A stretch of DNA of 64,000 nt, taken from assembly GCA_963812945.1 (NCBI GenBank), contig CAWEXD010000010.1, positions 496,001 through 560,000 on the forward strand, read 5' to 3'. The notes beneath the pieces are model-generated. The model worked only from the letters and a program-made list of their open reading frames with translations, was not told where the DNA came from and searched no databases. The stretch comes from DASRDR01 sp963812945 [NCBI: uncultured Candidatus Rokubacteria bacterium] (GTDB lineage: Bacteria; Methylomirabilota; Methylomirabilia; Rokubacteriales). This document shows, piece by piece, positions 1 through 64,000 of the stretch. The position numbers were made by a program, and so were the translations under genes. Position 1 is the first letter of the stretch; the number at the start of each line of letters is the position of its first letter.

Positions 1-2
1 GC

Positions 3-32
3 GAGCGCGTCATCGAGGCGCCGGTCCGGTAG
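3..32 (+). CDS. C-terminal tail of an upstream gene (partial)
   Basis: An open frame enters the window from the left edge, reads ERVIEAPVR and stops at a TAG six bases before the next start codon. Its spacing to the following cupredoxin-like gene fits an operon. The fragment is too short to identify. Confidence 0.3.
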   Translation, partial: ERVIEAPVR

Positions 33-37
33 GGACG

Positions 38-472
38 ATGGCCGGCCGCGGGCGTCGGTGGGAGCTCGTCGCGGCCGTGGTGGCCGGGCTCGTCGCGCTG
101 GCCACCGCGGGCTGGGGGGCTCTTGCGCCGCTCCCGGCGATGCCCCGCGAGCGCGTGTACGTGATCCCCAAGGGCACCGGTGCGCGCCAGGCGGCTGGCC
201 AGCCCGTCTCGCCCATTCCGTCGCACATACACCTGTGGATCGGCATCCAGGACGTGCTGGTTCTTCGGAACGAGGACGACGTGCCGCAGGCGTTCGGTCC
301 GATCCAGCTGCGGCCGGGGCAGACCTACCGGGTGCCGTTCCAGGTGCCCGCGACGTTCGACTTCGCCTGCTCGGTGCACGAGGACGGCCAGGTGGCCATC
401 GTCGTCGAGCGGGCGCCCGCGCCCGGGTGGGCGCGCCTTCGCTGGCGTCTGCTGACCGTCAGCGAGCGGTGA
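38..472 (+). CDS. Membrane-anchored cupredoxin-like protein
   Basis: The 144-residue product has one N-terminal membrane segment (about residues 9-27) that would anchor it outside the cytoplasm. The rest is beta-rich. A C-terminal FACSVHEDGQ stretch supplies a Cys and a His spaced like type-1 copper ligands, and an upstream His lies near residue 63 (SHIHLW). Cupredoxins usually carry electrons or chaperone copper. The Met or second His needed for a full type-1 site is not obvious, so copper binding is inferred. It is followed closely by another secreted protein and then CopC, which supports a copper role. Confidence 0.6.
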   Translation: MAGRGRRWELVAAVVAGLVALATAGWGALAPLPAMPRERVYVIPKGTGARQAAGQPVSPIPSHIHLWIGIQDVLVLRNEDDVPQAFGPIQLRPGQTYRVPFQVPATFDFACSVHEDGQVAIVVERAPAPGWARLRWRLLTVSER

Positions 473-497
473 TGCCGTTCAGCCCAAGGAGGACGAC

Positions 498-899
498 ATG
501 CACGCGGCAACGAAGGGCATGGTGGTCGGGGCGCTGGGACTCATGGCGGTCGCCATCGCGGGTGCGGACTCGCTCCCCACGCCGCTGAAGCACAAGAAGG
601 TGGCCCAGCACGGTGAGGTGCTGGTCGGCCCCGCCGGGATGACGCTCTACACGTTCGCCAACGACAAGGAGCCGGGCAAGAGCGCGTGCAACGGGCCGTG
701 CGCCGAGAACTGGCCGCCGTTCACGCCCGAGGCCAACGCCCCGGCGCCCAAGGCGCCGCTATCCATCGTCACGCGCGACGACGGCTCGAAGCAGTACGCG
801 TTCAAAGGCAAGCCGCTCTACTACTGGAAGAACGACAAGAAGGCCGGGGACGTCACGGGCCATGGCGTGAACAACGTCTGGGCCGTCGCCAAGAACTAA
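498..899 (+). CDS. Secreted COG4315-type repeat protein
   Basis: The 133-residue product begins with a signal peptide (about residues 1-23). It carries the signature of the secreted-repeat lipoprotein_15 family: GMTLYTFANDKEPGKSAC, then NGPCAENWPP, and a second repeat ending in KPLYYWKNDKKAGDVTGHG. No lipobox Cys is evident, so it is probably soluble periplasmic. The function of the family is unknown, although members often lie near redox and copper genes. The start is set by a strong AAGGAGG site a few bases upstream. It lies between the cupredoxin-like gene and copC on the same strand. Confidence 0.75.
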   Translation: MHAATKGMVVGALGLMAVAIAGADSLPTPLKHKKVAQHGEVLVGPAGMTLYTFANDKEPGKSACNGPCAENWPPFTPEANAPAPKAPLSIVTRDDGSKQYAFKGKPLYYWKNDKKAGDVTGHGVNNVWAVAKN

Positions 900-948
900 G
901 GAGGGTCCGGGCGCGTGCCCGGTCGATCTCGGTCGGCCGCGAAGCGGG

Positions 949-976
949 GCGGGGGCCCGTGCGGCGGAGCCCCCGC
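949..976 (+). terminator. Hairpin downstream of the COG4315 gene
   Basis: A perfect 8-bp inverted repeat (GCGGGGGC and GCCCCCGC) encloses a 12-base loop, 50 bases after the stop codon. No T-run follows, so intrinsic termination is uncertain. It may instead separate this gene from the copC transcript. Confidence 0.35.
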
Positions 977-1051
977 GTCCGCGCCGGCGGCGTCCCCGAA
1001 TCGACGGCTGCTCGACCGGGGGATGAGATCACCCATGCCGGGGGAGTCCTG

Positions 1052-1489
1052 GTGACCCAGCAAACCCGGTGTCGGGGCTCGACGGAGGGCGTCGCGACTG
1101 CGCGCGCCGGGTCCGCGCGCCATGCCGGCGCGGGGCTGGCGTGCCTCGTGCTTGCGAGTCTCGGTCTCGCGGCCGGACTCGCCTGGGGACACGCGGCCCT
1201 CGTGCGGTCGACGCCCGCACAGCGCGCGGTGATCACCCGCTCGCCCGACCGGGTCCGCCTCTGGTTCAACGAGCCGCTCGAGGCCAAGTTTGCTCGCGTC
1301 TCCGTGTGGGACGGGCAGGCGCGCCAGGTCGACCGGCAGGACATCGTGGTGGGACCGGAGGACCAGAGGGGGCTGTCGGTCGGGGTCCCCGAGCTCGGCC
1401 CCGGCCCGTACACCGTGCGCTACCGCGTGCTGTCCGTCGACGGGCACGTCGTGGAAGGCTCTTTTCGCTTCACGGTGCGCGCGCCGTGA
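1052..1489 (+). CDS. copC: CopC-type periplasmic copper-binding protein
   Basis: The GTG start follows a GGGGAG site and gives 145 residues. A signal peptide ends at ...AWGHAALVRSTPA, so the mature protein would begin with the His that serves as the N-terminal copper ligand in CopC (HAALVRSTPA). The CopC beta-sandwich follows, with LWFNEPLEAKFARV in the middle and the conserved GHVVEGSFRFTV near the end, whose His is the other usual ligand. CopC binds Cu(II) in the periplasm and normally passes it to CopD. No copD is found here, so it may act alone or with the two secreted proteins upstream. Confidence 0.85.
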   Translation: MTQQTRCRGSTEGVATARAGSARHAGAGLACLVLASLGLAAGLAWGHAALVRSTPAQRAVITRSPDRVRLWFNEPLEAKFARVSVWDGQARQVDRQDIVVGPEDQRGLSVGVPELGPGPYTVRYRVLSVDGHVVEGSFRFTVRAP

Positions 1490-1606
1490 GCCGGTTCCGG
1501 TGGTGGTGGGCGTGGAGTGCAGGGGAGACTGTCGCAACCGAGAGCAACGACGTGTCACGGTCCGGAGCGACGCGCTGAGCGAGCGCCGCGCGGGCAACGT
1601 TGGGTC

Positions 1607-1651
1607 CGGCAACTGATCGAGCTCGTGGCATATCTGGAGACCCTCTCGGGC
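1607..1651 (+). pseudogene. Possible remnant of a cytochrome c C-terminus
   Basis: In the gap between copC and the DUF2628 gene one frame reads RQLIELVAYLETL, which resembles the last helix of class I cytochrome c domains (typically ADLVAYLKTL). No CXXCH motif is found upstream in the roughly 115 bases after copC. If real it is a decayed fragment. Otherwise the 313-base gap holds nothing recognisable. Confidence 0.2.
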
Positions 1652-1802
1652 GAGCAAGAAGGGGGCGCCCCACGGCGCACACGTCGCACCTGGACAAGCA
1701 TCGAGCGGACGGAGTCTACATAGGTGCCGCGTGCTGTGTCTTCACGGCGTCATCGGAGGTAAGTCACCGGAACGGGATGCTTCTGGCGGTACACTGGCCG
1801 GG

Positions 1803-2345
1803 ATGGAGACCCCCGCGGCCCGGCTCTACGAGCTGCGCCTTCTCGGCCTCACCGACGCCCGGCGGCAGGATGCCGTGCTGGCCGTGCTCGGGCAATGGGC
1901 CTCCGCCGCGACGGAGCCGATCCGCGCCCAGGCCCCCGGCCGGCCCGATCTCGTCGTCCGGCTGTCCCTGGAGGACGCGGCCGCGGCGGTGCTCTTGCGA
2001 GAGCTCTACGCGACGGGGGTGGCGCCGGCCGGCGTGATCCTGCGCCCTCTCCACGTCGGTGTGTCACGCGACGGCGCGGCCGAGGAGGCGGCCTTTGCGA
2101 TCTTCGTCCGGCACGGCGGGAAATTCGTCCCGACCTGGAACTGGCGGGCGTTCGTGTTCGGGCCGCTCTGGTATTTCAAGCGGGGCTTGTACGCCAAGGG
2201 CCTGGTATTGCTCGGGCTCAGCGTGTGCCCGTTCTTCACCCTCGCGCTCACCGTCCTCTTGTCGGCCGGGACCCTCGTCTACTGCGGGGTGGCGGGCAAC
2301 TGGGACGACTACCTCTGGAGGGTCAAGGGCAGCCAGTGGTGGTGA
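1803..2345 (+). CDS. DUF2628-like membrane protein
   Basis: The 180-residue protein has a cytoplasmic N-terminal part of about 100 residues. It ends with the DUF2628 signature FVPTWNWRAFVFGPLWYFKR, two adjacent membrane segments (about residues 130-165) and an NWDDYLW tail. The family is small, uncharacterised and inner-membrane. The ATG at 1803 is preferred to an upstream ATG at 1731 because the extra 24 residues have no protein-like character. A short poly-purine site (GCCGGG) is the only ribosome-binding candidate. It is a single gene with no clear operon partner. Confidence 0.65.
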   Translation: METPAARLYELRLLGLTDARRQDAVLAVLGQWASAATEPIRAQAPGRPDLVVRLSLEDAAAAVLLRELYATGVAPAGVILRPLHVGVSRDGAAEEAAFAIFVRHGGKFVPTWNWRAFVFGPLWYFKRGLYAKGLVLLGLSVCPFFTLALTVLLSAGTLVYCGVAGNWDDYLWRVKGSQWW

Positions 2346-2542
2346 ACGGCCCCGGGTCAGGAAGCGAATCGTCTCGCGCGGCCCGTCCGGCGCGGTTCAG
2401 AGAATCAGTGCTCGAATCCTTGAGACAGCGCCGCGAAGGAAGGAGCTCACGCCCCGCAAGACGTTATGGCGCGACGTCGAGATCAGGCTGATCTCGAGCG
2501 GCTTCGACGAGGAGTCCCTAGGTTCCGGACAGGAGTGAGTCG

Positions 2543-2701
2543 ATGACCATCGAGCCCAAGCAGATCCGTGCGGGTCGGACCAGCAGTAGTGCAGTCTATG
2601 ACCTGTACACTCCATCGACCTACGATGGGCAGCGGGCACCTATGCTCATCGTGTCGGTGACTCCAGTCCACCCCAGCATCCCCAATTTATTGACCCCTTG
2701 A
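2543..2701 (+). CDS. Small hypothetical protein (52 aa)
   Basis: A short reading frame starts with ATG seven bases after an AGGAG ribosome-binding site. It encodes a 52-residue polypeptide beginning MTIEPKQIRAG, with no signal peptide or membrane segment. I recognise no family. The good ribosome-binding site is the only support for it. It ends just beyond the 3' end of the broken transporter gene on the opposite strand. Confidence 0.35.
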   Translation: MTIEPKQIRAGRTSSSAVYDLYTPSTYDGQRAPMLIVSVTPVHPSIPNLLTP

Positions 2702-3210
2702 GCTCTTCGGGGCTTTCGCGCCAGCGCATCAATGTCTGGTTCTGGCGCCTCGATTCGATCTTGGCAGTGGGTTTCAAACTCTAGGGCACGAACGACGACG
2801 CTGCGGGCCGCGTGGGGCTCCGGCGCCGCGGGGCCGGTCAGTTGCAGCCGATAGTAGGCACGGTGATCCAGCCAGCGCTTGAGGTAGAGATCCGTGAGCC
2901 AGCGTCGCCAGCGGATGCGCAGCATCTGGCTCAGGAACCCGCGCGAGGTGCCGATCAACACCCACAGCGTCGCCAGGCCGGCGAAGAGCGCGATCTGCAC
3001 GTAGAAGCCGTGCGCGTCCAGATTCTGTAGCGTGTTGTAGAAGGCGTTGTACCAATAGCTGAACCGCACGTTGAGCGCGACCTGGCCCAGGCTCAGCGTC
3101 ACGACGAGGATCAGGAGGCCCAGCGCCGTCCACCGCTCCTCCGACACCCAGTACGGCCTGGCGATCCTCCAGGCTTCCCGAAGGGCACCGCGCGTCCCGT
3201 GTTCGTTCAT
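2620..3210 (-). pseudogene. Truncated SbmA/YddA-like ABC transporter
   Basis: The first about 126 residues match the start of the ABC transporter type-2 transmembrane family (SbmA/BacA/YddA; peptide or vitamin B12 uptake). The match includes ARPYWVSEERWTALGLL, SYWYNAFYNTLQ and LRIRWRRWLTDLYLKRWLDH, and ends at AYYRLQLTG (about position 2833). Intact members run to about 600 residues with further membrane helices and an ATPase domain. Here the frame continues about 70 residues of unrelated sequence and stops. It starts 7 bases after the P-type ATPase stop codon, so it was probably the last gene of that operon. Confidence 0.7.
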
Positions 3211-3216
3211 GGTTGC

Positions 3217-5175
3217 TCAACTCCTGGGCGCATCGGGCTCTTCCTTCCAAGACATTCCCTCTGCGGCCTGATCGAAGCGCAGCAGCCGCGCACTGTTCAC
3301 GACCACGGCGAACGTGCCCACGTTCTGCACCACCGCACCCACGATCGGGCTGATCAGGCCCAGTCCCGCCAACGTCATGATGGCCAGACTGCCGCCGATC
3401 GCGAACAGCACGTTCTGGTTGACGACGGCGCGGGTCTGACGCGCGAGACGCATCGTCTGGGGCAGACGTCCGAGGTCGGTGCCCATGAGCGCCACGTCCG
3501 CGCTCTGGACGGCAACGTCCGATCCCATCGCGCCCATCGCGATGCCGATGTCCGCGGCGTGGAGGGCGAGCGCGTCGTTCACACCATCGCCCACCACCAT
3601 CACCCGGCGCCCGCTCGCCTTCTCGCGCTCGACCACCGCGAGCTTCGCTTCCGGGAGGCAGCCGGCCAGGCACTCGTCGACCCCAAGGTCGCGGGCGATA
3701 GGCTCCGCGACGTCGGCACGATCGCCCGTCATCAAGATCGCCCGTGCCACACCAAGGCCGCGTAGAGCCTCGATGGCGTCGCGACTCCCGGGCCGTGGGC
3801 GGTCGGCCAGGAGCACGAGCCCGAGCACCTGCCGGTCGCGCGCGACCCAGACAGCCGGCCCGGTGTGGGGTGGCGCCGACTCCGGTGGCTCGAGGCCAGA
3901 CTCCCGAAGCCACGCGGCCGACCCGAGGCGCACAACGGCCCCGTTGTGTCGGGCCGCCACGCCCCGACCGGGGGCTTCCTCGATCGTGTCCGCGTCGCGG
4001 GCAGGCGCGCCCCCGACCGCGGCCAGGATGGCCCGGGACACCGGGTGGCGGGACCCTACCGCGCACAGCGCGGCCGCCTGGAGCACGTCATCGGGAATCT
4101 GCTCGCCGAGCGGCTGCACCGCGACCACCTCGAGCCGGCCGGTGGTCACGGTGCCGGTCTTGTCCAGGATCAGCGTGTCGATGTCCCCGAGCCGCTCGAG
4201 GACCCGGGGGCTCTTGATGAGGACGCCGAGACGGGACGCGACCGCCAGCGCCGCGGTCATGGCCGAGGGGCTCGCGAGGACGAGCGCGCAGGGGCAGCTG
4301 ACCACCAGGATCGCGATGGCGCGGGTGAGATCCTGAGTGAAGGCCAGCACGGCGGCGGCTACCAGGAGCACCGCGGGCAGGTAGTACTCGGTGTATTGCT
4401 CGATCAGCTGGACGATCGGCGCCTTGGCCTGCTCGGCTGCCCGGAGCAGCTCGACAATCCGGCCGAGCACGGTCGCCTCGGCGAGGTCGGTCACCTCCAC
4501 CTCGAGGACACCCGACAGGTTGAGGGTCCCGGCGAACACCTGGGAACCGGGGGAGACCTCCTCGGCCACGGCCTCGCCCGTCATCGTGCTCTGGTCCACG
4601 GCCGAGCGGCCGCGCACGAGGCGACCATCCGCCGGAAAGGCCTCGCCTGGCCGGACGAGGATCGTGTCTCCCAGACGGAGGTCCTCGACGGCCACCGCTT
4701 CCTCGCCGCGAGCTCCCAGCCTGGCGGCCGTGTCCGGCCGCAAGGTCTTGAGCCCCTCGATCGCAGCGCGGGCACCGAGAATGCTGCGCTCTTCGAAGAA
4801 GTGACCGATCTCCATCACGAGGGGCACGAGGATCGCGGTCTCGAACTCGCCGATCGCGGCGGCAGCAAGCAGAGCCAGGCTGACGAGCTGGTCCACGGCG
4901 GAGTTCGGGTCGCGCGTGACAAAGCCGCGGACCCCGGCCACCAGGACCGGGGCCATGGCGACCACCGCGCCGAGCGCCAGCAGCACCGCCGTGATCTCCG
5001 CCTGGCCCGGCACGAGGGACCGGTGCGCCAGGCCGGCGACGAGCAGGACTCCGGCGACCAACGCGCCCCCGAGCCGCCGCGCGATCCGGCGGCGCTCGTC
5101 CGCCGTCAGCCCAGATTCGAGCGCGGCCTGGAGGGGCCCGCTGAGCGGGCGAGGGTGAATCGCGAGCACCGTCAT
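3217..5175 (-). CDS. P1B-type heavy-metal (Zn/Cd/Co) ATPase
   Basis: The 652-residue pump has the complete P-type ATPase core. A TGEA actuator motif lies near residue 199, the metal-site CPC at 294-296 and the phosphorylated Asp338 in DKTGT. An HP motif (SRHPVS) falls near 376 and GDGVND near 545. Final helices follow the hinge. No N-terminal heavy-metal-associated domain is present, so it has only the membrane metal site. The CPC motif and the Lys/Asn residues of the last helices fit the Zn/Cd subgroup, but substrate is inferred. Its start overlaps the stop of the upstream SPFH gene in an ATGA, so four genes are co-transcribed. Confidence 0.9.
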   Translation of the reverse strand: MTVLAIHPRPLSGPLQAALESGLTADERRRIARRLGGALVAGVLLVAGLAHRSLVPGQAEITAVLLALGAVVAMAPVLVAGVRGFVTRDPNSAVDQLVSLALLAAAAIGEFETAILVPLVMEIGHFFEERSILGARAAIEGLKTLRPDTAARLGARGEEAVAVEDLRLGDTILVRPGEAFPADGRLVRGRSAVDQSTMTGEAVAEEVSPGSQVFAGTLNLSGVLEVEVTDLAEATVLGRIVELLRAAEQAKAPIVQLIEQYTEYYLPAVLLVAAAVLAFTQDLTRAIAILVVSCPCALVLASPSAMTAALAVASRLGVLIKSPRVLERLGDIDTLILDKTGTVTTGRLEVVAVQPLGEQIPDDVLQAAALCAVGSRHPVSRAILAAVGGAPARDADTIEEAPGRGVAARHNGAVVRLGSAAWLRESGLEPPESAPPHTGPAVWVARDRQVLGLVLLADRPRPGSRDAIEALRGLGVARAILMTGDRADVAEPIARDLGVDECLAGCLPEAKLAVVEREKASGRRVMVVGDGVNDALALHAADIGIAMGAMGSDVAVQSADVALMGTDLGRLPQTMRLARQTRAVVNQNVLFAIGGSLAIMTLAGLGLISPIVGAVVQNVGTFAVVVNSARLLRFDQAAEGMSWKEEPDAPRS

Positions 5176-6182
5176 GGCTCGTCCGGTCCCGCGCGCTCGC
5201 TGGACCTGGCGTCGGCCGGAATGAGGATGCGCCCCGTGTCCTTGCCGGCGGGCACGAGGATCCGCCCGCCGACCCCCGCCACGGCCTGCTCCATCGCCTC
5301 GCGATACAACCGCTGCCGCACCACGGCGGGGCTGCGGCGGTATTCCGTCTGGATCGCCAGAAATGTGGCCGCGGCGCCCCGGGCCTCGGCGAGGCGGGCG
5401 GCCTCGTCGGCCTCGGCGGCTCGGACCTGGTTCTGAGCGTCCACCGCGGCTCCCGGCAAGGCCTGCTCACGGTAGCTCCGCGCCTGGTCGGCCCTCGTCT
5501 TCCGCTCGACAAATGCGCTCTGCACGGCATCGAAATCACGCGCCACCTGCGGTGGCGGCCGGAGAGCCGTGAACTCGAGGGCGAGCAGCCGCACCCACTG
5601 GCCGTCCTGATCCAGCCGAGCCTGGGCGCGCCCCAGGGCCTGAGCGGCCAGCTGCTTCTGGCCCTCGACGAGGACCGCATCGACCGTCGTTTCACCGAGC
5701 GTCCGGGTGAGGGCGGAAACCACGGCATCGTGGACGACGCGCTCCGGTGCCACCGCCCGGAGCGCCCACGCCAAGGGATCCGCGATCTGGTACTTGAGCA
5801 CCGCGCGCGGCTGGACGATGTTGTGATCCGCCGTGAGCGCGTATCCGGTGGCCGTGACGTCGAGGCGGTCGCCACTCGCCCCGGCCCCGCCGGTCAGCGC
5901 CTCGATGCGCATCTCCTGCACACGCTTGACGGGGACCCGGATCACCTCGTCGATCAGATATGGGAGGGCGATCAGCAGCCCAGGGCCATGGATCTGCTCG
6001 CCCCGTGTCTGGCCCGTCAGCTTCCCGAACCGCAGCCGGAGCGCCACCTCGTCAGGCTTGACCACGGTGACCCCGGAAACCAGGACCGCGATGGCCGCCA
6101 GCACCGTGACCCACTTGAGGAGGCGGAAGACGCTGGTGAGACTGTCGAGCAGCAGCCGCGACGCGAACACGGACGGCGTCAT
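5172..6182 (-). CDS. SPFH-domain protein, HflK-like
   Basis: The 336-residue protein has an N-terminal membrane segment (about residues 22-42). An SPFH/band-7 domain follows, starting VVKPDEVALRLRFGKLTG and including PGLLIALPYLIDEVIRVPV. It ends in an Ala/Glu/Arg-rich coiled coil (RAAEADEAARLAEARGAAA) typical of HflK. HflK and HflC normally form a membrane cage around the FtsH protease. It is the third of three consecutive SPFH genes and overlaps the P-type ATPase start, which suggests a membrane-organising role for that pump. That role is inference. Confidence 0.8.
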   Translation of the reverse strand: MTPSVFASRLLLDSLTSVFRLLKWVTVLAAIAVLVSGVTVVKPDEVALRLRFGKLTGQTRGEQIHGPGLLIALPYLIDEVIRVPVKRVQEMRIEALTGGAGASGDRLDVTATGYALTADHNIVQPRAVLKYQIADPLAWALRAVAPERVVHDAVVSALTRTLGETTVDAVLVEGQKQLAAQALGRAQARLDQDGQWVRLLALEFTALRPPPQVARDFDAVQSAFVERKTRADQARSYREQALPGAAVDAQNQVRAAEADEAARLAEARGAAATFLAIQTEYRRSPAVVRQRLYREAMEQAVAGVGGRILVPAGKDTGRILIPADARSSERAGPDEP

Positions 6183-6187
6183 GATGC

Positions 6188-7114
6188 CTACTTCGGCTGC
6201 GGACCGGGCGTGGAGCCGACTCCCTCGGCCAGGCCGGGGGTCGTCAGCAGACTGAAGGGGGCGGCATCGGTTCGGAGAATGACCGTCGCGCGCTGTCCGA
6301 GGAGGATCTTCAGCGAATCCAGCGAGCGCAGGAACCGATAGAGCTCAGGGTCCCGGCTCTGAGCCTCGGCGTAGATGCGGGCGGCCTGCGCCTCGGCCCG
6401 CGCGCCGATCTCGGCGGCCTTCTGGGTCGCCTCGGCGCGCACCTTGGCGGCATCGAGGTCGGCCTGCGAGCGAATGGCCGCCGCCTCGCGCTCGCCCTCC
6501 GCCCGGTAGCGAGCGGCGAACTGCTGTCGCTCCGTCCGCATCTGCTCGAAGACGAACGGGACGTTCTCGGGAGGCAGCCCCAGTTGTTTGAGCCCGACCT
6601 GGCGGACATCGACCCCGAAGCGCTCGCGGGCCGTGCCGCGCACGTCGGCAAGAATGTCGGCCTCGATCTCAGGGACCTTGAGCCGGGTGGGATCGGTGGA
6701 CACGAGCGCGACGAGCTCATAGCGGCCCAGCACGGCATTTTTCGCGTTGGTCACGAGCCCATCGAGTCGATCTTCCGCGGTCGCGAGATCCCCCACTGAC
6801 TGCAGGAAGGTGAGAGGCTCCCCGATCGACCAGATGACGAACGTGCGCAGGACGATGTTCTTCTTATCGTGCGTGAGGGTCTCGACGAAGCGCGAGTTGA
6901 AGAGTCGCTGGCGCGCGTCGAACCGCCAGACGTGCTCGACCGGCCACGGCCACTTCACGTGGAGGCCCGCGTCCGGCCACACCGTCCGTGGCGCGCCGAA
7001 CCGAGTCACGACGGCCACCTGCCCCTCGCGGACGGCCACGACCACGCTGGACGCAACGATCGTGGTCAGGATCCCAGCCGCGAGTATCCCGCGGACGAGC
7101 GAGCGCCCCATCAT
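6188..7114 (-). CDS. SPFH-domain protein, HflC-like
   Basis: The 308-residue protein has one N-terminal helix. The HflC-type opening is VREGQVAVVTRFGAPR followed by GLHVKWPWPVEHVWRFDARQ, and the body contains the usual ERFGVDVRQVGLKQLGLPPE segment. A long charged coiled coil follows (REAAAIRSQADLDAAKVRAEA), and the C-terminus reads FLRSLDSLKILLGQRATVIL as in HflC. It starts within the end of the previous SPFH gene (ATG at 7114, previous stop at 7111) and ends 6 bases before the next one. No ftsH is seen in the window. Confidence 0.85.
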   Translation of the reverse strand: MMGRSLVRGILAAGILTTIVASSVVVAVREGQVAVVTRFGAPRTVWPDAGLHVKWPWPVEHVWRFDARQRLFNSRFVETLTHDKKNIVLRTFVIWSIGEPLTFLQSVGDLATAEDRLDGLVTNAKNAVLGRYELVALVSTDPTRLKVPEIEADILADVRGTARERFGVDVRQVGLKQLGLPPENVPFVFEQMRTERQQFAARYRAEGEREAAAIRSQADLDAAKVRAEATQKAAEIGARAEAQAARIYAEAQSRDPELYRFLRSLDSLKILLGQRATVILRTDAAPFSLLTTPGLAEGVGSTPGPQPK

Positions 7115-8724
7115 GGATTCTCCCTTTGTCCGGGTTTCGGCGTCGTTGGCCGCACGTCGATCCAGAGCTCGCCGGCGCCCGTCCGCAGCCGGTGGTCGAC
7201 GATGAACAGGCTCCGGCCGGCCAACCCCTCCTCGAGGGCCTCCAGCCGGCGGCGAAACCGAAAAAGCTCGGGCCCGGTCCGAGAGGTGCCGAGCGTGGCC
7301 AGAAATCGGACCGCCGCCCCCTTCGCCTCGGCGAGATGGCGGGCACCCTCGGCCTCGGCTTCCTGGACCCGACGCATGGCCTCAGTTTGGGCCGCGGGTA
7401 CGGTGGCCTCCTGGTAGGTGCGTGCCCGGGCGGCCCGCGTCTCGCGCTCGATCTCCGCGCTCACGACGCCCTGGTAGGCGGGGGCGATCCCCACGGGGGG
7501 GTGGAGACTGATGAAGCCCACGTGGAGCACATCCAAGCCCAGCCCGTGCTCGTCGCACGCCCGCTGGAGCGCGCCCGTGAACCGGCGCCCGAACTCGGTC
7601 CGGTCGGCCGTGAGCACACGGTCCAGATCGCTGGCGACGGTCTCCCGCATGAGGAGCCGGTACGCCAGCGCTTCGAGGGTCTCCCGGGTGTTCTGCGACC
7701 CGAAGGCGAAGGCGACGACGTCACGGATGCGATAGCTGACCGTCGCGTCGACCGACAGCAGCTCCCGGCCATCACCGAGAAGCAGCTGATACTCCTCCCC
7801 CGCATGCGTCCGCGCCCACAGGAGAGAATCCTTTGGAGGCCCGGCGTAGCCGAGCGCCAGGGTCTGCACGCGCGTCACGGGATACCGATCGACGGTCTCC
7901 AGGGGCCACGGCCATTTGAGGTGCAGGCCAGGGCCGACGGGTATTCGCGAGGCGAGGCGTCCAAACCGGAGCCGGATGCCCTCTTCCTGCGGGCCGATGA
8001 CCACGAGCATCGTCGACAGCCAGACGAGCCCGATCAGGCTCGCCAGGAGCGCGCCCAGGCTCCGGCGCACGAAGCCGATCGCCCAGGCCGACCGGAGCGA
8101 AAGACCCAGGCGCTGCTCCGCGACCTCGGCCAAACCGCGAAGGGGCACCCCTCCGTGAACGAGCGCGGTCAGGGTGATCAGCCGAAGTGGGACGCCGGTC
8201 TCGACCCGCGCCGCCGGGCTCCCGAACCCGTACGCGAGGCCGCGCATCCACAGCTCAGCCGCGCACAGGGCGCACCCCGCGAGCAAGAGCACGGCGACCC
8301 ACCGGCCCAGATCCACGGACTCGAGACCAAGTCCCCGGGCGAGCAGGCCGGCCCCCGTCAGGACCGACACCCACTGCGCGCCGCGGAGCCACTCCGCCAG
8401 CACCGCGGACTCCGGAAGGGGCGAGAGCAACGCCACGACCGCCCGGGAAGCCACCAGGAGCAGGAACGCGAGAAGCCCCAGGCCCATGCCGACGAGCAGG
8501 GTGGTCCGCCCGGCAGGCCCGGACGCCAGATCGCCCCAGAATGACGCCACGGTCAGACCCAGCCCCACGGCGCCCGCCACGGAGAAGAGGCCCGCCACTC
8601 GTTGACCGTCGCCGGCGGCCTTCGGCCGAGCGCCCTCCTCGGCGCGCGGGTGCTCCGACTCCGCGGGCGCCTTCTCCCGATCATCGGGTGGAGGTCGTGG
8701 TTCCTCGGTCCGCAGTCTGGCCAC
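7111..8724 (-). CDS. Multi-membrane-span SPFH protein, HflK family
   Basis: The GTG start gives 537 residues. The N-terminal about 200 residues hold roughly five or six hydrophobic segments, unlike classical HflK, which has one. A final helix (LVWLSTMLVVIGPQEEGIRL) leads into the SPFH domain with GPGLHLKWPWPLETVDRYPV and then an HflK-like coiled coil (AEAEGARHLAEAKGAAVRFL). The open frame extends upstream to 9093, but those 123 codons overlap the small membrane protein gene and look non-coding, so the GTG at 8724 is chosen. It is the first SPFH gene of the operon. Confidence 0.75.
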   Translation of the reverse strand: MARLRTEEPRPPPDDREKAPAESEHPRAEEGARPKAAGDGQRVAGLFSVAGAVGLGLTVASFWGDLASGPAGRTTLLVGMGLGLLAFLLLVASRAVVALLSPLPESAVLAEWLRGAQWVSVLTGAGLLARGLGLESVDLGRWVAVLLLAGCALCAAELWMRGLAYGFGSPAARVETGVPLRLITLTALVHGGVPLRGLAEVAEQRLGLSLRSAWAIGFVRRSLGALLASLIGLVWLSTMLVVIGPQEEGIRLRFGRLASRIPVGPGLHLKWPWPLETVDRYPVTRVQTLALGYAGPPKDSLLWARTHAGEEYQLLLGDGRELLSVDATVSYRIRDVVAFAFGSQNTRETLEALAYRLLMRETVASDLDRVLTADRTEFGRRFTGALQRACDEHGLGLDVLHVGFISLHPPVGIAPAYQGVVSAEIERETRAARARTYQEATVPAAQTEAMRRVQEAEAEGARHLAEAKGAAVRFLATLGTSRTGPELFRFRRRLEALEEGLAGRSLFIVDHRLRTGAGELWIDVRPTTPKPGQRENP

Positions 8725-8893
8725 CGCGGCCGACCACGTAAAACGCGGAGGCAAGGAGGAACAGGCAGACGGCGACCGGCGCGAGAGCGCCGTAACCCGC
8801 GAGGTATTGCCCCCCGAGGGCCGCGAGGGCGAGGACGAGAGCTCCCCCAGCCCCGCGAAGAAGCGTCCGCTCGACTCGGGCCACGGCCTGCAT
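8681..8893 (-). CDS. Small two-helix membrane protein
   Basis: The 70-residue product has two hydrophobic helices (about residues 14-30 and 35-52) and a short polar C-terminus. The ATG at 8893 has a GCGGAG ribosome-binding site at good spacing. An in-frame ATG at 8917 lacks one. It overlaps the start of the multi-span SPFH gene by about 44 bases and appears to open the operon. No family is recognised. Confidence 0.5.
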   Translation of the reverse strand: MQAVARVERTLLRGAGGALVLALAALGGQYLAGYGALAPVAVCLFLLASAFYVVGRGGQTADRGTTTSTR

Positions 8894-9132
8894 GTCCGGC
8901 TCCGCGGGTCCGACCATGCTATCGGCTCAGACGTCTGCTGTGCATGCACGTGGCCCTCGGGAAGGCTCCGGGCCTTCCGCATGACCTCGATGGTCGCGAG
9001 AGAGGGGTCGCCCCTGTACGTTCGCCGCGGCGTGTCTCGGGGGTGGCCCAGTCGAGGGACGGCGTGGGGCGCCGCAGGCCACCCCGGGACCACCCCGGCG
9101 TCGGATCGCCAGGGTCTACGGAGACTGGGGAT

Positions 9133-9423
9133 TCAGGCGGGAATCGGGGGACCGCGCGGGCTGAAGGGGAGCGCTAACGTCGCCGGGCCCTCCCCGGATG
9201 TCCAGGGCCGGGCTATGTCCAGCGCGGGCAGCGACTGGATCAGATCGACCGCCCGGGCTAGACCGATCTCGCTCCAGCTCGCGGCGAGCTGCGACAGGGG
9301 GCAGTCTTCGTCGTAGAAGGCTGGAGCGTCGCCGCGATGCTGGTGGACGACCGGCGCCGCCGCGGTCACGAGCGCCAGCGTGAGGATCACCCTGAGCGCG
9401 TGCCGCATGGCCGTCCGGCTCAT
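9133..9423 (-). CDS. Small secreted protein with HxH...FYDEDCPL motif
   Basis: The 96-residue protein has a signal peptide (residues 8-25). It is followed by VVHQHRGD and FYDEDCPL (His27, His29, Cys41), then about 50 low-complexity residues ending in Pro/Arg. The same architecture recurs at 16396-16700 and 18993-19316, so three related copies lie within 10 kb, all beside metal-transport genes. Clustered His, Asp, Glu and Cys suggest metal binding outside the cytoplasm, by analogy with DUF2946-like small proteins. Function is unknown. No clear ribosome-binding site precedes the ATG, but an extended -10 element sits 10 bases upstream, so the mRNA may be leaderless. Confidence 0.6.
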   Translation of the reverse strand: MSRTAMRHALRVILTLALVTAAAPVVHQHRGDAPAFYDEDCPLSQLAASWSEIGLARAVDLIQSLPALDIARPWTSGEGPATLALPFSPRGPPIPA

Positions 9424-9432
9424 GGCCGTCGC

Positions 9433-9441
9433 AGTATACCA
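9433..9441 (-). promoter_or_regulatory. Extended -10 promoter element
   Basis: On the minus strand the sequence TGGTATACT ends 10 bases before the ATG at 9423. It matches an extended -10 (TGnTATAAT with one mismatch). No good -35 is visible. Transcription would begin at or next to the start codon. Confidence 0.3.
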
Positions 9442-9543
9442 CTGTCCATCCTGCACGCGGCGCGCGACGCCGGGTGCGCGCGTCCGGGCTCACCGTGGGC
9501 GGCTGCGCGACGCTGCGCGGGCGATCCGCCAAACGCCCCACGC

Positions 9544-10356
9544 TCAGCGAATCGCCATGAGGATGCGATCCTCGACGCGCTGCCAGATGACGCCCACCTC
9601 GCGGAACCCCGCGTTGCGCAGCGCCCCCTCGTGCAGGTCGATGACCGGGCTCGTCGTCCCCTGGATCGGCCGCGCGGAGAACCGCTTCCCGGGCTCGAGG
9701 TCGCGCCACCCGAAGCGGCGCTGGCGCTCGGCGAAGAGATCGGCCACGCCGGGTTCGGCTTCGAGGGCCACCCACCAGCGCTCCCAGTCCTCGATCGCCT
9801 GCGCCTCGTGGCTGCGCCGTCGGGTCCGCTCCTCGAGCACCGCGGCCACGCGCCGGAGGGTCGGCAACGAGGGCCCGAAGCGGATCGTGTCGCCGTTGAG
9901 GACGACGCCGCCCTCGCGCACGAGGGCGCCCAGCTGTCGATACACCCGCGTCAGCTCGTCGGCGGCCAGCCAGTGCAGGGCCGTCGTCGAGAGCACCGCG
10001 TCGACGCTGCCGGTCTCGAGCCGCCGGGGCCAGTCGGCGTCGCGCAGGTCGGCGTCAACCCAGTGAAGCCGTCCGTCGAACGTTCCGTGCACCTGCTGGC
10101 CCATGGTCCGCAGGACCGGATCGAGGTCCACGGCGAGGCAGCGCGCCCGCGGGAACCGGTCCAACAGGCGCTGGGACAGCGACCCGGGCCCGCAGCCGAG
10201 GTCCACCGCGACGAAGTCGGGCGGAAGGAGGACGTCGAGCACGTCGAGCATCGCGGCAAAGCGCGCCTCCCGCTCCGGTATGTAGCCCGTTTGCTGCGCG
10301 TCCCACCGGTCGAGCCAGGCTGGCCAGTCCACCCCGCCCGCCCCCCCGTCCCTCAT
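9544..10356 (-). CDS. Class I SAM-dependent methyltransferase
   Basis: The 270-residue protein has the Rossmann SAM-binding motif VAVDLGCGPGSLSQRLLDRF (about residues 48-67). The acidic motif II residue is in CLAVDLDPV, and DAVLSTTALHWLAADE lies near the active site. It resembles trans-aconitate/TAM-type small-molecule methyltransferases. The ATG overlaps the stop of the fused ABC gene (ATGA), so it is the last gene of the metal-uptake operon. Its substrate is unknown. A metallophore-tailoring role is possible but unsupported. Confidence 0.75.
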   Translation of the reverse strand: MRDGGAGGVDWPAWLDRWDAQQTGYIPEREARFAAMLDVLDVLLPPDFVAVDLGCGPGSLSQRLLDRFPRARCLAVDLDPVLRTMGQQVHGTFDGRLHWVDADLRDADWPRRLETGSVDAVLSTTALHWLAADELTRVYRQLGALVREGGVVLNGDTIRFGPSLPTLRRVAAVLEERTRRRSHEAQAIEDWERWWVALEAEPGVADLFAERQRRFGWRDLEPGKRFSARPIQGTTSPVIDLHEGALRNAGFREVGVIWQRVEDRILMAIR

Positions 10357-12179
10357 GACACTGGTCCCCGGTCGTCTGCGGGTCGCCCCGGCCCGGTGAT
10401 CGATTCGATCCGCTGGGTGTCCCCCGACCGGACGGCCGCGGCCCGCCGCCGGGCCCATACCCGGGTGGCCACGAAGCCATGGGTCGGCGCCGCGAGCCAC
10501 ACGATTCCGAACGCGAGGGTCGCCACCAGGACGATGGTCCCCCCCGCCGCGAGGTCGTGATGATAGGAGACGAACAGCCCGAGGAGGCCTGACCCGGCGC
10601 CGATGGCCGCACTCAGACCCATCATCACGGGGAACCGATCGGTGAGGAGTCGCGCGGCGGCCGCCGGCGTGATCAGCATCGCGAGGACGAGGATGTTCCC
10701 CACGGCGCTCAAGGACACCACGATCGTCAGGGCGATGAGGAGCAGGAGCAAGAGATCCAGCCAGAAGACCGGGACGCCCATGGCCGCCGCGCCCGCCCGG
10801 TCGAAGGACGTGATCAGCAAGGCGCGGTGGAATACCGCCAACAGCAGGAGCACCCCGACGCCCACCACGACCGACAGCCCGATGTCGAAGGCCGTGACGC
10901 CCAGCACATTGCCGAACAGGAATGAGGCCAGATCGCGCGCAAAGTGCGGCGACGAGCTGATGAGGACCACGCCCAGCGCGAACATCCCGGCGAACAGGAC
11001 GCCGATGGCGGAGTCCTCCTTCACGCGCCGGTTCGTGGCGGCGATCGCGATCAGGACGACCGTCAGCACCCCGAAGGCCAGCGCGCCCAGGAAGATGCTG
11101 CGCCCGAGGAGGAAGGCGAGGGCGATCCCGGGGAAGATCGCGTGGGAGAGCGCGTCGCCCATGAAGGCGAGCCCGCGCAGGACGACGTAGCAGCCGATGG
11201 CGCCGGTCACGGCCCCCATGATGACCACCTCGACCAGCGCGCGGCGCATGAACTCGTAGCGCAGGGGCTCGGTGACCCAGTCGAGCATCGGGATCACCGG
11301 AGGCTCCCCCGGCGGGGCAGCGGCGGGGGCGCCGGGTGCGGGTGATCGGCCGCGTGGTGCGACGCGGGCCGGCCGGCCGGGCCAGGGGCTGCCGAGCAGA
11401 ATCACGGGACCCCCGTAGGTGGCGGAGAGGTTCTCCGCCGTGTAGGTGTCCTGGACGGGCCCGAACGACACGAGGCGCTGGTTGAGGCAGCAGAGGCAAT
11501 CGCAGGCGCACGACGCGCTCACCAGGTCATGGGTCGCGAGGACGACGATCTTGCCCTGGGTCCGCTGCTCCTCGATCACCGCCAGGATCACCTCCTGGGT
11601 GGTCGCGTCGATCCCGTTGAGCGGCTCGTCGAGCAACAGGACGTCGGCCTCCTGCGCGAGCGCCCGCGCGAGAAACACGCGCTGTTGCTGCCCGCCGGAG
11701 AGCTGACCGATCTGAGTCGTCGCCTGGGCTTGCAGGCCCACCCGGTCCAGCATCCGGTCCACGACCACGTGGTCCTCCCGTCCCGGCCGCCGAAGCCACC
11801 CGGTGTGGACGTAGCGTCCCATCAGCACGACCTCGCGGACGGTGACGGGAAACTCCCAGTCCACCACTTCCCGCTGCGGCACGTAGGCGATCCGCGTCCG
11901 CTGCGCCGCGGACGGCCGCCCGAACAGCGTGATGGTCCCGCGGACGAGCGGCACCAGGCCGAGGATCGCCTGGAGGAGCGTGCTCTTCCCGCCGCCATTC
12001 GGGCCGATGACCCCGACGACCTGCCCCCGGTGAACCTCGGTCCCGATGTCGTCGAGCACGACCTTGCGGCCGTACGCGACCGTGACGTGCCGGAGGATGA
12101 GCCCATCGTCCCCGGCCGGCAGCCGCGGGGCTGCCGGCTGGGCGTCGCGTCTACCGGAATCCGCGACCGACTCCGTCAC
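10353..12179 (-). CDS. Fused ABC ATPase-permease for metal uptake
   Basis: The 608-residue product joins two proteins that are normally separate. Residues about 30-260 are an ATPase with Walker A GPNGGGKST, Q-loop PQREVVDWEFPVTV, signature LSGGQQQR and Walker B VLLLDEP. After a Pro/Ala-rich linker, residues 315-575 form a ZnuB/MntC-type permease with about eight helices (GLAFMGDALSHAIFPGIALA, then LVLAMLITPAAAARLLTDRF). This family imports Zn, Mn or Fe. GTG at 12179 overlaps the preceding stop (GTGA). It carries the only ATPase of an operon with two permeases and two binding proteins. A CACDCLCC cluster follows the H-loop region (LATHDLVSASCACDCLCC). Confidence 0.9.
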   Translation of the reverse strand: MTESVADSGRRDAQPAAPRLPAGDDGLILRHVTVAYGRKVVLDDIGTEVHRGQVVGVIGPNGGGKSTLLQAILGLVPLVRGTITLFGRPSAAQRTRIAYVPQREVVDWEFPVTVREVVLMGRYVHTGWLRRPGREDHVVVDRMLDRVGLQAQATTQIGQLSGGQQQRVFLARALAQEADVLLLDEPLNGIDATTQEVILAVIEEQRTQGKIVVLATHDLVSASCACDCLCCLNQRLVSFGPVQDTYTAENLSATYGGPVILLGSPWPGRPARVAPRGRSPAPGAPAAAPPGEPPVIPMLDWVTEPLRYEFMRRALVEVVIMGAVTGAIGCYVVLRGLAFMGDALSHAIFPGIALAFLLGRSIFLGALAFGVLTVVLIAIAATNRRVKEDSAIGVLFAGMFALGVVLISSSPHFARDLASFLFGNVLGVTAFDIGLSVVVGVGVLLLLAVFHRALLITSFDRAGAAAMGVPVFWLDLLLLLLIALTIVVSLSAVGNILVLAMLITPAAAARLLTDRFPVMMGLSAAIGAGSGLLGLFVSYHHDLAAGGTIVLVATLAFGIVWLAAPTHGFVATRVWARRRAAAVRSGDTQRIESITGPGRPADDRGPVS

Positions 12180-13084
12180 TTCAGCGCGTCCGCGATCTTG
12201 CGGGCATTGGCGAGCCACATCCCCTCCACCGTCTCCGCCCCGCTGCCGGGCGCCCCGAGGGAGTCGCCGTAGAGGTCGTCGACGATCTTGACCCCCGCCT
12301 CCTTGGCCAGGGTCGCCGCGAGCTTCGAGTTGACGCTGGCCTCGGCGAAGATGGCCTTCACCTTCTCCTTCTTGATGGTCTCCAGCAGCTTCGCGACCTC
12401 TCCGGCCGAGGGCTCGGCCTGCGTCGACGTCCCGGGGATCACGGCCCCAATGATCTTCAGACCGAACGCCTGGGCGAAGTACCCAAACGCATCGTGGTCC
12501 GTCACCAGCTTCCGGTTGGCGGGCGGGATCTCGCGGATGATCGCCTGCACCTGCGCCTTCGCCTCGTCGAGCCGCTTCTTGTACGCGGTGGCGTTGGCGT
12601 CGTACGTCGTCTTGTGCGCCGGATCGATCCGATCCAGGGCGGCCGCGATGTTGTCGACCATCTTCTTGGCGTTGGCCGGATCGTGCCAGACGTGCGGATC
12701 GTCGACGGGCTTGCCGTCCTCCTCGCCCTTCTGGAGGCGCACGCCACGCGTCACCGTGACGACGGTCGCCCGTTTCCCCGCCTTCAGCGTGCGATCCAGC
12801 CAGTCGTCGAGGCCGATCCCGTGGCGCAGGATCAGCGCCGCTCCCTCGAGCGCCACGAGGTCACTGGCTTTCGGCTCGTACTCGTGGGGATCCGCCCCGG
12901 CCGCGATGAGGCCCTTCAACTCGATCAGGTCACCGGCCACGGCGGTCGCCAACGCGGTGATCTGCACGGTCGTGGCGATGACCTTGGGCCGGTCCGCCGC
13001 CCCCGACGGGGCGGCGAAGAGGAGCGAGACGAGCAATCCGAGACTTGGGAGACACAAGCCGACGGGTCGATGCGACATCATCAC
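12176..13084 (-). CDS. TroA/ZnuA-type metal-binding lipoprotein-like SBP
   Basis: The 302-residue periplasmic binding protein has a signal peptide (residues 1-30). The cluster-9 ligands are visible: His67 in GADPHEYEP, His131/His134 in DDPHVWHDP, His197 in VTDHDAFGYFAQ, and an Asp in VDDLYGDS near residue 270. Three His plus Asp resemble TroA/ZnuA rather than PsaA (which has Glu at the third site), so zinc is the likelier metal. No lipobox Cys is clear. ATG overlaps the upstream permease stop and its own stop overlaps the fused ABC gene start, so translation is coupled. Confidence 0.88.
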   Translation of the reverse strand: MMMSHRPVGLCLPSLGLLVSLLFAAPSGAADRPKVIATTVQITALATAVAGDLIELKGLIAAGADPHEYEPKASDLVALEGAALILRHGIGLDDWLDRTLKAGKRATVVTVTRGVRLQKGEEDGKPVDDPHVWHDPANAKKMVDNIAAALDRIDPAHKTTYDANATAYKKRLDEAKAQVQAIIREIPPANRKLVTDHDAFGYFAQAFGLKIIGAVIPGTSTQAEPSAGEVAKLLETIKKEKVKAIFAEASVNSKLAATLAKEAGVKIVDDLYGDSLGAPGSGAETVEGMWLANARKIADALK

Positions 13085-13978
13085 GCGGCTCCTTTGTCGG
13101 TGAACGCCGACTCAACGGAGTGTGCGCCTGGCGCCCCGACCCCGCCTCGGGCCCGACGGAGATACGTGGCGCTGTACCAGAGGAGCAAGAGGAGCCCGAA
13201 CATGCAGGCGACGGTGGCGCCGGTCGGGAGGTCGAGCAGGGCCGAGGCGAGCATGCCCATGACGCTGACCCCGGTCCCGAAGGCCCATCCGACCAGGAGG
13301 CGAGTGAACACGGATCCGCCCACGGCGATCCCGGCCAGAGCCGGCACGATCAGGTACGAGAACACCAGCAGCACCCCCGCCACCCGGACGGAGCTGGCCA
13401 CCACCACCCCGAACGAGGCGTAGAAGAGGAAGTCCCAGAGCCGGACCCGCCAGCCCTCACGAAAGGCCGCGGCGGGATCCATGGAGATGAGGAAGAAGGG
13501 GCGCCGACAGAACCAGTGGAAGAGCACCGACGGCCGCGTAGAGGCTGGCGACCGTGACCACGTCGGTCAGACGGACCGCCAGGATGCTGCCGACGAGCAT
13601 GGTGCGGAGATGCTCGGCGCCATGGGGGGAGCGATCGGCGAGGAGCACGGCGGCCGCCGACGACACCGCGTACACGACGCCGATGATCGCCTCCTGCGAC
13701 ACGCGCCGCGTCCGGCTCCGGGTGAGGGCGAGCACGAGGGCCCCCACGATGGTCGCCGCGAGCCCGAACCAGTACGATCCAGGATCCTCCGCATCGAACC
13801 CCACCAGGAAGGCCGCCGTCGCGCCCAGGGCCGCGATCTGAGCCAGCGCGATGTCGACGAACACCACCTCCCGCGCGATCACGTGGATGCCGAGGTAGAC
13901 GTGGATCCCCGTCAGGACCAGGCACATCAGGAACGGCGCCCACATCAGGGCGAGCAGGTCGTTGGCGTCCGCCGGCAT
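13081..13978 (-). pseudogene. Metal ABC permease (ZnuB/MntC family), frameshifted
   Basis: The N-terminal half starts at 13978 behind a GAGGGGA site (MPADANDLLALMWAPFLM) and reads through HVIAREVVFVDIALAQIAAL. Near 13520 the frame shifts by one base in a GTCGGTG stretch. The C-terminal half continues in another frame as LFHWFCRRPFFLISMDP to SYLIVPALAGIAVGGS and stops at 13081. Joined, the halves give a normal about 298-residue permease with eight helices. This is either one inactivating mutation or an assembly error. A downstream ATG in the second frame could yield a half-protein, but that is unlikely to function. Confidence 0.8.
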
Positions 13979-13992
13979 CGGGCGCGTTCCCC

Positions 13993-14905
13993 TCAGCGCA
14001 GCGCCTGCGCCAGGGCGCGCACGTTGAACTCGAACACGTCGAGGTAGGAGGTCGCCTGCCTTCGTGGCGCCGACCGCGGTGGCCAGGCCGACCGCCTGCG
14101 CTCCAGTCTCTCGTGTGATGCGGTCAATCAGCTTCCGGTCGGCCCAGGGCTCGTAGATCACGACGCGGACCTGCTCGCTCTTCATCCGGCGGACCAGGTC
14201 CGCCACGTGCCCGGGCGAGGGCGGGATGCCGGGACGATCCTCGACCGTGCCGGCGGAGACGAAGCCGAAGCGGTCGAGGAAGTAGATCCAGGTGTCGTGG
14301 TACGTCACGACCCGGGCCCCCCGGTACGGCGCGAGTGACGCGTCCCAGCGCCGGATGGCCGCGTCGAGGTGGGCGAGCCACTCCCGCCGTCGCGTCTCGA
14401 ACATGGCCCGGTGCTCGGGAGCGAGCCGGGCCAGGCCCTCCAGGATGTTGGCCGTCACGACGGCGGCGTTTCCGGGATCGAGGGTGAAGTGCGGGTTGCC
14501 CAACGGATGGACGTCGCCGCGCGAGCGGTCCACCGGCCCCACGGGCACGCCCAGGACCTGGATGCCGTGCGACACGTCGACGTGGCCGGGCGCCCCCGGC
14601 GCGAGCCGGGCATTGCCCGCGCCCTGGACGAGCGGCTCGACCCAGGGGTCCCCGTCGACCCCGTTGCGAACGAGCAGGTCCGCCCGGCGGAGCTTGACCA
14701 TGAGGCTGGGCCGGATCTCGATGTCGTGCGGATTCTGGTCACCCCGCGCCAGGACGTCCACCTCGACCAGGTCGCCCCCGACGGCCTCGGTGAGGGCGCC
14801 CAGGTCCGGCAGCGACGCGACGACGCGGAGCTTGCCCGCGCCCTCCGCCCCGCCACCGCCGAGGGCGAGCCACGCTGCGATGAGACCGACGGTCAGGTGC
14901 CGCAT
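13993..14905 (-). pseudogene. TroA-type metal-binding protein, frameshifted near its end
   Basis: From ATG 14905 the product has a signal peptide (residues 1-22) and the ligands His in NPHDIEIRPS, His in NPHFTLDPGN and His in VTYHDTWIYFLDRFG, so it is a second zinc-type binding protein. Around 14056 one extra base breaks the frame. The other frame then supplies a conventional end, TSYLDVFEFNVRALAQALR, and stops at 13993, 15 bases before the permease start. The original length is about 303 residues. It belongs to the same operon as the second binding protein at 12176-13084, from which it clearly differs. Confidence 0.8.
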
Positions 14906-14915
14906 GGCATGCGCC

Positions 14916-16336
14916 TCAGAACGGGTGGGCGGGGTGCGCCCCGAGGATGAAGGTCGCCTGGAGGAACAGCTCGCTGAGGGTACTGGGTCCCGCCCCGAAG
15001 TCCTGCCGATCGGTGTACTTGTACCCCAGCCGGAACCGCAGGAACTCCGACGGCATCCACGCCAGGTAGGGCTCGAGGGCCCACTCGTCGACCCGGGCCG
15101 TCGGGCAGCTCGGTCCAGTCGTAGCGCAGGCCGACCAGCCACTGCTTCCAGGGTTGGACGTCGAGCCACACGTAGTAGCCGTAGGCGTCGCGCTCCTCGA
15201 AGGTCGCCTCCCCGGGCTCCTGCCGAAGGCGCCGACCGAGCGGCTCGACCACCTCGCCACCCTCCTCGCCCCCGACCGAGACCTTGCGGTGAGCGAAGAT
15301 CAGCTCGCCGCCCACGGTCAGGAGCGCATGGGCCCATCCGGCCGGCGTGTACTTGTACTTCGCGTCCACGCCCAGGTAGCTCGCTCTCGCGCCGTCGGTC
15401 GTACGGCCGTAGAGTCCCGAGGCGCCGAGTTGGACGGCGCCCGCGACGCCCAGCTCGAAGAAGGTCCGGAGCCGGGCCGAGAGGAGCGGGTCGCGGAGAC
15501 TCCCGTAGCCGAACGCCTCCTCGTTGTCGCCGTTGAAGACGCCGACGATCGCCTGCAGGTACACCGGCAGCGGCGCGACCCAGGACACCTCCAGTCCATC
15601 CTCTGTCAGGCCCTCCTCGCCGAAGAACCGGGTGAGGACGGTCGGGCGAATCGGTCTGCGGCCGGTCGTGAAGGTGGAACTCGTTGAGGAGTCCGAAGCG
15701 GAGGCGCTTCGCGGCCCGCCCTTGGCTCCGACGCCGAACGGCAGGCTCGTCAGCTCCAGATAGGCCTCGGCGAGCCCGAACTCGAGCGCGCGCTCGCCGT
15801 CCTCGAACTCCTCGGCGGCCTCGAGGATCACCGTGGCGCGGGCGTACGGATCGACCTGGCCGAAGAACGAGAGCTCGATCTCGCGGGGGATGACCCGGTT
15901 CTCGCGGCCCGCGAACGTCCCGACCTGGTCGCGCTCCACGCGGCTCGACGTGAAGTTCGCGACGAAGTCGCCGGCGATCCCCATGTCGAAGAGGAACCGG
16001 CCCGCGCGGCGCTGCCGCACCCGGCTGGCCCGGCGTCGTCTGGGCGTAGAGGGAGAAGGGCTCCCGCGGTCGGGCGAGGTCGTAGAGGCTCGGTAGCGTG
16101 ATCGGGCCACCGCTCTGGCTGGGCGCCGGGGCGGCGGCCACCTGAGGACGAGCCTCCAGACGCTGGAGGCGCTGGGTCAGGGCCTCGATCGCCTGCTGGT
16201 ACTGCTGCTGCGTCGTCTGAAGCTGCTGTTTGAGCTGTTCCAGCTCGCGGCGGAGTACCTCCGCCTCCTGCGCCAGGACCGGACGTGCGGCAAGCCCCAC
16301 ACCGAGGGCCAGACAGACCACCACGAACACGCGCAT
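14916..16336 (-). pseudogene. Outer-membrane porin with coiled-coil N-terminus, several frameshifts
   Basis: ATG 16336 follows AGGGAG. A signal peptide (residues 1-22, ending VLAQ) is followed by a coiled coil (LRRELEQLKQQLQTTQQQYQ) and a linker. The frame then changes near 16030. Beta-barrel-like sequence continues (FLFDMGIAGDFVANFTSSRV, then VFNGDNEEAFGYGSLRD), with two more shifts around 15715 and 15640 and one near 15100. A good porin ending follows (SELFLQATFILGAHPAHPF, stop 14916). The about 470-residue product resembles phosphate-selective/OprO-like porins. Its place at the head of a metal ABC operon suggests an outer-membrane entry route for the metal. Confidence 0.7.
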
Positions 16337-16395
16337 GGCGACACTCCCTGTTCATGAGAAGGGACGGTTTTCGTGACCCCGCGAGATCGCGGCGG

Positions 16396-17226
16396 TCAGT
16401 GCGCGAGAACGGGGAGGGGCGTCTGGGGAGGCGGCGCGCGTGGATCGAAGGACGCGAGACTGACGTCGGTGAATCCGAGGGCGAGGACCGGCGGCACGGG
16501 GTCGGGAGCCGGCGTGAGCGGCGCCATGGCCGGCATCGACGGGAACGGGACGCCGGGTTTCATCACCGCGAGCGAGACGAGCGGACACTCCTCGTCGTAG
16601 AGGCCCGGATCGTCGTGACCGTGGACCGTGGGCACGCTGCCCGACACGAGGAGGGCAAGGAGCAGCCCGAAGAGGCGGCCGGCCCACCATGCGTGACGCC
16701 GGCGCGCGGGGATCGTGTTGCAATCGGCCTGCAGGCGACGGCGCCCGGCCATCATGTGCGCGCACCGCTGGCAGCGACCGAAGAGGCGCACCTCGTGCTC
16801 GCTGACCTCGAACCGTCGCGTGCGACGGACGTAGCGGGTCAGCCGGGTCAGGACCGCGTCGGCGAGCCAGCAGCCGTCGAGGTCCTCGATCCGCCCGCAG
16901 CCCTGGCAGATCAGGTGGTGATGGTGCCCGGTGAACTCCTCCCCGAGCTCGTAGCGCCGGCTGCCCCGGGTCGCGTCCGTCGGCCGCACGGCGTCCGTCG
17001 GCCGGACGAGGCGCAGGCGCACGAGGAGGTGGACCGTGCGGTACACGGACACGACGTGCGCCCGGCTGCCGCCGAGGCGCTGGTGGATCTCGGCCACGGT
17101 GAGCGGTTCGCCACTCTCCGCCAGCACATCGAGCACGGCGCGGCGCGGACCCGTCAGGCGAAGACCTCGACGCGCGAGCAGGTGCGGTAACGTCTGGCGA
17201 ACGTCGGCGGAAGCGCTCAGGCTCAT
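16396..17226 (-). CDS. Fur-family regulator fused to a membrane/HGHDD-LYDEECPL tail
   Basis: The first about 158 residues are a Fur/Zur repressor. They contain a winged helix with RLTGPRRAVLDVLAESGEPL and VVSVYRTVHLLVRL, the histidine cluster His101-104, and zinc Cys pairs Cys107/Cys110 and Cys152/Cys155. Normal family members stop soon after the last CXXC. Here the frame runs on without a stop through a hydrophobic helix (about 179-197) into VHGHDDPGLYDEECPL and a Pro-rich end, totalling 276 residues. The tail matches two separate small secreted proteins in this window. Either this is a true membrane-tethered regulator or a second gene starts internally near Met158/159 (16752-16755). It heads the metal operon. 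Confidence 0.8.
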   Translation of the reverse strand: MSLSASADVRQTLPHLLARRGLRLTGPRRAVLDVLAESGEPLTVAEIHQRLGGSRAHVVSVYRTVHLLVRLRLVRPTDAVRPTDATRGSRRYELGEEFTGHHHHLICQGCGRIEDLDGCWLADAVLTRLTRYVRRTRRFEVSEHEVRLFGRCQRCAHMMAGRRRLQADCNTIPARRRHAWWAGRLFGLLLALLVSGSVPTVHGHDDPGLYDEECPLVSLAVMKPGVPFPSMPAMAPLTPAPDPVPPVLALGFTDVSLASFDPRAPPPQTPLPVLAH

Positions 17227-17227
17227 A

Positions 17228-17271
17228 TGCAACTCACTTGCACCGTAGTTCAAGGGCCGGGCGCTTGTCAA
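17228..17271 (-). promoter_or_regulatory. Promoter and Fur-type operator of the metal operon
   Basis: On the minus strand a perfect -35 TTGACA (17266-17271) is followed after 18 bases by a -10-like TACGGT (17242-17247). An inverted repeat TGCAA-CTCAC-TTGCA (17228-17242) begins at the -10 and ends two bases before the ATG at 17226. The repeat would cover the transcription start, as expected for autorepression by the Fur-family product. The leader would be only about 8 bases, with no clear ribosome-binding site. I see no second copy of this operator in the window. Confidence 0.55.
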
Positions 17272-18037
17272 GACTCCAGATCCGAGGCGCGTCAGAGTCC
17301 CTTTGCCTGGCTGGCCCGAGCGGAGGGCGCCTGCGCCGCCAGGCCGTTAGGCACGAGGGGGCGGCTCTCGATTGAGCAGGTGGGATCTGCCGTTCCCGGA
17401 TCGACCATCCGACGGTCGGGTCCCGCCTTGGAATCGCGGCGATAACGGGGGCAGTACGACGTCACCGGCCGGCTCACTCCAGAGCCTGCACCGGGTTGAC
17501 CCCAGCCGTCATGTGCCGACCGTACCGTGTGCCTCACCCCGGTCCGTGTATCGAGCGGGCTCGGCCAAGTATTCGACATCGTCGTGTCCACCACGCCCAG
17601 ACGACTTGAATGGGCACCGAGGTCGGTGACCGTCACTACGCACACAAGATGGTCGGGCTGCCGAGTGACCCCGGAGATGGTCTCTGGGCCGGCCTCCCCG
17701 GCCGACTTGGGTGATAGGCGAATCCCGGGATGAAAATTCTGGTGTCGGGGGTTCAAGTCCCTTCCTGTCCACCATTTCCTATATACCTACGGTCTACCCG
17801 ACGATCCCGGTGTCGAGTCAATGCGCGAGAACGTCAGCGATCGTTGGGGAGGTGACGGTAACGGCTTTCGACGTGGGTTTCAGCCTTGAGCGTTGTGACA
17901 CGGTCTGCTGTGACGCGGACTTGCGGCGCGGTGGCCACCGTCGGTTGCCACGATGGGTTCCAGCGGGACTTGGAGACGCGCACATCGCGCCGGGTCCCGA
18001 TCCCGCGTCGTTTCCACCTGAATTTAGTCCACGATGA
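17272..18037. other. Gene-poor stretch with a tRNA 3' fragment
   Basis: No convincing protein-coding frame is seen in these about 770 bases. Short open frames lack protein-like composition and ribosome-binding sites. The only recognisable element is the tRNA 3' fragment at 17741-17774. Confidence 0.5.
17741..17774 (+). tRNA. Orphan 3' fragment of a tRNA gene (T-arm, acceptor, CCA)
   Basis: The bases form a T-stem GGGGG/CCCTT (two G-U pairs) around the loop TTCAAGT. They continue into an acceptor strand CCTGTCC, discriminator A and encoded CCA at 17772-17774. The matching 5' acceptor GGACAGG, D-arm and anticodon arm are absent from the preceding about 150 bases, so this is not a functional gene. 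Such 3' fragments are typical scars of integrase-mediated insertion. A tyrosine-recombinase remnant lies 2 kb away. Confidence 0.55.
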
Positions 18038-18652
18038 TCATCCGGCGTCGAGCGCCTCGCCCGGCGCCCTGGCGACGCTCTGCCGGAGCCACGGCGGCGC
18101 CGGGGGGAGCGCGTAGAGGGCTCGGATCGTCTCGATTACGTCCGGCGTGAACTGGCCGCTTCCGCCATTGGCGTCCATGAGCCCACCGTCCCGCGTGTGG
18201 TTGAGGAAGCCGATGGCGTGGCCGATCTCGTGCGTCACCGTCCGCACGCAGGACGGTGCGCGGAAATCCCGGACCACTTGGATCGCCACGTCCGTGATCG
18301 CCCCCTGGTCCGTGTACTCGACCTCGGCCAGTCCGCAGATGTCCGTGCCGAGCCCGAATCGGAACGTGACGTCCGCCGGCGCGGACCCGCCCACGAACGT
18401 GAAGGTGACCGCGCCGCCTGTCGCCTGAGTCCACGCGACGACCTCATCCGCCCGCGCGATCCCGTTGAGGAACACGCGCACCGGCAGTCCGGGCCAGCGC
18501 ACCGTCACACCATCGTTGAACTGGGCGTTGTGTTCGTAGAGCCCCTGATTTCGCGTGGTGGGACCGGTCGGGCTGTCCTGGCTCCCGCAGCCCGCGAGGG
18601 CGCGCCCCAACAGGATCGCGCCAACCCCCCGACAGACGGCGCGGCGATTCAC
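18038..18652 (-). CDS. Metzincin-type zinc metalloprotease lipoprotein
   Basis: The GTG start with a GGGGAG site gives 204 residues. A lipoprotein signal ends in the lipobox LAGC (Cys near residue 22). The catalytic zinc motif HEIGHAIGFLNH fits HExxHxxGxxxH, with a likely Met-turn (GGLMD) just after it, as in matrixin/astacin-type metzincins. A preceding beta region (DVTFRFGLGTDICGLAEVEY) completes the small catalytic fold. It would be tethered to a membrane outside the cytoplasm and cleave proteins there. The open frame extends upstream to 18883, but that part looks non-coding. Confidence 0.75.
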   Translation of the reverse strand: MNRRAVCRGVGAILLGRALAGCGSQDSPTGPTTRNQGLYEHNAQFNDGVTVRWPGLPVRVFLNGIARADEVVAWTQATGGAVTFTFVGGSAPADVTFRFGLGTDICGLAEVEYTDQGAITDVAIQVVRDFRAPSCVRTVTHEIGHAIGFLNHTRDGGLMDANGGSGQFTPDVIETIRALYALPPAPPWLRQSVARAPGEALDAG

Positions 18653-18992
18653 CGTTTTCCGCTCCCCCTGTCCATACAGCCGGGCCGCGAAAGGAGCCAT
18701 TGAGGCACGAGAACCTCCTAGATGCCGTCCCGACAAGCGGACCCGCTGCCCGGCCCATGCCGGCCTCGAGATCCGGGATCGTCTCGGCACGGACTGCTGT
18801 GTGCCGGGTGCCCCGTGACCCCCACGATGGACCAGATCATCAGCTGACCTCACAATCGACAGAGGCTCAATGGTCGTCGCCACTGCCCCAAGGATTCAGA
18901 GGCAATCCACGTCCCGGAGGCCCCGCAGCGTGCGGCGCACGCCCGGACCCAGAGCCGGTTCGATGGAGACGAACCGTTCGCGAGCGGCGATT

Positions 18993-19316
18993 CTAGCGCG
19001 GACCGAGCGGCGGGCTTCGCGGGCGGCTGGGGGTCAGCGACGAGACGGCGACCACGGCGATCCAGAAACCATCGGTGCTCAGGACGGGAGGCTCGATATT
19101 CCACAGCGGCGGCAGAGTGGCTGGCCCTGCAGCGGGTGGCAGGCTGTCCAAGCCGAGCAGGGGGCATTCAGCGTCGTAGAACCCCGCCACGTCCCCGTCA
19201 TGGGCATGGAAGGGAGGGGGGCCAGTCCCCACGACCAGGATCACCAGGGCGACCGCGAGGCAGGGGGACACGAACCCGCCATGAACAGTCGCCATGAGCC
19301 GGGGCTGACCGCGCAT
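18993..19316 (-). CDS. Small secreted protein with HxH...FYDAECPL motif
   Basis: The 107-residue protein has a hydrophobic export segment (about residues 18-32), then FHAHDGD and FYDAECPL (His37, His39, Cys51). A Pro/Leu-rich C-terminus ends SPPLGPR. It is the third member of the family seen at 9133 and 16396. It stands alone between the metzincin and the recombinase remnant, 1.8 kb from the Fur gene. Start choice is uncertain: ATG 19316 or ATG 19295, neither with a strong ribosome-binding site. Function is unknown; extracytoplasmic metal binding is inferred from the motif and neighbours. Confidence 0.55.
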   Translation of the reverse strand: MRGQPRLMATVHGGFVSPCLAVALVILVVGTGPPPFHAHDGDVAGFYDAECPLLGLDSLPPAAGPATLPPLWNIEPPVLSTDGFWIAVVAVSSLTPSRPRSPPLGPR

Positions 19317-19713
19317 GCGCCGATTCTAGCGACAAGCCCAGCCCGACTCAATACCGAGTGCCAGGGTGCTGAACCGAGCTTCTGGCCGGAAGCGTGAGGT
19401 CACCCGTTCGCGCTCCCGATGACCTCACGGGCATAGAGGCTGATCGTCCAGGTCTCCATGCCCCGGGAAGTGGACCGGTCCGCGTCCGACGGGACGGCAA
19501 CCACACCGTCGCACACCTCGAACGCGCTCGTCACGAGCTCCGCCAGCAGGAGGCTCCCGTAGCCACGTCGAGCCTGGCCTCGACGCAGTTCTCCCGCCAG
19601 GCCAGCCCTTGAACCGGTCGCGCGATCTGCTGGAGCCGACTGATCCGGTACCACGGTCGAGCCATCCGAGGACCCAGCGCGTCGTCGAAGGACGGCCAGA
19701 CGCCTACGGATGG

Positions 19714-20024
19714 AAGAACCATGACTCTCCGCAGGTCAAAGTCCGCGTCGTAGTCCCCGACGTCGAGCGCGACGACCTCGGATCGCCGCAAGCCGCCGTA
19801 GCCCAGCAGGGCCACGACTGCCTTGTCCCGGAGCCTCCGGCATCGGCCGAGGATTCCCTCGACCGCCGTCCACCGCGGAACCACGGGTAGTTTCGACTTC
19901 CTTCTCGGTCGCGTCACCATGTCCAATGGGTTGACCGACAGCTTGCCCGGCGCGCTGACCACTTGCCGAAGCTGGCGAGGACCGCCAGCCTGACCCGGAT
20001 GCTCGCGGCCTCGAGCCCGCGCTG
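19714..20024 (-). pseudogene. Tyrosine recombinase (XerC/D-like) remnant
   Basis: The N-terminal SAM-like part (SIRVRLAVLASFGKW) lies in one frame. After a frameshift near 19959 the next frame gives SVNPLDMVTRPRRKSKLPVV and the first catalytic region RDKAVVALLGYGGLRRSE, which contains the conserved Arg, then VALDVGDYDADFDLRRVMV. Homology stops there. The Lys, HxxR and Tyr nucleophile region is missing, so the enzyme is dead. It suggests that a mobile element once occupied this gene-poor area. Confidence 0.65.
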
Positions 20025-20336
20025 GGCCATGCTGTACTGATTCCGACGAGTCGGAACATGAACATCGAGGGCCTCGGATTCGTCCCAACGCCGGTGCGGT
20101 CCTGCGCTGCGAGCTTGCTTAAAAGGCCTGCTCCACGCCGACGTCCGCACGCCGCCCAGTCCTGATCACGAGGTGATCCGGCGACCACTGGGCCTAGGCT
20201 TCACGCAGGGACTGGCTTGCCCCGCGTGCTTCCGTCTTGTTGAACTTGAGCCCGCGTGCGCCCGGGACGGCGACAGCATTGGGTCGTTTGGCGAACCGTT
20301 GATGTATGATGGGGCACGGAAGTCGGAGGCGCCGAT

Positions 20337-20753
20337 ATGCAGCTGACGCGACCCTCGTTCCGGGCGCCGGCAGCCGGGCACCGTGCATCGGCGGGGGCCT
20401 CGACCCTACCCCGGATTCGCCGCCGCGTCCCTTTCTCCTTGGTCTCTGTTGCTCTGGCCCTCGGCATGCTGATCTCGCCGACGAGCCCGCAGGCGAGTGG
20501 TGTCCTCGTGGAGGACCAACCCGTTACCGACAGCGGAGACCGCCGATCGACTACCCGCGACCCCGTTCTGGGGATAGGTCCGGACGTGACCGGTACCAGC
20601 GCATCCGGTCGGCCCCGCGTCCAACCCTGGCGGGCATGGCCTGGCTTCTCCGGTGAGAGATCGCGTGACGGGTCGATGACTGACGGCCTTTCTCCGTTTG
20701 GTGTGGACGGAGGCATGTGTTGGCCTCACGGTGATCATTTCCATTGCCGGTAG
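20337..20753 (+). CDS. Secreted protein with C-terminal HGDHFH metal-binding motif
   Basis: ATG 20337 follows GGAGG at ideal spacing. The 138-residue protein has an export segment (about residues 33-52, ending PQASG), a polar middle rich in Gly, Ser and Asp, and a C-terminus GGMCWPHGDHFHCR. HxxHxH is the core of the streptococcal histidine-triad motif (HGDHYH), known to bind zinc, and the two flanking Cys could add ligands. It lies just upstream of the zrg-like zinc cluster, so a periplasmic zinc-scavenging role is plausible. No full-length family is recognised. Confidence 0.55.
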   Translation: MQLTRPSFRAPAAGHRASAGASTLPRIRRRVPFSLVSVALALGMLISPTSPQASGVLVEDQPVTDSGDRRSTTRDPVLGIGPDVTGTSASGRPRVQPWRAWPGFSGERSRDGSMTDGLSPFGVDGGMCWPHGDHFHCR

Positions 20754-20823
20754 CCTGGTGAGCGTCGCCCAGCGATTCCCCGCCGTGGTGTCCTCAGCGT
20801 GCGGCAAGCACAGGGGCCCCCAT

Positions 20824-21099
20824 GTGTTGGCCCATCGGACTGTGTACACGGTGATCGTCCTCATTTTCGCCGTCGTCCAGACCGCGGCGCTCGCGCACGA
20901 GATCCAGCATGTGCTGCAACGGCACGATGGGCCATGCGGGCTGCACGTGGTGGCCGATCACCTGGCCATGGCCATCGCGCCGGTACCCGCGCTGGCAGTT
21001 GCCGCGCCCGCGACCGACCCGCCGCTGCCGTCCCCGGATGCCCCGCTCTCCCTTCCTGCACAGTCCAGCGGCGCGCGGGGCCCTCCCGTCCTTTCCTGA
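20824..21099 (+). CDS. Small membrane/periplasmic His-rich protein
   Basis: The GTG start gives 91 residues. One membrane or signal helix (about residues 6-24) leads to HEIQHVLQRHDGPCGLHVV and ADHLAMAIAP, a compact cluster of five or six His and one Cys, and then a Pro/Ala-rich end. The pattern is like DUF2946-type small proteins found near zinc and copper genes. The ribosome-binding site is weak. Position 90 bases before the DUF2796 gene suggests it is part of the same zinc-related cluster. Confidence 0.5.
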   Translation: MLAHRTVYTVIVLIFAVVQTAALAHEIQHVLQRHDGPCGLHVVADHLAMAIAPVPALAVAAPATDPPLPSPDAPLSLPAQSSGARGPPVLS

Positions 21100-21191
21100 C
21101 GGTCCACGCTTCCAAGCCGCGACCACGCGGCCGTAGGACCACCTCAGATCGGGGCACCCGTGCTGGCGACCGGGTGCGCAGGAGGAGGCTC

Positions 21192-21707
21192 ATGCTAGCT
21201 GGTTCCGTCATTATCGCCATTCTGCTCGTGACCACGCTGGCCCCCGGGGCCGACAAGACCGCGCATCAGCACGGCGCCGCGAACTTGCAAGTCGGCCTCG
21301 ATGGACGCGTCCTGCAAATCGCATTCGAAGGTCCGGCCGACAATCTCCTCGGCTTCGAGCACGCGCCCCGGACCGAGGCCCAGAAGAAGACGGTGGAGCG
21401 CGCCGAACAGCAGCTCAAGCAAGCGATCCAGCTGTTCGCGACCCCACCAGCTGCGGAATGCGCGGGGCAACCGGCCCGGGTCGACATGAAGCTCCCGGCG
21501 GCCGGCAGCGGCGAGACGCACTCCGAGATCGAGGCGGAATGGCGCTGGGAATGCGGGAAGCCAGACGCCCTTGCGCACGTGGACGTCGGTGGCCTGTTCA
21601 AGGCCTTCCCGCGGCTGAAGCAGCTCAAGGTCCAGATCGTCAGCGCTCGAGGCCAGAAGACCGCCGTCCTCCGACCGGGCGCCACGCGTCTCAAGATCGT
21701 GCCGTGA
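21192..21707 (+). CDS. ZrgA/DUF2796 family zinc-uptake protein
   Basis: ATG 21192 has a GGAGGAGG site. The 171-residue protein has a short export segment and begins its mature part with HQHGAANLQVGLDGRVLQIA. It continues with GPADNLLGFEHAPRTEAQKK, the DUF2796 signature, then a Cys pair (AAECAGQP and WECGKP). In Vibrio cholerae the DUF2796 protein ZrgA is the periplasmic part of the zinc-regulated zrgABCDE transporter. The next genes are an ABC ATPase, a permease and DUF3299, matching such a system. The stop overlaps the ATPase start (GTGA). Confidence 0.85.
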   Translation: MLAGSVIIAILLVTTLAPGADKTAHQHGAANLQVGLDGRVLQIAFEGPADNLLGFEHAPRTEAQKKTVERAEQQLKQAIQLFATPPAAECAGQPARVDMKLPAAGSGETHSEIEAEWRWECGKPDALAHVDVGGLFKAFPRLKQLKVQIVSARGQKTAVLRPGATRLKIVP

Positions 21708-22411
21708 CCACACCGGTCATCGAGGTGCGCGATCTCCAATTTGCCTGGTCGGGTCGCCGGCCGCTGCTTCGCATCGACTCTCTCGCGATCGCGGCCACCG
21801 AACGCGTCTTCGTGCACGGGCCGAGCGGCAGTGGGAAGAGCAGCCTGCTGAGCTTGCTCGCCGGTATGGTCCTGCCGCAGCAGGGATCACTCCGAGTGCT
21901 CGGCACCGAGGTGCCCCGGCTGGCCGCCGCGGCGCGGGACGCGTTTCGCGCGGACCACTTCGGCATCATTTTCCAGATGTTCAATCTCGTCCCGTATCTT
22001 TCGATTGTCGAGAACATCACGTTGCCCTGCCGCTTTTCGGTGCGCCGTCGTCGACGGGCGGAGGCGCTCGGCGGACCCGCGCGCGAGGCCCAGCGCTTGC
22101 TCGAACACCTCGATCTCACCGGCGAGGCACGATCGGCGGGTGCCGTCATGCGCTTGAGCGTGGGCCAGCAACAGCGGGTGGCCGCGGCGCGCGCCCTGAT
22201 CGGGCGGCCCGAAATCGTCCTGGCCGATGAGCCGACGTCTGCCCTCGACACCGATCGTCGCGAGGCCTTCCTGCGACTTCTCTTTCGCGAGTGCGAGGCC
22301 GAGGGGGCGACGTTGCTGTTTGTGAGTCATGATCGAAGCCTCGAGCGCCTGTTCGACCGGGCGCTCGCCCTGGACGACGTCAGCTGTCAGCCGGCGGGAG
22401 TGGAGACCTGA
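21704..22411 (+). CDS. LolD/MacB-type ABC ATPase of the zrg-like cluster
   Basis: The 235-residue ATPase has Walker A GPSGSGKSS near residue 40. Its Q-loop segment is FGIIFQMFNLVPYLSIVENI, typical of LolD/MacB/FtsE proteins. The signature is degenerate (LSVGQQQR), Walker B is IVLADEPTSALD, and the H-loop is LLFVSHDRSL. It would power the MacB/FtsX-like permease encoded immediately downstream. GTG 21704 overlaps the DUF2796 stop and its own stop lies one base before the permease ATG. Confidence 0.85.
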   Translation: MTTPVIEVRDLQFAWSGRRPLLRIDSLAIAATERVFVHGPSGSGKSSLLSLLAGMVLPQQGSLRVLGTEVPRLAAAARDAFRADHFGIIFQMFNLVPYLSIVENITLPCRFSVRRRRRAEALGGPAREAQRLLEHLDLTGEARSAGAVMRLSVGQQQRVAAARALIGRPEIVLADEPTSALDTDRREAFLRLLFRECEAEGATLLFVSHDRSLERLFDRALALDDVSCQPAGVET

Positions 22412-22412
22412 G

Positions 22413-23672
22413 ATGCCGGTCCTCGCGCTGGCCCTCAAGAGCTTGCTCAATCGCCGTCTCACCGCCACCCTGATGGTCCTGTCGATTAGCCTGAGCGTGA
22501 TGCTCCTGCTCGGCGTCGAGCGGCTCCGAGCCCAGGCGCGCGCCGGCTTCGCCAACACGATTTCTGGCACGGACCTCGTGGTCGGAGCTCGCACCGGAGC
22601 GACGGCGCTTCTGCTGCACGCGGTGTTTCGGATCGGATATGCGACCAACAACATCTCGTGGACGAGCTATCAGGAGATCGCACGCCACCCGCGCGTACGC
22701 TGGACGATTCCCTTGTCGCTCGGCGACTCGTTCCGTGGCTTCACGGTGCTCGGCACGAACGCCGACTACTTCCGCCACTACCACTATGCCCGGCAGCGCG
22801 GTCTGGAGTTTGGAGCCGGCACGGTGTTCGACGATGTCTACGACGCCGTACTCGGCGCGGACGTGGCGCGAGAGCTGAACCTTCGACTTAATGATCCTCT
22901 CGTCGTCGCTCATGGGGCCGTCGACGTCGACTCGGCACGACACAGCGACAAGCCGTTTCGTGTGGTCGGCATCCTGAGGAAGACCGGTACACCCGTGGAC
23001 CGTACCGTGCACGTGAGTCTCGCCGGGCTCGAGGCCATTCACGTGGACTGGCAGAGCGGCATGCGCGCGCCCGCGGCGTCCGTGTCGGCGGACGAGGCGC
23101 GTCGGCAGGACTTGACACCTCGGAGTATCACCGCGTTCCTCGTCGGGCTGGACTCTCGGACCGCGGTCTTCCACGTGCAGCGCTTCATCAATGAGTATCG
23201 GAAAGAGCCGTTGCTGGCCGTCCTCCCCGGCATCGTGTTGCAGGAGCTGTGGGATGCGATCGGAGTGGCGGAGCAGGCCCTGCTCGGCGTGTCCGGTCTC
23301 GTCGCCCTGGTCGGCCTGTGCGGGATGGTCACGGCGCTCCTGACGGGCCTCAACGAGCGCCGGCGCGAGATGGCCGTGCTGCGCTCGGTAGGGGCGCGAC
23401 CCGGACACGTTCTGGCGCTCATCGTCGGGGAGGCCACCGCCCTTGGTGCCGCGGGGCTCGCGCTGGGCGTGGCGCTCCTCTACCTTGGTCTCTTCGTCGC
23501 GCGGTCGTTCATCCAGACCCACCTCGGCCTCTCCCTCGAGATCGGTCTCCCGAGCGTGTACGAGTGGCTGCTCCTTGCCATCGTGCTGCTGGCAAGTGTC
23601 GTCGCTGGCCTATGGCCCGCGGTTCGGGCCTACCGCTACTCCCTGGTCGATGGCATCACGGTCCACGTCTAA
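22413..23672 (+). CDS. MacB/FtsX-family permease of the zrg-like cluster
   Basis: The 419-residue protein has the type VII ABC layout. One N-terminal helix (LTATLMVLSISLSVMLLLGV) is followed by an extracytoplasmic MacB-like core (about residues 45-270). Three C-terminal helices follow, with NERRREMAVLRSVGARPGHV between the first two, the FtsX-domain hallmark. Such permeases transmit force to periplasmic partners rather than forming a channel. It partners the ATPase upstream, probably acting with the DUF2796 protein. Confidence 0.85.
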   Translation: MPVLALALKSLLNRRLTATLMVLSISLSVMLLLGVERLRAQARAGFANTISGTDLVVGARTGATALLLHAVFRIGYATNNISWTSYQEIARHPRVRWTIPLSLGDSFRGFTVLGTNADYFRHYHYARQRGLEFGAGTVFDDVYDAVLGADVARELNLRLNDPLVVAHGAVDVDSARHSDKPFRVVGILRKTGTPVDRTVHVSLAGLEAIHVDWQSGMRAPAASVSADEARRQDLTPRSITAFLVGLDSRTAVFHVQRFINEYRKEPLLAVLPGIVLQELWDAIGVAEQALLGVSGLVALVGLCGMVTALLTGLNERRREMAVLRSVGARPGHVLALIVGEATALGAAGLALGVALLYLGLFVARSFIQTHLGLSLEIGLPSVYEWLLLAIVLLASVVAGLWPAVRAYRYSLVDGITVHV

Positions 23673-23696
23673 ACTCAGACTGCAAGGGGCGATGCG

Positions 23697-24257
23697 ATGA
23701 ATCGTACGGTCGTGTTCGTTCTCGTCGCTGCGATCGGGTTTGGCCTGCTGGGGGTCACGGCCCCCGAGGCGCAGGAATCGAAAGCCACAAGCGCCAATGC
23801 CCAGGAGGTCGATTGGAAAGACCTTGTGCCGACCGGGTTCGATCCGAACCGGCTGCTCAGGAAGTACTACCAGGACGTGGCCATGCTGGCGGACAACGAC
23901 CCGCGCGCGGTCCGCTTGGCCGAGGAGCTCCGGAAGGCCTGGGAGAGCGCTCCGGTCGTGTCGGCGCTCAACAACAAGATCGTGAAGCTCTCCGGGTTTC
24001 TCGTGACCCTCGAAGGCGATGGGAAGGCGGTCTCCGAATTTCTGCTCGTTCCATTCTTTGGGGCGTGTATCCATGTGCCGCCGCCGCCGTCCAATCAGAT
24101 CGTGCTTGTCCGTACGGCGGCCAATCCATTCAAGGTCAAACAGATGTTTCAGACCGTATCGGTCACCGGTCGACTTCGAGCCGAAGCCGTGCGCAATGAC
24201 GTGGCGAGTGCATCGTATGTCATCGAGGCAACGCATGTGGAGCCGCAGGCGCGCTAG
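23697..24257 (+). CDS. DUF3299 periplasmic protein
   Basis: The 186-residue protein has a signal peptide (residues 1-25). It shows the DUF3299 signature EVDWKDLVPTGFD, then VKLSGFLVTLEGDGKAVSEF and FLLVPFFGACIHVPPPPSNQ, whose Cys-x-His may bind metal. DUF3299 proteins commonly accompany DUF2796 and MacB-like ABC genes in zinc-regulated clusters. The ATG lies 24 bases after the permease stop, and a truncated ZnuB permease follows directly. The molecular role is unknown. Confidence 0.8.
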   Translation: MNRTVVFVLVAAIGFGLLGVTAPEAQESKATSANAQEVDWKDLVPTGFDPNRLLRKYYQDVAMLADNDPRAVRLAEELRKAWESAPVVSALNNKIVKLSGFLVTLEGDGKAVSEFLLVPFFGACIHVPPPPSNQIVLVRTAANPFKVKQMFQTVSVTGRLRAEAVRNDVASASYVIEATHVEPQAR

Positions 24258-24259
24258 CG

Positions 24260-24823
24260 GTGTTCCTCTCCGGGGGGTTCGCCGTCGCGATCGTCCTCAT
24301 CGGGCTCGGCCGGGGCTTCACCGTCGATCTGTTCGCGCTCCTGTTCGGTAGCATCCTGACCGTGAGCCCGGCGGATCTCTGGCTCATCCTCGGTCTCGGG
24401 CTCACGGTGACCGCCGTCGTGGCTCTGTTCCGTCGCCAGCTCTTCGCCATCACGCTGAACGAGGACCTCGCCCGGACGAGCGGGATCCCGGTCGGGCGGT
24501 TGAACCTGCTCCTCACCGTCCTGACCGCGCTGACGACGGTCGTCGCCATGCGAATGGTCGGGGTGCTCCTGGTGAGCGCGATGATCGTCGTGCCGGCGCT
24601 GACGGGGTTCGCGGTGAGTCGGAGCTTCCGGCAGGCGACAGGGATCGCGGTGGGGAGCGCGCTCCTCTCGGCGGCGGTCGGGTTGGCCGCCGCCTACTAC
24701 CTCGGCCTGGCGGCCGGCGGCGCGATCGTCCTGACCGCACTGCTCCTGTTCGCCGGCGTCTCCCTGGCCGGTCGCCTCGGTCGACGCCGTGTCGCGTCGG
24801 CCCGGCGAGAACCGAGGCGATGA
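24260..24823 (+). pseudogene. N-terminally truncated ZnuB-type metal permease
   Basis: The 187-residue frame matches only the C-terminal two thirds of ZnuB/MntB permeases: LFGSILTVSPADLWLIL, then FAITLNEDLARTSGIPVGRL and MRMVGVLLVSAMIVVPALTG. Family members have about 260-290 residues, so about 80 N-terminal residues including the first helices are missing. The nominal GTG start lies 3 bases after the DUF3299 stop, with no independent ribosome-binding site. A deletion probably fused the end of a znuB gene to this cluster. Coupled translation of a partial protein is possible. Confidence 0.65.
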
Positions 24824-24983
24824 GGCGAAGTCGGCCTGGCCGAATCCTAGGCGCGCCTGACGCGCGCGCACTGCCGATGGGCGGGGACCATCGCCGTCGA
24901 AGAGGTCTGGCCCCTGGCTCGCTCCAGCGTCCCCGGCCACGGCTCGTTTGGCGCCACATAACCACCCCGGGTAGGATCGCGCC

Positions 24984-25583
24984 ATGACGCGACGCGGCCG
25001 GCGAGGAGTCGGACTGGTGCGGGCCGTGGTCCTGGCGGGCGCGCTCGTCGGCCTCGCGGCCGGCCCCGCCCGCGCGCATCCCCACGTGTTCATCGACTAT
25101 GCGGTGACCCTCGTCGTGGCCGGCGATCGCGTCGCCGGGGTGCGGCTCACCTGGACGTTCGACGACCTCTTCAGCGGGCTCATCCTCCAGGAGTTCGACA
25201 AGGATCGAAACGGGGCGCTCTCGGCCGCGGAGGTCCAGCGCATCGAGTCGACGCACCTCACGGAGTTCCAGAAGGTGAACTACCACACCACCCTGAGCGT
25301 TAACGGCAAGCCGGTGACGTCGCCCACGGCCCGAGAGTTCCGGGCGACGGCGGCCAAGGGGATCGTGACCTACGAGTTCACGCTCCCCCTCGGGGTCCCC
25401 CTCACGTCCACGACGGCAATGGAGGTATTGGTCGACGATCCGGTCTACTACATCGCCTACACCCCGGTCAGCGTCACGCCTCAGGCCCAGACGTTTGGCA
25501 CCCATACCGTGGAATGCCGGGTAGTGCGGGACGGCACCGGGGCGACGCCCGACGCCGTGCGATGCGGGATCCGACGCCGGTGA
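24984..25583 (+). CDS. DUF1007 periplasmic protein
   Basis: The 199-residue protein has a signal peptide ending ARAHPHVFIDY, the DUF1007 hallmark, which leaves His residues near the mature N-terminus. It continues with an EF-hand-like segment (FDKDRNGALSAAE) and a beta-rich remainder. DUF1007 proteins are almost always encoded beside NicO/RcnA-type exporters, as here, where the next start lies inside this gene. It is probably a periplasmic accessory to nickel/cobalt transport. Confidence 0.85.
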   Translation: MTRRGRRGVGLVRAVVLAGALVGLAAGPARAHPHVFIDYAVTLVVAGDRVAGVRLTWTFDDLFSGLILQEFDKDRNGALSAAEVQRIESTHLTEFQKVNYHTTLSVNGKPVTSPTAREFRATAAKGIVTYEFTLPLGVPLTSTTAMEVLVDDPVYYIAYTPVSVTPQAQTFGTHTVECRVVRDGTGATPDAVRCGIRRR

Positions 25584-26521
25584 CGGGACGGCACGCGGCC
25601 CGGCTCGCGGTCGGGGTCGTCCTCGTGCTGATCGTGGCGACGCAGCCGGGCGCGCAGCCGGCCGGGCCCGCTCGGCCTGGCGGACCGGGAGGTGCCGGCC
25701 CGGTCGGCGGCCTTGCGGGTGAAGCCCAGCCCGAGTGGCTCCGCGGGGTGCTCGGACGGGTCAACGCCGCGCAGCGTCAGCTGAACCAGGCCCTGTCGCG
25801 CGAGCTGCGACGGCTTCGTGGCGGCGAGGTCACGAGCGCCGCGCTCGGCGTGGCCTGGATCGCCTTCCTCTACGGCGTGCTCCACGCGGTCGGCCCCGGC
25901 CACGGCAAGCTCGTGGTGTCCTCGTTGTTCTTGGCCCGGGACGCGCGCCTGCGCACGGCGCTGGGGATCTCTTGGCTGGTATCCCTCCTCCAGACCGTGT
26001 CGGCGATCGCGATCGTGTCCGTGGTGGCCCTCGCCCTCGGCCGGGGCGGCTTCACCGTCCTGCGCGATTCCCGGCGCATCGAGCTCGTCTGCTACGGGCT
26101 GATCGCGCTGATCGGCCTGGTGATGCTCGCGGGCGCGCTCCGTGAGGCGTGGAGGCATCGGTCGGACGCGCGCGCCGCACCGGATGCTCCGAGGACGAGC
26201 CAGGGGGCCGTCTCCGCCGGGCTCGTGCTCGCCACCGGACTCACGCCGTGCGCCAGCGCAATCATCATCCTCCTGTTCGCCCTCGGGCAGGAGCTGTATC
26301 TGGTGGGCATCGCGGCGTGTCTCGTGATGGCCGTCGGCATGGGCCTGACCGTGTCGCTCGTGGGCCTGGCGGCCGTCGCGGCGCGCCGCGGGACGGTGCG
26401 CATCGTCGGCCCGTCGTCCGCCGCCGCGCATTGGCTGAAGACAGCGCTCGGCATCGCGGGCGCCGCTACGATCACCGGGCTCGGGCTGCTGCTCTTCCTG
26501 AGTGCCTGGGCCAGCGTCTAG
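25562..26521 (+). CDS. NicO/RcnA-family nickel/cobalt exporter
   Basis: The 319-residue membrane protein has a signal-like first helix, a short periplasmic segment and six further helices. Family motifs are GVLHAVGPGHGKLVVSSLF, which contains the metal-binding HAxGPGHGK, and GLVLATGLTPCASAIIILLF (GLTPC). RcnA homologues expel Ni(II) and Co(II). ATG 25562 overlaps the DUF1007 stop by 22 bases, so the two are translationally linked. No RcnR-like regulator is found next to it. Confidence 0.88.
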   Translation: MRDPTPVTGRHAARLAVGVVLVLIVATQPGAQPAGPARPGGPGGAGPVGGLAGEAQPEWLRGVLGRVNAAQRQLNQALSRELRRLRGGEVTSAALGVAWIAFLYGVLHAVGPGHGKLVVSSLFLARDARLRTALGISWLVSLLQTVSAIAIVSVVALALGRGGFTVLRDSRRIELVCYGLIALIGLVMLAGALREAWRHRSDARAAPDAPRTSQGAVSAGLVLATGLTPCASAIIILLFALGQELYLVGIAACLVMAVGMGLTVSLVGLAAVAARRGTVRIVGPSSAAAHWLKTALGIAGAATITGLGLLLFLSAWASV

Positions 26522-26609
26522 GTCGCCCCGGTTCACCGTCGAGCGAGGCTCCGTTGAGGAGCATCCGTGCAATCCGGAGGGCACGTCGCGGCCGAGGATC
26601 GGAGCGTCG

Positions 26610-26885
26610 TCAAGGTCTCGGCGTGGGTGACGCAAGAGGGGCGACGCCGGCAACTTCGGGTGTTCCCGGTCCTGGATAGGGGCTGGTCGGGTTGGCGAAG
26701 ATCGCGCGGTCAATCACCGCCAGACGCGCCGCCTCCCGCATCTCCATCCCGCGGCGGACGATGGCTTTCGCCCGCTCGAGAGAGATCGGCGCACGCAGGA
26801 ACGGCCCCAGCTCGGTCGCGTACCGGACCAGGCCGCGCGCGAGCGAGCGATAGGACGTGGCGCCCCGCGGCGCGCGCAGTCGCAA
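26610..26885 (-). pseudogene. N-terminal fragment of a phenylacetate-CoA ligase-like gene
   Basis: The fragment reads SLARGLVRYATELGPFLRAP and then ISLERAKAIVRRGMEMREAA and FANPTSPY. It resembles the N-terminal region of large PaaK/LuxE-like acyl-activating proteins, which normally continue for several hundred residues. After SPY the similarity ends and the frame soon stops. No AMP-binding motifs are present, so it is a remnant. Confidence 0.45.
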
Positions 26886-27281
26886 CCGTGGCCTCCTCGC
26901 CGGATACTGGCTGACGATACCCCAGTGTGAGAAGGGGCGCTAGCGAGAGGGGCCGGCCGGCGGACCGCCCGCTCGACGAAGGTCGACGAGCCGAAGCTCG
27001 CGGCCGGCGTCCGGCCCTGATCCGGGTCTGAGCGGGAAGGCCGCCGGGCGGGCGCCACGCCTCGCTCGGGCTGGAGGTGACAGCGGCTCCGGCTGCGCCG
27101 CGCCTACGGGCGCGACCGCTCGAGGGCCGGGGGCGTACCGAATGGGTCGCATCACGTAAGAGTACCAATCGCCATAGGGCGGCCTAACGCCGTGCTTCAG
27201 CCGCGGGCCGGGCGAAGCGAGCCCCGTCAGCTGGAAGCACTTGTTGGGCGGCGACGCTCGGTAGTGGCAGGCAAGCCCGGC
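26886..27281. other. Stretch without recognisable genes
   Basis: About 400 bases lie between the ligase fragment and the DUF1801 gene. Open frames here are GC-driven and have no ribosome-binding sites or protein-like sequence. I see nothing else in it. Confidence 0.4.
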
Positions 27282-27740
27282 TCAAGAGAGGTTCACCGCT
27301 CTCTTCACGAGAGCGGTGATCTTTGCCTCTTCGGTGGCGGTCAATTCCTTCAGTGCGAAGGAGGTCGGCCACATTGCGCCATCGTCGAGTTTCGCCGTGT
27401 CATTGAAACCGAACGTCGCGTATCTCGCTTTGAACTTCTGTGCACTTTGGAAGAAGCAGACGACCTTGTCGTCTTTGGCATACGCGGGCATCCCGTACCA
27501 GGTCTTGGGGGAGAGAGCCGGCGCGCTGGCTTTGATGATTGCATGGAGTCGCTGGGCCACGGAGCGATCCGGCTCTTGCATCTCCGCGATCTTTGCGAGC
27601 ACGGCGCTTTCCCCATCCTCCTTGTCGGCCTTCAGCTCGCGAATGCGCTCCTTCATCGCAGCTCGTTCCTCGGCTGTGAAGCCCTTGGACTTGCCAGCAG
27701 CGCGCTCGCTGGCCTTCTTAGTGCCCCTCTTTGGGCTCAT
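27282..27740 (-). CDS. DUF1801-domain protein (YdhG/iron-chaperone-like)
   Basis: ATG 27740 follows GAGGAGG. The 152-residue protein has a Lys-rich N-terminus and coiled segment ([20 protein letters not shown]). The DUF1801 fold follows, with [20 protein letters not shown] and [20 protein letters not shown]. The fold is related to frataxin-like and YdhG proteins whose biochemical role is unclear. Its Lys-rich composition and visibly lower GC than its neighbours suggest recent acquisition. It lies just outside the leftmost tRNA-Lys repeat. Confidence 0.85.
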
Positions 27741-27802
27741 AGAAACCTCCTCATACTGATCTGGGCTGGAAGCGCCGCCCTTCGCCCCACCGCCCGATCG
27801 AG

Positions 27803-27847
27803 TGGTGAGCCGTGAAGGAATCGCACCTTCAACCTACTGATCAAGAG
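27803..27847 (-). repeat. R1 repeat copy 5: 3' half of tRNA-Lys (degenerate)
   Basis: The sequence matches the 3' half of the intact tRNA-Lys at 42856-42931 from CCA through the anticodon loop, with mismatches in the T-loop and in the anticodon-loop region. The 5' half is absent. It is the leftmost and most diverged copy of the array, consistent with the oldest insertion. Confidence 0.8.
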
Positions 27848-28058
27848 TCCCCGCAGGGGTCCACGCATCGCCACTCACCAGCCCCCATCCGCCCGTCAGG
27901 TCGAGAACACATCTTGAGCGTTCCTTCTCGTACGTCGTCGTACATCCAGGTGAGTTGGAACCATCCTGGAACCAGAATCACGGCCTCGGGCCGGACGGGA
28001 AGCGCCAACGTCCTCCTGGGCCGTGCGCGAGTGGTCCTCACCCCTGTCCACGGTCCAG

Positions 28059-29222
28059 CTACTTGCGCTTGAAGGCGGGCATCACCTGCACCGAGAAGCG
28101 CTCGAGCTGCTCCAAGATCACGGCCTGGGGCGTGCCCACGGGCTGGCCGACGTTGACGACCTCGAGGCCCGGATACTTGTGCTGGAGCTCCATCAACCGC
28201 TCGGTGATCTCCTCAGGGGGGCCGATCAGCCACGTGCCGGCCTTGATCGCGTGACGCAAGGTGGGCAGGTTGGCCTGACGCCAGCGTTTCGGGTCCGCCA
28301 CCGCCTCGATCTGCTCGGGCGTGAGGCCGGGCACGAAGCCGAGGGGCGCGAACATCTTGATGTTCTCCTCGAAGAACGGCGTGGCCTCCTTGATGCCCTG
28401 CTCGACGCTGTCGGCGATATGGAACGAGAAGCCGATGCAGAGGCCCGCGCCCAGCGCCCCCTCTCGCCCCGCCCGGGCCCGCGCCTCGCGGAAGGCCTGG
28501 ACGACCTTCTCCTGCGCCCCACCCGGCGCCGCGCCCCCGCCGATGATCCCTCGGATGTCGTGTTTGGCCATGAAGTCCAGGGCCCGCGGGCTCGCGCTGA
28601 CCACCGGCTGCCAGCACTCGACGGGCAGCGTCTTCGGGCGCGGCACCAGCGTGATCTCCCGAAGCTCGTAGCCCCGGTAGGGCACCGGGGGCGGGATGGT
28701 GTAGTGCTTGCCCTGATGCGTGAAGGCGCGCTCGTTGAACGACTTGAAGATCAGCTCCACCTGCTCCTCGAACAGCTCGCGGTTGGCGTCCTGGTCGAGC
28801 ATGGGCGCCCCGAACGTCTCCACCTCGCGGGTGTGGTAGCCACGGCCGACACCGAACACGACCCGACCGTTGGTCAGCCAGTCGACGGTGGCGTAATCCT
28901 CGGCCAGCCGGAGCGGATGCCACATCGGTGCGATGTTGAAGCCACAGCCGATCTTGATGGTGCGGGTGATGTGGCAGAGGTGAAGGGCCAGCATCAAAAT
29001 GTTGGGGATGCACTCGTAGCCCTCCCGCTGGAAGTGGTGCTCGGCCAGCCAGAAGGTGTCATAGCCGGTCCGATCCATCAGTCGGGCGATGGCCTCGCTC
29101 TTGGGAAACACCGTGGTCAGGTCGTCGTCGGAGAGCCAGCGATCGTTAACGGGCGTTCCGTCAAACCCCTCGTTGTCCAGATCGACGTGTCCCGCGAATA
29201 GGCTTCCGAAACTGGTGATCAT
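28059..29222 (-). CDS. LLM-class flavin-dependent oxidoreductase
   Basis: The 387-residue protein is a luciferase-like monooxygenase TIM barrel. Motifs include DTFWLAEHHFQREGYECIPN near residue 55, GCGFNIAPMWHPLRLAEDYA and LTNGRVVFGVGRGYHTREVE. Members use reduced FMN or F420 to oxidise small organic substrates, and which cofactor applies here cannot be told. ATG 29222 has a GGGAGG site. It is the only gene of the module between R1 copies 5 and 4. Confidence 0.88.
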   Translation of the reverse strand: MITSFGSLFAGHVDLDNEGFDGTPVNDRWLSDDDLTTVFPKSEAIARLMDRTGYDTFWLAEHHFQREGYECIPNILMLALHLCHITRTIKIGCGFNIAPMWHPLRLAEDYATVDWLTNGRVVFGVGRGYHTREVETFGAPMLDQDANRELFEEQVELIFKSFNERAFTHQGKHYTIPPPVPYRGYELREITLVPRPKTLPVECWQPVVSASPRALDFMAKHDIRGIIGGGAAPGGAQEKVVQAFREARARAGREGALGAGLCIGFSFHIADSVEQGIKEATPFFEENIKMFAPLGFVPGLTPEQIEAVADPKRWRQANLPTLRHAIKAGTWLIGPPEEITERLMELQHKYPGLEVVNVGQPVGTPQAVILEQLERFSVQVMPAFKRK

Positions 29223-29320
29223 GCTCGAAGTCCTCCCTGAAGACCGCGGCTCCGGCTGAAGGAAATCATATCAATCAGCCTGAGGTGAAGCACGTGTGGT
29301 CTCGACAGGCCGTAAAGTAC

Positions 29321-29350
29321 AGGGGCGAGGGGTTCAACGCCCCGCGCCCC
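29321..29350 (-). repeat. GC-rich hairpin next to R1 copy 4
   Basis: GGGGCGAGGGG and CCCCGCGCCCC form an 11-base stem with one mismatch around a short loop, immediately left of the tRNA-derived repeat. Similar hairpins occupy the same position at the other copies. It could terminate transcription of the former tRNA or act as an arm of the recombination site. Confidence 0.55.
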
Positions 29351-29353
29351 GAA

Positions 29354-29398
29354 TGGTGAGCCGTGAAGGAATCGAACCTTCAACCTACTGATTAAGAG
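29354..29398 (-). repeat. R1 repeat copy 4: 3' half of tRNA-Lys (45 bp, exact)
   Basis: These 45 bases are identical to the 3' part of the intact tRNA-Lys gene, from the encoded CCA to the anticodon loop. The 5' half is replaced by unrelated sequence. The copy is a likely attachment-site scar. Confidence 0.9.
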
Positions 29399-29571
29399 TT
29401 CCAACCGGCCACGACGCACCGCACGCGATCCACAGCTATCAGCACGTCAGATCAGGAAAGGATCATGAGGCGACCTGCTCATGCTGGGGAACACCGGTCG
29501 TTCCGATTCCGGATTGGCGCGGGCGCGTCGAGCGACCGCAAACGAAGTGTGAGAGGCTCTCCAGCGTGTCA

Positions 29572-30330
29572 ATGGTCATCCTCAAGGTCGTCCTCGCACC
29601 GTGCCTGATTCTCCTGGCGAGTCTGGCCGGCCGGCGCTGGGGGCCCGGCGTCGGGGGCTGGGTGACGGGGCTTCCCCTCACCTCAGGGCCGGTGTCGCTC
29701 CTGCTCGCGCTCGAACACGGGCCCGACTTCGCGACACGGGCTGCGCTGGGCACGCTGTTCGGAGTGGTGTCCCACACGGCCTTCTGCGTCGCGTACAGCC
29801 GCGTCGCCGGCCCAGTCAACTGGCCGGCGAGCGTGGCGGCCGGCAGCGGCGCGTTCCTCGCATCCACCCTCGTGTTCAAGGACGTCACCGTGCCGGTCCC
29901 GGTCGCCTTCGTCTTCCTCTGCCTGGTCCTCGCAGCGGGGGTGGTGGCGATGCCTCGCCCGTCGCGGCGCGCGCGGACGAGTCGGTCACCGCGCGGTGAA
30001 CTCGGCCTCCGGATGGTCGTCGCCGCGACGATGGTCTTCGTCCTCACGACGGCAGCGAGCACGCTCGGGCCGGCGCTGAGCGGGATCCTCTCGCCATTCC
30101 CGATCTTCACAACCATCCTCACCGTATTTGCCCACCGGGCGGACGGCGCCCCGGGTGCGGCCGGCACGCTGAGGGGAGCGGTCATCGGCTCCTTCGCCTT
30201 CGCGATGTTCTTTCTGGTCGTCGGTGGGCTGCTTGGCCAGCTGGGAATCGCGTGGACATACCTGCTGGCGTCGCTCTCGGCGCTTGGCATCCATGGATTG
30301 GCACTCGTCCTCGTTCGCCGTCTCGCCTGA
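29572..30330 (+). CDS. Multi-span membrane protein of unknown function
   Basis: The 252-residue protein consists of about eight hydrophobic helices with few polar loops. The opening RRWGPGVGGWVTGLPLTSGP is notable for Gly/Pro turns between helices, and a second half (ATMVFVLTTAASTLGPALSG) resembles the first, suggesting an internal duplication as in small transporters. I recognise no characterised family. A GTG at 29566 is an alternative start. It begins about 170 bases right of R1 copy 4. Confidence 0.6.
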   Translation: MVILKVVLAPCLILLASLAGRRWGPGVGGWVTGLPLTSGPVSLLLALEHGPDFATRAALGTLFGVVSHTAFCVAYSRVAGPVNWPASVAAGSGAFLASTLVFKDVTVPVPVAFVFLCLVLAAGVVAMPRPSRRARTSRSPRGELGLRMVVAATMVFVLTTAASTLGPALSGILSPFPIFTTILTVFAHRADGAPGAAGTLRGAVIGSFAFAMFFLVVGGLLGQLGIAWTYLLASLSALGIHGLALVLVRRLA

Positions 30331-30826
30331 GAGCGTGCGGCGTCCCGGCCCGGGTCTTGGGTCGGTCGATCCAAACCCCCGCGGGACGCGGCTGGGCTCG
30401 TCGCTAGCTCGGGGGACGAGTCGCAATCTCTCGCCGGAAAACGAATCGGCCGCGTGATGGATGTTCGCCTGCGTGCGGTGGAGTTCGGTGGAGTTTGGCA
30501 CCGGTGCGTCACCGAGCCCCATGGGACGCCGTTGTCCCCGTCTGTCCGCTGCCTGTTCGCCGGCTCGAGGGAGCCTCCGGGGCCCCTGCGCCGATCCCGG
30601 GGGCGCCATTGCCGGGCCGCTCCGCCGCGTCCTAGACTGCGGCCACCGAGCGCTCGAGGCCGGTGGCGGGAGACAAGAAACATGCTTTGGAGCGCCTACG
30701 TTCTGGACCCGGAAGCGAGGGGCCCGCGTCGAACCCCCGGAACGACACCACGACGCACCTCCTGACGGGGATGCGCCCCGCTACCACAGCCAGGCCGGGA
30801 CAAGCGCGCGAGGCGGTCGTCCCCTC
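30331..30826. other. Intergenic stretch with an R2 copy
   Basis: No gene is evident in these about 495 bases. The only recognisable element is the partial R2 repeat at 30455-30520. The rest is GC-rich with overlapping open frames of no recognisable character. Confidence 0.4.
30455..30520. repeat. R2 repeat, partial copy
   Basis: This 66-base segment contains GGAGTTTGGCACCGGTGCGT and is nearly identical to 33233-33299, differing mainly in the middle. Its left part, present in the other R2 copies, is missing. It lies inside a module rather than beside a tRNA fragment. Confidence 0.8.
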
Positions 30827-31798
30827 TCACTCCGTCCGCAGCGCCCGTACGCTGTACGTCGACACCGGCCGCGCGAACCCCTTCAGCGTCAGGTCCCCCA
30901 CCGGCTCGGCGTCCACGAGATCCTCCACGAGCCCCAGCAGGCGCCGCGAGACGAGGATCTGTCCCGGCCCCGCCTCGCCGCACAGCCGCGCCGCGAGATT
31001 CGTCACGGTGCCGATCGCCCCGTAGTCCCACCGCCCCTCGAAGCCGATCGCCCCAATCGTGGCATAGCCGTGGGCGATCCCCACCCCGAAGTCGAGCGCG
31101 AAGCCCCGCTTGCGCCAGACCGCCACCAGGCCCACCACGCGCTCGCGCATCTCGATGGCCATGCGCATCGCGCGCTCGTGGGGATTGGGGACCGGCAGGG
31201 GGTCGTTGAAGAAGATCATCATGCCGTCGCCGGTGAAGCGCTCGAGCGTGCCCTCGTGGGCCAGGATGATCTCGCCCATGGCCGCGTGGTACTCGCGCAG
31301 CACGCCCATGACCTCCTCGGGCTCGGCGGTCTCGGCGAAGGCGGTGAAGCCGCGCAGGTCAAGGAACACCACCGTGACCTCGCGCCGGTGGCTCTTGAGC
31401 GGATCCTCGGCGTCGCCGGCCAGAATGAGCTCGGAGAGCTGGGGCGAGAAAAAGCGCTTGAGCCGGCCCAGCCGCTCGAGCTGGGTCACTTGGTCCGCCA
31501 CCCGCTGTTCGAGCGTGCGGTTCAGCTCGGCCAGCTCGTCCCGGGTGGTCTGGAGCTCGCGAGTGCGCTCGACGACGCGCTGCTCGGTCTCGGCGAGCGC
31601 CTTCCGGAGGTCGTCGGTCGTCCGGGAAAGGAGGCGAAACTGGACCTCCATCTCCTTCCGCGTCCGGTCGGCGCTGAAGGCGGTCCGCTTGCTGGAGCGT
31701 TCGATCCGGCTCAAGAGGTCGAGGGCTTGCTGCCGCGCGGCCGGGTCGACGACGAGTTGCTCGATGGCGGCCCTCAGATGGGCAACGTCCTCCACCAC
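30827..31798 (-). CDS. Class III adenylate/guanylate cyclase with coiled coil
   Basis: The 323-residue protein has a long coiled coil (about residues 45-115), then a class III cyclase domain. The first metal Asp lies in VVFLDLRGFTAFAE, the second in FTGDGMMIFFNDP, and GFEGRWDYGAIGTVTNLAAR holds the transition-state Asn/Arg region. It probably makes cAMP, but purine specificity cannot be fixed by eye. It lacks membrane segments. GTG 31798 is three bases after the FIST-domain gene stop, so the FIST protein may sense a signal that controls this enzyme. Confidence 0.85.
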   Translation of the reverse strand: MVEDVAHLRAAIEQLVVDPAARQQALDLLSRIERSSKRTAFSADRTRKEMEVQFRLLSRTTDDLRKALAETEQRVVERTRELQTTRDELAELNRTLEQRVADQVTQLERLGRLKRFFSPQLSELILAGDAEDPLKSHRREVTVVFLDLRGFTAFAETAEPEEVMGVLREYHAAMGEIILAHEGTLERFTGDGMMIFFNDPLPVPNPHERAMRMAIEMRERVVGLVAVWRKRGFALDFGVGIAHGYATIGAIGFEGRWDYGAIGTVTNLAARLCGEAGPGQILVSRRLLGLVEDLVDAEPVGDLTLKGFARPVSTYSVRALRTE

Positions 31799-31801
31799 CG
31801 C

Positions 31802-32926
31802 TCAGTTCTCTTTCAGGGCCACCAGCACGCACGTCTCGTTGTGGAACTCGGTGGCACCCGCAGCGTTCCTGCCGAACTCGCCGTAGGTGTAGAACCCGAC
31901 CATTGGCACATTCCACAGCCGCTGCATCGGGCCCACCTCGTCCTCGGCCAGGGGGCCGAGGGCCATATGCCGCGCCTTGCAGGAGAAGAGCATGAGAGCG
32001 TCGGCGTCGGGAACGCGGCGGTGGAGCGTCCTGACTTCACTCAAGGCCTGATCCGTGATAGCGGCGCCGGGCGAGCACGAGAAGCGCACCTTCGCGCCTT
32101 CGGGTACCGTCCCCGCAAACACGAGCGATCGCGTCTCCGGGAGAGCGATCAGGGCGGCGCGCAACACAGAGTAACCATCACGTTGGATCTGCAGTGGGTA
32201 CTCCGCGATGATCAGGTCGGTGTCGCTGGTGAGACCCAGATAGTCCTTGTACACGTCGAGGGCCGGGACGCCGTCGATGGTGTGCACGACGTTGCCTTCG
32301 GCCTTGGTCACGGTCTTCTCGGCGCCGACGGCCACCCACCCGCTGCTCGCGACGCCGTCCAGCGTCACGCGGTCTCCGTCGAAGGCCAGGACGAGAATGC
32401 CCTCGCTGCTCAGCTTGCGGCCGGTGAACACGTAGGTCCGCGTCAACTTCCAGTCGTCCCCGGCGAATCCTCCGAAGATCGGCGCGTCGGGACCGGCCTC
32501 GCTCTGAAGTCCGCGAACAATCCCCTCGCCGTCGATCGTCAGGCCCGCGGCCAGGACCACCATCGGTCCTCGGTCGAAGGTCGCCCTCGCCCAGCGCCCG
32601 GCCGCCACGCCCAGGTCGTGAGAGGTGCGTCCGTCCTGCTCGACCAAGCGGATGCCGTAGGCGGAGCGGTCAAGATCGAGCAGGAGCGCAACGATGCAGC
32701 CTTCTCGGATCGGCTCGCTCGTGGCGCCCACGACGATCTCGCCCGACGAGCTGGCGCCGAACACGTCGATGCCGGCGTCCCGGAAGACCCGCGCGACATC
32801 GGTCAGCTCGTGGGCGACCGACGCGAAGACTATTGCGAGAGTAGGCGAGAATCCGCCGGCTCTCAGCGCCTGGAGCTGGCCCTCGATCGCGGCGACGCTG
32901 TCAGCGGCTAGCGGTTGAGCCTTCAT
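31802..32926 (-). CDS. FIST-domain (FIST_N/FIST_C) sensor protein
   Basis: The 374-residue soluble protein shows a FIST_N domain (residues about 30-200; VFGASSSGEIVVGATSEPI and PIFGGFAGDDWKLTRTYVFT). A FIST_C domain follows, ending near GPMQRLWNVPMVGFYTYGEF and HNETCVLVAL. FIST domains are predicted to bind amino-acid-like ligands and usually lie beside signalling outputs. Here the downstream gene is a class III cyclase, 3 bases away, making a two-gene sensory operon. Confidence 0.88.
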   Translation of the reverse strand: MKAQPLAADSVAAIEGQLQALRAGGFSPTLAIVFASVAHELTDVARVFRDAGIDVFGASSSGEIVVGATSEPIREGCIVALLLDLDRSAYGIRLVEQDGRTSHDLGVAAGRWARATFDRGPMVVLAAGLTIDGEGIVRGLQSEAGPDAPIFGGFAGDDWKLTRTYVFTGRKLSSEGILVLAFDGDRVTLDGVASSGWVAVGAEKTVTKAEGNVVHTIDGVPALDVYKDYLGLTSDTDLIIAEYPLQIQRDGYSVLRAALIALPETRSLVFAGTVPEGAKVRFSCSPGAAITDQALSEVRTLHRRVPDADALMLFSCKARHMALGPLAEDEVGPMQRLWNVPMVGFYTYGEFGRNAAGATEFHNETCVLVALKEN

Positions 32927-33088
32927 GCCGTCCCCCGGCCTCCGGCGAGGCCTGCGCTTCTCACGCCTGGTGGCTGACCATCATAGCGCAAGGCCGTCGC
33001 CATGGGCTGACAGGCCTCATGATCCCGCAGACTCGCTGAAACAGCCGTCGGACGCGGTCGTCGGGTTGCACTGATGCGGCAGAAACAC

Positions 33089-33116
33089 GAATCGGGGGGC
33101 GGCGGCGCCCCCCGAT
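33089..33116 (-). repeat. GC-rich hairpin next to R1 copy 3
   Basis: A near-perfect inverted repeat, ATCGGGGGGCG with CGCCCCCCGAT, sits four bases left of the tRNA-derived repeat. GCAGAAACACG just outside it matches the flank of the intact tRNA copy. Confidence 0.6.
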
Positions 33117-33120
33117 CGAG

Positions 33121-33162
33121 TGGTGAGCCGTGAAGGAATCGAACCTTCAACCTACTGATTAA
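33121..33162 (-). repeat. R1 repeat copy 3: 3' half of tRNA-Lys
   Basis: The copy is identical to the tRNA-Lys 3' half for 42 bases and then diverges at the anticodon loop, where R2 begins directly. Confidence 0.9.
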
Positions 33163-33299
33163 TAGGTGGTTCCGGGACCAAATTCCTACGCACTCAGGAG
33201 AGCTAAGACGACGAATCTTCTGCGCGGCAGCCTGATGGATGTTCGCCGGCGTGTGGTGGAGTTCGGTGGAGTTTGGCACCGGTGCGTCACCGAGCCCCC
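33163..33299. repeat. R2 repeat, full copy
   Basis: The about 137-base segment begins directly at the end of R1 copy 3 and includes CACTCAGGAGAGCTAAGACG, CTTCTGCGCGGCAGCCTGAT and GGAGTTTGGCACCGGTGCGT. It matches 38579-38708 and 35033-35154 along most of its length. With R1 and the hairpin it forms one composite repeat unit. Confidence 0.85.
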
Positions 33300-33363
33300 A
33301 CGAGCGGCTTACGCGGCCGTGGCTCCCAGGCAGTACCATGGCGGCGATCCCGGAGGTGGAGTC

Positions 33364-34212
33364 ATGGCGATGGATCGGCCGACGTCGAGCGAGGCGGGTG
33401 GCGCGTGGGCGTCCGGCGCCGTGGCAAGCGGTTGGCTGCGGGGAGCGGCGGCCCGTGGCCAGGCTCTGGGCCCCGTGACCGAGCTGATGCTCGATGTGGC
33501 CGGCGTGACGGTCGGCAGCCGCGTACTCGACCTGGGAGCAGGTACGGGCGACCAGACGCTGCTGGCGGCACAGCGCGTCGCGCCGGGCGGCGCGGTGCTG
33601 GCGACCGACATCTCCGCGTCCATGCTTGGCCTCATCCGCGAGGTGGCGCGCGCGGCCGGCCTCCTCAACGTCGAGACGCGAGTGATGGATGCTCAGCGCC
33701 TGGAGCTCCCGTCTGGCTCGTTCGACGCGGCGATTGCCCGCTTCAGCCTGCAGTTCGTCCCGGATGTCCAGCGGGCCTTGACCGAAGTCCGGCGTGTGCT
33801 CAGGCCCGGCGGCCGGTTCGCGGCGGTGGTCTTCTCCGCCATCGAGAGGAATCCGTATCGCGCCGGTCCGCAGGCCATCGCCAGTCGGCTGGCGGGACGG
33901 CCATTCCCCGAGCCGGGGCCCGGACAGTGGGCGCTCAACGAGCCTTCAACGCTGGCCGACGCGTTTCAGCGAGCCGGCTTTCGAGAGGTGGAGGCTCGGC
34001 CGGTGCCCTTCGTGTACCGCTTCCCCTCGCTGGCGGACGCCCTGCGCAACCTGGAGGAAGCACAGCCCCTACTGGCAAAGCTGCTGGATGAGCTGGGCGA
34101 CGCCGACCGGGCCGCCGCCTGGGCCGAGATCGAAAGGTCGCTCCGGCGATTCGTGGGAGAAGACGGGTTCGCAGGGCCGAGCGAAGCCCTGATCGCCGGC
34201 GGCGTGGCCTGA
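33364..34212 (+). CDS. SAM-dependent methyltransferase (UbiE/type 11)
   Basis: The 282-residue protein contains SRVLDLGAGTGDQTLLAAQR (motif I, near residue 57), then AVLATDISASMLGLIREVAR and LPSGSFDAAIARFSLQFVPD, standard features of Methyltransf_11/UbiE-like enzymes. The substrate is unknown. ATG 33364 has a GGAGG site. It is transcribed away from the tRNA scar at 33121 and lies in the module bounded by R1 copies 3 and 2. Confidence 0.88.
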   Translation: MAMDRPTSSEAGGAWASGAVASGWLRGAAARGQALGPVTELMLDVAGVTVGSRVLDLGAGTGDQTLLAAQRVAPGGAVLATDISASMLGLIREVARAAGLLNVETRVMDAQRLELPSGSFDAAIARFSLQFVPDVQRALTEVRRVLRPGGRFAAVVFSAIERNPYRAGPQAIASRLAGRPFPEPGPGQWALNEPSTLADAFQRAGFREVEARPVPFVYRFPSLADALRNLEEAQPLLAKLLDELGDADRAAAWAEIERSLRRFVGEDGFAGPSEALIAGGVA

Positions 34213-34333
34213 CAGGCCGCGCCCGCCCGCGACGCGGTCGTCTGCCAGGAGGCGCACGAGGCTGCGCGCGAGCGCGCCGTCCCGGCGAGGGTCGTCGAGG
34301 CCGGGTGGTGACCGGCCGGCTCAGTGCTTGCCG

Positions 34334-34660
34334 CTACTGCGCCGCGCCTTGGAGCAGGATCCGCTTCCCGGCCGGGAGTCCCAGATGCGTCGGCGGCCCG
34401 GCTGGCACGATCCGTCCCGGCGGGTGGCCCAGCACGAGTACGCGCATGCCGCCGCGCTGGGCAACGTGGACGACCTGGGCCTGGGAGGCGCGCCCGAGGG
34501 TGGCGAGGCCGTACGCGCGGGGCGCGAAGCCGAACACGACGTAGAAGGGCTGGGCGTGGAGCCGCCCGTCGGTGTCCAGCACGGTTCCCGTGCGCAGGCG
34601 CGGATCGTCGCCCTGAACAAGTTTTCGCTTGAAGAGATCGATGAGCTTCTGAAACGGCAC
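34334..34660 (-). CDS. Hypothetical protein (108 aa)
   Basis: From GTG 34660 the frame gives FQKLIDLFKRKLVQGDDPRL, then LHAQPFYVVFGFAPRAYGLA and ends GKRILLQGAAQ. The composition looks protein-like, with an amphipathic N-terminal helix, but no family is recognised. No strong ribosome-binding site is seen. The frame stays open upstream, so the start is uncertain. It lies between the methyltransferase and the BNR-repeat fragment. Confidence 0.4.
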   Translation of the reverse strand: MPFQKLIDLFKRKLVQGDDPRLRTGTVLDTDGRLHAQPFYVVFGFAPRAYGLATLGRASQAQVVHVAQRGGMRVLVLGHPPGRIVPAGPPTHLGLPAGKRILLQGAAQ

Positions 34661-34786
34661 GGGGGTGAACGCCAGCGCGGGTCTGGGCAAGCCTGCGGCG
34701 AGGGTCGTCGCCCGGCTGGCGGCCGGGCTCGGGCTCCTGCCACAGTTGGCGCGATCCGGAGATCCAGCCCAGGAGAGGACACGCCC

Positions 34787-35029
34787 ATGACCAGCTCGCA
34801 CGTCTACGTCGGTGCCGCGGCGATCGGTTCCAAGGCGGTCGGCGGCGTTTTCCGTCAGGCGACGGGTGACGACCGCTGGCAGCAGATGACCAAGGGATTG
34901 CCCGAGGTGACCCACGTCCAGGCGATCACCGTGCACCCCGCGAACCAGGACGTGGTCTACCTCGGCACCCGCAGCGGCCCGTACCGCAGCACGGACCGCG
35001 GCGAGCGCTGAGAGCGGCTGGACTTCCCC
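34787..35029 (+). pseudogene. Truncated VPS10/BNR-repeat (exo-sialidase-like) gene
   Basis: ATG 34787 with AGGAGAGG upstream opens a beta-propeller type protein (SSHVYVGAAAIGSKAVGGVF, then VHPANQDVVYLGTRSGPYRS). At codon 75 a TGA appears where a Trp codon is expected (STDRGER-stop-ERLDFPQDPN). The similarity continues past it for about ten residues, up to about 35030, where the R2 repeat begins. The normal protein has several more repeats, so both a nonsense change and a 3' truncation have occurred. Confidence 0.65.
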
Positions 35030-35032
35030 CAG

Positions 35033-35154
35033 GACCCGAACTCCTACGCACGCAGGAGAGCTAAGGCCACGAATCTTCTGCGCGGCAGCCTGATGGATGT
35101 TCGCCTGCGTGCGCTGCAGTTCGGTGGAGGTTGGCACTGGCCTGTCACCGAGAT
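35033..35154. repeat. R2 repeat without adjacent tRNA fragment
   Basis: The segment shares CGAACTCCTACGCACGCAGG, CTTCTGCGCGGCAGCCTGAT and the GGAGTTTGGCA-like core with the copies at 33163 and 38579. The R1 part is missing and the left edge abuts the truncated BNR gene. Confidence 0.85.
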
Positions 35155-35415
35155 TCTGCTGCGCGCTGTGCCGGCCCGCGCCGGATCCGGGGCGCGGTGA
35201 CCGAGCCCCACGCCGTGCGGCGCCTGCTCGGCTCGCTCGGGCTGGCGGCCCAGCCGCCGCCGCACCGTTCCGTCACCGCCCCGTGACCCGCCATCGATCC
35301 CAGCGTCCACCCCAGCCGCCGCCGTCCCAGTCCGCCCGCCGACCCGTGAGAGCCGGCTCTCACCAACGTGAGCTTGTCCTCGATCAGGTGGAAGGGGCTG
35401 ATCTTCATGGACGCC

Positions 35416-35988
35416 TTACGTGCGGAACGCGGACTCAAGCTGGTCGATCATCTCCGCCTCTGCGCTCGAGATCTTGCCCACTCCGAGCACACCGCCGCTG
35501 GCGCTGGCCACCGCCCGGGAACGCTCGACGAGACCCGCGCGGAGCGCCTCGACCTGCTCGGGGGTCAAATTCTCGTTGATGCCCTGGACCATGTGGATCC
35601 ATGCTGTGAGGAGTCTCGGCTCGGGCCTGCGCTCCAGCCAGCTCTTGAGAAGGTCGTAGCTCACCGAACCCGGGGTGACGCCGGACTTCGCGGCGCGGTC
35701 GAGAATGGCCTGTTCCTCCTTCGCGTCGATCGCGCCGTCGGCCCAGGCCACCTCGGCAAGCGGCACGATGGACAAGGCGACGAGGGTCTCGGCGTGGACG
35801 CCGAGCTGGATGAGCCGGTCCAGGATCGCGGTGTTCTTGATGCCGGAGATCCGGGAGAGCTCCTCGCGGGTGGCCTCCTTCGCCTTGAGCTCGCGCAGCT
35901 TCTCAATGAGTCGCGCGTCCTCCTTGCGGAAGAACTCGTCCTCGAGGGTCTTGCCTCGCTCGCCCAGGATGTGCTGGTTATCGGCCAT
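35416..35988 (-). CDS. TerB-like/unknown helical cytoplasmic protein
   Basis: ATG 35988 follows AAGGAGG. The 190-residue, mostly helical protein begins GKTLEDEFFRKEDARLIEKL. It contains a helix-turn-helix-like stretch (ATREELSRISGIKNTAILDR) and a TerB-like segment (AEVAWADGAIDAKEEQAILD), which in TerB proteins carries acidic metal-binding residues. TerB domains occur in tellurite-resistance and stress systems. The assignment rests on that one segment. It is the rightmost gene of the R1 copy 3 to copy 2 module. Confidence 0.65.
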   Translation of the reverse strand: MADNQHILGERGKTLEDEFFRKEDARLIEKLRELKAKEATREELSRISGIKNTAILDRLIQLGVHAETLVALSIVPLAEVAWADGAIDAKEEQAILDRAAKSGVTPGSVSYDLLKSWLERRPEPRLLTAWIHMVQGINENLTPEQVEALRAGLVERSRAVASASGGVLGVGKISSAEAEMIDQLESAFRT

Positions 35989-36138
35989 GACTGCCTCCTT
36001 TACGCGTCTGTCAGCGCATGATACCAGCCTCAGAAACCGAGACATTCCCGCAGCGCGTCCAGCACGCCTCCGGGTTGCCCTCGTGCAGGGTGTGCACCGC
36101 GCGCGGGATCTCGACGAACCGGTGGGACTGGAAAGACG

Positions 36139-36165
36139 AATCAGGGGGCGTTGCCGCCCCCGATC
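36139..36165 (-). repeat. GC-rich hairpin next to R1 copy 2
   Basis: ATCAGGGGGCG and CGCCCCCGAT-type arms flank a 3-base loop. The hairpin stands in the same position relative to R1 as at 33089, and the bases between hairpin and R1 (CGAG) are identical. Confidence 0.6.
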
Positions 36166-36168
36166 GAG

Positions 36169-36212
36169 TGGTGAGCCGTGGAGGAATCGAACCTTCAACT
36201 ACTGATTGAGAG
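36169..36212 (-). repeat. R1 repeat copy 2: 3' half of tRNA-Lys (degenerate)
   Basis: The copy matches the tRNA-Lys 3' half with one substitution in the T-stem, one deleted base in the anticodon stem and one change in the anticodon loop. It cannot be part of a functional tRNA. No R2 follows on its right. Confidence 0.8.
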
Positions 36213-36522
36213 TTCTCCCCGAACCGAACTGCCCGAATCCAGGAGCACCTATCCGCCTGAGATGATTCACCTCTCCGAGCAGCGATGGGCCGCGTCGATG
36301 CTCCTGGTATGGGATGGTGTGGGAGCAGGATGGTAGCAGACTCGCGGCTTTTGCTCATCGCCGGGTCGAGTCCAGAGACTGCGGGATAAACGGAGTGGCG
36401 CCGCACTCGGTGTTACAACTCGCCAGATGGAGAATCTGGCGCGTCGGCTCCCAGAATCGGCTGGGCGACGCCGCGTCGAGGGATGCCCACGACCCCGGCG
36501 TTCTGGTCCCGGGTTCCCGACA
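36213..36522. other. Stretch without recognisable genes
   Basis: About 310 bases lie between R1 copy 2 and the SBP fragment. A short plus-strand frame at 36314 reads WEQDGSRLAAF, which is reminiscent of the recombinase-like tails at 38462 and 42788. Nothing else is recognisable. Confidence 0.35.
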
Positions 36523-36621
36523 TCACGTGGCCGACCCAATATACCTTCCCAGCCGGCTGCGCCGCCGTAATGGTGCGACGAGGACGCTGACCGCGCCGGC
36601 GACGAATGCGCGCCGGTCCAC
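36523..36621 (-). pseudogene. N-terminal fragment of an ABC substrate-binding protein gene
   Basis: A GTG at 36621 opens VDRRAFVAGAVSVLVAPL, the usual Tat/Sec-like signal start of PF04392-type binding proteins. After about 18 residues the sequence loses similarity and stops at codon 33. The GTG shares a base with the TAG ending the tail fragment at 36621-36660. Confidence 0.5.
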
Positions 36622-36660
36622 TATTGAATCACCTCATCCGCCCGCGCCAGCACCGACGGG
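36621..36660 (-). pseudogene. C-terminal tail of an ABC substrate-binding protein
   Basis: The minus strand encodes PSVLARADEVIQ and a TAG. This is nearly the same ending as the larger fragment at 37122-37673 (PPAVLARADEVIQ). The two tails form imperfect direct repeats of about 44 bp that bracket the cupin gene. Confidence 0.55.
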
Positions 36661-36672
36661 CGAGCCTGAGGG

Positions 36673-37059
36673 TCAATCGGTCGCCTTCGGCAACCCTACG
36701 GCGAACACGATGCAGTCTTCCCCGCTCGTGATTCTGGTTGAATGCCCCGTACCGGTGGTGTCTTCGAGGACAAGAACGCTCCCCGTGGGAAACCGTCGGA
36801 CCGTGCCGTCACCTGCTGTGATCTGGAACTCACCTCGCACTGTGATGAAGATCTGCCGGCGCGGCGCCGGGTGCGGGGCGTCGCCCCGCCAGGCAGGCGG
36901 CCCTCCGACCCAGAAACTGCCCTCAGTGGGGAGGAACGGCGCAGAGTGTAGCGGCTCTGCGGGCGGAACCGCGAAGCCGGGGGCAAGTTCGGCATCCAGA
37001 TCCTCGAAGCGAGAGACGCCACCGTCGTCCGTGAACAATCTCGTGTAGTAGGCACGCAT
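36673..37059 (-). CDS. Cupin-fold protein
   Basis: The 128-residue protein begins MRAYYTRLFTDDGGVSRFED. The cupin core includes FITVRGEFQITAGDGTVRRF and then PTGSVLVLEDTTGTGHSTRI, with a His in the second cupin motif. Cupins of this length are often small metal-dependent enzymes or binding proteins. The substrate is unknown. It is enclosed by two copies of the 3' end of an ABC substrate-binding gene, so it seems to have been inserted into or trapped by a duplication there. Confidence 0.7.
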   Translation of the reverse strand: MRAYYTRLFTDDGGVSRFEDLDAELAPGFAVPPAEPLHSAPFLPTEGSFWVGGPPAWRGDAPHPAPRRQIFITVRGEFQITAGDGTVRRFPTGSVLVLEDTTGTGHSTRITSGEDCIVFAVGLPKATD

Positions 37060-37121
37060 TCTAACCACCTCGCGGCTCGCTGAGCTTCCCTGACAGAGCC
37101 GAGAAACTTCCGGCCGTTCCA

Positions 37122-37673
37122 CTACTGGATCACTTCATCCGCCCGCGCGAGCACCGCCGGTGGGATCGTGAGGCCGAGCGCCTTCGCGGTCTTGAGATTG
37201 ATCACAAACTCGTACTCCGTGGGTTGCTCGACCGGAATGTCTCCAGGCTTCGTGCCCCTGAGGATCTTGTCGACGAACTTCGCCGCATTCCGGTACAGCT
37301 GAGTCTGGATGGGTCCAAAGCTGAGAAGCCCCCCGGCCTCCACGGCCTCCCGAAAGAAGTGCATCGTGGGGAGGCGGTGCTTCATCGCCAGTTCGGCGAG
37401 GCGGGCTCGCTGATTGAAGGCGAGCGGATCGCCATACACATGGAGCACATCCGCGCGCCCCCGGACCGCATCTTCGAACGCGCGCTCCAGTTCGGAGACG
37501 TCTCGCGCCTCGACGAGTTGGAGCGTCACCCCAAGGGTACGTGCCGCTGCCTCTGACTGGGGGAGGGTCCATGCGTGCATGCGGTTGGTCGGATTCATGA
37601 GGATCCCGATGCGTAAGGCTCGGGGCACGGCCTCCTTGATGACTTGCAGCTGCTTCGCCGCGAACGCCTCCCA
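37122..37673 (-). pseudogene. N-terminally truncated ABC substrate-binding protein (PF04392)
   Basis: The retained C-terminal about 183 residues read AFAAKQLQVIKEAVPRALRI, GILMNPTN, FFREAVEAGGLLSFGPI and a final IPPAVLARADEVIQ. This matches the second half of the tri-type ABC_sub_bind family (about 325 residues). The signal peptide and first lobe are missing. At about 37673 the sequence switches to a GNAT gene on the opposite strand, so a deletion joined the two. Confidence 0.75.
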
Positions 37674-38209
37674 TACCCACCTGCTGCCGGACCCCGGCGA
37701 GCGGGAGCGCCTGGTGCTGCCGTTCATGACGGCCTGGACGCGGTACGGCCTCCTCTTTGGCGAGGTGTACGTGACCGCCGGGCCGGTCGAGGCGAGCGCC
37801 ATCTGGCTGCCACCGAGCGCCGCGATCGGGCGGACCGAGGAGCGCACAGACCGGACGGGGCTGACCGAGGTCGTCAGCGCGCTCAGCGACGGGGCGCGAG
37901 CGCGCTACCACGCGATGCTCCAGCACCAGCGTCGCATCCGCGAGGCCGCTCCGTCCGTCCCGCACTGGCATCTCCCCTTTATCGGCGTGGACCCCGCGCG
38001 GCAGGGCCTCGGCCTCGGACCTGCTGTTGCGAGCGGGGCTCTCGCGCATCGACCAGGACGGGGTCGAGTGCCGGCTGTTCACCGAGACGCCGCGGAACGT
38101 GCCGCTCTACCAGCGGTACGGCTTCGAGATCGCCGTCGAGGGAGACGTCCCCGACGAGGGCCCGCGACTCTGGTTCATGAGGCGAAGACCCCACCCCATC
38201 ACGCCATAG
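37673..38209 (+). pseudogene. Broken GNAT acetyltransferase gene
   Basis: The frame enters at LLPDPGERERLVLPFMTAW, without the first 50 or so residues of the family. It continues through FGEVYVTAGPVEASAIWLPP to the acetyl-CoA loop IGVDPARQGLG. There, near 38020, a frameshift moves the ending to another frame: LLLRAGLSRIDQDGVECRLF, then NVPLYQRYGFEIAVEGDVPD. It is both 5'-truncated and frameshifted. Confidence 0.65.
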
Positions 38210-38461
38210 TCGTCACGATCGACGACCTCCGGACGGCGGCGCCGCCTGTGTCAGTTCCGTGCCAGAACCATCGAGCGGGGAGGGGGACCATCGGTCTCGA
38301 CGCCCATCGCCGAGCGCCCCGAAGTCTCGATGATTGCGACGATCATGACCGATGGGGACCCGTGGTCTCCCCCCGGGCGCCCAACTCAAAATCTGATGCG
38401 CTTCGTCTCGCCAGAGGGAGGGTCGACGCCTCGGAGCTTCAGCGAACCTTCGAATTCCTAG

Positions 38462-38527
38462 CAGGACGGTAGCAAAGTGGTAGCAGAGACAGGATCAGGG
38501 GGTGCCGGTTGTCCGGCAACCCCCTGA
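38462..38527 (+). pseudogene. Recombinase-like C-terminal tail beside R1 copy 1
   Basis: The frame QDGSKVVAETGSGGAGCPAT ends at a TGA seven bases left of the tRNA fragment. It is almost the same as the tail at 42788-42850. C-termini of tRNA-associated integrases often read like this. The rest of the gene is absent. The final third of the tail is also an inverted repeat. Confidence 0.45.
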
Positions 38528-38530
38528 TTT
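38492..38530 (-). repeat. Strong hairpin next to R1 copy 1
   Basis: ATCAGGGGGTGCCGG and CCGGCAACCCCCTGAT form a long stem around TTGT with one mismatch. It has the same position and outer bases as the hairpin beside the intact tRNA-Lys. Confidence 0.75.
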
Positions 38531-38533
38531 GAA

Positions 38534-38578
38534 TGGTGAGCCGTGAAGGAATCGAACCTTCAACCTACTGATTAAGAG
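38534..38578 (-). repeat. R1 repeat copy 1: 3' half of tRNA-Lys (45 bp, exact)
   Basis: This 45-base segment is identical to the 3' half of the intact tRNA-Lys gene 4.3 kb to its right, from CCA to the anticodon loop. Its right neighbour is R2 rather than the tRNA 5' half. Confidence 0.92.
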
Positions 38579-38708
38579 GTGGTTCTGTGACCGAACTCCT
38601 ACGCACGCAGACGATCTAAGCGTACGTATTTCCTGCGAAGCCGCCTGACCGATGTTCGCCTGCGTGTGGTGGAGTTCGGTGGAGTTTGGCACTGCCCTGT
38701 CACCGAAG
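38579..38708. repeat. R2 repeat, full copy beside R1 copy 1
   Basis: The about 130-base segment starts directly at the end of R1 and shares ACTCCTACGCACGCAG and TGGAGTTCGGTGGAGTTTGG with the copies at 33163 and 35033. The order hairpin-R1-R2 is the same as at 33089-33299. Confidence 0.85.
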
Positions 38709-38938
38709 ACTCTGCTGTGGCCCGCCGGGCCGCCCGTGACCTGGCCCCAAGTTCGGCGCCGGTTGACCCGCAGGCTTCGGACCGGCGGCAGGCGGCGCCC
38801 ACTCCGCCTCCCACCCGGTAGCGCCCAGACGACCTCCACTCCCAGCGGCGAGTTGGAGCGGCCAACATTGCGGGTGGCGAACGGAAACGCTGGCCGGCCG
38901 ACCTTGAAGCTTCCCGGGTGCTCCCCTACAGTCAGAGT

Positions 38939-39874
38939 ATGGCGACCTCGAGGCGTGACACGAACGGGACCCTCCCGGAGTACGTGCTCCCGCGGTCCGT
39001 CCGGAAGGACCCCACCGCGCGGGTCCTCGAGATGGACCGTGTCCTGTTCGTCGAATACCGGGCCTCTCACCCGGCGCCCCCCTGCACGGCGCAGGTTACC
39101 GAGAACATGCTCATGGTGGTGCTGGAGGGCCAGAAGCGCATCGAGGCGGGCGCGACCGTGTCCGTGCTCGACCCTGACCACGCGATCTTCCTGCGGCGGG
39201 GCCACTACGGCATGGCCGCCACGCTCTCCCAGGAGACCGGCGCCTATCGGTGCGCGATCTTCTTCTTCGACGATGCCTTCCTCGGCGAGTTCGCACACCA
39301 GCACAGCCTGCTCCCCGACGGCCGCATGGCCGCCGACCCGGCGTCCCCGCTGGCGCTGCCCGTGCGCGTGTCGCCGCTACTCCGCGCGAGCATCGAGTCG
39401 GTGCTGCCCTATTTCACCCACGACGGCGCGAACCGCCCGCGCATCCTTCGGCTGAAGCTCCAGGAGATCCTGCTGAACCTCCTCGACGCCGACCCGGAGG
39501 CCGGCCTCGCGCGCTTTCTCCTGCGTATCGTCTCCGACAAGCGGAGCCTCCTCGGGCCCCTCGTCGAGGCACACCTCGGCCGGCCCGTCACGATCGAGAC
39601 GCTGGCGCGCACGGCCGGCATGAGCGTCTCGGCGTTCAAGCGCGAGTTTCGGGGCGCGTTCGCCGCGTCACCCCGGGAATGGATGACCGAGCGCCGGCTC
39701 GACCGGGCGCGGCATCTGCTGGCGCGCGCCGACCGGAACGTGACCGATGTCAGCCTCGAGGTCGGCTTCGAGAGCGTCTCGCACTTCATCCATCGCTTTC
39801 GCCGCCGTTTCGCCGTCACTCCCAAGCAGTTCCAGATGAGCCAATCCCGACAGAATCCGGGCCGCGCCCGATAG
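38939..39874 (+). CDS. AraC-family transcriptional regulator (ExsA-like)
   Basis: The 311-residue protein has an N-terminal sensor part (about residues 1-190) and a C-terminal double helix-turn-helix. The latter shows VTIETLARTAGMSVSAFKRE, then DVSLEVGFESVSHFIHRFRR and FAVTPKQF, as in ExsA/AraC proteins. An in-frame GTG at 38918 is an alternative start; neither has a strong ribosome-binding site. It is followed after 68 bases by the iorA-like gene on the same strand, which it may control. Confidence 0.85.
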   Translation: MATSRRDTNGTLPEYVLPRSVRKDPTARVLEMDRVLFVEYRASHPAPPCTAQVTENMLMVVLEGQKRIEAGATVSVLDPDHAIFLRRGHYGMAATLSQETGAYRCAIFFFDDAFLGEFAHQHSLLPDGRMAADPASPLALPVRVSPLLRASIESVLPYFTHDGANRPRILRLKLQEILLNLLDADPEAGLARFLLRIVSDKRSLLGPLVEAHLGRPVTIETLARTAGMSVSAFKREFRGAFAASPREWMTERRLDRARHLLARADRNVTDVSLEVGFESVSHFIHRFRRRFAVTPKQFQMSQSRQNPGRAR

Positions 39875-39942
39875 ACGGCGCCGTCAACGGGGGTGGAGGA
39901 TGGCCTCACACTCCCCGGCAACCCGATTCTGAGGAGGCCCGC

Positions 39943-40416
39943 ATGATCGACGTGGCCGTCAACGGCAAGCGCCACCGAGTCGACGTGGAACCCGACACGC
40001 CCCTCCTGTGGGTGATCCGAGACGCCATCGGACTACCCGGCACGAAGTTCGGCTGTGGCATGGCGCTGTGCGGCGCGTGCACCGTGCATGTGGACGGCCA
40101 GGCCATCCGCTCCTGCATCACGCCGATCTCCGCGGCCCAAGGCAAGACGATCATCACCATCGAGGCCGCCACCGACGGCAGCGACCGTGTCGGCGCAGCC
40201 GTACACGCCGCCTGGGTGAAGCACGACGTGGCCCAATGCGGCTACTGCCAGAGCGGCCAGATCATGAGCGCGACCGCCTTCCTCAAATCGCTGCCTCGCG
40301 GCAAGCCACCCACCGCCGCCGAGATCGACTCGGCCATGGCCGGCAACATCTGCCGCTGCGGCACCTATGCCCGCATCCGCGCCGCGGTGGCCGATGCCGC
40401 CCGCACCCTCGCCTGA
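39943..40416 (+). CDS. iorA: [2Fe-2S] subunit of a molybdenum hydroxylase (IorA-like)
   Basis: ATG 39943 follows GAGGAGG. The 157-residue protein holds both iron-sulfur domains: CGMALCGACTVHVDGQAIRS (plant ferredoxin-like) and QCGYCQSGQ with NICRCGTY (helical C-terminal domain). QSGQ instead of TPGM is typical of IorA (isoquinoline 1-oxidoreductase alpha). It passes electrons from the molybdenum subunit encoded 10 bases downstream. No FAD subunit gene is present, as expected for the Ior type. Confidence 0.88.
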   Translation: MIDVAVNGKRHRVDVEPDTPLLWVIRDAIGLPGTKFGCGMALCGACTVHVDGQAIRSCITPISAAQGKTIITIEAATDGSDRVGAAVHAAWVKHDVAQCGYCQSGQIMSATAFLKSLPRGKPPTAAEIDSAMAGNICRCGTYARIRAAVADAARTLA

Positions 40417-40426
40417 AGGAGCCGCC

Positions 40427-42673
40427 ATGTTGCCCAACATCGACCCCCGCGACCTGCCGCGCGCTCTGCAGCACCTCCTGGCCCGAGGCCCAGCCGACGA
40501 AGCCGCCACGCTGCCGCGCCGCAGCTTCCTGAAGCTGGCCGGTGCCGGCGGCTTGGCGCTCGGCGCCTTTCCTCACCTGGCCACGGCACAGGCCACCGGT
40601 GGCGGCCAGGCAGCCGGCGCCCTCAAGCCGACCGAACAGCCGTCGGCCTTTGTGCAGATTGCCCCCAACGGCGAGGTCACGGTGACCATCAACCGGCTGG
40701 AATTCGGCCAAGGCGTGCAGACCGCGCTGCCGATGATCCTGGCCGAGGAGCTCGACGCCGACTGGAACCTGGTGCGCAGCCGGAACGGCTCGAACGACGC
40801 CGCCTACGCCGACCCGCTCTTCGGCATTCACCTCACCGGCGGTTCTCATTCGATCAAGAACAGCTTCACTCAGTATCGCGAGCTCGGCGCGCGCGCTCGG
40901 GCCATGCTGCTGGGTGCCGCCGCAGCCCGCTGGAACGTGGACGTGGCCACCCTGCGCACGCAGGCCGGCACGGTGCTCGGCCCGGGGGGCCGCAAGCTGG
41001 GTTACGGCGCACTGGCCGAGACCGCCATGGCCCTGCCCGTGCCCGAGAAGGTCGCGCTGAAGGATCCCAAGGCCTTCCGCTTCATCGGCCGTCCCACCAC
41101 GCGCCTGGACGCGCGCGCCAAGAGCAGCGGGCGGCAGGACTTCGGTATCGACGTTCGCCTGCCCGGTCAGCTGACGGCCGTGGTGGCCCGTCCGCCGGTG
41201 TTCGGCGCCCGCCTGGCGGCGGTGGACGATAGTGCGGCGCGCGCCGTCAAGGGCGTGAAGGGCGTGCTGCGCGTGCCGCTGGACCGCGGGGCCGAAGGCG
41301 TGGCCGTGCTCGCCGACGGCTACTGGCCGGCCAAGCAGGGGCGCGACGCGCTGAAGCTGCAGTGGGACACGGCCGCCGTGGAGAAGGTGGACAGCGAACG
41401 GCAACTGGCCCAGTACCGCGAGCTGGCCGGCCGCCCTGGCCCGCGCCAGTTCGACGCCGACATGACGCCGCTGGCCACCGCCCCCCGGCAGCTGGAAGCC
41501 GAGTTCGTGTTCCCCTACCTGGCCCATGCGCCGATGGAGCCGCTCAACTGCACTGTTCAGTTTTCCGAGGGGCACGCTGACCTGTGGGTCGGCACCCAGT
41601 GCCCCGGTCTGGACGGCGCCGCGGCCGCACGCGTGCTGGGTCTCAAGCCCGAGCAGGTGACGGTGCATGTGCCGATGGCGGGCGGCGGCTTTGGCCGGCG
41701 TTTCTCGAGCACGAGCGACTTCGTGGTCGAGGCCTGCGAGATCGCCAAGGCCGCGCGTGCCACCGGTCTGAACGTGCCGGTGCGCACGCTCTGGAGCCGT
41801 GAGGACGACATCAAGGGTGGCTACTACCGCCCGATGCACCTGCACCGCGCGCGCATCGGCTTCGACGAACGCGGCCAGGTGCTGGCCTGGGACCACGTCA
41901 TCGTCGGCCAGTCCGTCACCTCGGGCTCCGTGTTCGAGCAGTTCCAGGTGAAGAACGGCATCGACGCCACCGCCACGGAGGGCATGCGTGATCCCTACCC
42001 GCTGCCCATGCGCCTGACGGTGCACCACCCCAAGCTCAACGTGCCGGTGCTGTGGTGGCGCAGCGTGGGTTCGACCCATACCGCCTTCGTGATGGAGACC
42101 TTGCTCGACGATATTGCGCGCGCCACGAGCCAGGACCCGGTGGCCTACCGGATGCGCTTGTTCGGCGACAAGCACCCGCGGCACCGCGCCGCGCTGCAGC
42201 TGGCGGTGGACAAGAGCGGCTACGGCAAGACGCGCGTGCCGGCCGGCCGCGCCTGGGGCGTGGCGGTGCACGAGTCCTTCGACTCCGTGGTGGGCTACGT
42301 GGTGGAAGCCTCGGTACAGGATGGTCGACCAGTGCTGCACCGGGTCACGGCCGGCGTGCATTGCAACCTGGTGGTGAACCCGCGCACCGTGGAGGCGCAG
42401 GTGCAGGGCGCGGCGCTGATGGGCCTGTCGATGTGCCTGCCTGGCGCGGCCATCACGCTGAAGGATGGGGAGGTGCAGCAGCGCAATTTTGGCGACTTCG
42501 TCGTGCCGCGCATCACCGACATGCCTCAGATCGCGGTGTATGTCGTGCCCAGCGCCGAACCGCCCACCGGCATGGGCGAGCCGGGCCTGCCGCCGCTGGC
42601 CCCCGCCTTCGCCAACGCCATCGCGCGGCTGACCGGCAAGCCGCTGCGCCAGCTGCCCTTCAACCTGGCGTAA
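40427..42673 (+). CDS. iorB: Molybdopterin subunit of an Ior-type aldehyde/N-heterocycle oxidoreductase
   Basis: The 748-residue protein carries a twin-arginine signal (RRSFLKLAGAGGLALGAF), so it is exported folded. It has the duplicated molybdopterin-binding layout of IorB: ITINRLEFGQGVQTALPMI is replaced here by the variant INRLEFGQGVQTALPM, then VPMAGGGFGRRF and TGMGEPGLPPLAPAFANAIA with the catalytic Glu. It oxidises aldehydes or N-heterocycles; the substrate is unknown. Leucine codons are mostly CTG and the style looks beta-proteobacterial, unlike CTC-rich neighbours. It sits between R1 copy 1 and the intact tRNA, so this module is probably the most recent arrival. Confidence 0.88.
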   Translation: MLPNIDPRDLPRALQHLLARGPADEAATLPRRSFLKLAGAGGLALGAFPHLATAQATGGGQAAGALKPTEQPSAFVQIAPNGEVTVTINRLEFGQGVQTALPMILAEELDADWNLVRSRNGSNDAAYADPLFGIHLTGGSHSIKNSFTQYRELGARARAMLLGAAAARWNVDVATLRTQAGTVLGPGGRKLGYGALAETAMALPVPEKVALKDPKAFRFIGRPTTRLDARAKSSGRQDFGIDVRLPGQLTAVVARPPVFGARLAAVDDSAARAVKGVKGVLRVPLDRGAEGVAVLADGYWPAKQGRDALKLQWDTAAVEKVDSERQLAQYRELAGRPGPRQFDADMTPLATAPRQLEAEFVFPYLAHAPMEPLNCTVQFSEGHADLWVGTQCPGLDGAAAARVLGLKPEQVTVHVPMAGGGFGRRFSSTSDFVVEACEIAKAARATGLNVPVRTLWSREDDIKGGYYRPMHLHRARIGFDERGQVLAWDHVIVGQSVTSGSVFEQFQVKNGIDATATEGMRDPYPLPMRLTVHHPKLNVPVLWWRSVGSTHTAFVMETLLDDIARATSQDPVAYRMRLFGDKHPRHRAALQLAVDKSGYGKTRVPAGRAWGVAVHESFDSVVGYVVEASVQDGRPVLHRVTAGVHCNLVVNPRTVEAQVQGAALMGLSMCLPGAAITLKDGEVQQRNFGDFVVPRITDMPQIAVYVVPSAEPPTGMGEPGLPPLAPAFANAIARLTGKPLRQLPFNLA

Positions 42674-42787
42674 GCCGGCACCATGTCGTCCCGGCCACGA
42701 GATCGCGCAGGTAGACCTCGTTCCTCCCGGCGAGATCGGCGCCACCGCACGGCGGGCTCCCGATGGGCAACCAGGCGGCCGTGGACC

Positions 42788-42850
42788 GACGGGACGAGCA
42801 AAGTGGTAGCAGAAACAGGATCGGGGAGCCGGGTGCCCGGAACCCCCTGA
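42788..42850 (+). pseudogene. Recombinase-like C-terminal tail beside the intact tRNA-Lys
   Basis: The frame DGTSKVVAETGSGSRVPGTP ends in TGA six bases from the tRNA 3' end. The tail at 38462-38527 is close to identical in the first half. The last half overlaps a GC-rich inverted repeat (42821-42850). No upstream coding sequence remains. Confidence 0.45.
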
Positions 42851-42855
42851 TTGAG

Positions 42856-42931
42856 TGGTGAGCCGTGAAGGAATCGAACCTTCAACCTACTGATTAAGAG
42901 TCAGTTGCTCTACCAATTGAGCTAACGGCTC
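42856..42931 (-). tRNA. tRNA-Lys (CTT), intact
   Basis: All arms fold: acceptor GAGCCGT/ACGGCTC, D-arm GCTCAATTGGTAGAGC, anticodon loop CTCTTAA with anticodon CTT, T-arm GAAGG-TTCGATT-CCTTC, discriminator A and encoded CCA (42856-42858). It is the last of four tRNA genes on this strand and the parent of the five R1 fragments to its left. Confidence 0.95.
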
Positions 42932-42944
42932 ACGAGCGAGCAAG

Positions 42945-43020
42945 TGGTACGCCCGAGAGGATTTGAACCTCTGACCTTCGGATCCGGAGTCCGACGCTCT
43001 ATCCGCTGAGCTACGGGCGC
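42945..43020 (-). tRNA. tRNA-Arg (CCG)
   Basis: Acceptor GCGCCCG pairs with CGGGCGT (a terminal G-U). The D-arm is TAGCTCAGCGGATAGAGC, the anticodon loop contains CCG, the T-arm is AGAGG-TTCAAAT-CCTCT, and CCA is encoded at 42945-42947. It lies 13 bases from tRNA-Lys. Confidence 0.93.
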
Positions 43021-43177
43021 CCAACCGCGAGTGCCGACATGTCCAGGCGCGGAGCGGATTTTGCCACGCAGGCCAGGGGGGGTCAAGGGGGCGCGAGGCA
43101 CAAACCGCCCCCGCGCGGGGGGCGGCTGTGCTCTGTCGACGGCAACCTGACGCCCGGCAGGAACAGCCGAACAGTGG

Positions 43178-43254
43178 TGGTACGCCCGGCAGGGATCGAA
43201 CCTGCGACCTACGGATTCGAAGTCCGTCGCTCTGTCCAACTGAGCTACGGGCGC
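43178..43254 (-). tRNA. tRNA-Arg (TCG)
   Basis: Acceptor GCGCCCG pairs with CGGGCGT. The D-arm is TAGCTCAGTTGGACAGAGC, the anticodon loop CTTCGAA gives anticodon TCG, the T-arm is GCAGG-TTCGATC-CCTGC, and CCA is encoded at 43178-43180. Confidence 0.93.
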
Positions 43255-43309
43255 CCCGATCGATCCCCGCTCGCCACGTCCCCCGGCCTCGCGGATTCGC
43301 CGGGGAGCG

Positions 43310-43386
43310 TGGGGTGAGCGAAGGGACTTGAACCCTCAACCCCTGGAGCCACAGTCCAGTGCTCTAACCATTGAGCTACGCTCACC
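43310..43386 (-). tRNA. tRNA-His (GTG)
   Basis: The acceptor GTGAGCG pairs with CGCTCAC, with the extra G-1 at 43386 and discriminator C that mark tRNA-His. The anticodon loop is CTGTGGC (GTG), the T-arm GAGGG-TTCAAGT-CCCTT, and CCA is encoded at 43310-43312. It is the first gene of the tRNA cluster. Confidence 0.93.
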
Positions 43387-43625
43387 GTCCTGGCTCCGGG
43401 CCACCATGGTACGGACCGTGCCAGGCCCTGTCAATCGAACCGGAGAGTCACCTTCACTCACGAGCGGCGACATTGCCGGAGCCGCCCGACGCGGCAATTG
43501 GCGGCGGCGGCCGCACCCGCGCGCGCGCAGGCATCGCGCCGGGGCTTGACGCCGCGCGCGGCTGCGTGGTCTCTTGTCGCCGGCCTTCCCCCGGGTGGAA
43601 CGGCCGGAGACCCCGGAGACCATTG

Positions 43626-44816
43626 ATGGCCGTACGAGTCGTGAACGTGATCACGCGCATGATCGTCGGGGGCCCCCAGCAGGTCTCGCTCCTGACGGCG
43701 CAGTACTATCGGCGCGTGGCCCCCGTCGAGTTTCACCTCGTCTTCGGTCCGGCGACGGGGCCGGAGGGCGACTACCACGCGGAGATCGCGGCGAGCGGCA
43801 TCGCCCACCATCGGCTGGCCAGCCTGGGTCGCGAGGTCGCGGCCGGGATGGACGCCCGCGCACTGGCCGCGCTGGTGGCCCTGTTCCGTCGGCTCCGCCC
43901 GCATCTGGTTCACGCGCGGTCGGCCAAGGCCCGCTTCCTGGCCCCGCTGGCCGCGCGGCTGACGCGGGTCCCGGTGACGCTCCAGACCGTCCACGGCTGG
44001 TCATTCAACAACGCCGTGGACCGTCGCCGGCCGCTCTTCGTCTTCCTCGAGCGGCTCGCGCGGCGGTTCTGCGACGCGACCGTGCTCGTCTCCCAGCGGG
44101 ACCTCGCGGAAGGGGTCGCGCTCGGGGTCCTCCCGCCCACCGCCGCCGCGCGGGGAGAGGCGGTCGTCATCCGCTCGGGCATCGACCTCGGAACGGTCCG
44201 CCCGCTGGACGAGGCGGCGCGGCGCGCGCGCCGGGCCGTCCTGGGCGTGACCGACGGGAGCCCGGTGATCAGTCTCGTGCAGCGGCTGAGCCCGCCCAAG
44301 ACGCCGCTCGTGTTCCTGCGGGCGCTCCCGCGCATCCTCGCCGAGCGGCCGGACGCCGTCGCCTGGGTCGTGGGCGACGGCCCGCTCAGGGCCGCCGCCG
44401 AGCAGGCGGCCACCGAGGCCGGGGTCGCGGCGCGGGTCGCCTTCCTCGGCCTCCGCAAAGACGCGCCGGATCTCCTCTCCGCGTCCGATGTCGCCGTGCA
44501 CAGCTCGCTCCGCGAAGGGCTGCCGCGGGTCGTCCTCGAGGCGCTCGCGGTCGGGACCCCGCTCGTGGCGACCGCGGTGGGCGGCGTCCCCGACGTGGTC
44601 ACCGACGGCGTCAACGGACTCCTCGTCCCGCCCGAGGATCCCGCGGCGCTGGCGCGGGCCGTCCTCGCCACGCTGGCGGACCCGGCCGCGGCCGCCGACC
44701 GGGCCCGCGCCGGCCGGGACGTCATCCAGCCGTTCACCGCCGGGCACATGCTCGACGAGCAGCACGCGCTCTACCGGCGCCTCCTCGCGCGCCGGGGCAT
44801 CACCCTGCCGGCATGA
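43626..44816 (+). CDS. Glycosyltransferase family 4
   Basis: The 396-residue protein opens MAVRVVNVITRMIVGGPQQV, the usual GT4 start. The C-terminal GT-B donor domain follows, with VISLVQRLSPPKTPLVFLRA, then VAWVVGDGPL, the EX7E-like motif in VAVHSSLREGLPRVVLEALA and PLVATAVGGVPDVVTDGVNG. It transfers a sugar from a nucleotide donor during surface polysaccharide assembly. The ATG at 43626 is chosen over upstream in-frame codons that overlap the tRNA-His region. Its stop overlaps the deacetylase ATG (ATGA). Confidence 0.9.
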   Translation: MAVRVVNVITRMIVGGPQQVSLLTAQYYRRVAPVEFHLVFGPATGPEGDYHAEIAASGIAHHRLASLGREVAAGMDARALAALVALFRRLRPHLVHARSAKARFLAPLAARLTRVPVTLQTVHGWSFNNAVDRRRPLFVFLERLARRFCDATVLVSQRDLAEGVALGVLPPTAAARGEAVVIRSGIDLGTVRPLDEAARRARRAVLGVTDGSPVISLVQRLSPPKTPLVFLRALPRILAERPDAVAWVVGDGPLRAAAEQAATEAGVAARVAFLGLRKDAPDLLSASDVAVHSSLREGLPRVVLEALAVGTPLVATAVGGVPDVVTDGVNGLLVPPEDPAALARAVLATLADPAAAADRARAGRDVIQPFTAGHMLDEQHALYRRLLARRGITLPA

Positions 44817-45700
44817 GTGCGCGCGCGGGCGCGATGACGTCGGCGCCGCACGTTTTCACCGTCGACGTCGAGGACTGGTACCAGGGGCTCACCCTCGACA
44901 CCGCGGAGTGGCCCCGCTTCGCGCCGCGGCTTCAGATCGGGCTCTCCCGCCTCCTGGAGCTTCTCGACGAGGCGGGCGTGCGGGCCACCTTCTTCGTGGT
45001 CGGCTGGCAGGCGGAACGGACCCCCGAGGTCGTCCGGGAGATGGCGCGGCGCGGCCACGAGATCGCGTGCCACGCGTACGCACACCATTTCGTGTACCAG
45101 CAGACCCTCGACGTGTTCCGCGAGGAGGTCCGGCGGGGCCGCGGGATCCTGGAGGCCATCGTCGGGGAGCCTGTCGTCGGCTTCCGCGCGCCGTTCTTCT
45201 CGATCACCGCCGAGTCGCTGTGGGCGCTCGACGTGCTGGTCGAGGAGGGATTCCTCTACGACTCGAGCATCTTCCCCGTGTGGAACCACCGCTACGGCAT
45301 CCCCCGCGCCGCCCGGCAGCCAGGATTCATCACGACGCCGGCCGGGGCCCGGATCTTCGAGATCCCCCTGTCGACCCTCCGTCTGCCCGGCAACGGGTTC
45401 CCGCTGGGCGTCAACGTCCCCGTGAGCGGCGGCGCCTACTTCCGGCTGTATCCCTACCGCCTGACGCAGGCCCTGGTGAAGCGCCTCGAGCGCGAGGGGG
45501 AGCGGCTGGTCTTCTATGCCCATCCCTGGGAATACGATCCGGAGCACCCGCGCATCCGGCTGCCCCGCTTCGTCCCGCACGTGACCCACTACATGAACCT
45601 CGACTCGATGGCGGCGCGGACGCGGCAGCTCCTGGCCGAGTTCCGCTTCGCCCCGGTCCGCGAGGCGTACGCCGCGGAGATTGCCGCGGCCCACGCCTGA
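44813..45700 (+). CDS. Polysaccharide deacetylase (XrtA/PEP-CTERM type, DUF3473)
   Basis: The 295-residue NodB-like protein has the first catalytic motif FTVDVEDWYQG (Asp-Asp region), the zinc His pair in HEIACHAYAHHFVYQQTLDV, and VVGFRAPFFSITAESLWALD. A C-terminal DUF3473-like part ends LVFYAHPWEYDPEHPRIRLP. This subgroup usually belongs to exopolysaccharide loci. Its start overlaps the glycosyltransferase and its end overlaps the reading frame of the next gene, so the three form an operon. Confidence 0.9.
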   Translation: MSARAGAMTSAPHVFTVDVEDWYQGLTLDTAEWPRFAPRLQIGLSRLLELLDEAGVRATFFVVGWQAERTPEVVREMARRGHEIACHAYAHHFVYQQTLDVFREEVRRGRGILEAIVGEPVVGFRAPFFSITAESLWALDVLVEEGFLYDSSIFPVWNHRYGIPRAARQPGFITTPAGARIFEIPLSTLRLPGNGFPLGVNVPVSGGAYFRLYPYRLTQALVKRLEREGERLVFYAHPWEYDPEHPRIRLPRFVPHVTHYMNLDSMAARTRQLLAEFRFAPVREAYAAEIAAAHA

Positions 45701-45716
45701 CGGCGGGCGGCCCCGC

Positions 45717-46487
45717 GTGCGCCTCTACGTGCTCACGCAGGCGGATGCGTTCTATCTCCCGCGGCTCCTCGACCAGCTCCTCGCGGCCCGATCCGACGTG
45801 ATCGGCATCGGCGTCGTGCCGGGCGAGCTCCGCGTGGCGCACGCGCGCCGCTACCTGGCCCTGATGGGGCCGCGGGCGTTCGGGCTTCAGCTCGCCAACC
45901 TCGCAGCCCACCGTGTGCTGGCGGCCGCGGGTCGCCTCTGGCCGCTCGCGCAGAGCTACTCGATCGCCGCGGCGGCGCGCCGGCGCCGGGTGCCCCTCGA
46001 GCGCGTGCCGGCCGTCAACGCGCCCGCGTTCGTCGAGAGCCTCCGCGCCCGCGCCGTCGACCTCCTCGTCTCCCTCGCGTGCCCCCAGATCCTGCGCCGG
46101 GAGATCCTGGGCGTTCCGGCCAAGGGCGCGATCAACCTCCACGGCGGGCTCCTCCCCGACTATCAGGGGCTCCTCCCGTCCTTCTGGGCGCTGGCCAACG
46201 GCGAGACGCACACGGGCGTGACGGTGCACGTCATGGGCGAGCGCGTCGACCAGGGCGCGGTGCTCCTGCAGGAGCGGGTGCCGATCCGGGCGGACGACAC
46301 GGTCCACACCCTGGTCCAGCGGACGAAGGTCGAGGTGGGCGGCCGGCTCCTGGTAGAGGCGATCGCGCTCCTCGAGCGGGGCGCGGCCCGGCCGCGCCCA
46401 ATCGACCCGGCCGCGGGCCGCTACTTCTCCTACCCGGACGCCGACGCGATCCGGCGCTTCCGGGCCCGCGGCCGGCGGTTCATCTAG
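45717..46487 (+). CDS. Formyltransferase-family protein
   Basis: The 256-residue protein matches the formyl_trans_N fold (as in Fmt and sugar formyltransferases). GAINLHGGLLPDYQGLLPSF carries the catalytic HxSLLP-like segment, and THTGVTVHVMGERVDQGAVL follows with the conserved Asp. The C-terminal Fmt domain is lacking, so a sugar or amine substrate of the polysaccharide operon is likelier than initiator tRNA. GTG 45717 is preferred to TTG 45681, which overlaps the deacetylase. Confidence 0.8.
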   Translation: MRLYVLTQADAFYLPRLLDQLLAARSDVIGIGVVPGELRVAHARRYLALMGPRAFGLQLANLAAHRVLAAAGRLWPLAQSYSIAAAARRRRVPLERVPAVNAPAFVESLRARAVDLLVSLACPQILRREILGVPAKGAINLHGGLLPDYQGLLPSFWALANGETHTGVTVHVMGERVDQGAVLLQERVPIRADDTVHTLVQRTKVEVGGRLLVEAIALLERGAARPRPIDPAAGRYFSYPDADAIRRFRARGRRFI

Positions 46488-46508
46488 GGCGGCGCGCCCG
46501 CGCCGCCC

Positions 46509-47156
46509 CTACCGGTCGGCGGTCTTCGCCGGCTGCGGCGTCACCCGAAGATAGGGCTTGAGGGTGCGCCAGCCCTGCGGGAACCGCTCCTTGGCCTCGG
46601 CGTCGCTCACGGCCGGCACGATGATCACGTCCTCGCCCTGCTTCCAGTTCACCGGCGTGGCGACGCGATGGGCGTCGGTGAGCTGCAGCGAGTCGATCAC
46701 GCGGAGGATCTCGTCGAAGTTCCGGCCGGTGGTCTGGGGGTAGGTGATCATCAGGCGGATCTTCTTCTTCGGGTCGATCACGAAAACCGTGCGGACCGTG
46801 AAGACCTCGTCGTGGGCCGGATGGATCATGCGGTAGAGCTCGGCCACCTTGCGATCCGAATCGGCGACGATCGGAAAGTTCACGGCGTGGCCCTGCGTCT
46901 CCCGGATGTCCGCCGCCCAGCGCGCGTGCGAGTCCACCGGATCCACGGAGAGGCCGAGCGCCTTGACGCCGCGCTGGTCGAGCTCCGGCTTGAGCCTGGC
47001 GACGTAGCCGAGCTCGGTGGTGCACACGGGGGTGAAGTCGCGCGGGTGCGAGAAAAGGATTCCCCAGCGGTCACCGAGCCAGTCGTGAAAGCTGATCGGG
47101 CCCGTCGTGGTCTCGGCGTTGAAGTCGGGGGCCGTGTCGCCCAGCCTGAGTGCCAT
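46509..47156 (-). CDS. 1-Cys peroxiredoxin (Prx6 family)
   Basis: The 215-residue protein has the peroxidatic Cys in FSHPRDFTPVCTTELGYVAR (near residue 45). The Prx6-type remainder shows SVDPVDSHARWAADI, then NFPIVADSDRKVAELYRMIH and VFVIDPKKKIRLMITYPQTT. A long C-terminal dimerisation arm is present and a resolving Cys is absent. It reduces hydroperoxides in the cytosol. ATG 47156 follows GGAGGGGAG. It converges with the polysaccharide operon. Confidence 0.92.
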   Translation of the reverse strand: MALRLGDTAPDFNAETTTGPISFHDWLGDRWGILFSHPRDFTPVCTTELGYVARLKPELDQRGVKALGLSVDPVDSHARWAADIRETQGHAVNFPIVADSDRKVAELYRMIHPAHDEVFTVRTVFVIDPKKKIRLMITYPQTTGRNFDEILRVIDSLQLTDAHRVATPVNWKQGEDVIIVPAVSDAEAKERFPQGWRTLKPYLRVTPQPAKTADR

Positions 47157-47423
47157 CGCTCGTCTCCCCTCCAGGTTGGAAGTAGAACGCCCGTCCGCCG
47201 TCCATGGCGATTGTCCCCTTGTCTATCGGGAATGTCAATCCGTGGCGATACTGGCCGTAATATGGCGCAGGCACTAGCTATTTATCTCTCGCCTCAGGGA
47301 GAGGGCCAGCCGCCGATCAGGAGAGTGGACGGCCCCAGACTGGACGGGATCGGCGACGCGATAGCGACCCCGGCTCGCGATCCAATCACGCCCGACAGCC
47401 CGAGACGCCAGGCGTCAGGGCCG

Positions 47424-47870
47424 CTACCTGGAGATCTTGCCCGCGAATGCGCGCAGACGCTCCACCGTCTGCGGGCTCAAGCGCGCCAGGAAGCCCGCCG
47501 GGTCGGCCTGCCCGGCCGCGAGGGCCTGGGCCATCCGGCCCGGGTCGCCGGCCGAGCGCTGCGTCAGCTCGGCGAAGATGGCGGCCACAAGCCCGTAGAA
47601 CTCCTCCCGGAGCTCAGGGGTCCCCAGCATCGACTGCATCTGCCGGTCGACAGGAGCCGCTTGGGGGTTGCCGGCAATCAGCGGGTCCCGCTGCGCCGGA
47701 TCCTGCAGAAGGCGCAGCGTGGCGGCGAGGGCCGTGGCGGAGGCGGCGTCGAGCGCCTGCCCCCTGGCGGGAACGGGCGCACCCCCGGCGACGGCGAGGG
47801 TCAGGACAAGCCCGAGCGCCAGTCTCAGCCGCGCCTCCGCCCCGGGGGTGATTCGCGTCGAACCCCGCAT
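47424..47870 (-). CDS. Secreted hypothetical protein
   Basis: The 148-residue protein has a signal peptide (about residues 16-37, ending VPARGQA) and a helical, Ala/Gln/Leu-rich body. The body shows LRLLQDPAQRDPLIAGNPQA and FYGLVAAIFAELTQRSAGDP. No family is recognised. It lies 20 bases downstream of the XdhC-YHS gene on the same strand, so it may be the last gene of the CO dehydrogenase operon. Confidence 0.55.
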   Translation of the reverse strand: MRGSTRITPGAEARLRLALGLVLTLAVAGGAPVPARGQALDAASATALAATLRLLQDPAQRDPLIAGNPQAAPVDRQMQSMLGTPELREEFYGLVAAIFAELTQRSAGDPGRMAQALAAGQADPAGFLARLSPQTVERLRAFAGKISR

Positions 47871-47890
47871 AGCCCGAGGGAGCTGCGCCA

Positions 47891-48859
47891 CTAGGGCGAG
47901 AGCGCGTACCGTCCGGGCTCGCGGTCGAAGCGCGCCTGACAGCCCGAGCAGCAGAAGTAGACCGGCCCCGCGGGACTCTCCGAGCGGTAGCGCGCGGTCG
48001 CGATCGTCACCGTCATCCCGCACACGGGGTCCCGCCCCTCGGTGCGGGGCGCGGGCGCCGCGCTCGGCGCCGCCGTCCCCGCCGGACTCGGGCGGCGGCG
48101 GCGGGCGACGATCTCCGCCAGGATGCTGACCGCGATCTCCTCCGGCGTCACCGCCCCGAGGTCGAGGCCGGCCGGCGCTTTCAGGCGCCGCAGGCGCTCG
48201 TCCGGGATCTCCCGCGCGCGGAGCGACTCCGTCACCACCCGGGCCCGGGTGGGGCTCGCCACGAGGCTCACGTAGTCCGCCTCGCTCCGGAGCGCCTGCT
48301 CGAGCGCGTCCTCGTCGAACCGGCCGTGGGTCGCCACGACGATGGCCGTCTGGGGCGTCACGGTGACCGACGCGAGGCTGTCCACCGCCTGGACGCCGGC
48401 TCGCGGCGGCGGCTCGGGCGCGTCGTGCTCGACGATGGTCACCCCGAAGCCCGCGGCCGCGGCCATCCCGGCAAGCGACTCGACGACCGGGCCGCTGCCC
48501 ACCAGGACGAGGGCGGGCTTCGGCAGGACCGGCTCCACGAAGATCTCCAGCGTCCCCCCGCTGTGACACGTCATCGTGTACTCCCGCACGCCGTCCGCGC
48601 GGCCGAGCGGGGCGCCGCCCTTTCCGACCAGGACCAGGAACCGCGGCGCGCCGTCTTCGAGGGCGCCCAGCGCCTCCTTGACCGCCACCGGCTCGGCGCA
48701 GCTCCCGCCGATCCACCCCGACACGCTGCCGTCTTGCCGGATGAGCGCCTTCGCGCCGGGCTTGGCCGAGGTCGGCCGCTCACAGCGGACGACGGTGGCC
48801 ACGGCGAAGGGCTCGCCGCGGGCGGCGAGCTCGGCGGCCTCGGCCAGCCAGCTGGTCAT
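47891..48859 (-). CDS. XdhC/CoxI-family maturation protein fused to a YHS domain
   Basis: The first about 265 residues are an XdhC/CoxI protein. VATVVRCERPTSAKPGAKAL and the TCHSGGTLEIFVEP segment form the N-terminal domain, and LVLVGSGPVVESLAGMAAAA the Rossmann domain. Residues 275-322 are a YHS domain with DPVCGMTVTIATARY and then YFCCSGCQARFDREPGRY, four Cys that probably bind a metal. XdhC proteins sulfurate or insert the molybdenum cofactor, and YHS domains occur in copper-related proteins. Form I CO dehydrogenase needs a copper-sulfur-molybdenum site, so the fusion could serve copper delivery. That is inference. Confidence 0.88.
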   Translation of the reverse strand: MTSWLAEAAELAARGEPFAVATVVRCERPTSAKPGAKALIRQDGSVSGWIGGSCAEPVAVKEALGALEDGAPRFLVLVGKGGAPLGRADGVREYTMTCHSGGTLEIFVEPVLPKPALVLVGSGPVVESLAGMAAAAGFGVTIVEHDAPEPPPRAGVQAVDSLASVTVTPQTAIVVATHGRFDEDALEQALRSEADYVSLVASPTRARVVTESLRAREIPDERLRRLKAPAGLDLGAVTPEEIAVSILAEIVARRRRPSPAGTAAPSAAPAPRTEGRDPVCGMTVTIATARYRSESPAGPVYFCCSGCQARFDREPGRYALSP

Positions 48860-48881
48860 CCGGGTCTCCCCCCACCCCCGA

Positions 48882-48908
48882 CCCCTCCCCCCTCACCGGG
48901 GGGAGGGG
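48882..48908. repeat. Perfect 11-bp inverted repeat between coxL and xdhC-like genes
   Basis: CCCCTCCCCCC and GGGGGGAGGGG flank a 5-base loop in the 114-base gap. The stem is all G/C except one pair. It could attenuate transcription between the two genes, or be a dispersed repetitive element. Confidence 0.7.
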
Positions 48909-48973
48909 AGCCTATCCTCGCTGCTCCGGCTCGACCCGGGCTCGGCCACGGAGGGCTGCACGTTCACCACGCG

Positions 48974-51355
48974 TCACTCGGTGACGCCGTGGTCGCGGAG
49001 GAGCTTCCAGACCTTGGCCGGCGTGATGGGAATGTCCACGTGGCGCACGCCGAGGTGCCAGAGGGCGTCCACGACCGCGTTCGCGATGGCCGCCGGCGCG
49101 CCGACGGTGGCCGACTCCCCGATCCCCTTGGCGCCGAGCGGATGGTGCGGCGAGGGGGTGATGGTGTGCCCGGTCTCCCATTTCGGCGTCTCGACCGCCG
49201 TCGGCAGGAGGTAGTCGACGAAGCTCCCGCCGCGCACGTTCCCGCCCTCGTCGTACGTGATCTCCTCGAAGAGCGCGGGGGCGAGCCCCATCGTGAGCCC
49301 GCCGTGCACCTGCCCCTGGACGATCATCGGGTTGATGATGTTCCCGCAGTCGTCGATCGCGACGAACCGGCGGACCTTGACCTCGCCCGTGCCCGTGTCC
49401 AGGTCCACCACGCAGATGTAGCTCCCGAAGGGATAGGTGAGGTTCGGCGGATCGTAGTAGGACACCGCTTCGAGCCCCGCCTCCATGCCCTGCGGGTGGT
49501 TCGTGTACGCCGCGAACGCGATCTCCTGGATCGTCTTCGACCGGCCCGGCGCGCCCTTGACCGAGAACTTCCCGGGCTCCCAGACGAGATCCTCCTCCGC
49601 GGCCTCGAGCAAGTGCGCCGCGATCTTCCGCGCCTTGTCCCGCACCTTGCGCGCGGCGACCGCCGCCGCCGCGCCGGCGACCGGCGTCGAGCGGCTCGCG
49701 TAGGTCCCGAGCCCGTAGGGGGCCGTGTCCGTGTCGCCCTCCTCGACCTGGATGTGGGCGGCGGGGATGCCCAATTCCTCGGCCAGGATCTGGGCGTAGG
49801 TGGTCTCGTGCCCCTGGCCCTGGGACTTGGTCCCGAAGCGGGCGATGGCGCGGCCGGTCGGGTGGATCCGGATCTCGCAGCTGTCGAACATCTTGAGCCC
49901 GAGGATGTCGAAGTGCTTCGACGGCCCCGCGCCCACGATCTCGGTGAAGCTCGAGATGCCGATCCCCATCAGCTCGCCGCGCGCCCGCTTCTCGGCCTGC
50001 TCCTGCCGGAGGGCCGCGTACCCGATCATGTCCATCGCCTTGTGGAGCGCGCGGCCGTAGTCGCCGCTGTCGTACTCCCAGCCGAGCGCCGACTTGTACG
50101 GGAACTGCTCCGGCTTGACGAAGTTCTTCAGCCGGAACTCGGCGGGGTCAATCCCGAGCTGATGGGCCATGAGGTCGGCCATCCGCTCGATGGTGTGGAC
50201 GGCCTCGGTGACCCGGAACGAGCACCGGTAGGCGATGCCGCCCGGCGGCTTGTTCGTGTAGACGCCGTCGACCTCGACGTGGGCGGCCTTGATGTCGTAG
50301 GAGCCCGTGCACACGTGGAAGAGCCCCGCCGGGAACTTCGACGGATTCGCCGCGGCGTCGGTGTAGCCGTGGTCGGCCAGGGTCTTGATGCGGATGGCGG
50401 TGAGCTTCCCCTCCTTCGTGGCCGCGAGCTCGGCGGTGATGTGATAGTCGCGCGCGAACGAGTCCGCCTGGAGGTTCTCCATGCGGTCCTCGATCCACTT
50501 CACCGGCTTCCCGGTCAGGACCGACGCCGCGACCGCGATCACGTAGCCGGGGTAAACCGGCACCTTCCCGCCGAATCCCCCGCCGATGTCGGGGGAGATG
50601 ATCCGGATCTTGTGCTCCTCGAGGCCCACGTGCCCCGCCACCAGCGCGAAGACCGTGCGGATCGCGTGGGGGGCCTGGGTGGTCATCCACACCGTCAGCT
50701 TGCCGGAGACCTTGTCGAACTGGGCGACGCACCCGCAGGTCTCGATCGAGGCGACGTGGATGCGCGGGAGGTAGATGTTCTCCTTGACGGTGACGGCCGC
50801 CTCGCGGAACGCCCGCTCGGTCGCCGCCTTGTCGCCCCACTCCCAGTGCCAGATGTGGTTGTCGGTCTTGCCCTTCTTGTCGGTGCGCAGGACGGGGGCG
50901 CCCGGCTCGAGGGCCTTCCTCGGATCCACCACCACGGGGAGCGGCTCGTACTGGACCTCGACCGCGTCGGCGCCGTCGGCCGCGATGTACCGCTCCGTCG
51001 CCAGGACCGCCGCGACCTCCTGGGCCTGGTACATCACCTTCTCCACCGGCAGCACCATCTGCGTGTCCGACATGAGGGTCGGCATCCAGTGGAGGTTGTA
51101 CTTCGCGAGGTCCTGGCCGGTGATGACCGCGAGGACGCCCGGGATCGCGAGCGCTTTCGCCGTGTCGATCTTGATGATCTTCGCGTGCGCGTACGGGCTC
51201 CGCACGATGTCGAGGTAGAGCATCCCGGGCAGCTGGACGTCGTCCACGTAGGTCCCCAGGCCCCGGATGAAGCGCGGGTCCTCCTTGCGCTTGATCGAGT
51301 GGCCCATGCCGCCGACCTCGGGCGAGGTGCGCGGGGCGTGCTCAGGCGCCATCAT
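48974..51355 (-). CDS. coxL: Form I aerobic CO dehydrogenase large subunit
   Basis: The 793-residue molybdenum subunit contains AYRCSFR at residues 375-381. This is the AYxCSFR active-site loop that marks form I (true) CO dehydrogenases; its Cys378 would hold the copper. Form II proteins have AYRGAGR. Other features are GGMGHSIKRKEDPRFIRGLG at the start, DIGGGFGGK near 257 and the catalytic Glu in KGIGESATVG near the end. It oxidises CO to CO2 using water and passes electrons through CoxS and CoxM. Gene order M-S-L is the form I order. Confidence 0.92.
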   Translation of the reverse strand: MMAPEHAPRTSPEVGGMGHSIKRKEDPRFIRGLGTYVDDVQLPGMLYLDIVRSPYAHAKIIKIDTAKALAIPGVLAVITGQDLAKYNLHWMPTLMSDTQMVLPVEKVMYQAQEVAAVLATERYIAADGADAVEVQYEPLPVVVDPRKALEPGAPVLRTDKKGKTDNHIWHWEWGDKAATERAFREAAVTVKENIYLPRIHVASIETCGCVAQFDKVSGKLTVWMTTQAPHAIRTVFALVAGHVGLEEHKIRIISPDIGGGFGGKVPVYPGYVIAVAASVLTGKPVKWIEDRMENLQADSFARDYHITAELAATKEGKLTAIRIKTLADHGYTDAAANPSKFPAGLFHVCTGSYDIKAAHVEVDGVYTNKPPGGIAYRCSFRVTEAVHTIERMADLMAHQLGIDPAEFRLKNFVKPEQFPYKSALGWEYDSGDYGRALHKAMDMIGYAALRQEQAEKRARGELMGIGISSFTEIVGAGPSKHFDILGLKMFDSCEIRIHPTGRAIARFGTKSQGQGHETTYAQILAEELGIPAAHIQVEEGDTDTAPYGLGTYASRSTPVAGAAAAVAARKVRDKARKIAAHLLEAAEEDLVWEPGKFSVKGAPGRSKTIQEIAFAAYTNHPQGMEAGLEAVSYYDPPNLTYPFGSYICVVDLDTGTGEVKVRRFVAIDDCGNIINPMIVQGQVHGGLTMGLAPALFEEITYDEGGNVRGGSFVDYLLPTAVETPKWETGHTITPSPHHPLGAKGIGESATVGAPAAIANAVVDALWHLGVRHVDIPITPAKVWKLLRDHGVTE

Positions 51356-51361
51356 GCCCTC

Positions 51362-51835
51362 CTAACCAGCCGGGGCGGCCAGCTGGGCGGCCGCGTGCTG
51401 GATGGCCTTCACGATGTTGACGTAGCCCGTGCAGCGGCAGAGGTTGCCGGAGATCGCGTGCCGGATCTCGTCCTCGCTCGGACGGGGATGGTGCTGCAGG
51501 AACTCGTAGCTCGTCATCAGCATGCCCGGCGTGCAGTATCCGCACTGGAGCCCGTGCTCCTCGACGAACCCCTCCTGGAGCGCGTGGAGCTTGCCGTTCT
51601 GCTCGAGCCCCTCGACGGTCATCATGGTGCGGCCGTCGGCCTGGACCGCGAACACCGTGCACGACTTCACGGGGCGGCCGTCCAGGAGCACGGTGCAGGC
51701 CCCGCAGTGGGTCGTGTCGCACCCGATGTGCGTGCCCGTGAGGCGGAACACCTCCCGGATCAGGTGGACCAGGAGGAGGCGCGGCTCGACATCGGCCTCG
51801 CGCCGCTCGCCGTTGATCGTGACGGCCACGCGCAT
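51362..51835 (-). CDS. coxS: CO dehydrogenase [2Fe-2S] small subunit
   Basis: The 157-residue protein has a plant-ferredoxin-like cluster site ([20 protein letters not shown]) and the helical second site ([16 protein letters not shown] with [14 protein letters not shown]). It links the CoxL molybdenum site to the CoxM flavin. It starts 54 bases after coxM and ends 6 bases before coxL. The ATG follows an AGGAGG-like site. Confidence 0.92.
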
Positions 51836-51888
51836 CCGGACCTCCTTGTGATCGCGCGGGCACCGGTGACGCGCCGGCGCCCCGCCGT

Positions 51889-52764
51889 TCAGTGACCGGC
51901 GCCCGCGCGCTCCAGCGCGCGACGGAGCGCCCGGGCGGTCAGGACCCGCACCAGGTCGCGCTTGTACTCCACCGAGCCGCGGAGATCCTCCGACGGGTCG
52001 CTCTCCCCGGCCGCGACCCGCGCCGCCTCGCGGATCCGCGCGTCGTCCACGCGGTGCCCCCGGAGCACCGCCTCGGCCCGCTTCGCCTTGATCGGCGTCG
52101 GCCCCACGTTGGTGAGGCCGATCCCGACGTGCGAGCAGGCGTCGCCGGCGGCCAGCGTGAGCTGGACCCCGACCGCCGCCGTCGCGAAATCCCCGACCTT
52201 CCGCTCGAGCTTGAGGTACGCGCCGCCGGACCGCGGCGCGGGGAGCGGAATGCGGATCTCGGTGAGGATCTCGCCGGGCCCGAGCACCGTCTCGAGGGGG
52301 CCAGTGAAGAACCCCGTGATCGGGATGCGCCGCGATCCGCCCGGGCCCACCGCCACCACCTCGGCGTCGAGCGCCAGCATCACCGCGGGATGGTCGTTGG
52401 CCGGGTCCCCGTGGGCCAGGTTCCCCCCCACCGTGGCGAGGTTCCGGACCAGCGGGTCGGCGATGACCCGGCAGGCGTCGGCGAGGATCGGGAACCGCTT
52501 TCGCACGAGGTCGGACGCCTCGAGCTCCGACTCGCGGACGAGCGCCCCGATCACGAGGGCGCCGTCCTTCTCGGCGATGGACGCGAGCCCGGGGACCCGG
52601 TTGAGATCGACCACGTGCGGCGGCGAGGCCAGCCGGAGCTTCATGAGCGGGATGAGACTCTGGCCGCCCGCGAGGACCTTGGCGCCGTCGCCGAGGCGAC
52701 CGAGGAGCGCGATCGCGTCCTGGAGACTGGCCGGGCGGTGATACTCGAAGGGCGCAGGTATCAT
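51889..52764 (-). CDS. coxM: CO dehydrogenase FAD-binding medium subunit
   Basis: The 291-residue protein begins [20 protein letters not shown]. It has the FAD motifs [15 protein letters not shown] (near residue 33) and [19 protein letters not shown] (near 110), and a CoxM-type C-terminal domain ([20 protein letters not shown]). It delivers electrons from CO oxidation to the respiratory chain. It is first in the M-S-L operon, and GGGAAGGGACG precedes its ATG. Confidence 0.92.
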
Positions 52765-53055
52765 GCTCGTCCCTTCCCTGGGCGCTCCCAGCGCGGGAGG
52801 TCAGTGGACCGGGGAGAAGCCGACGGCCGGACCGCCAGGGTCCCGATACTAGGGAGCCGCCCCGGGGCTGTCAAGGCTCGGCCCTCTCGACGCTCCGCCG
52901 GGGCCGCCTCCCGGGATTGCGGAGCTCGGCCCCTCGTCCCGGCGGCGCACGGGGAGCCCATCTTGCGGACCATGAGGCACGCTGTTACGGTCGCCCCGTC
53001 GCATATCCCGCCTGAGCGAGCCCGCGCGTCGCTCCCGGGGATCCGGAGCCGATCG

Positions 53056-54249
53056 ATGGTGACGACGCCGGCCGCGATGCGGACCCCGCTCGATCCGTAC
53101 GATCGCGTGATCCATGCGGGGCGGGTGGTCTGCCCGGCGACGGGCCTCGACGGCCCCGGGGCCGTCGCCATCGTCGGCGATCGGATCGCGGCGGCAGGGC
53201 CCCGGGTCGACGGCCCGGCGCACGAGGTGCTCCGCTTCCCGGATGCCGTGGTCCTGCCGGGCTTGGTGGACCTCCACGCCCATCCGAACCCCGGCGAGTC
53301 ACGCTATGGGGTCGACCCCGACCTCCACCTCCTGCCGTTCGGGACGACCACGGTGCTCGCCCAGGGCGAGGCCGGTGCCCTCGATCTGGTGCGCTACCTC
53401 GAGACCGTGATCGACCGCTCCCTCACGCGGGTGCGCCTCGCCGTCAACATCTCCCGGCGCGGCGAGGCCACGCCCGGCGGTTCCTGCGAGGCCCGGGAGG
53501 ACGTCGATGGTCTGGCCTGCGCCGCCGCGGTGCGCGCGGCCCCGCGAGCCGGCGCGCACGCCATCTGGGGCATCGCGGTCAACGTCAGCCGCGCCACGTG
53601 CGGCGGCACCGACCCGCGGACGGTGCTGCGGGAGGGGCTCGTGGCCGCGAGCGACACGGGACTCCCGCTCTTGTTCGGGCCGCGGCGCGCCGGCGACTGG
53701 GCGCTGCAGGAGCAGCTGGCGCTCCTCCGGCCGGGCGACGTCGTCACCTACTGCTTCAGCGACTGTCCGGAAGGGCTGCTCGACGACGACGGTCGGGTCC
53801 GGGACGCGGTCTGGACGGCCCGGGCGCGGGGCGTGCTCTTCGACGTGGGCCACGGGATGGGCTCGTTCAGCTTCAGGGTGGCGGAGCGGGCCGTGGCGCA
53901 GGACTTCCTCCCCGACGCCATCTCGACCGACCGCTACCGGCGACACCTCGGGGTGTCGCCGCGTCACGATCTGCCGCGAACCCTCTCGAAGCTCCTCGCG
54001 GTGGGCATGACGGAGCCGGACGCCTTCGCGCGGGTGACGGCCCGGCCGGCCGCGATCCTCGGCCTCGGCGCCGAGGTCGGCACGCTCGCGCCCGGCGCGT
54101 GCGCGGACCTGGCGGTGCTCGCCTGGGATCCGACCGCGGCGCCGCTCCGCGACACCGACGGGGCCGACCGGCCGGGCGGCGCCTGGGAACCGATCCTGAC
54201 GGTCCGGGCGGGCACAGTGATCCGTCCCGCGTCCCCGCCTGCGGCGTGA
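53056..54249 (+). CDS. Amidohydrolase-family protein
   Basis: The 397-residue protein has the amidohydrolase metal motif VVLPGLVDLHAHPNPGESRY (HxH) and central His/Cys-rich segments. A C-terminal composite domain ends EVGTLAPGACADLAVLAWDP. It resembles the dihydroorotase/deacetylase-like branch, but the carboxylated Lys and later metal ligands are not clear, so the substrate is unknown. ATG 53056 has a GGAG site. It is divergent from the cox operon (292 bases between starts). Confidence 0.75.
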   Translation: MVTTPAAMRTPLDPYDRVIHAGRVVCPATGLDGPGAVAIVGDRIAAAGPRVDGPAHEVLRFPDAVVLPGLVDLHAHPNPGESRYGVDPDLHLLPFGTTTVLAQGEAGALDLVRYLETVIDRSLTRVRLAVNISRRGEATPGGSCEAREDVDGLACAAAVRAAPRAGAHAIWGIAVNVSRATCGGTDPRTVLREGLVAASDTGLPLLFGPRRAGDWALQEQLALLRPGDVVTYCFSDCPEGLLDDDGRVRDAVWTARARGVLFDVGHGMGSFSFRVAERAVAQDFLPDAISTDRYRRHLGVSPRHDLPRTLSKLLAVGMTEPDAFARVTARPAAILGLGAEVGTLAPGACADLAVLAWDPTAAPLRDTDGADRPGGAWEPILTVRAGTVIRPASPPAA

Positions 54250-54274
54250 TCCACGAGTCGCGCGGGCGCCCGCA

Positions 54275-55321
54275 TCACAAGCGCCTGTCCAGGGCGGCCA
54301 GGACCAGGAACGGCACGAGCCACGCCATGTACTGGAGGTAGAAGACGGCGTTGAAGTCCACGAACGTGACCAGGAGCAGGAGGACGGCCAGGTAGCGGCC
54401 GATCTCGCCGCGCGCCGCCGCCCAGAGCACCAGGCCCATCAGGAGGAGCATCGGCAGGCGACCCGGCAGGCCCGCGAGTCCGATCTTCGTCGGGAGCGAC
54501 AGCGCGGTGATGTGGCTCTCGGGATCGCGCGTCGCCGAGAACAGGACCGAGCGCAGGAACGCCTCGGCATTCCACAGGAGGAAGGGGAGCGACACCAGGC
54601 CCGGCACGAGGGCGATCCACCCCGCCGCGCGGGCCGTCGCCGCGAGCCGCGCCTCCGGCGGACGCGTCTCGCGCCAGGTCCAGATGAGATAGAGCGGCGT
54701 CACGAAGACGGCGATCTGCTTGAGCGCGAGCGAGAGGCCAAAGAGCAGGAGCGAAACGCGGCGGCGGGTGTCGAAGAGCAGCAGGGACGCCAGCAGGCAC
54801 AGGATGGCCGGGAAGTCCACGTGCGCCACGCCGACGACGTAGAGTGTCCACCGGTTGAACCCCCAGAACAGGCCGGCAAAGACGCCGAGCACGGGATGGC
54901 CCGCCCGCCAGCAGGCCACGAGCAGGAGCAGGGCGATGACCACGTGACTGACGAGCACCACCGCCCGCCAGATCCGGATCCACCCCCGGTACTCGGTGAC
55001 CCCCAGGTGGTGGGCGCCGGCCACCAGGACGTAGTAGAGCGGGAGGTACGTCGGGTACTTCCGGTTCTCCCGCATGTTGCCGCCGAGGATCGACTCGTAC
55101 GGGTTCTCGCCCGTCGCCAGGCGGGTCCCGTCGCGCCAGACGAAGTAGATGTCCGGGCCACGCTCGCGCTCGGCGGCCGCCTCCGCCGGGGCGGCGGGCG
55201 GGGACGCGGGGGGCCCGGCGGGCTGCGCGGCGAGGGGACCCGCCACTCCCAGGGCCAGCACCAGGAGGATGCCGAGGGCCGGGATCATCCGGCAGGCGCG
55301 ACGCGCCGGCGGTCGCGTCAC
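54275..55321 (-). CDS. GT-C membrane glycosyltransferase (DUF2029/GT87-like)
   Basis: The 348-residue membrane protein has about nine helices. After the first helix a periplasmic segment contains YFVWRDGTRLATGENPYESI and a YPPLYY-like YPTYLPLYYVLVAG, both characteristic of GT87/DUF2029 polyprenyl-phosphate-sugar transferases; the Asp of WRDG is a candidate catalytic residue. It probably mannosylates or arabinosylates cell-envelope material. It lies 85 bases downstream of the peptide-binding protein gene. Confidence 0.7.
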   Translation of the reverse strand: MTRPPARRACRMIPALGILLVLALGVAGPLAAQPAGPPASPPAAPAEAAAERERGPDIYFVWRDGTRLATGENPYESILGGNMRENRKYPTYLPLYYVLVAGAHHLGVTEYRGWIRIWRAVVLVSHVVIALLLLVACWRAGHPVLGVFAGLFWGFNRWTLYVVGVAHVDFPAILCLLASLLLFDTRRRVSLLLFGLSLALKQIAVFVTPLYLIWTWRETRPPEARLAATARAAGWIALVPGLVSLPFLLWNAEAFLRSVLFSATRDPESHITALSLPTKIGLAGLPGRLPMLLLMGLVLWAAARGEIGRYLAVLLLLVTFVDFNAVFYLQYMAWLVPFLVLAALDRRL

Positions 55322-55406
55322 GCGGGGAGCGCCGGCCAGCGTGGCCCAGGGGTCGCGATCGAACGCCTGGGCTCCGCTACCGGCACACGTCGAATCCCGG
55401 CCGAGG

Positions 55407-56939
55407 TCAGCGCGGGACGACCTTGGCCTCGTACATCCACACCTTCTCGTCGGCCCGCGGCGTCCAGTCGATCCAGTTGGCCACGCCGTAGAGGTCGTGC
55501 TGCTGCCAGAGGAAGACCCACGGCGACTCGGCGGCGACGAGCTGCTGGAGCTCGGCCCACGCCTCGAGGCGCTGCTTGGCGTCGACGATGGTCACCGCGC
55601 GGGCGATCTTGTCCTCGATGGCCTTGTTCCCGCCGAAGGAGGAGTAGGTGGGCGCCGTCTGGAAGAGCTGCTCGATCGTCCCCTGCGCCTCGAGGGCCGG
55701 TCCCCAGCCGAGGAAGAACATGTCCCCGGTCGTCCGGTTCTTGATCTTGTCGAGGTGGGTGCCCCACTCGTTCACCACCACGGTCACCTTGATCCCCAGG
55801 CGCTGCAGCTGGGCGGCGATCGCGAGCGAGAGGTCCTTGTCGAGCGGGTAGCGGCCCGACGGCGTGTCGAGCGTCAGCGCGAGCTTCGCCGGATCGAGCC
55901 CCGCTTCCTTGAGGAGGGCCGCCGCGCGGGCGGGGTCGTACCGCACACACTCGACCTTCGGCGTGTAGTCCACGTTGAGCGGCGAGAGCGATCCGCACAT
56001 CTTGGTGGCGCGGCCCTTCAAGACCTGGGCGATCAGCTCGTCGACGTTCACGGCGTGCTGGATCGCCTTGCGGGCCCGGAGGTCCTGCATCGGCCCGGGC
56101 TTGAGGTTGACGAGGGCGAGGTAGTTGATCCGCGAGGACACGGTCGCGCGGACCTTCGCCTTGCCGCTCCGGTCGACGAGGTCGACGGCGTGCGGCGGGA
56201 CGTCCTTCATGATGTCGATCTCGCCCGACAGGAGGGCGGCCAGGCGCGCGCTGAACTCCGGGATGAACCGGAAGGTCACGCGGCTCACGTCGGGCGCCCC
56301 CTGCCAGTAGTCGGGGTTCCGCTCGAGGACGAGCCGCTCGTCCCGCACCCACTGGACGAACTTGAACGGCCCCGAGCCGATGGGCTTGGCCGCCAGCGCC
56401 TGGGGGTCGGCCTTGAGGGCCTTGGGCGGCATGGGCAGGAAGTCGGTCGCGGCCATCCGGTCGATGAGGCCGGGCCACGGCTTCGTGGTGACGAAGCGCA
56501 CCGTGGAGTCGTTGACGACCTGGACCTCCTTCACCTGGGCCCAGCGCGGGAGATAGTGGGATTTGTTCTGCGGGTCCTTGATGTAGTCCATCGTCGCCTT
56601 GACGGACTCGGCGGTGAACAGCTCGCCGTTGTGGAACTTCACGCCCTGGCGGAGCGTGAATTCCCACGTCGTGTCGTCCACGACCTTCCAGCCGGTGGCG
56701 AGCATCGGCGCCGGCTTGTAGCTCTTCGGGTCCCGGTCGACCAGGCGGTCGTACATGTGCTCGACCTGGTTGTTCGTCGTCCAGTCGACGATCGTGTTCG
56801 GCAGGAGCGACCGCGGCTCGGCGGCGAAGGCGACCACGATCTCCTTCGTCCGCGAGCGGTCCTGGGAGTCCGCGGGAACGGCGAGTAGCGCGAGCGCGGC
56901 GCAGGCCGCCAGGAGCGTCCCGAGGGTGAATCGTCGCAT
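55407..56939 (-). CDS. Peptide/nickel-type ABC substrate-binding protein (DppA/OppA)
   Basis: ATG 56939 follows AAGGAGG. The 510-residue SBP_bac_5 protein has a signal peptide (residues 1-25), KEIVVAFAAEPRSLLPNTIV at the start, the family signature YDRLVDRDPKSYKPAPMLAT and a second-lobe ending FLWQQHDLYGVANW. It would bind a peptide or peptide-like solute in the periplasm for the two permeases encoded just upstream. No ATPases of the system are found in the window. Confidence 0.9.
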   Translation of the reverse strand: MRRFTLGTLLAACAALALLAVPADSQDRSRTKEIVVAFAAEPRSLLPNTIVDWTTNNQVEHMYDRLVDRDPKSYKPAPMLATGWKVVDDTTWEFTLRQGVKFHNGELFTAESVKATMDYIKDPQNKSHYLPRWAQVKEVQVVNDSTVRFVTTKPWPGLIDRMAATDFLPMPPKALKADPQALAAKPIGSGPFKFVQWVRDERLVLERNPDYWQGAPDVSRVTFRFIPEFSARLAALLSGEIDIMKDVPPHAVDLVDRSGKAKVRATVSSRINYLALVNLKPGPMQDLRARKAIQHAVNVDELIAQVLKGRATKMCGSLSPLNVDYTPKVECVRYDPARAAALLKEAGLDPAKLALTLDTPSGRYPLDKDLSLAIAAQLQRLGIKVTVVVNEWGTHLDKIKNRTTGDMFFLGWGPALEAQGTIEQLFQTAPTYSSFGGNKAIEDKIARAVTIVDAKQRLEAWAELQQLVAAESPWVFLWQQHDLYGVANWIDWTPRADEKVWMYEAKVVPR

Positions 56940-57077
56940 GGCAGTTCCTCCTTGGTGGGGCCCGGGATGGGGCGCAACGCCCCGGCCGTCCGCGCAGGCG
57001 TCGCGACGCCTGGTCCGCGGCACGATGGTCGACCATCGGGGACCGGCCGTCAAGATCGGCCCGAATCGCGCCGGCCG

Positions 57078-57965
57078 CTAGATCCGGAGCTTCGGGTCCA
57101 GCACGTCGCGGAGCCAGTCCCCCACCAGGTTGACGCCCAGCGCGGTCAGGGCCAGCGCCGCGCCCGGCCACGCCGCCAGCCACCACGCGACGTAGAGGAA
57201 GTCGCGCCCCTCGGAGAGCATGCTGCCCCACGCCGGGGTCGGCGGCTGGACGCCGAACCCGAGGAACGAGATCGCGGCCTCGGCCACCACGAACTGGGAG
57301 AACTGGAGGCTCGCGACGACGACGATCGACGGCGCCACGTTCGGGAGCACGTGGCGGAAGACGATCCGCGCGCGCCCCGTCCCGAGCGCGGCCGCCGCCT
57401 GCACGTAGTCCCGCTGCTTCACCGAGAGCACCTGCCCCCGCACCACGCGGGCGTAGACGACCCAGCCCGCGGCCGCCAGGCTGACGATGATGTTCCGGAG
57501 GCCGAGCCCCACGATGGCGTTGATGGTGAGGGCGAGGAGGATGAACGGGAACGAGAGCTGGACGTCGGCGAGGCGCATCAGGATCGCCCCGGGAAGCCCC
57601 TCCACGAAGCCCGCCACCAGCCCGACGAGGCTCCCGACGAGCGCGGTCAGAACGACCGTGCAGAGCCCGATGAAGAGCGCGATGCGGGCGCCGTAGAGGA
57701 CCCGCGAGAGGAGGTCGCGCCCGAGCTGGTCGGTCCCGAGCGGGTGCCCGGGAGTGCCGGGCGGGCGGAGCCCCTGGGCGAAGTCGCTCCGCAAGGGGTC
57801 GTCGGGAGCGAGCCACGGGGCGGCCACCGCCGCCGTCACCGCGGCGATCACCAGGCAGAGCCCGAGCACGCCGAGCCCATGACGCCGGAGCCGGCTCGGG
57901 AGCGCGACGCGGGCCCCGCCACTGGCCAACGCGCCGGCCAGGCTGGTGGACGACTGGGCGCTCAC
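57078..57965 (-). CDS. DppC-type ABC permease
   Basis: The 295-residue protein has one N-terminal helix, the DppC segment PPGTPGHPLGTDQLGRDLLS and five more helices. The EAA loop is VVRGQVLSVKQRDYVQAAAA with GTGRARIVFRHVLPNVAPSI. It forms the peptide-transport channel with the DppB-type partner upstream. GTG 57965 overlaps the partner stop (GTGA). Upstream in-frame codons overlap dppB and are not used. Confidence 0.9.
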   Translation of the reverse strand: MSAQSSTSLAGALASGGARVALPSRLRRHGLGVLGLCLVIAAVTAAVAAPWLAPDDPLRSDFAQGLRPPGTPGHPLGTDQLGRDLLSRVLYGARIALFIGLCTVVLTALVGSLVGLVAGFVEGLPGAILMRLADVQLSFPFILLALTINAIVGLGLRNIIVSLAAAGWVVYARVVRGQVLSVKQRDYVQAAAALGTGRARIVFRHVLPNVAPSIVVVASLQFSQFVVAEAAISFLGFGVQPPTPAWGSMLSEGRDFLYVAWWLAAWPGAALALTALGVNLVGDWLRDVLDPKLRI

Positions 57966-58888
57966 GCCGCGCTCGCGCCGCGGGTGCGCGGGTCGAGCCA
58001 CCCGTAGAGCAGGTCGACGACGAAGTTGATCAGCGTGTACACGACCGAGATCACGAACACGGCGGCGAGAACCACGGGAAAGTCGCGGTTCAGGAGCGCC
58101 TGGACGGTCAGCCGCCCGACCCCGGGCCAGGCGAAGATCGTCTCGGTGATGACCGCCCCGCCGAGGAGCTGGCCGAGGTCGAGGCCTGCCAGCGTGACGA
58201 TGGGGATCGCCGCGTTCTTGAGCGTGTGCTTCCCGATGACCACGGCCTCCCCCAGCCCCTTGGCGCGCGCCGCGAGGACGTACTCCTCGCCGAGCGTCTC
58301 CAGGACGGCCGAGCGCGTGAGGCGCGCGACGCGGGCCGCGTAGAACGCGGCGAGCACGACGGACGGCATGACGTAGTGGGCCAGCCCGCCGGTGCCGCCC
58401 GTCGGAAGCCAGCCGAGCCGGACGGAGAACACGAAGATCAGGACCAGGCCCAGCCAGAAGCTGGGGACGGCCTGCCCGAGGACGGCGCCGCCCATCCCGA
58501 CGTAGTCGAGGACCGACCCCCGCCGGACGGCCGAGAGGATCCCGACGGGAATCGCGATGCAAAAGGTCAGGGCCAGGGCGGCCGCCGCCAGCTTCGCGGT
58601 CTCGGGCAGTCGCTCCAGGACGAGCTCGAGGGCGCTCCGCTTGTACCTGAGGGACTCGCCGAAGTCCCCGCGGGCTGCCCCCCGGAGGAAGCGCCCATAC
58701 TGCGTGGCCACCGGGTCGTTGAACCCGAGACGCTGGCGGAACTCGTTGACGTCCTTGGCCTGGATGTCCATCGGGAGGAACAGGAGCACCGGGTCCCCGC
58801 CGAGGCGGGTCATGAAGAACACCGCGGTCAGCGAGCAGAAGACGACGAGCAGCGTCTGGCCGAGCCGGGCCAGGAGGAAGGCGCGCAC
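57962..58888 (-). CDS. DppB-type ABC permease
   Basis: The 308-residue protein opens MRAFLLARLGQTLLVVF. It has the DppB periplasmic segment (RQRLGFNDPVATQYGRFLRG), six helices and the EAA loop EEYVLAARAKGLGEAVVIGK. It pairs with the DppC-type permease. GTG 58888 is the start. It is separated by 83 bases from the membrane glycosyltransferase-like gene upstream. Confidence 0.9.
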   Translation of the reverse strand: MRAFLLARLGQTLLVVFCSLTAVFFMTRLGGDPVLLFLPMDIQAKDVNEFRQRLGFNDPVATQYGRFLRGAARGDFGESLRYKRSALELVLERLPETAKLAAAALALTFCIAIPVGILSAVRRGSVLDYVGMGGAVLGQAVPSFWLGLVLIFVFSVRLGWLPTGGTGGLAHYVMPSVVLAAFYAARVARLTRSAVLETLGEEYVLAARAKGLGEAVVIGKHTLKNAAIPIVTLAGLDLGQLLGGAVITETIFAWPGVGRLTVQALLNRDFPVVLAAVFVISVVYTLINFVVDLLYGWLDPRTRGASAA

Positions 58889-58971
58889 GGATCGATGCTA
58901 CTCGATCGGGAAGGCCCCGACCAACGCCGGCCGGCCCGGCGCCAGGCGGCGCCGGCGGCATTTCCGGCGCA

Positions 58972-60573
58972 TCACGGCAGCGCCCAGAGCCGGGCGGTTC
59001 CCTCCTGGCAGAGGGGCGCGCCGGCCGGCTCCAGCGGCGGCTCAGGACCGGGGAACGCGGGCGCGTACCGGGTCCGCTCGCCGCGGAGCCGATGCGTGGG
59101 CACGAGCGCAGAGAGGCCGGGGGCCGTCTCGTCGAGAACGCTCACGTGCCGATGGGGCAGGGTGACCCGCCGGCCCGAGAGTGCGGGGACCCACTGGGTC
59201 GCGTCGCCATACGCGCCGGCAATGACCGCGTCGCCGGCCGTTCGCCGCGCCACGCACTCGAGGAGCCGCACATCCGCGGGCGTGGCCATCGGCCCCGCGC
59301 CTTGATACCAGCGCAGGTGCAGCGGGAGCGCGACGACCAGAAGGGCGAGCGCGGCGACGCTCCCGAGCCGGTCCGGCAGCTTCGCGAGTGCCGCGCCCAG
59401 GAGCGGCGCCATCGCGAGGCCGAACACGGGCGCGAGGCGCGCCGGATACACGACGCCAGCGGCCGCGGGAACCACCCGCAGCAGAGCGGCCAGCGCCCCG
59501 AGCGCGAGCACGAGCCCCACCGTCCGCCCCACCGCCGCGCGGGCTCCCCGCCCGAGCAGGACGAGCGCGGCGCCGCCAACCGCGACCATCCACACCGGGC
59601 CCAGAGCGCGCCAGAGGGCGGGCCATATCCGCCAGGCGAACTGCCAGGGCTCGCCACGGAGGAGTGCCTCGCGGCTCTCCCCCCAGCGCGTCACCCAGGC
59701 GATCTCGGCGGGCGACAGCGCCGGCCCGCCCGTGGCAAGGAGCGCGAGCACGAGACCGAGCCCGCCGAGGCCGGCGCATCCCGCCAGCAGGCCGTGGCGA
59801 AGGGCGGACGCGCCGGTCACGAGCGCGCCCGCCATCGCCCCCATCGGGTGGACGGCCGCCGCCCCCGCGAGCAAGAGCGCGGCCACGACCGCCGGATGTC
59901 GCGCCGGGGCCCGGAGCGCGGCGGCGGCGTGAAGTCCGAGCGCGAGCGCGAGGACGGTCGGGGTCCCGCCCCAGGCGAACATCTCCTGCGGGACCTTGGT
60001 GAGCAGCACCGTGAGCACCGCGAGCGTCCAGGGACTCCTGAGGCCGGCCGCGCCGAGAAGCGCGGCCGCGCCGGCCGTGTAGAGGACGTAGGTCAGTCCC
60101 GACACCAGGAGACCGGCCCGCGCGAACCCGAGCGGCCCGGCAAGGGCCACGAGGCCGGAGAAGCCGCGGGGGTAGACGACCGGGGCCACGTCAGGCCAGG
60201 CGGGCGACACCTCGCGGGCGCCGGTCGCGAGCGCCCGCGCGAGGGCAACGTGCATCGCCATGTCGGCGCCGGGCGGAACCGGCAGCGTGACCACGGGGAC
60301 GAGGAAGAGGAGCGTCAGCCAGGGGGCGACCCGCTCGGCGCGCTCGGTGAAGGTTCGCTCGCGGTCTGCCGGCCCCGGCTCCGCGCCCGCCGGTGGCACG
60401 CGGGCGGCCCAGGCGACGACCAGCGCGCCCGCCAGTCCTCCGACGGCCAGCGCGCCAGGCCCGGCTCCTCGCGGGAGCGACGCGAGCGCGACACCGGCCA
60501 CCAGTCCGGCGGCCGCCGGCCACGGTCTGGCGACCCGCGGCGAGAAGGCGTGCTTGCGGTCAGATCCACCCAC
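58972..60573 (-). CDS. Large polytopic membrane protein (GT-C glycosyltransferase-like)
   Basis: From GTG 60573 the 533-residue product has about 12-13 helices. A first periplasmic loop contains GADMAMHVALARALATGARE and VVYPRGFSGLVALAGPLGFA, a layout like GT-C/DUF6541 proteins, where an acidic pair in the first loop is catalytic. A C-terminal extracytoplasmic domain of about 100 residues (AGDAVIAGAYGDATQWVPAL) follows. The open frame extends another 210 codons upstream, but that part lacks hydrophobic or protein-like character. Function is inferred. Confidence 0.6.
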   Translation of the reverse strand: MGGSDRKHAFSPRVARPWPAAAGLVAGVALASLPRGAGPGALAVGGLAGALVVAWAARVPPAGAEPGPADRERTFTERAERVAPWLTLLFLVPVVTLPVPPGADMAMHVALARALATGAREVSPAWPDVAPVVYPRGFSGLVALAGPLGFARAGLLVSGLTYVLYTAGAAALLGAAGLRSPWTLAVLTVLLTKVPQEMFAWGGTPTVLALALGLHAAAALRAPARHPAVVAALLLAGAAAVHPMGAMAGALVTGASALRHGLLAGCAGLGGLGLVLALLATGGPALSPAEIAWVTRWGESREALLRGEPWQFAWRIWPALWRALGPVWMVAVGGAALVLLGRGARAAVGRTVGLVLALGALAALLRVVPAAAGVVYPARLAPVFGLAMAPLLGAALAKLPDRLGSVAALALLVVALPLHLRWYQGAGPMATPADVRLLECVARRTAGDAVIAGAYGDATQWVPALSGRRVTLPHRHVSVLDETAPGLSALVPTHRLRGERTRYAPAFPGPEPPLEPAGAPLCQEGTARLWALP

Positions 60574-60730
60574 GGCCGGACCCGAAGATAGCCCACCGGG
60601 CGGCCGAACTGATCGGCAATCTGAAGCCGGCGCCGGCACAGTGCCGCGTCGACTGCCGGTCGGGGGCGCGCCGGTCGGAGGCGCGATTGACGCCGGCCCG
60701 CCCCATTCGGTACCCTCCGGCCCGCCCACG

Positions 60731-61495
60731 ATGACGCTCGGCTTCGATCCTCCGACGCTGGCCTGGATCGGGCTGGCCACCCTGGCCGCGTTCGTTCTGC
60801 GCGGTCTCTCGGGCTTCGGCTCGGCGATGATCGGCATCGGCGGGCTCACCCTCGTGCTGCCGCCGGCCCAGGTGATCCCGGCCTTCTTCGGCCTCGAGCT
60901 CCTGACCACCGTGAACCTCTTGCCGAGCGTCTGGCGCCGGATCGACTGGCGCTCGCTGCGCTGGGTGATCGCGGGCTGCGCCGTGACCACGCCGTTCGGG
61001 CTGACCCTGCTCGCGCACCTGGACCCGGACCCGATGCGCCTCGTCGTGTCGGCGTGCCTGGCGACGATCGCGCTCCTGATGCTCTCCGGCCTGGCACAGC
61101 GCTTCACGCCCCGCTCGACGCCCGGGCCACTGGGGGCCTTGGCGGTCGGGGGCGCCGCGGGCGTGCTCAACGGGGCCGCCGGGATCCCGGGACCCCCGGC
61201 CATCGTGTTCTACTTCGCGACCACCGGGATGGCGGTGAGCCGCGCCACCCTCGTCGCCTTCTTCCTGTTCACCGACGCCTACGGGCTGGCCTGGGCCGGC
61301 GGCGCCGGCCTCCTGGCGGGCGTCGCCTGGAAGCTGATCGCGGTGGCGCTGCCGTTCTCGCTGGTCGGCATCTGGATCGGCCAGCGTCTCTACGTGAGGC
61401 TCGACGAGGCGCGCCTCCGGCACCTGATCTGGGCGCTGCTGGCCCTGCTGGGCACGCTGGGCGCCGTCAGCGCGGTGATCCGGATGGCGCGCTGA
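60731..61495 (+). CDS. TauE/SafE-family membrane permease
   Basis: The 254-residue protein has eight helices in two repeats: RGLSGFGSAMIGIGGLTLVL in the first and AAGVLNGAAGIPGPPAIVFY in the second, the TauE/SafE hallmark. Family members export sulfite, sulfoacetate or other organosulfonates. The substrate is unknown here. The upstream region to the divergent membrane gene (60573) is 157 bases. Confidence 0.85.
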   Translation: MTLGFDPPTLAWIGLATLAAFVLRGLSGFGSAMIGIGGLTLVLPPAQVIPAFFGLELLTTVNLLPSVWRRIDWRSLRWVIAGCAVTTPFGLTLLAHLDPDPMRLVVSACLATIALLMLSGLAQRFTPRSTPGPLGALAVGGAAGVLNGAAGIPGPPAIVFYFATTGMAVSRATLVAFFLFTDAYGLAWAGGAGLLAGVAWKLIAVALPFSLVGIWIGQRLYVRLDEARLRHLIWALLALLGTLGAVSAVIRMAR

Positions 61496-61552
61496 GGCGC
61501 CCCCGCGCGGACGTTCAGCGCGCGTGTCGCTGTCGGCTCGTCGGGCGGCCGG

Positions 61553-61759
61553 TCACCCCCCCGGTGTTCCGGCGGCGGTGACGGCCGCGCCCCCGCAGAA
61601 CGGCACGCGCACACCGGCGGTGACGCGGGTGCTGACGCCCTCGGCCGCCGCCTTGAGGCTCTCGATGAGGCGCTCGAGATGGCTCTGGACGACCTCGTCG
61701 CTCGGCGAGCCGACGAAGTCGATCTCGGTCACGACCGTCACGCTGTAGGTCCGTTGCAT
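61553..61759 (-). CDS. Small hypothetical protein (68 aa)
   Basis: ATG 61759 follows GGGAGG. The product starts RTYSVTVVTEIDFVGSPSDE and looks like a small alpha/beta protein with an amphipathic helix (EVVQSHLERLIESLKAAAEG). No family is recognised. It stands alone, convergent with the TauE gene. Confidence 0.55.
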   Translation of the reverse strand: MQRTYSVTVVTEIDFVGSPSDEVVQSHLERLIESLKAAAEGVSTRVTAGVRVPFCGGAAVTAAGTPGG

Positions 61760-62151
61760 GTCAGTCCTCCCTGCGCGGTACGCCGCGCCCCTTCGGGTGA
61801 CCGCCCGGCCGGCGGTTCCGGGGCCGCCGCCGCGTTTCTGGAACCATCGCCCCGTTCCCCGGTGCCGTCAATGCGTCGCCCCGCCGCGAGGGCGCCGGGC
61901 GCCGTCCTCCGTGCGTACGCGTCGCAGGTGCGCGATGCGCCGCGGCGAGGCATACGGTGAGACTGGCGAATGCCATCCCGGCTTCGGGAAAGGAAGCAGG
62001 CATCCGGGGACGCGGAGATTTCCGGGTCGCACGGCTGCACGACGGCGAAGTCGCAGAGCGCGGCGTTGAGGACGGTAGCCGTGTAGGGTGAGATCCGGGA
62101 GAGGTTCCGACACCCTGTGCCTGAGGAGCGCCCATGGTCCCCTCGGCGGGC
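61760..62151. other. Stretch without recognisable genes
   Basis: About 390 bases lie between the small protein and the BrkB fragment. Open frames are present on both strands but lack ribosome-binding sites or recognisable sequence. It is probably decayed coding DNA. Confidence 0.4.
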
Positions 62152-62298
62152 CTAGACTTCTCGCCTCAGCGTGACCAGCACGAGGCCGGGGGTCAGCGCA
62201 AAGATCGTGTAGTAGGCGAGGGCGGCGCCCAGGCGCTGCGCCCGGTCCTCGTACCAGTCCCGGACGGTGGCGGCCAGCAGCGACCACATGTCCCGCAT
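62152..62298 (-). pseudogene. N-terminal fragment of a YihY/BrkB-family membrane protein
   Basis: ATG 62298 gives 48 residues: WSLLAATVRDWYEDRAQRLG, then AALAYYTIFALTPGLVLV, the opening of the YihY/virulence-factor-BrkB family (usually about 280-400 residues). The frame stops after one helix, and no continuation is found in other frames downstream. Confidence 0.6.
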
Positions 62299-62505
62299 GA
62301 ACTCTACGCGCTGATGGCTACAGTCCACCGGTGCCGCGGAACCTGAATCTCGGAGCGGTCAGAGCGCACGACGCCCACCAGGAACCTCAGGTGTTGGAGT
62401 AGTCACAACGCTGAAGAGGGGGTCCTGGTTCAGGTGTGCGGGTCAACACTACGCCGGACTACCCGCGGTCGTCCGCAGCAAGGCAGCCGGCGACGACGGC
62501 GACTT

Positions 62506-63675
62506 CTATTCTCGTCGTTGCAGCAGGTCCGCCACCAGCCCTTCACTGCCGGTGTGCTCCAGCCAGTGGCGATACCCGACGGACAGGATCGCGAGGGTCG
62601 GAATCGCCAGAAAGATTCCCGGCACGCCTGCCAGCGCCGCGCCGCACAGGATTGCCACGATCACGGCGAACGGATGGAGGGGCATACCGTGTCCGATGAT
62701 TCGCGGGTAGACGACGTAGTCGTGAACGATGCGCACGATGCCCAGGAACAGGACGACTCCGAGGACTTGCTTCATCGAGTAGACACTGGCAATCAGCGTC
62801 GCGATCAGCGCGACGACGAGCGGGCCGATCAGCGGAATGAATTCGAGGAGGCCCGAGACGATGCCCAGCACGAGTGCGTACCGCACGCCGATGAGGGAGA
62901 AGCCGATCGTGGAGACCGTGCCGATCAACACGCAGGCGATCAGCTGCGCCCGGATGTACACGGCCAAGGTCGCGTTGATGTCCTGAAGGAGCTCGCGGCC
63001 TCGCCAGCGCCAACGCCCCTGCGGGAGCGTCTGCAGCGCGATCGCCCGAAAGCTGGCCGAGTCCTTCAGGAGAAAGAAGGCGAGAATCGGTATCAACATG
63101 AGCCACGGGAGAAACCCGAACAATTGGATGAGGACGCTACCAAGCCCTTCCGTCACATATGTCCCTGCGATCTCGACCGCGCGCGCCGCACTCTTGTTGA
63201 TGGCATCGCGGACGGTGGCTGGGAGCCGGTACTCTTCATAGGAGGCGGTCCACCCGAGCACGCGCGAGCGCGCACGATCGAGGTAGCTCGGCGCCTCCTG
63301 GGCGAGCTCGGTGATCTGAGTGCCAACTTGAGGAAGCAAGAGGGCCGCCGCGAGAGCAAGAACTCCAAGGATGAGGAGATACACCACTCCGATAGCAAGC
63401 GCCCGGGGCATCACGCGCACACGCCTTCGCACAGTGAACGGACGGCATGCGAACTCCACCAACGGCGCCAGCAGATAGGCGAAGAAGATCGCCAGCACGA
63501 CGAGTAGGATCACGTCTCTGAGCGCGTAGAGAAGCCATATTGTCGCCGCAACAACCAGTAACATGACGATCACACGCAAGAGGGCCCGCGCCTGTGACCA
63601 TGACGCACCCGCCACAGCCGCCGTGGCGGGGTCTCCGAGTTCTTTCGTATCGCTCACTATTGCGCTCCGCAGCAA
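62506..63675 (-). CDS. AI-2E-family transporter (PF01594)
   Basis: The 389-residue protein has two helices near the N-terminus (LLVVAATIWLLYALRDVILL) and a long amphipathic periplasmic or cytoplasmic segment. Five or six further helices follow, with SGLLEFIPLIGPLVVALIAT, the family signature, and IIGHGMPLHPFAVIVAILCG near the end. Members export AI-2 or act as cation antiporters; the substrate cannot be told. A GTG eight codons in is an alternative start. A small lipoprotein gene lies 16 bases upstream on the same strand. Confidence 0.88.
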   Translation of the reverse strand: MLRSAIVSDTKELGDPATAAVAGASWSQARALLRVIVMLLVVAATIWLLYALRDVILLVVLAIFFAYLLAPLVEFACRPFTVRRRVRVMPRALAIGVVYLLILGVLALAAALLLPQVGTQITELAQEAPSYLDRARSRVLGWTASYEEYRLPATVRDAINKSAARAVEIAGTYVTEGLGSVLIQLFGFLPWLMLIPILAFFLLKDSASFRAIALQTLPQGRWRWRGRELLQDINATLAVYIRAQLIACVLIGTVSTIGFSLIGVRYALVLGIVSGLLEFIPLIGPLVVALIATLIASVYSMKQVLGVVLFLGIVRIVHDYVVYPRIIGHGMPLHPFAVIVAILCGAALAGVPGIFLAIPTLAILSVGYRHWLEHTGSEGLVADLLQRRE

Positions 63676-63691
63676 GCCGGCCCGAGCGCCT

Positions 63692-63886
63692 CTACTTCTT
63701 CTTGACTGTGTCGACGGCCTGGTCGATCCGCTCGCCAGCCTTCTCGAGCGGTCCCTTCCCGCTCAACTTGTCCAGCGCATTGTCGAGCTTCTCGCCCAGC
63801 TTCTCGGCCGGCCCTTGCTCGCACCCCACCAAGACACCACTTCCCAGCAACCCGAGGACGACCATGCCCACGACGAACCGGTTCAT
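63692..63886 (-). CDS. Small lipoprotein
   Basis: ATG 63886 follows AGGAG. The 64-residue product has a lipoprotein signal with lipobox LVGC (Cys22) and a short charged amphipathic helix (GEKLDNALDKLSGKGPLEKA), ending in VKKK. It resembles small periplasmic helical lipoproteins of unknown function. It is probably co-transcribed with the AI-2E-family gene 16 bases downstream. An in-frame upstream ATG (63913) lacks a ribosome-binding site. Confidence 0.65.
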   Translation of the reverse strand: MNRFVVGMVVLGLLGSGVLVGCEQGPAEKLGEKLDNALDKLSGKGPLEKAGERIDQAVDTVKKK

Positions 63887-64000
63887 CACGTTCTCCTGTC
63901 TTTCACAAGGCAAGCGTGTTGAGAACCTCTCCGGGGCGTCACTTCTACGCGACGGGCAAACACCGGATGCATTGACAAACGGACGTCCCCCAGACAGGCT

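Follow-up and report, generated by a model that had tools for sequence, protein, structure and literature searches.

How did five partial copies of one tRNA-Lys gene come to stand in a row beside the intact gene, with short runs of metabolic genes between them? We approached this question in a 64,000-nucleotide stretch of DNA (the window), in which the array of copies and intervals extends leftward from the intact gene to position 27803.

The tRNA-Lys gene and its partial copies

The intact tRNA-Lys(CTT) gene was found with ARAGORN at 42856-42931 on the minus strand. It is the target gene (attB) of the array, and its 3' half, at 42856-42900, corresponds to the repeated core. Behind it stand genes for tRNA-Arg, tRNA-Arg and tRNA-His (ARAGORN). 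Five further copies of the core, all recovered by both blastn and a profile scan, lie on the 3' side of tRNA-Lys and in the orientation of the tRNA (minus strand). The copies at 38534-38578 and 29354-29398 are identical to the tRNA gene at 45 of 45 positions, and the copy at 33121-33165 has 42 identical bases followed by one mismatch. The copy at 36169-36212 has two mismatches and a 1-base gap, and that at 27803-27847 has two mismatches. In every fragment, the retained sequence reaches from CCA as far as tRNA position 32, at the anticodon loop. Such a shared edge is described as the scar of a tyrosine integrase, and the 3' half brought by the element restores the tRNA gene (outlined in PMC4383910). 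A preliminary description of this DNA had reported the positions, orientation and identities of tRNA-Lys and the five fragments, their restriction to the 3' half from CCA to the anticodon loop, and the divergence of the copies at 36169 and 27803. All of this agrees with the results from ARAGORN, blastn and the profile scan.

The five copies are far above background. An nhmmer profile built from the five copies, the intact tRNA and two phage cores (see below), and run against the window with all filters off, gave E values from 1.7e-18 to 1e-15 for the partial copies. The best matches after these were the neighboring full tRNA-Arg (0.00037) and tRNA-His (0.37) genes. A chance origin of the five copies is excluded. 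The same scan found no further diverged fragment above chance to the left of 27803 (the match at 22877 has an E value of about 1). The cores do not become steadily more diverged farther from the tRNA (the copy at 36169 is more diverged than that at 29354), so a simple order of insertion, with the newest element next to the tRNA, is not established. The left flanks of core 38534 and of the intact tRNA are about 91% alike (blastn).

attP-like arms and phages with the same core

Two of the fragments are followed by the same right arm, of about 130 bp (128-133 bp), which also occurs in two places without a core. The arm lies after core 33121 (33166-33298, with GGTGGAGTTYGG repeats at +90 and +100) and after core 38534 (38579-38706, with repeats again at +90 and +100), and it resembles a P' arm. 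Without a core, it is found at 35029-35152, and a portion of it at 30447-30520; we read both of these orphan arms as traces of lost borders. The repeat pair, phased at 10 bp, is exact in three of the four arms. All six exact GGTGGAGTTYGG sites in the 64-kb window fall within three array arms; allowing one mismatch adds four sites in the window, one of which lies in the fourth arm. Scores of one common arm against another were 128, 135 and 166 vs a maximum of 24 in a null set of 400 random draws, less the draws that fell inside 30000-39000. The boundaries at 27803, 29354 and 36169 have no common arm and scored 21, 17 and 15, respectively. Weak similarity between two of the arms, 35036-35319 and 38591-38849, continues past the 128-133 bp common to all four. 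We considered, and rejected, the idea that the common arm represents an integrase gene's 3' end: a minus-strand open frame crosses it, but neither Pfam nor tblastn gave support.

On the other side of each core (to its left, the 3' side of the tRNA) is a G+C-rich hairpin sequence, which is statistically strong at one or two of the six sites. The hairpin beside core 38534 (38482-38533, minus strand) has a z score of -6.15, and none of 200 shuffled sequences was as stable. The hairpin beside core 33121 (33071-33120, minus strand) has a z score of -2.65 (4 of 200 shuffles as stable). Scores are weak at 36169 (-1.85), 27803 (-1.83), 29354 (-1.59) and the intact tRNA (-0.62). A plausible role for the hairpin is that of a terminator for the rebuilt tRNA gene.

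The same core occurs in phages, beside integrase genes. Among viral contigs, the exact 45-bp core was found in one, IMGVR_UViG_3300042876_000708 (L041), as was its 31-bp inner part. A looser pattern recovered L041 and one more contig, IMGVR_UViG_3300035198_000041 (L051). A tRNA search of six records found the exact core only in the L041 phage record. In L041, the core is about 155 bp from a gene for an integrase with arm-binding, central and catalytic domains. One flank of the core holds tail and endolysin genes, and the opposite flank primase, portal and scaffold genes. In L051, the core has two mismatches and lies between genes for a tyrosine integrase and a DnaB-like helicase. (These annotations come from nine proteins of the two contigs, two of which had no match.) Because the same core stands beside a tyrosine-integrase gene in two phage contigs, we take it to be a real attP core. 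Our results suggest that the host of phage L041 belongs to this lineage. When relatives of the two phage integrases were sought, one scan added two distant contigs (30% and 32% identity) and the other none.

Both phage sites have the organization of an attP. That of L041 (2081-2335) has GCTAGC arm repeats at -71, -60, +111, +121 and +132 and a strong hairpin beside the core (z of -4.55 in the shuffle test). That of L051 (4849-5075) has paired ATCCGCAA arm repeats at -79, -68, +84 and +95. At both sites, the repeats are phased at 10-11 bp and lie on both sides of the core, and the layout relative to the core has the polarity seen in the window. The arm repeats of the phage sites differ from those of the modules.

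Matching left and right arms would be expected if a module were a complete mobile unit, and we found them in one module. The module at 36169-38533 has its own type of repeat, TGGTAGCAGA, in both arms: GGTAGCAGA at +120 in the right arm (36332-36343) and GGTAGCA at -66 and -55 in the left arm (38468-38490). Its pairing score of 12 was reached by 0.27% of 3000 random pairs. The phage sites, used as positive controls, scored 10 (L041) and 20 (L051), and a score of 10 was reached by 2.5% of random pairs. Thus, left and right arms match in one of seven cognate pairings; the other six score 6-7, like random pairs, and three non-cognate pairings reach 10. That pairing is confined to a single module argues against regarding all the intervals as complete mobile units. 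In the same module, 24 bp of the right arm (36332-36355) resemble the left side of the L041 attP (2009-2032) in reverse orientation (87.5%, E value of 0.11); this likeness is probably due to chance.

Cargo of the intervals and the search for mobility genes

The intervals contain ordinary metabolic genes, two of which are truncated. The leftmost, between cores 27803 and 29354, carries a gene for an LLM-class (luciferase-like) monooxygenase (28059-29222, minus strand). Core 29354 is followed by a gene for a putative membrane protein (29572-30330, plus strand), which appears hydrophobic by eye and has no Pfam match and one weak NCBIfam match below the cut-off, and then, past the orphan arm at 30447, by genes for a nucleotide cyclase (30827-31798, minus strand) and a FIST-domain protein (31802-32926, minus strand). 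Between cores 33121 and 36169 lie a gene for a SAM-dependent methyltransferase (33364-34212, plus strand), a fragment of 74 amino acids that resembles a glycosylhydrolase (34787-35011, plus strand; positions 113-168 of a 246-position profile) and, beyond the orphan arm at 35029, a gene for a protein without a family match (35416-35988, minus strand). The module at 36169-38533 encodes an ABC substrate-binding protein without its N-terminal part (37122-37847, minus strand; positions 117-293 of 293 in the profile). A direct repeat of 48 bp (88%; 36612-36659 and 37113-37160, with a spacing of 501 bp) also lies in this module. The interval next to the tRNA encodes an AraC-type regulator (38939-39874) and the 2Fe-2S (39955-40416, coordinates derived from a frame scan) and molybdopterin-binding (40427-42673) subunits of an oxidoreductase, all on the plus strand.

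Measured from core to core, four of the five intervals exceed 2 kb, and the interval at 27803-29353 is 1.55 kb. Counting the orphan arms as borders gives seven intervals of 1.1-4.3 kb, three of them longer than 2 kb, and several of the seven hold a single gene or operon. We also considered a role for the cargo in defence and rejected it. With 10 proteins as input, the molybdopterin and 2Fe-2S subunits not among them, PADLOC matched only the cyclase (PycC), the methyltransferase region (mad2) and one oxidoreductase model; we take these matches as generic domains, with no system apparent.

No gene for mobility was detected in the array. A six-frame Pfam search of 27800-42801 (E<=0.1) found no integrase, transposase, relaxase or conjugation, or phage structural domain. 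Each frame was scanned as one sequence of 5000 residues, so short remnants of an integrase could be missed by this search. With tblastn, the best match of three integrase sequences to the window had an E value of 0.19 and lies outside the array, at 27208-27384. Hidden integrase remnants in the array were sought by two methods, six-frame Pfam and tblastn, and neither found any. The absence of a complete recombinase from the intervals, stated in the preliminary description, is borne out by these searches.

Nor did base composition set the array apart. Its G+C content is 0.684, that of the DNA to the right of the tRNAs is 0.729, and the DNA to the left has values of 0.684 and 0.692. Because the DNA on the left is about equally low in G+C, composition alone does not mark an island. 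In a region of more than 6 kb that lies to the left of the array, at 16137-22412 (G+C of about 0.67-0.69), a home-made coding-score scan predicted only three genes, two of them low-scoring; this region may represent a more ancient portion of the island, now decayed.

Searches for a helper element and for relatives of the locus gave little. Under the exact patterns used, the right-arm and left-arm repeats are absent from the viral contigs, and the right-arm repeats are absent from the 53 loci examined. A stretch of core and arm matched one plasmid over 47 bases, mostly of core. No ICE or IME that could act as a partner was found in the array. A contig scan with a single query, the glycosyltransferase encoded beside the tRNAs, gave 40 loci, none of them a close relative; the best of the 40 by E value had 30% identity over residues 4-386. 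Neither an empty site nor a related strain turned up in these searches, nor did they reveal an integrase whose arms match.

Origin of the stack and related systems

Based on these results, we think it fairly probable (roughly 0.6) that the array arose by repeated site-specific accretion at tRNA-Lys, which left CIME-like elements without an integrase. On five or more occasions, an element with an attP of this core would have entered tRNA-Lys. The 3' half that it brought would each time have completed the tRNA gene anew, the previous 3' half would have been displaced outward, and the result would be a tandem stack. Insertion would also set the right arm of the element beside the displaced core and its left side beside the rebuilt tRNA; the polarity of arms predicted for insertion into a tRNA gene is the polarity seen in the window. 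Since no integrase gene is found, the elements may have had an integrase gene of their own and lost it later, or the enzyme may have come from co-resident elements or phages. CIME-like intervals would be left, in which att cores surround one to three cargo genes. Deletions probably removed at least two cores, to judge from the orphan arms, and truncated two genes. The preliminary description had proposed repeated site-specific insertion at one tRNA with an att scar left each time, and the polarity of the scars and the two phage attP cores largely support that proposal.

It is possible, at clearly lower probability, that the modules never had an integrase. They would then be minimal cassettes, each an attP plus a gene or operon, that are added and removed at tRNA-Lys by a tyrosine integrase acting in trans. 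The lack of any integrase trace in the six Pfam frames is consistent with such cassettes, as are the right arm of 128-133 bp that is joined to unrelated cargo in four modules and the seven intervals of 1.1-4.3 kb, several with a single gene or operon. Phages with the same core exist and could supply the integrase. However, the arm repeats of those phages are unlike the repeats of the modules, matched arms occur in only one of seven cognate pairings, and our search for a helper found none. The truncation of genes and the loss of cores suggest decay. In addition, the arm pair 34976/38534 is weakly similar beyond 133 bp; with one pair alike past that point, the case for a fixed junction of arm and cargo is weakened. 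Somewhat more doubtful still is a tRNA-anchored cassette system, in which integrase-free units of one gene or operon would each have their own attP (hairpin, 45-bp core and phased right arm) and a tyrosine integrase in trans, possibly from the phages with the same core, would add and remove them at a single tRNA.

We consider it unlikely that internal deletions reduced a larger island or prophage, or a few of them, to the present array, with cores partly copied by homologous recombination. Such a history would fit the orphan arms, which indicate deleted borders, and the left flanks of core 38534 and the tRNA, which are about 91% alike, as recombination could make them. However, all five cores stop at the very base where the phage attP cores stop, the right flanks are of several types, and the six Pfam frames contain no phage or conjugation gene. 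An artefact of assembly or chance is by far the least probable explanation: the source is a single contig, but the 45-bp matches share one edge and one orientation, the same core is present in two independent phage contigs, and the copies have different flanks, which makes an assembly loop, and with it the assembly error that the preliminary description had named as a refutation, unlikely.

If it arose by accretion at tRNA-Lys, the array records repeated insertion at a single tRNA in compact and readable form, with attP-like arms preserved. If the modules are instead mobilized in trans, they would represent a further route, besides integrons, by which single genes could be stacked at a fixed site that stays undisrupted. 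With the attP sites of L041 and L051, concrete integrases are available for testing the core.

The preliminary description knew of no named system that stacks modules in this way, but several are published: tandem tDNA islands, accretion of CIMEs and additive islands. The tandem tDNA islands of the Islander collection, as outlined in PMC4383910, similarly consist of a tDNA with displaced 3' fragments and use the anticodon-loop sub-site; the collection lists 125 tandems of two or more islands and 4 of three or more. An intact tDNA with a displaced 3' fragment on the correct side and in the correct orientation, as Islander looks for, is present here for five of five fragments. Islander, by the same outline, also looks for an integrase gene in each island, rejects candidates that lack one or are shorter than 2 kb, and accepts islands of 2-200 kb. 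No integrase gene was found in our intervals (six-frame Pfam, E<=0.1, and tblastn), and they would thus be rejected; arrays like the present one would be missed by Islander on these rules.

CIMEs (cis-mobilizable elements), in the account of PMC5704250, have lost their integration and transfer genes, have kept their att sites and are stacked by accretion at the sites of ICEs and IMEs. The array likewise has att sites without genes for integration or transfer, although here no partner ICE or IME was found, and the former presence of such genes, and the loss of the integrase, is our supposition. Additive flexible genomic islands are also similar, with insertions at one tRNA, accessory cargo and cassettes that end in direct repeats of a segment of the target tRNA; the intervals here end in such repeats of part of tRNA-Lys. 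Published accounts describe the additive fGI-2 of 'Ca. Methylopumilus' at tRNA-Lys(ctt), with islands of 330 bp-42 kb and recurring 20-nt tRNA repeats (PMC10872708), small gene cassettes with direct repeats at tRNAs in 'Ca. Actinomarinales' (PMC7771536) and the additive flexible island fGI1 at a tRNA in Alteromonas (PMC4119200). Those islands, as presented there, rest on comparison of many strains, whereas ours is a single contig of a G+C-rich organism that may resemble Rokubacteria, with a 45-bp core and visible attP-like arms.

Other systems share some of these features. In Dehalococcoides, several islands with varied cargo stand in tandem at one RNA gene, ssrA, bounded by its direct repeats, but by the account in PMC3146451 they use serine recombinases and a tmRNA gene, and 16 of 31 keep an integration module, compared with none found here. 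CALIN and integron arrays, as characterized in PMC11389934, also have small gene units between repeated att sites and can lack an integrase in the array; their repeated site is attC, whereas here it is a tRNA half with arms like those of a tyrosine integrase. For integrons themselves, the integrase is missing here, with no tyrosine recombinase in the six Pfam frames of the array. Tycheposons, as defined in PMC10872708, combine a tyrosine recombinase with cargo at a tRNA, and the array is without a recombinase. For a halophilic archaeon, mention is made of a partial tRNA copy that has no integrase in its vicinity (PMC3119063), and tRNA fragments left by integration are expected to be pervasive according to a passage in PMC9897764. 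Among the titles and abstracts that our literature search brought up, none describes the present array. We conclude that the array belongs to a known kind and is notable for its compactness and its preserved arms.
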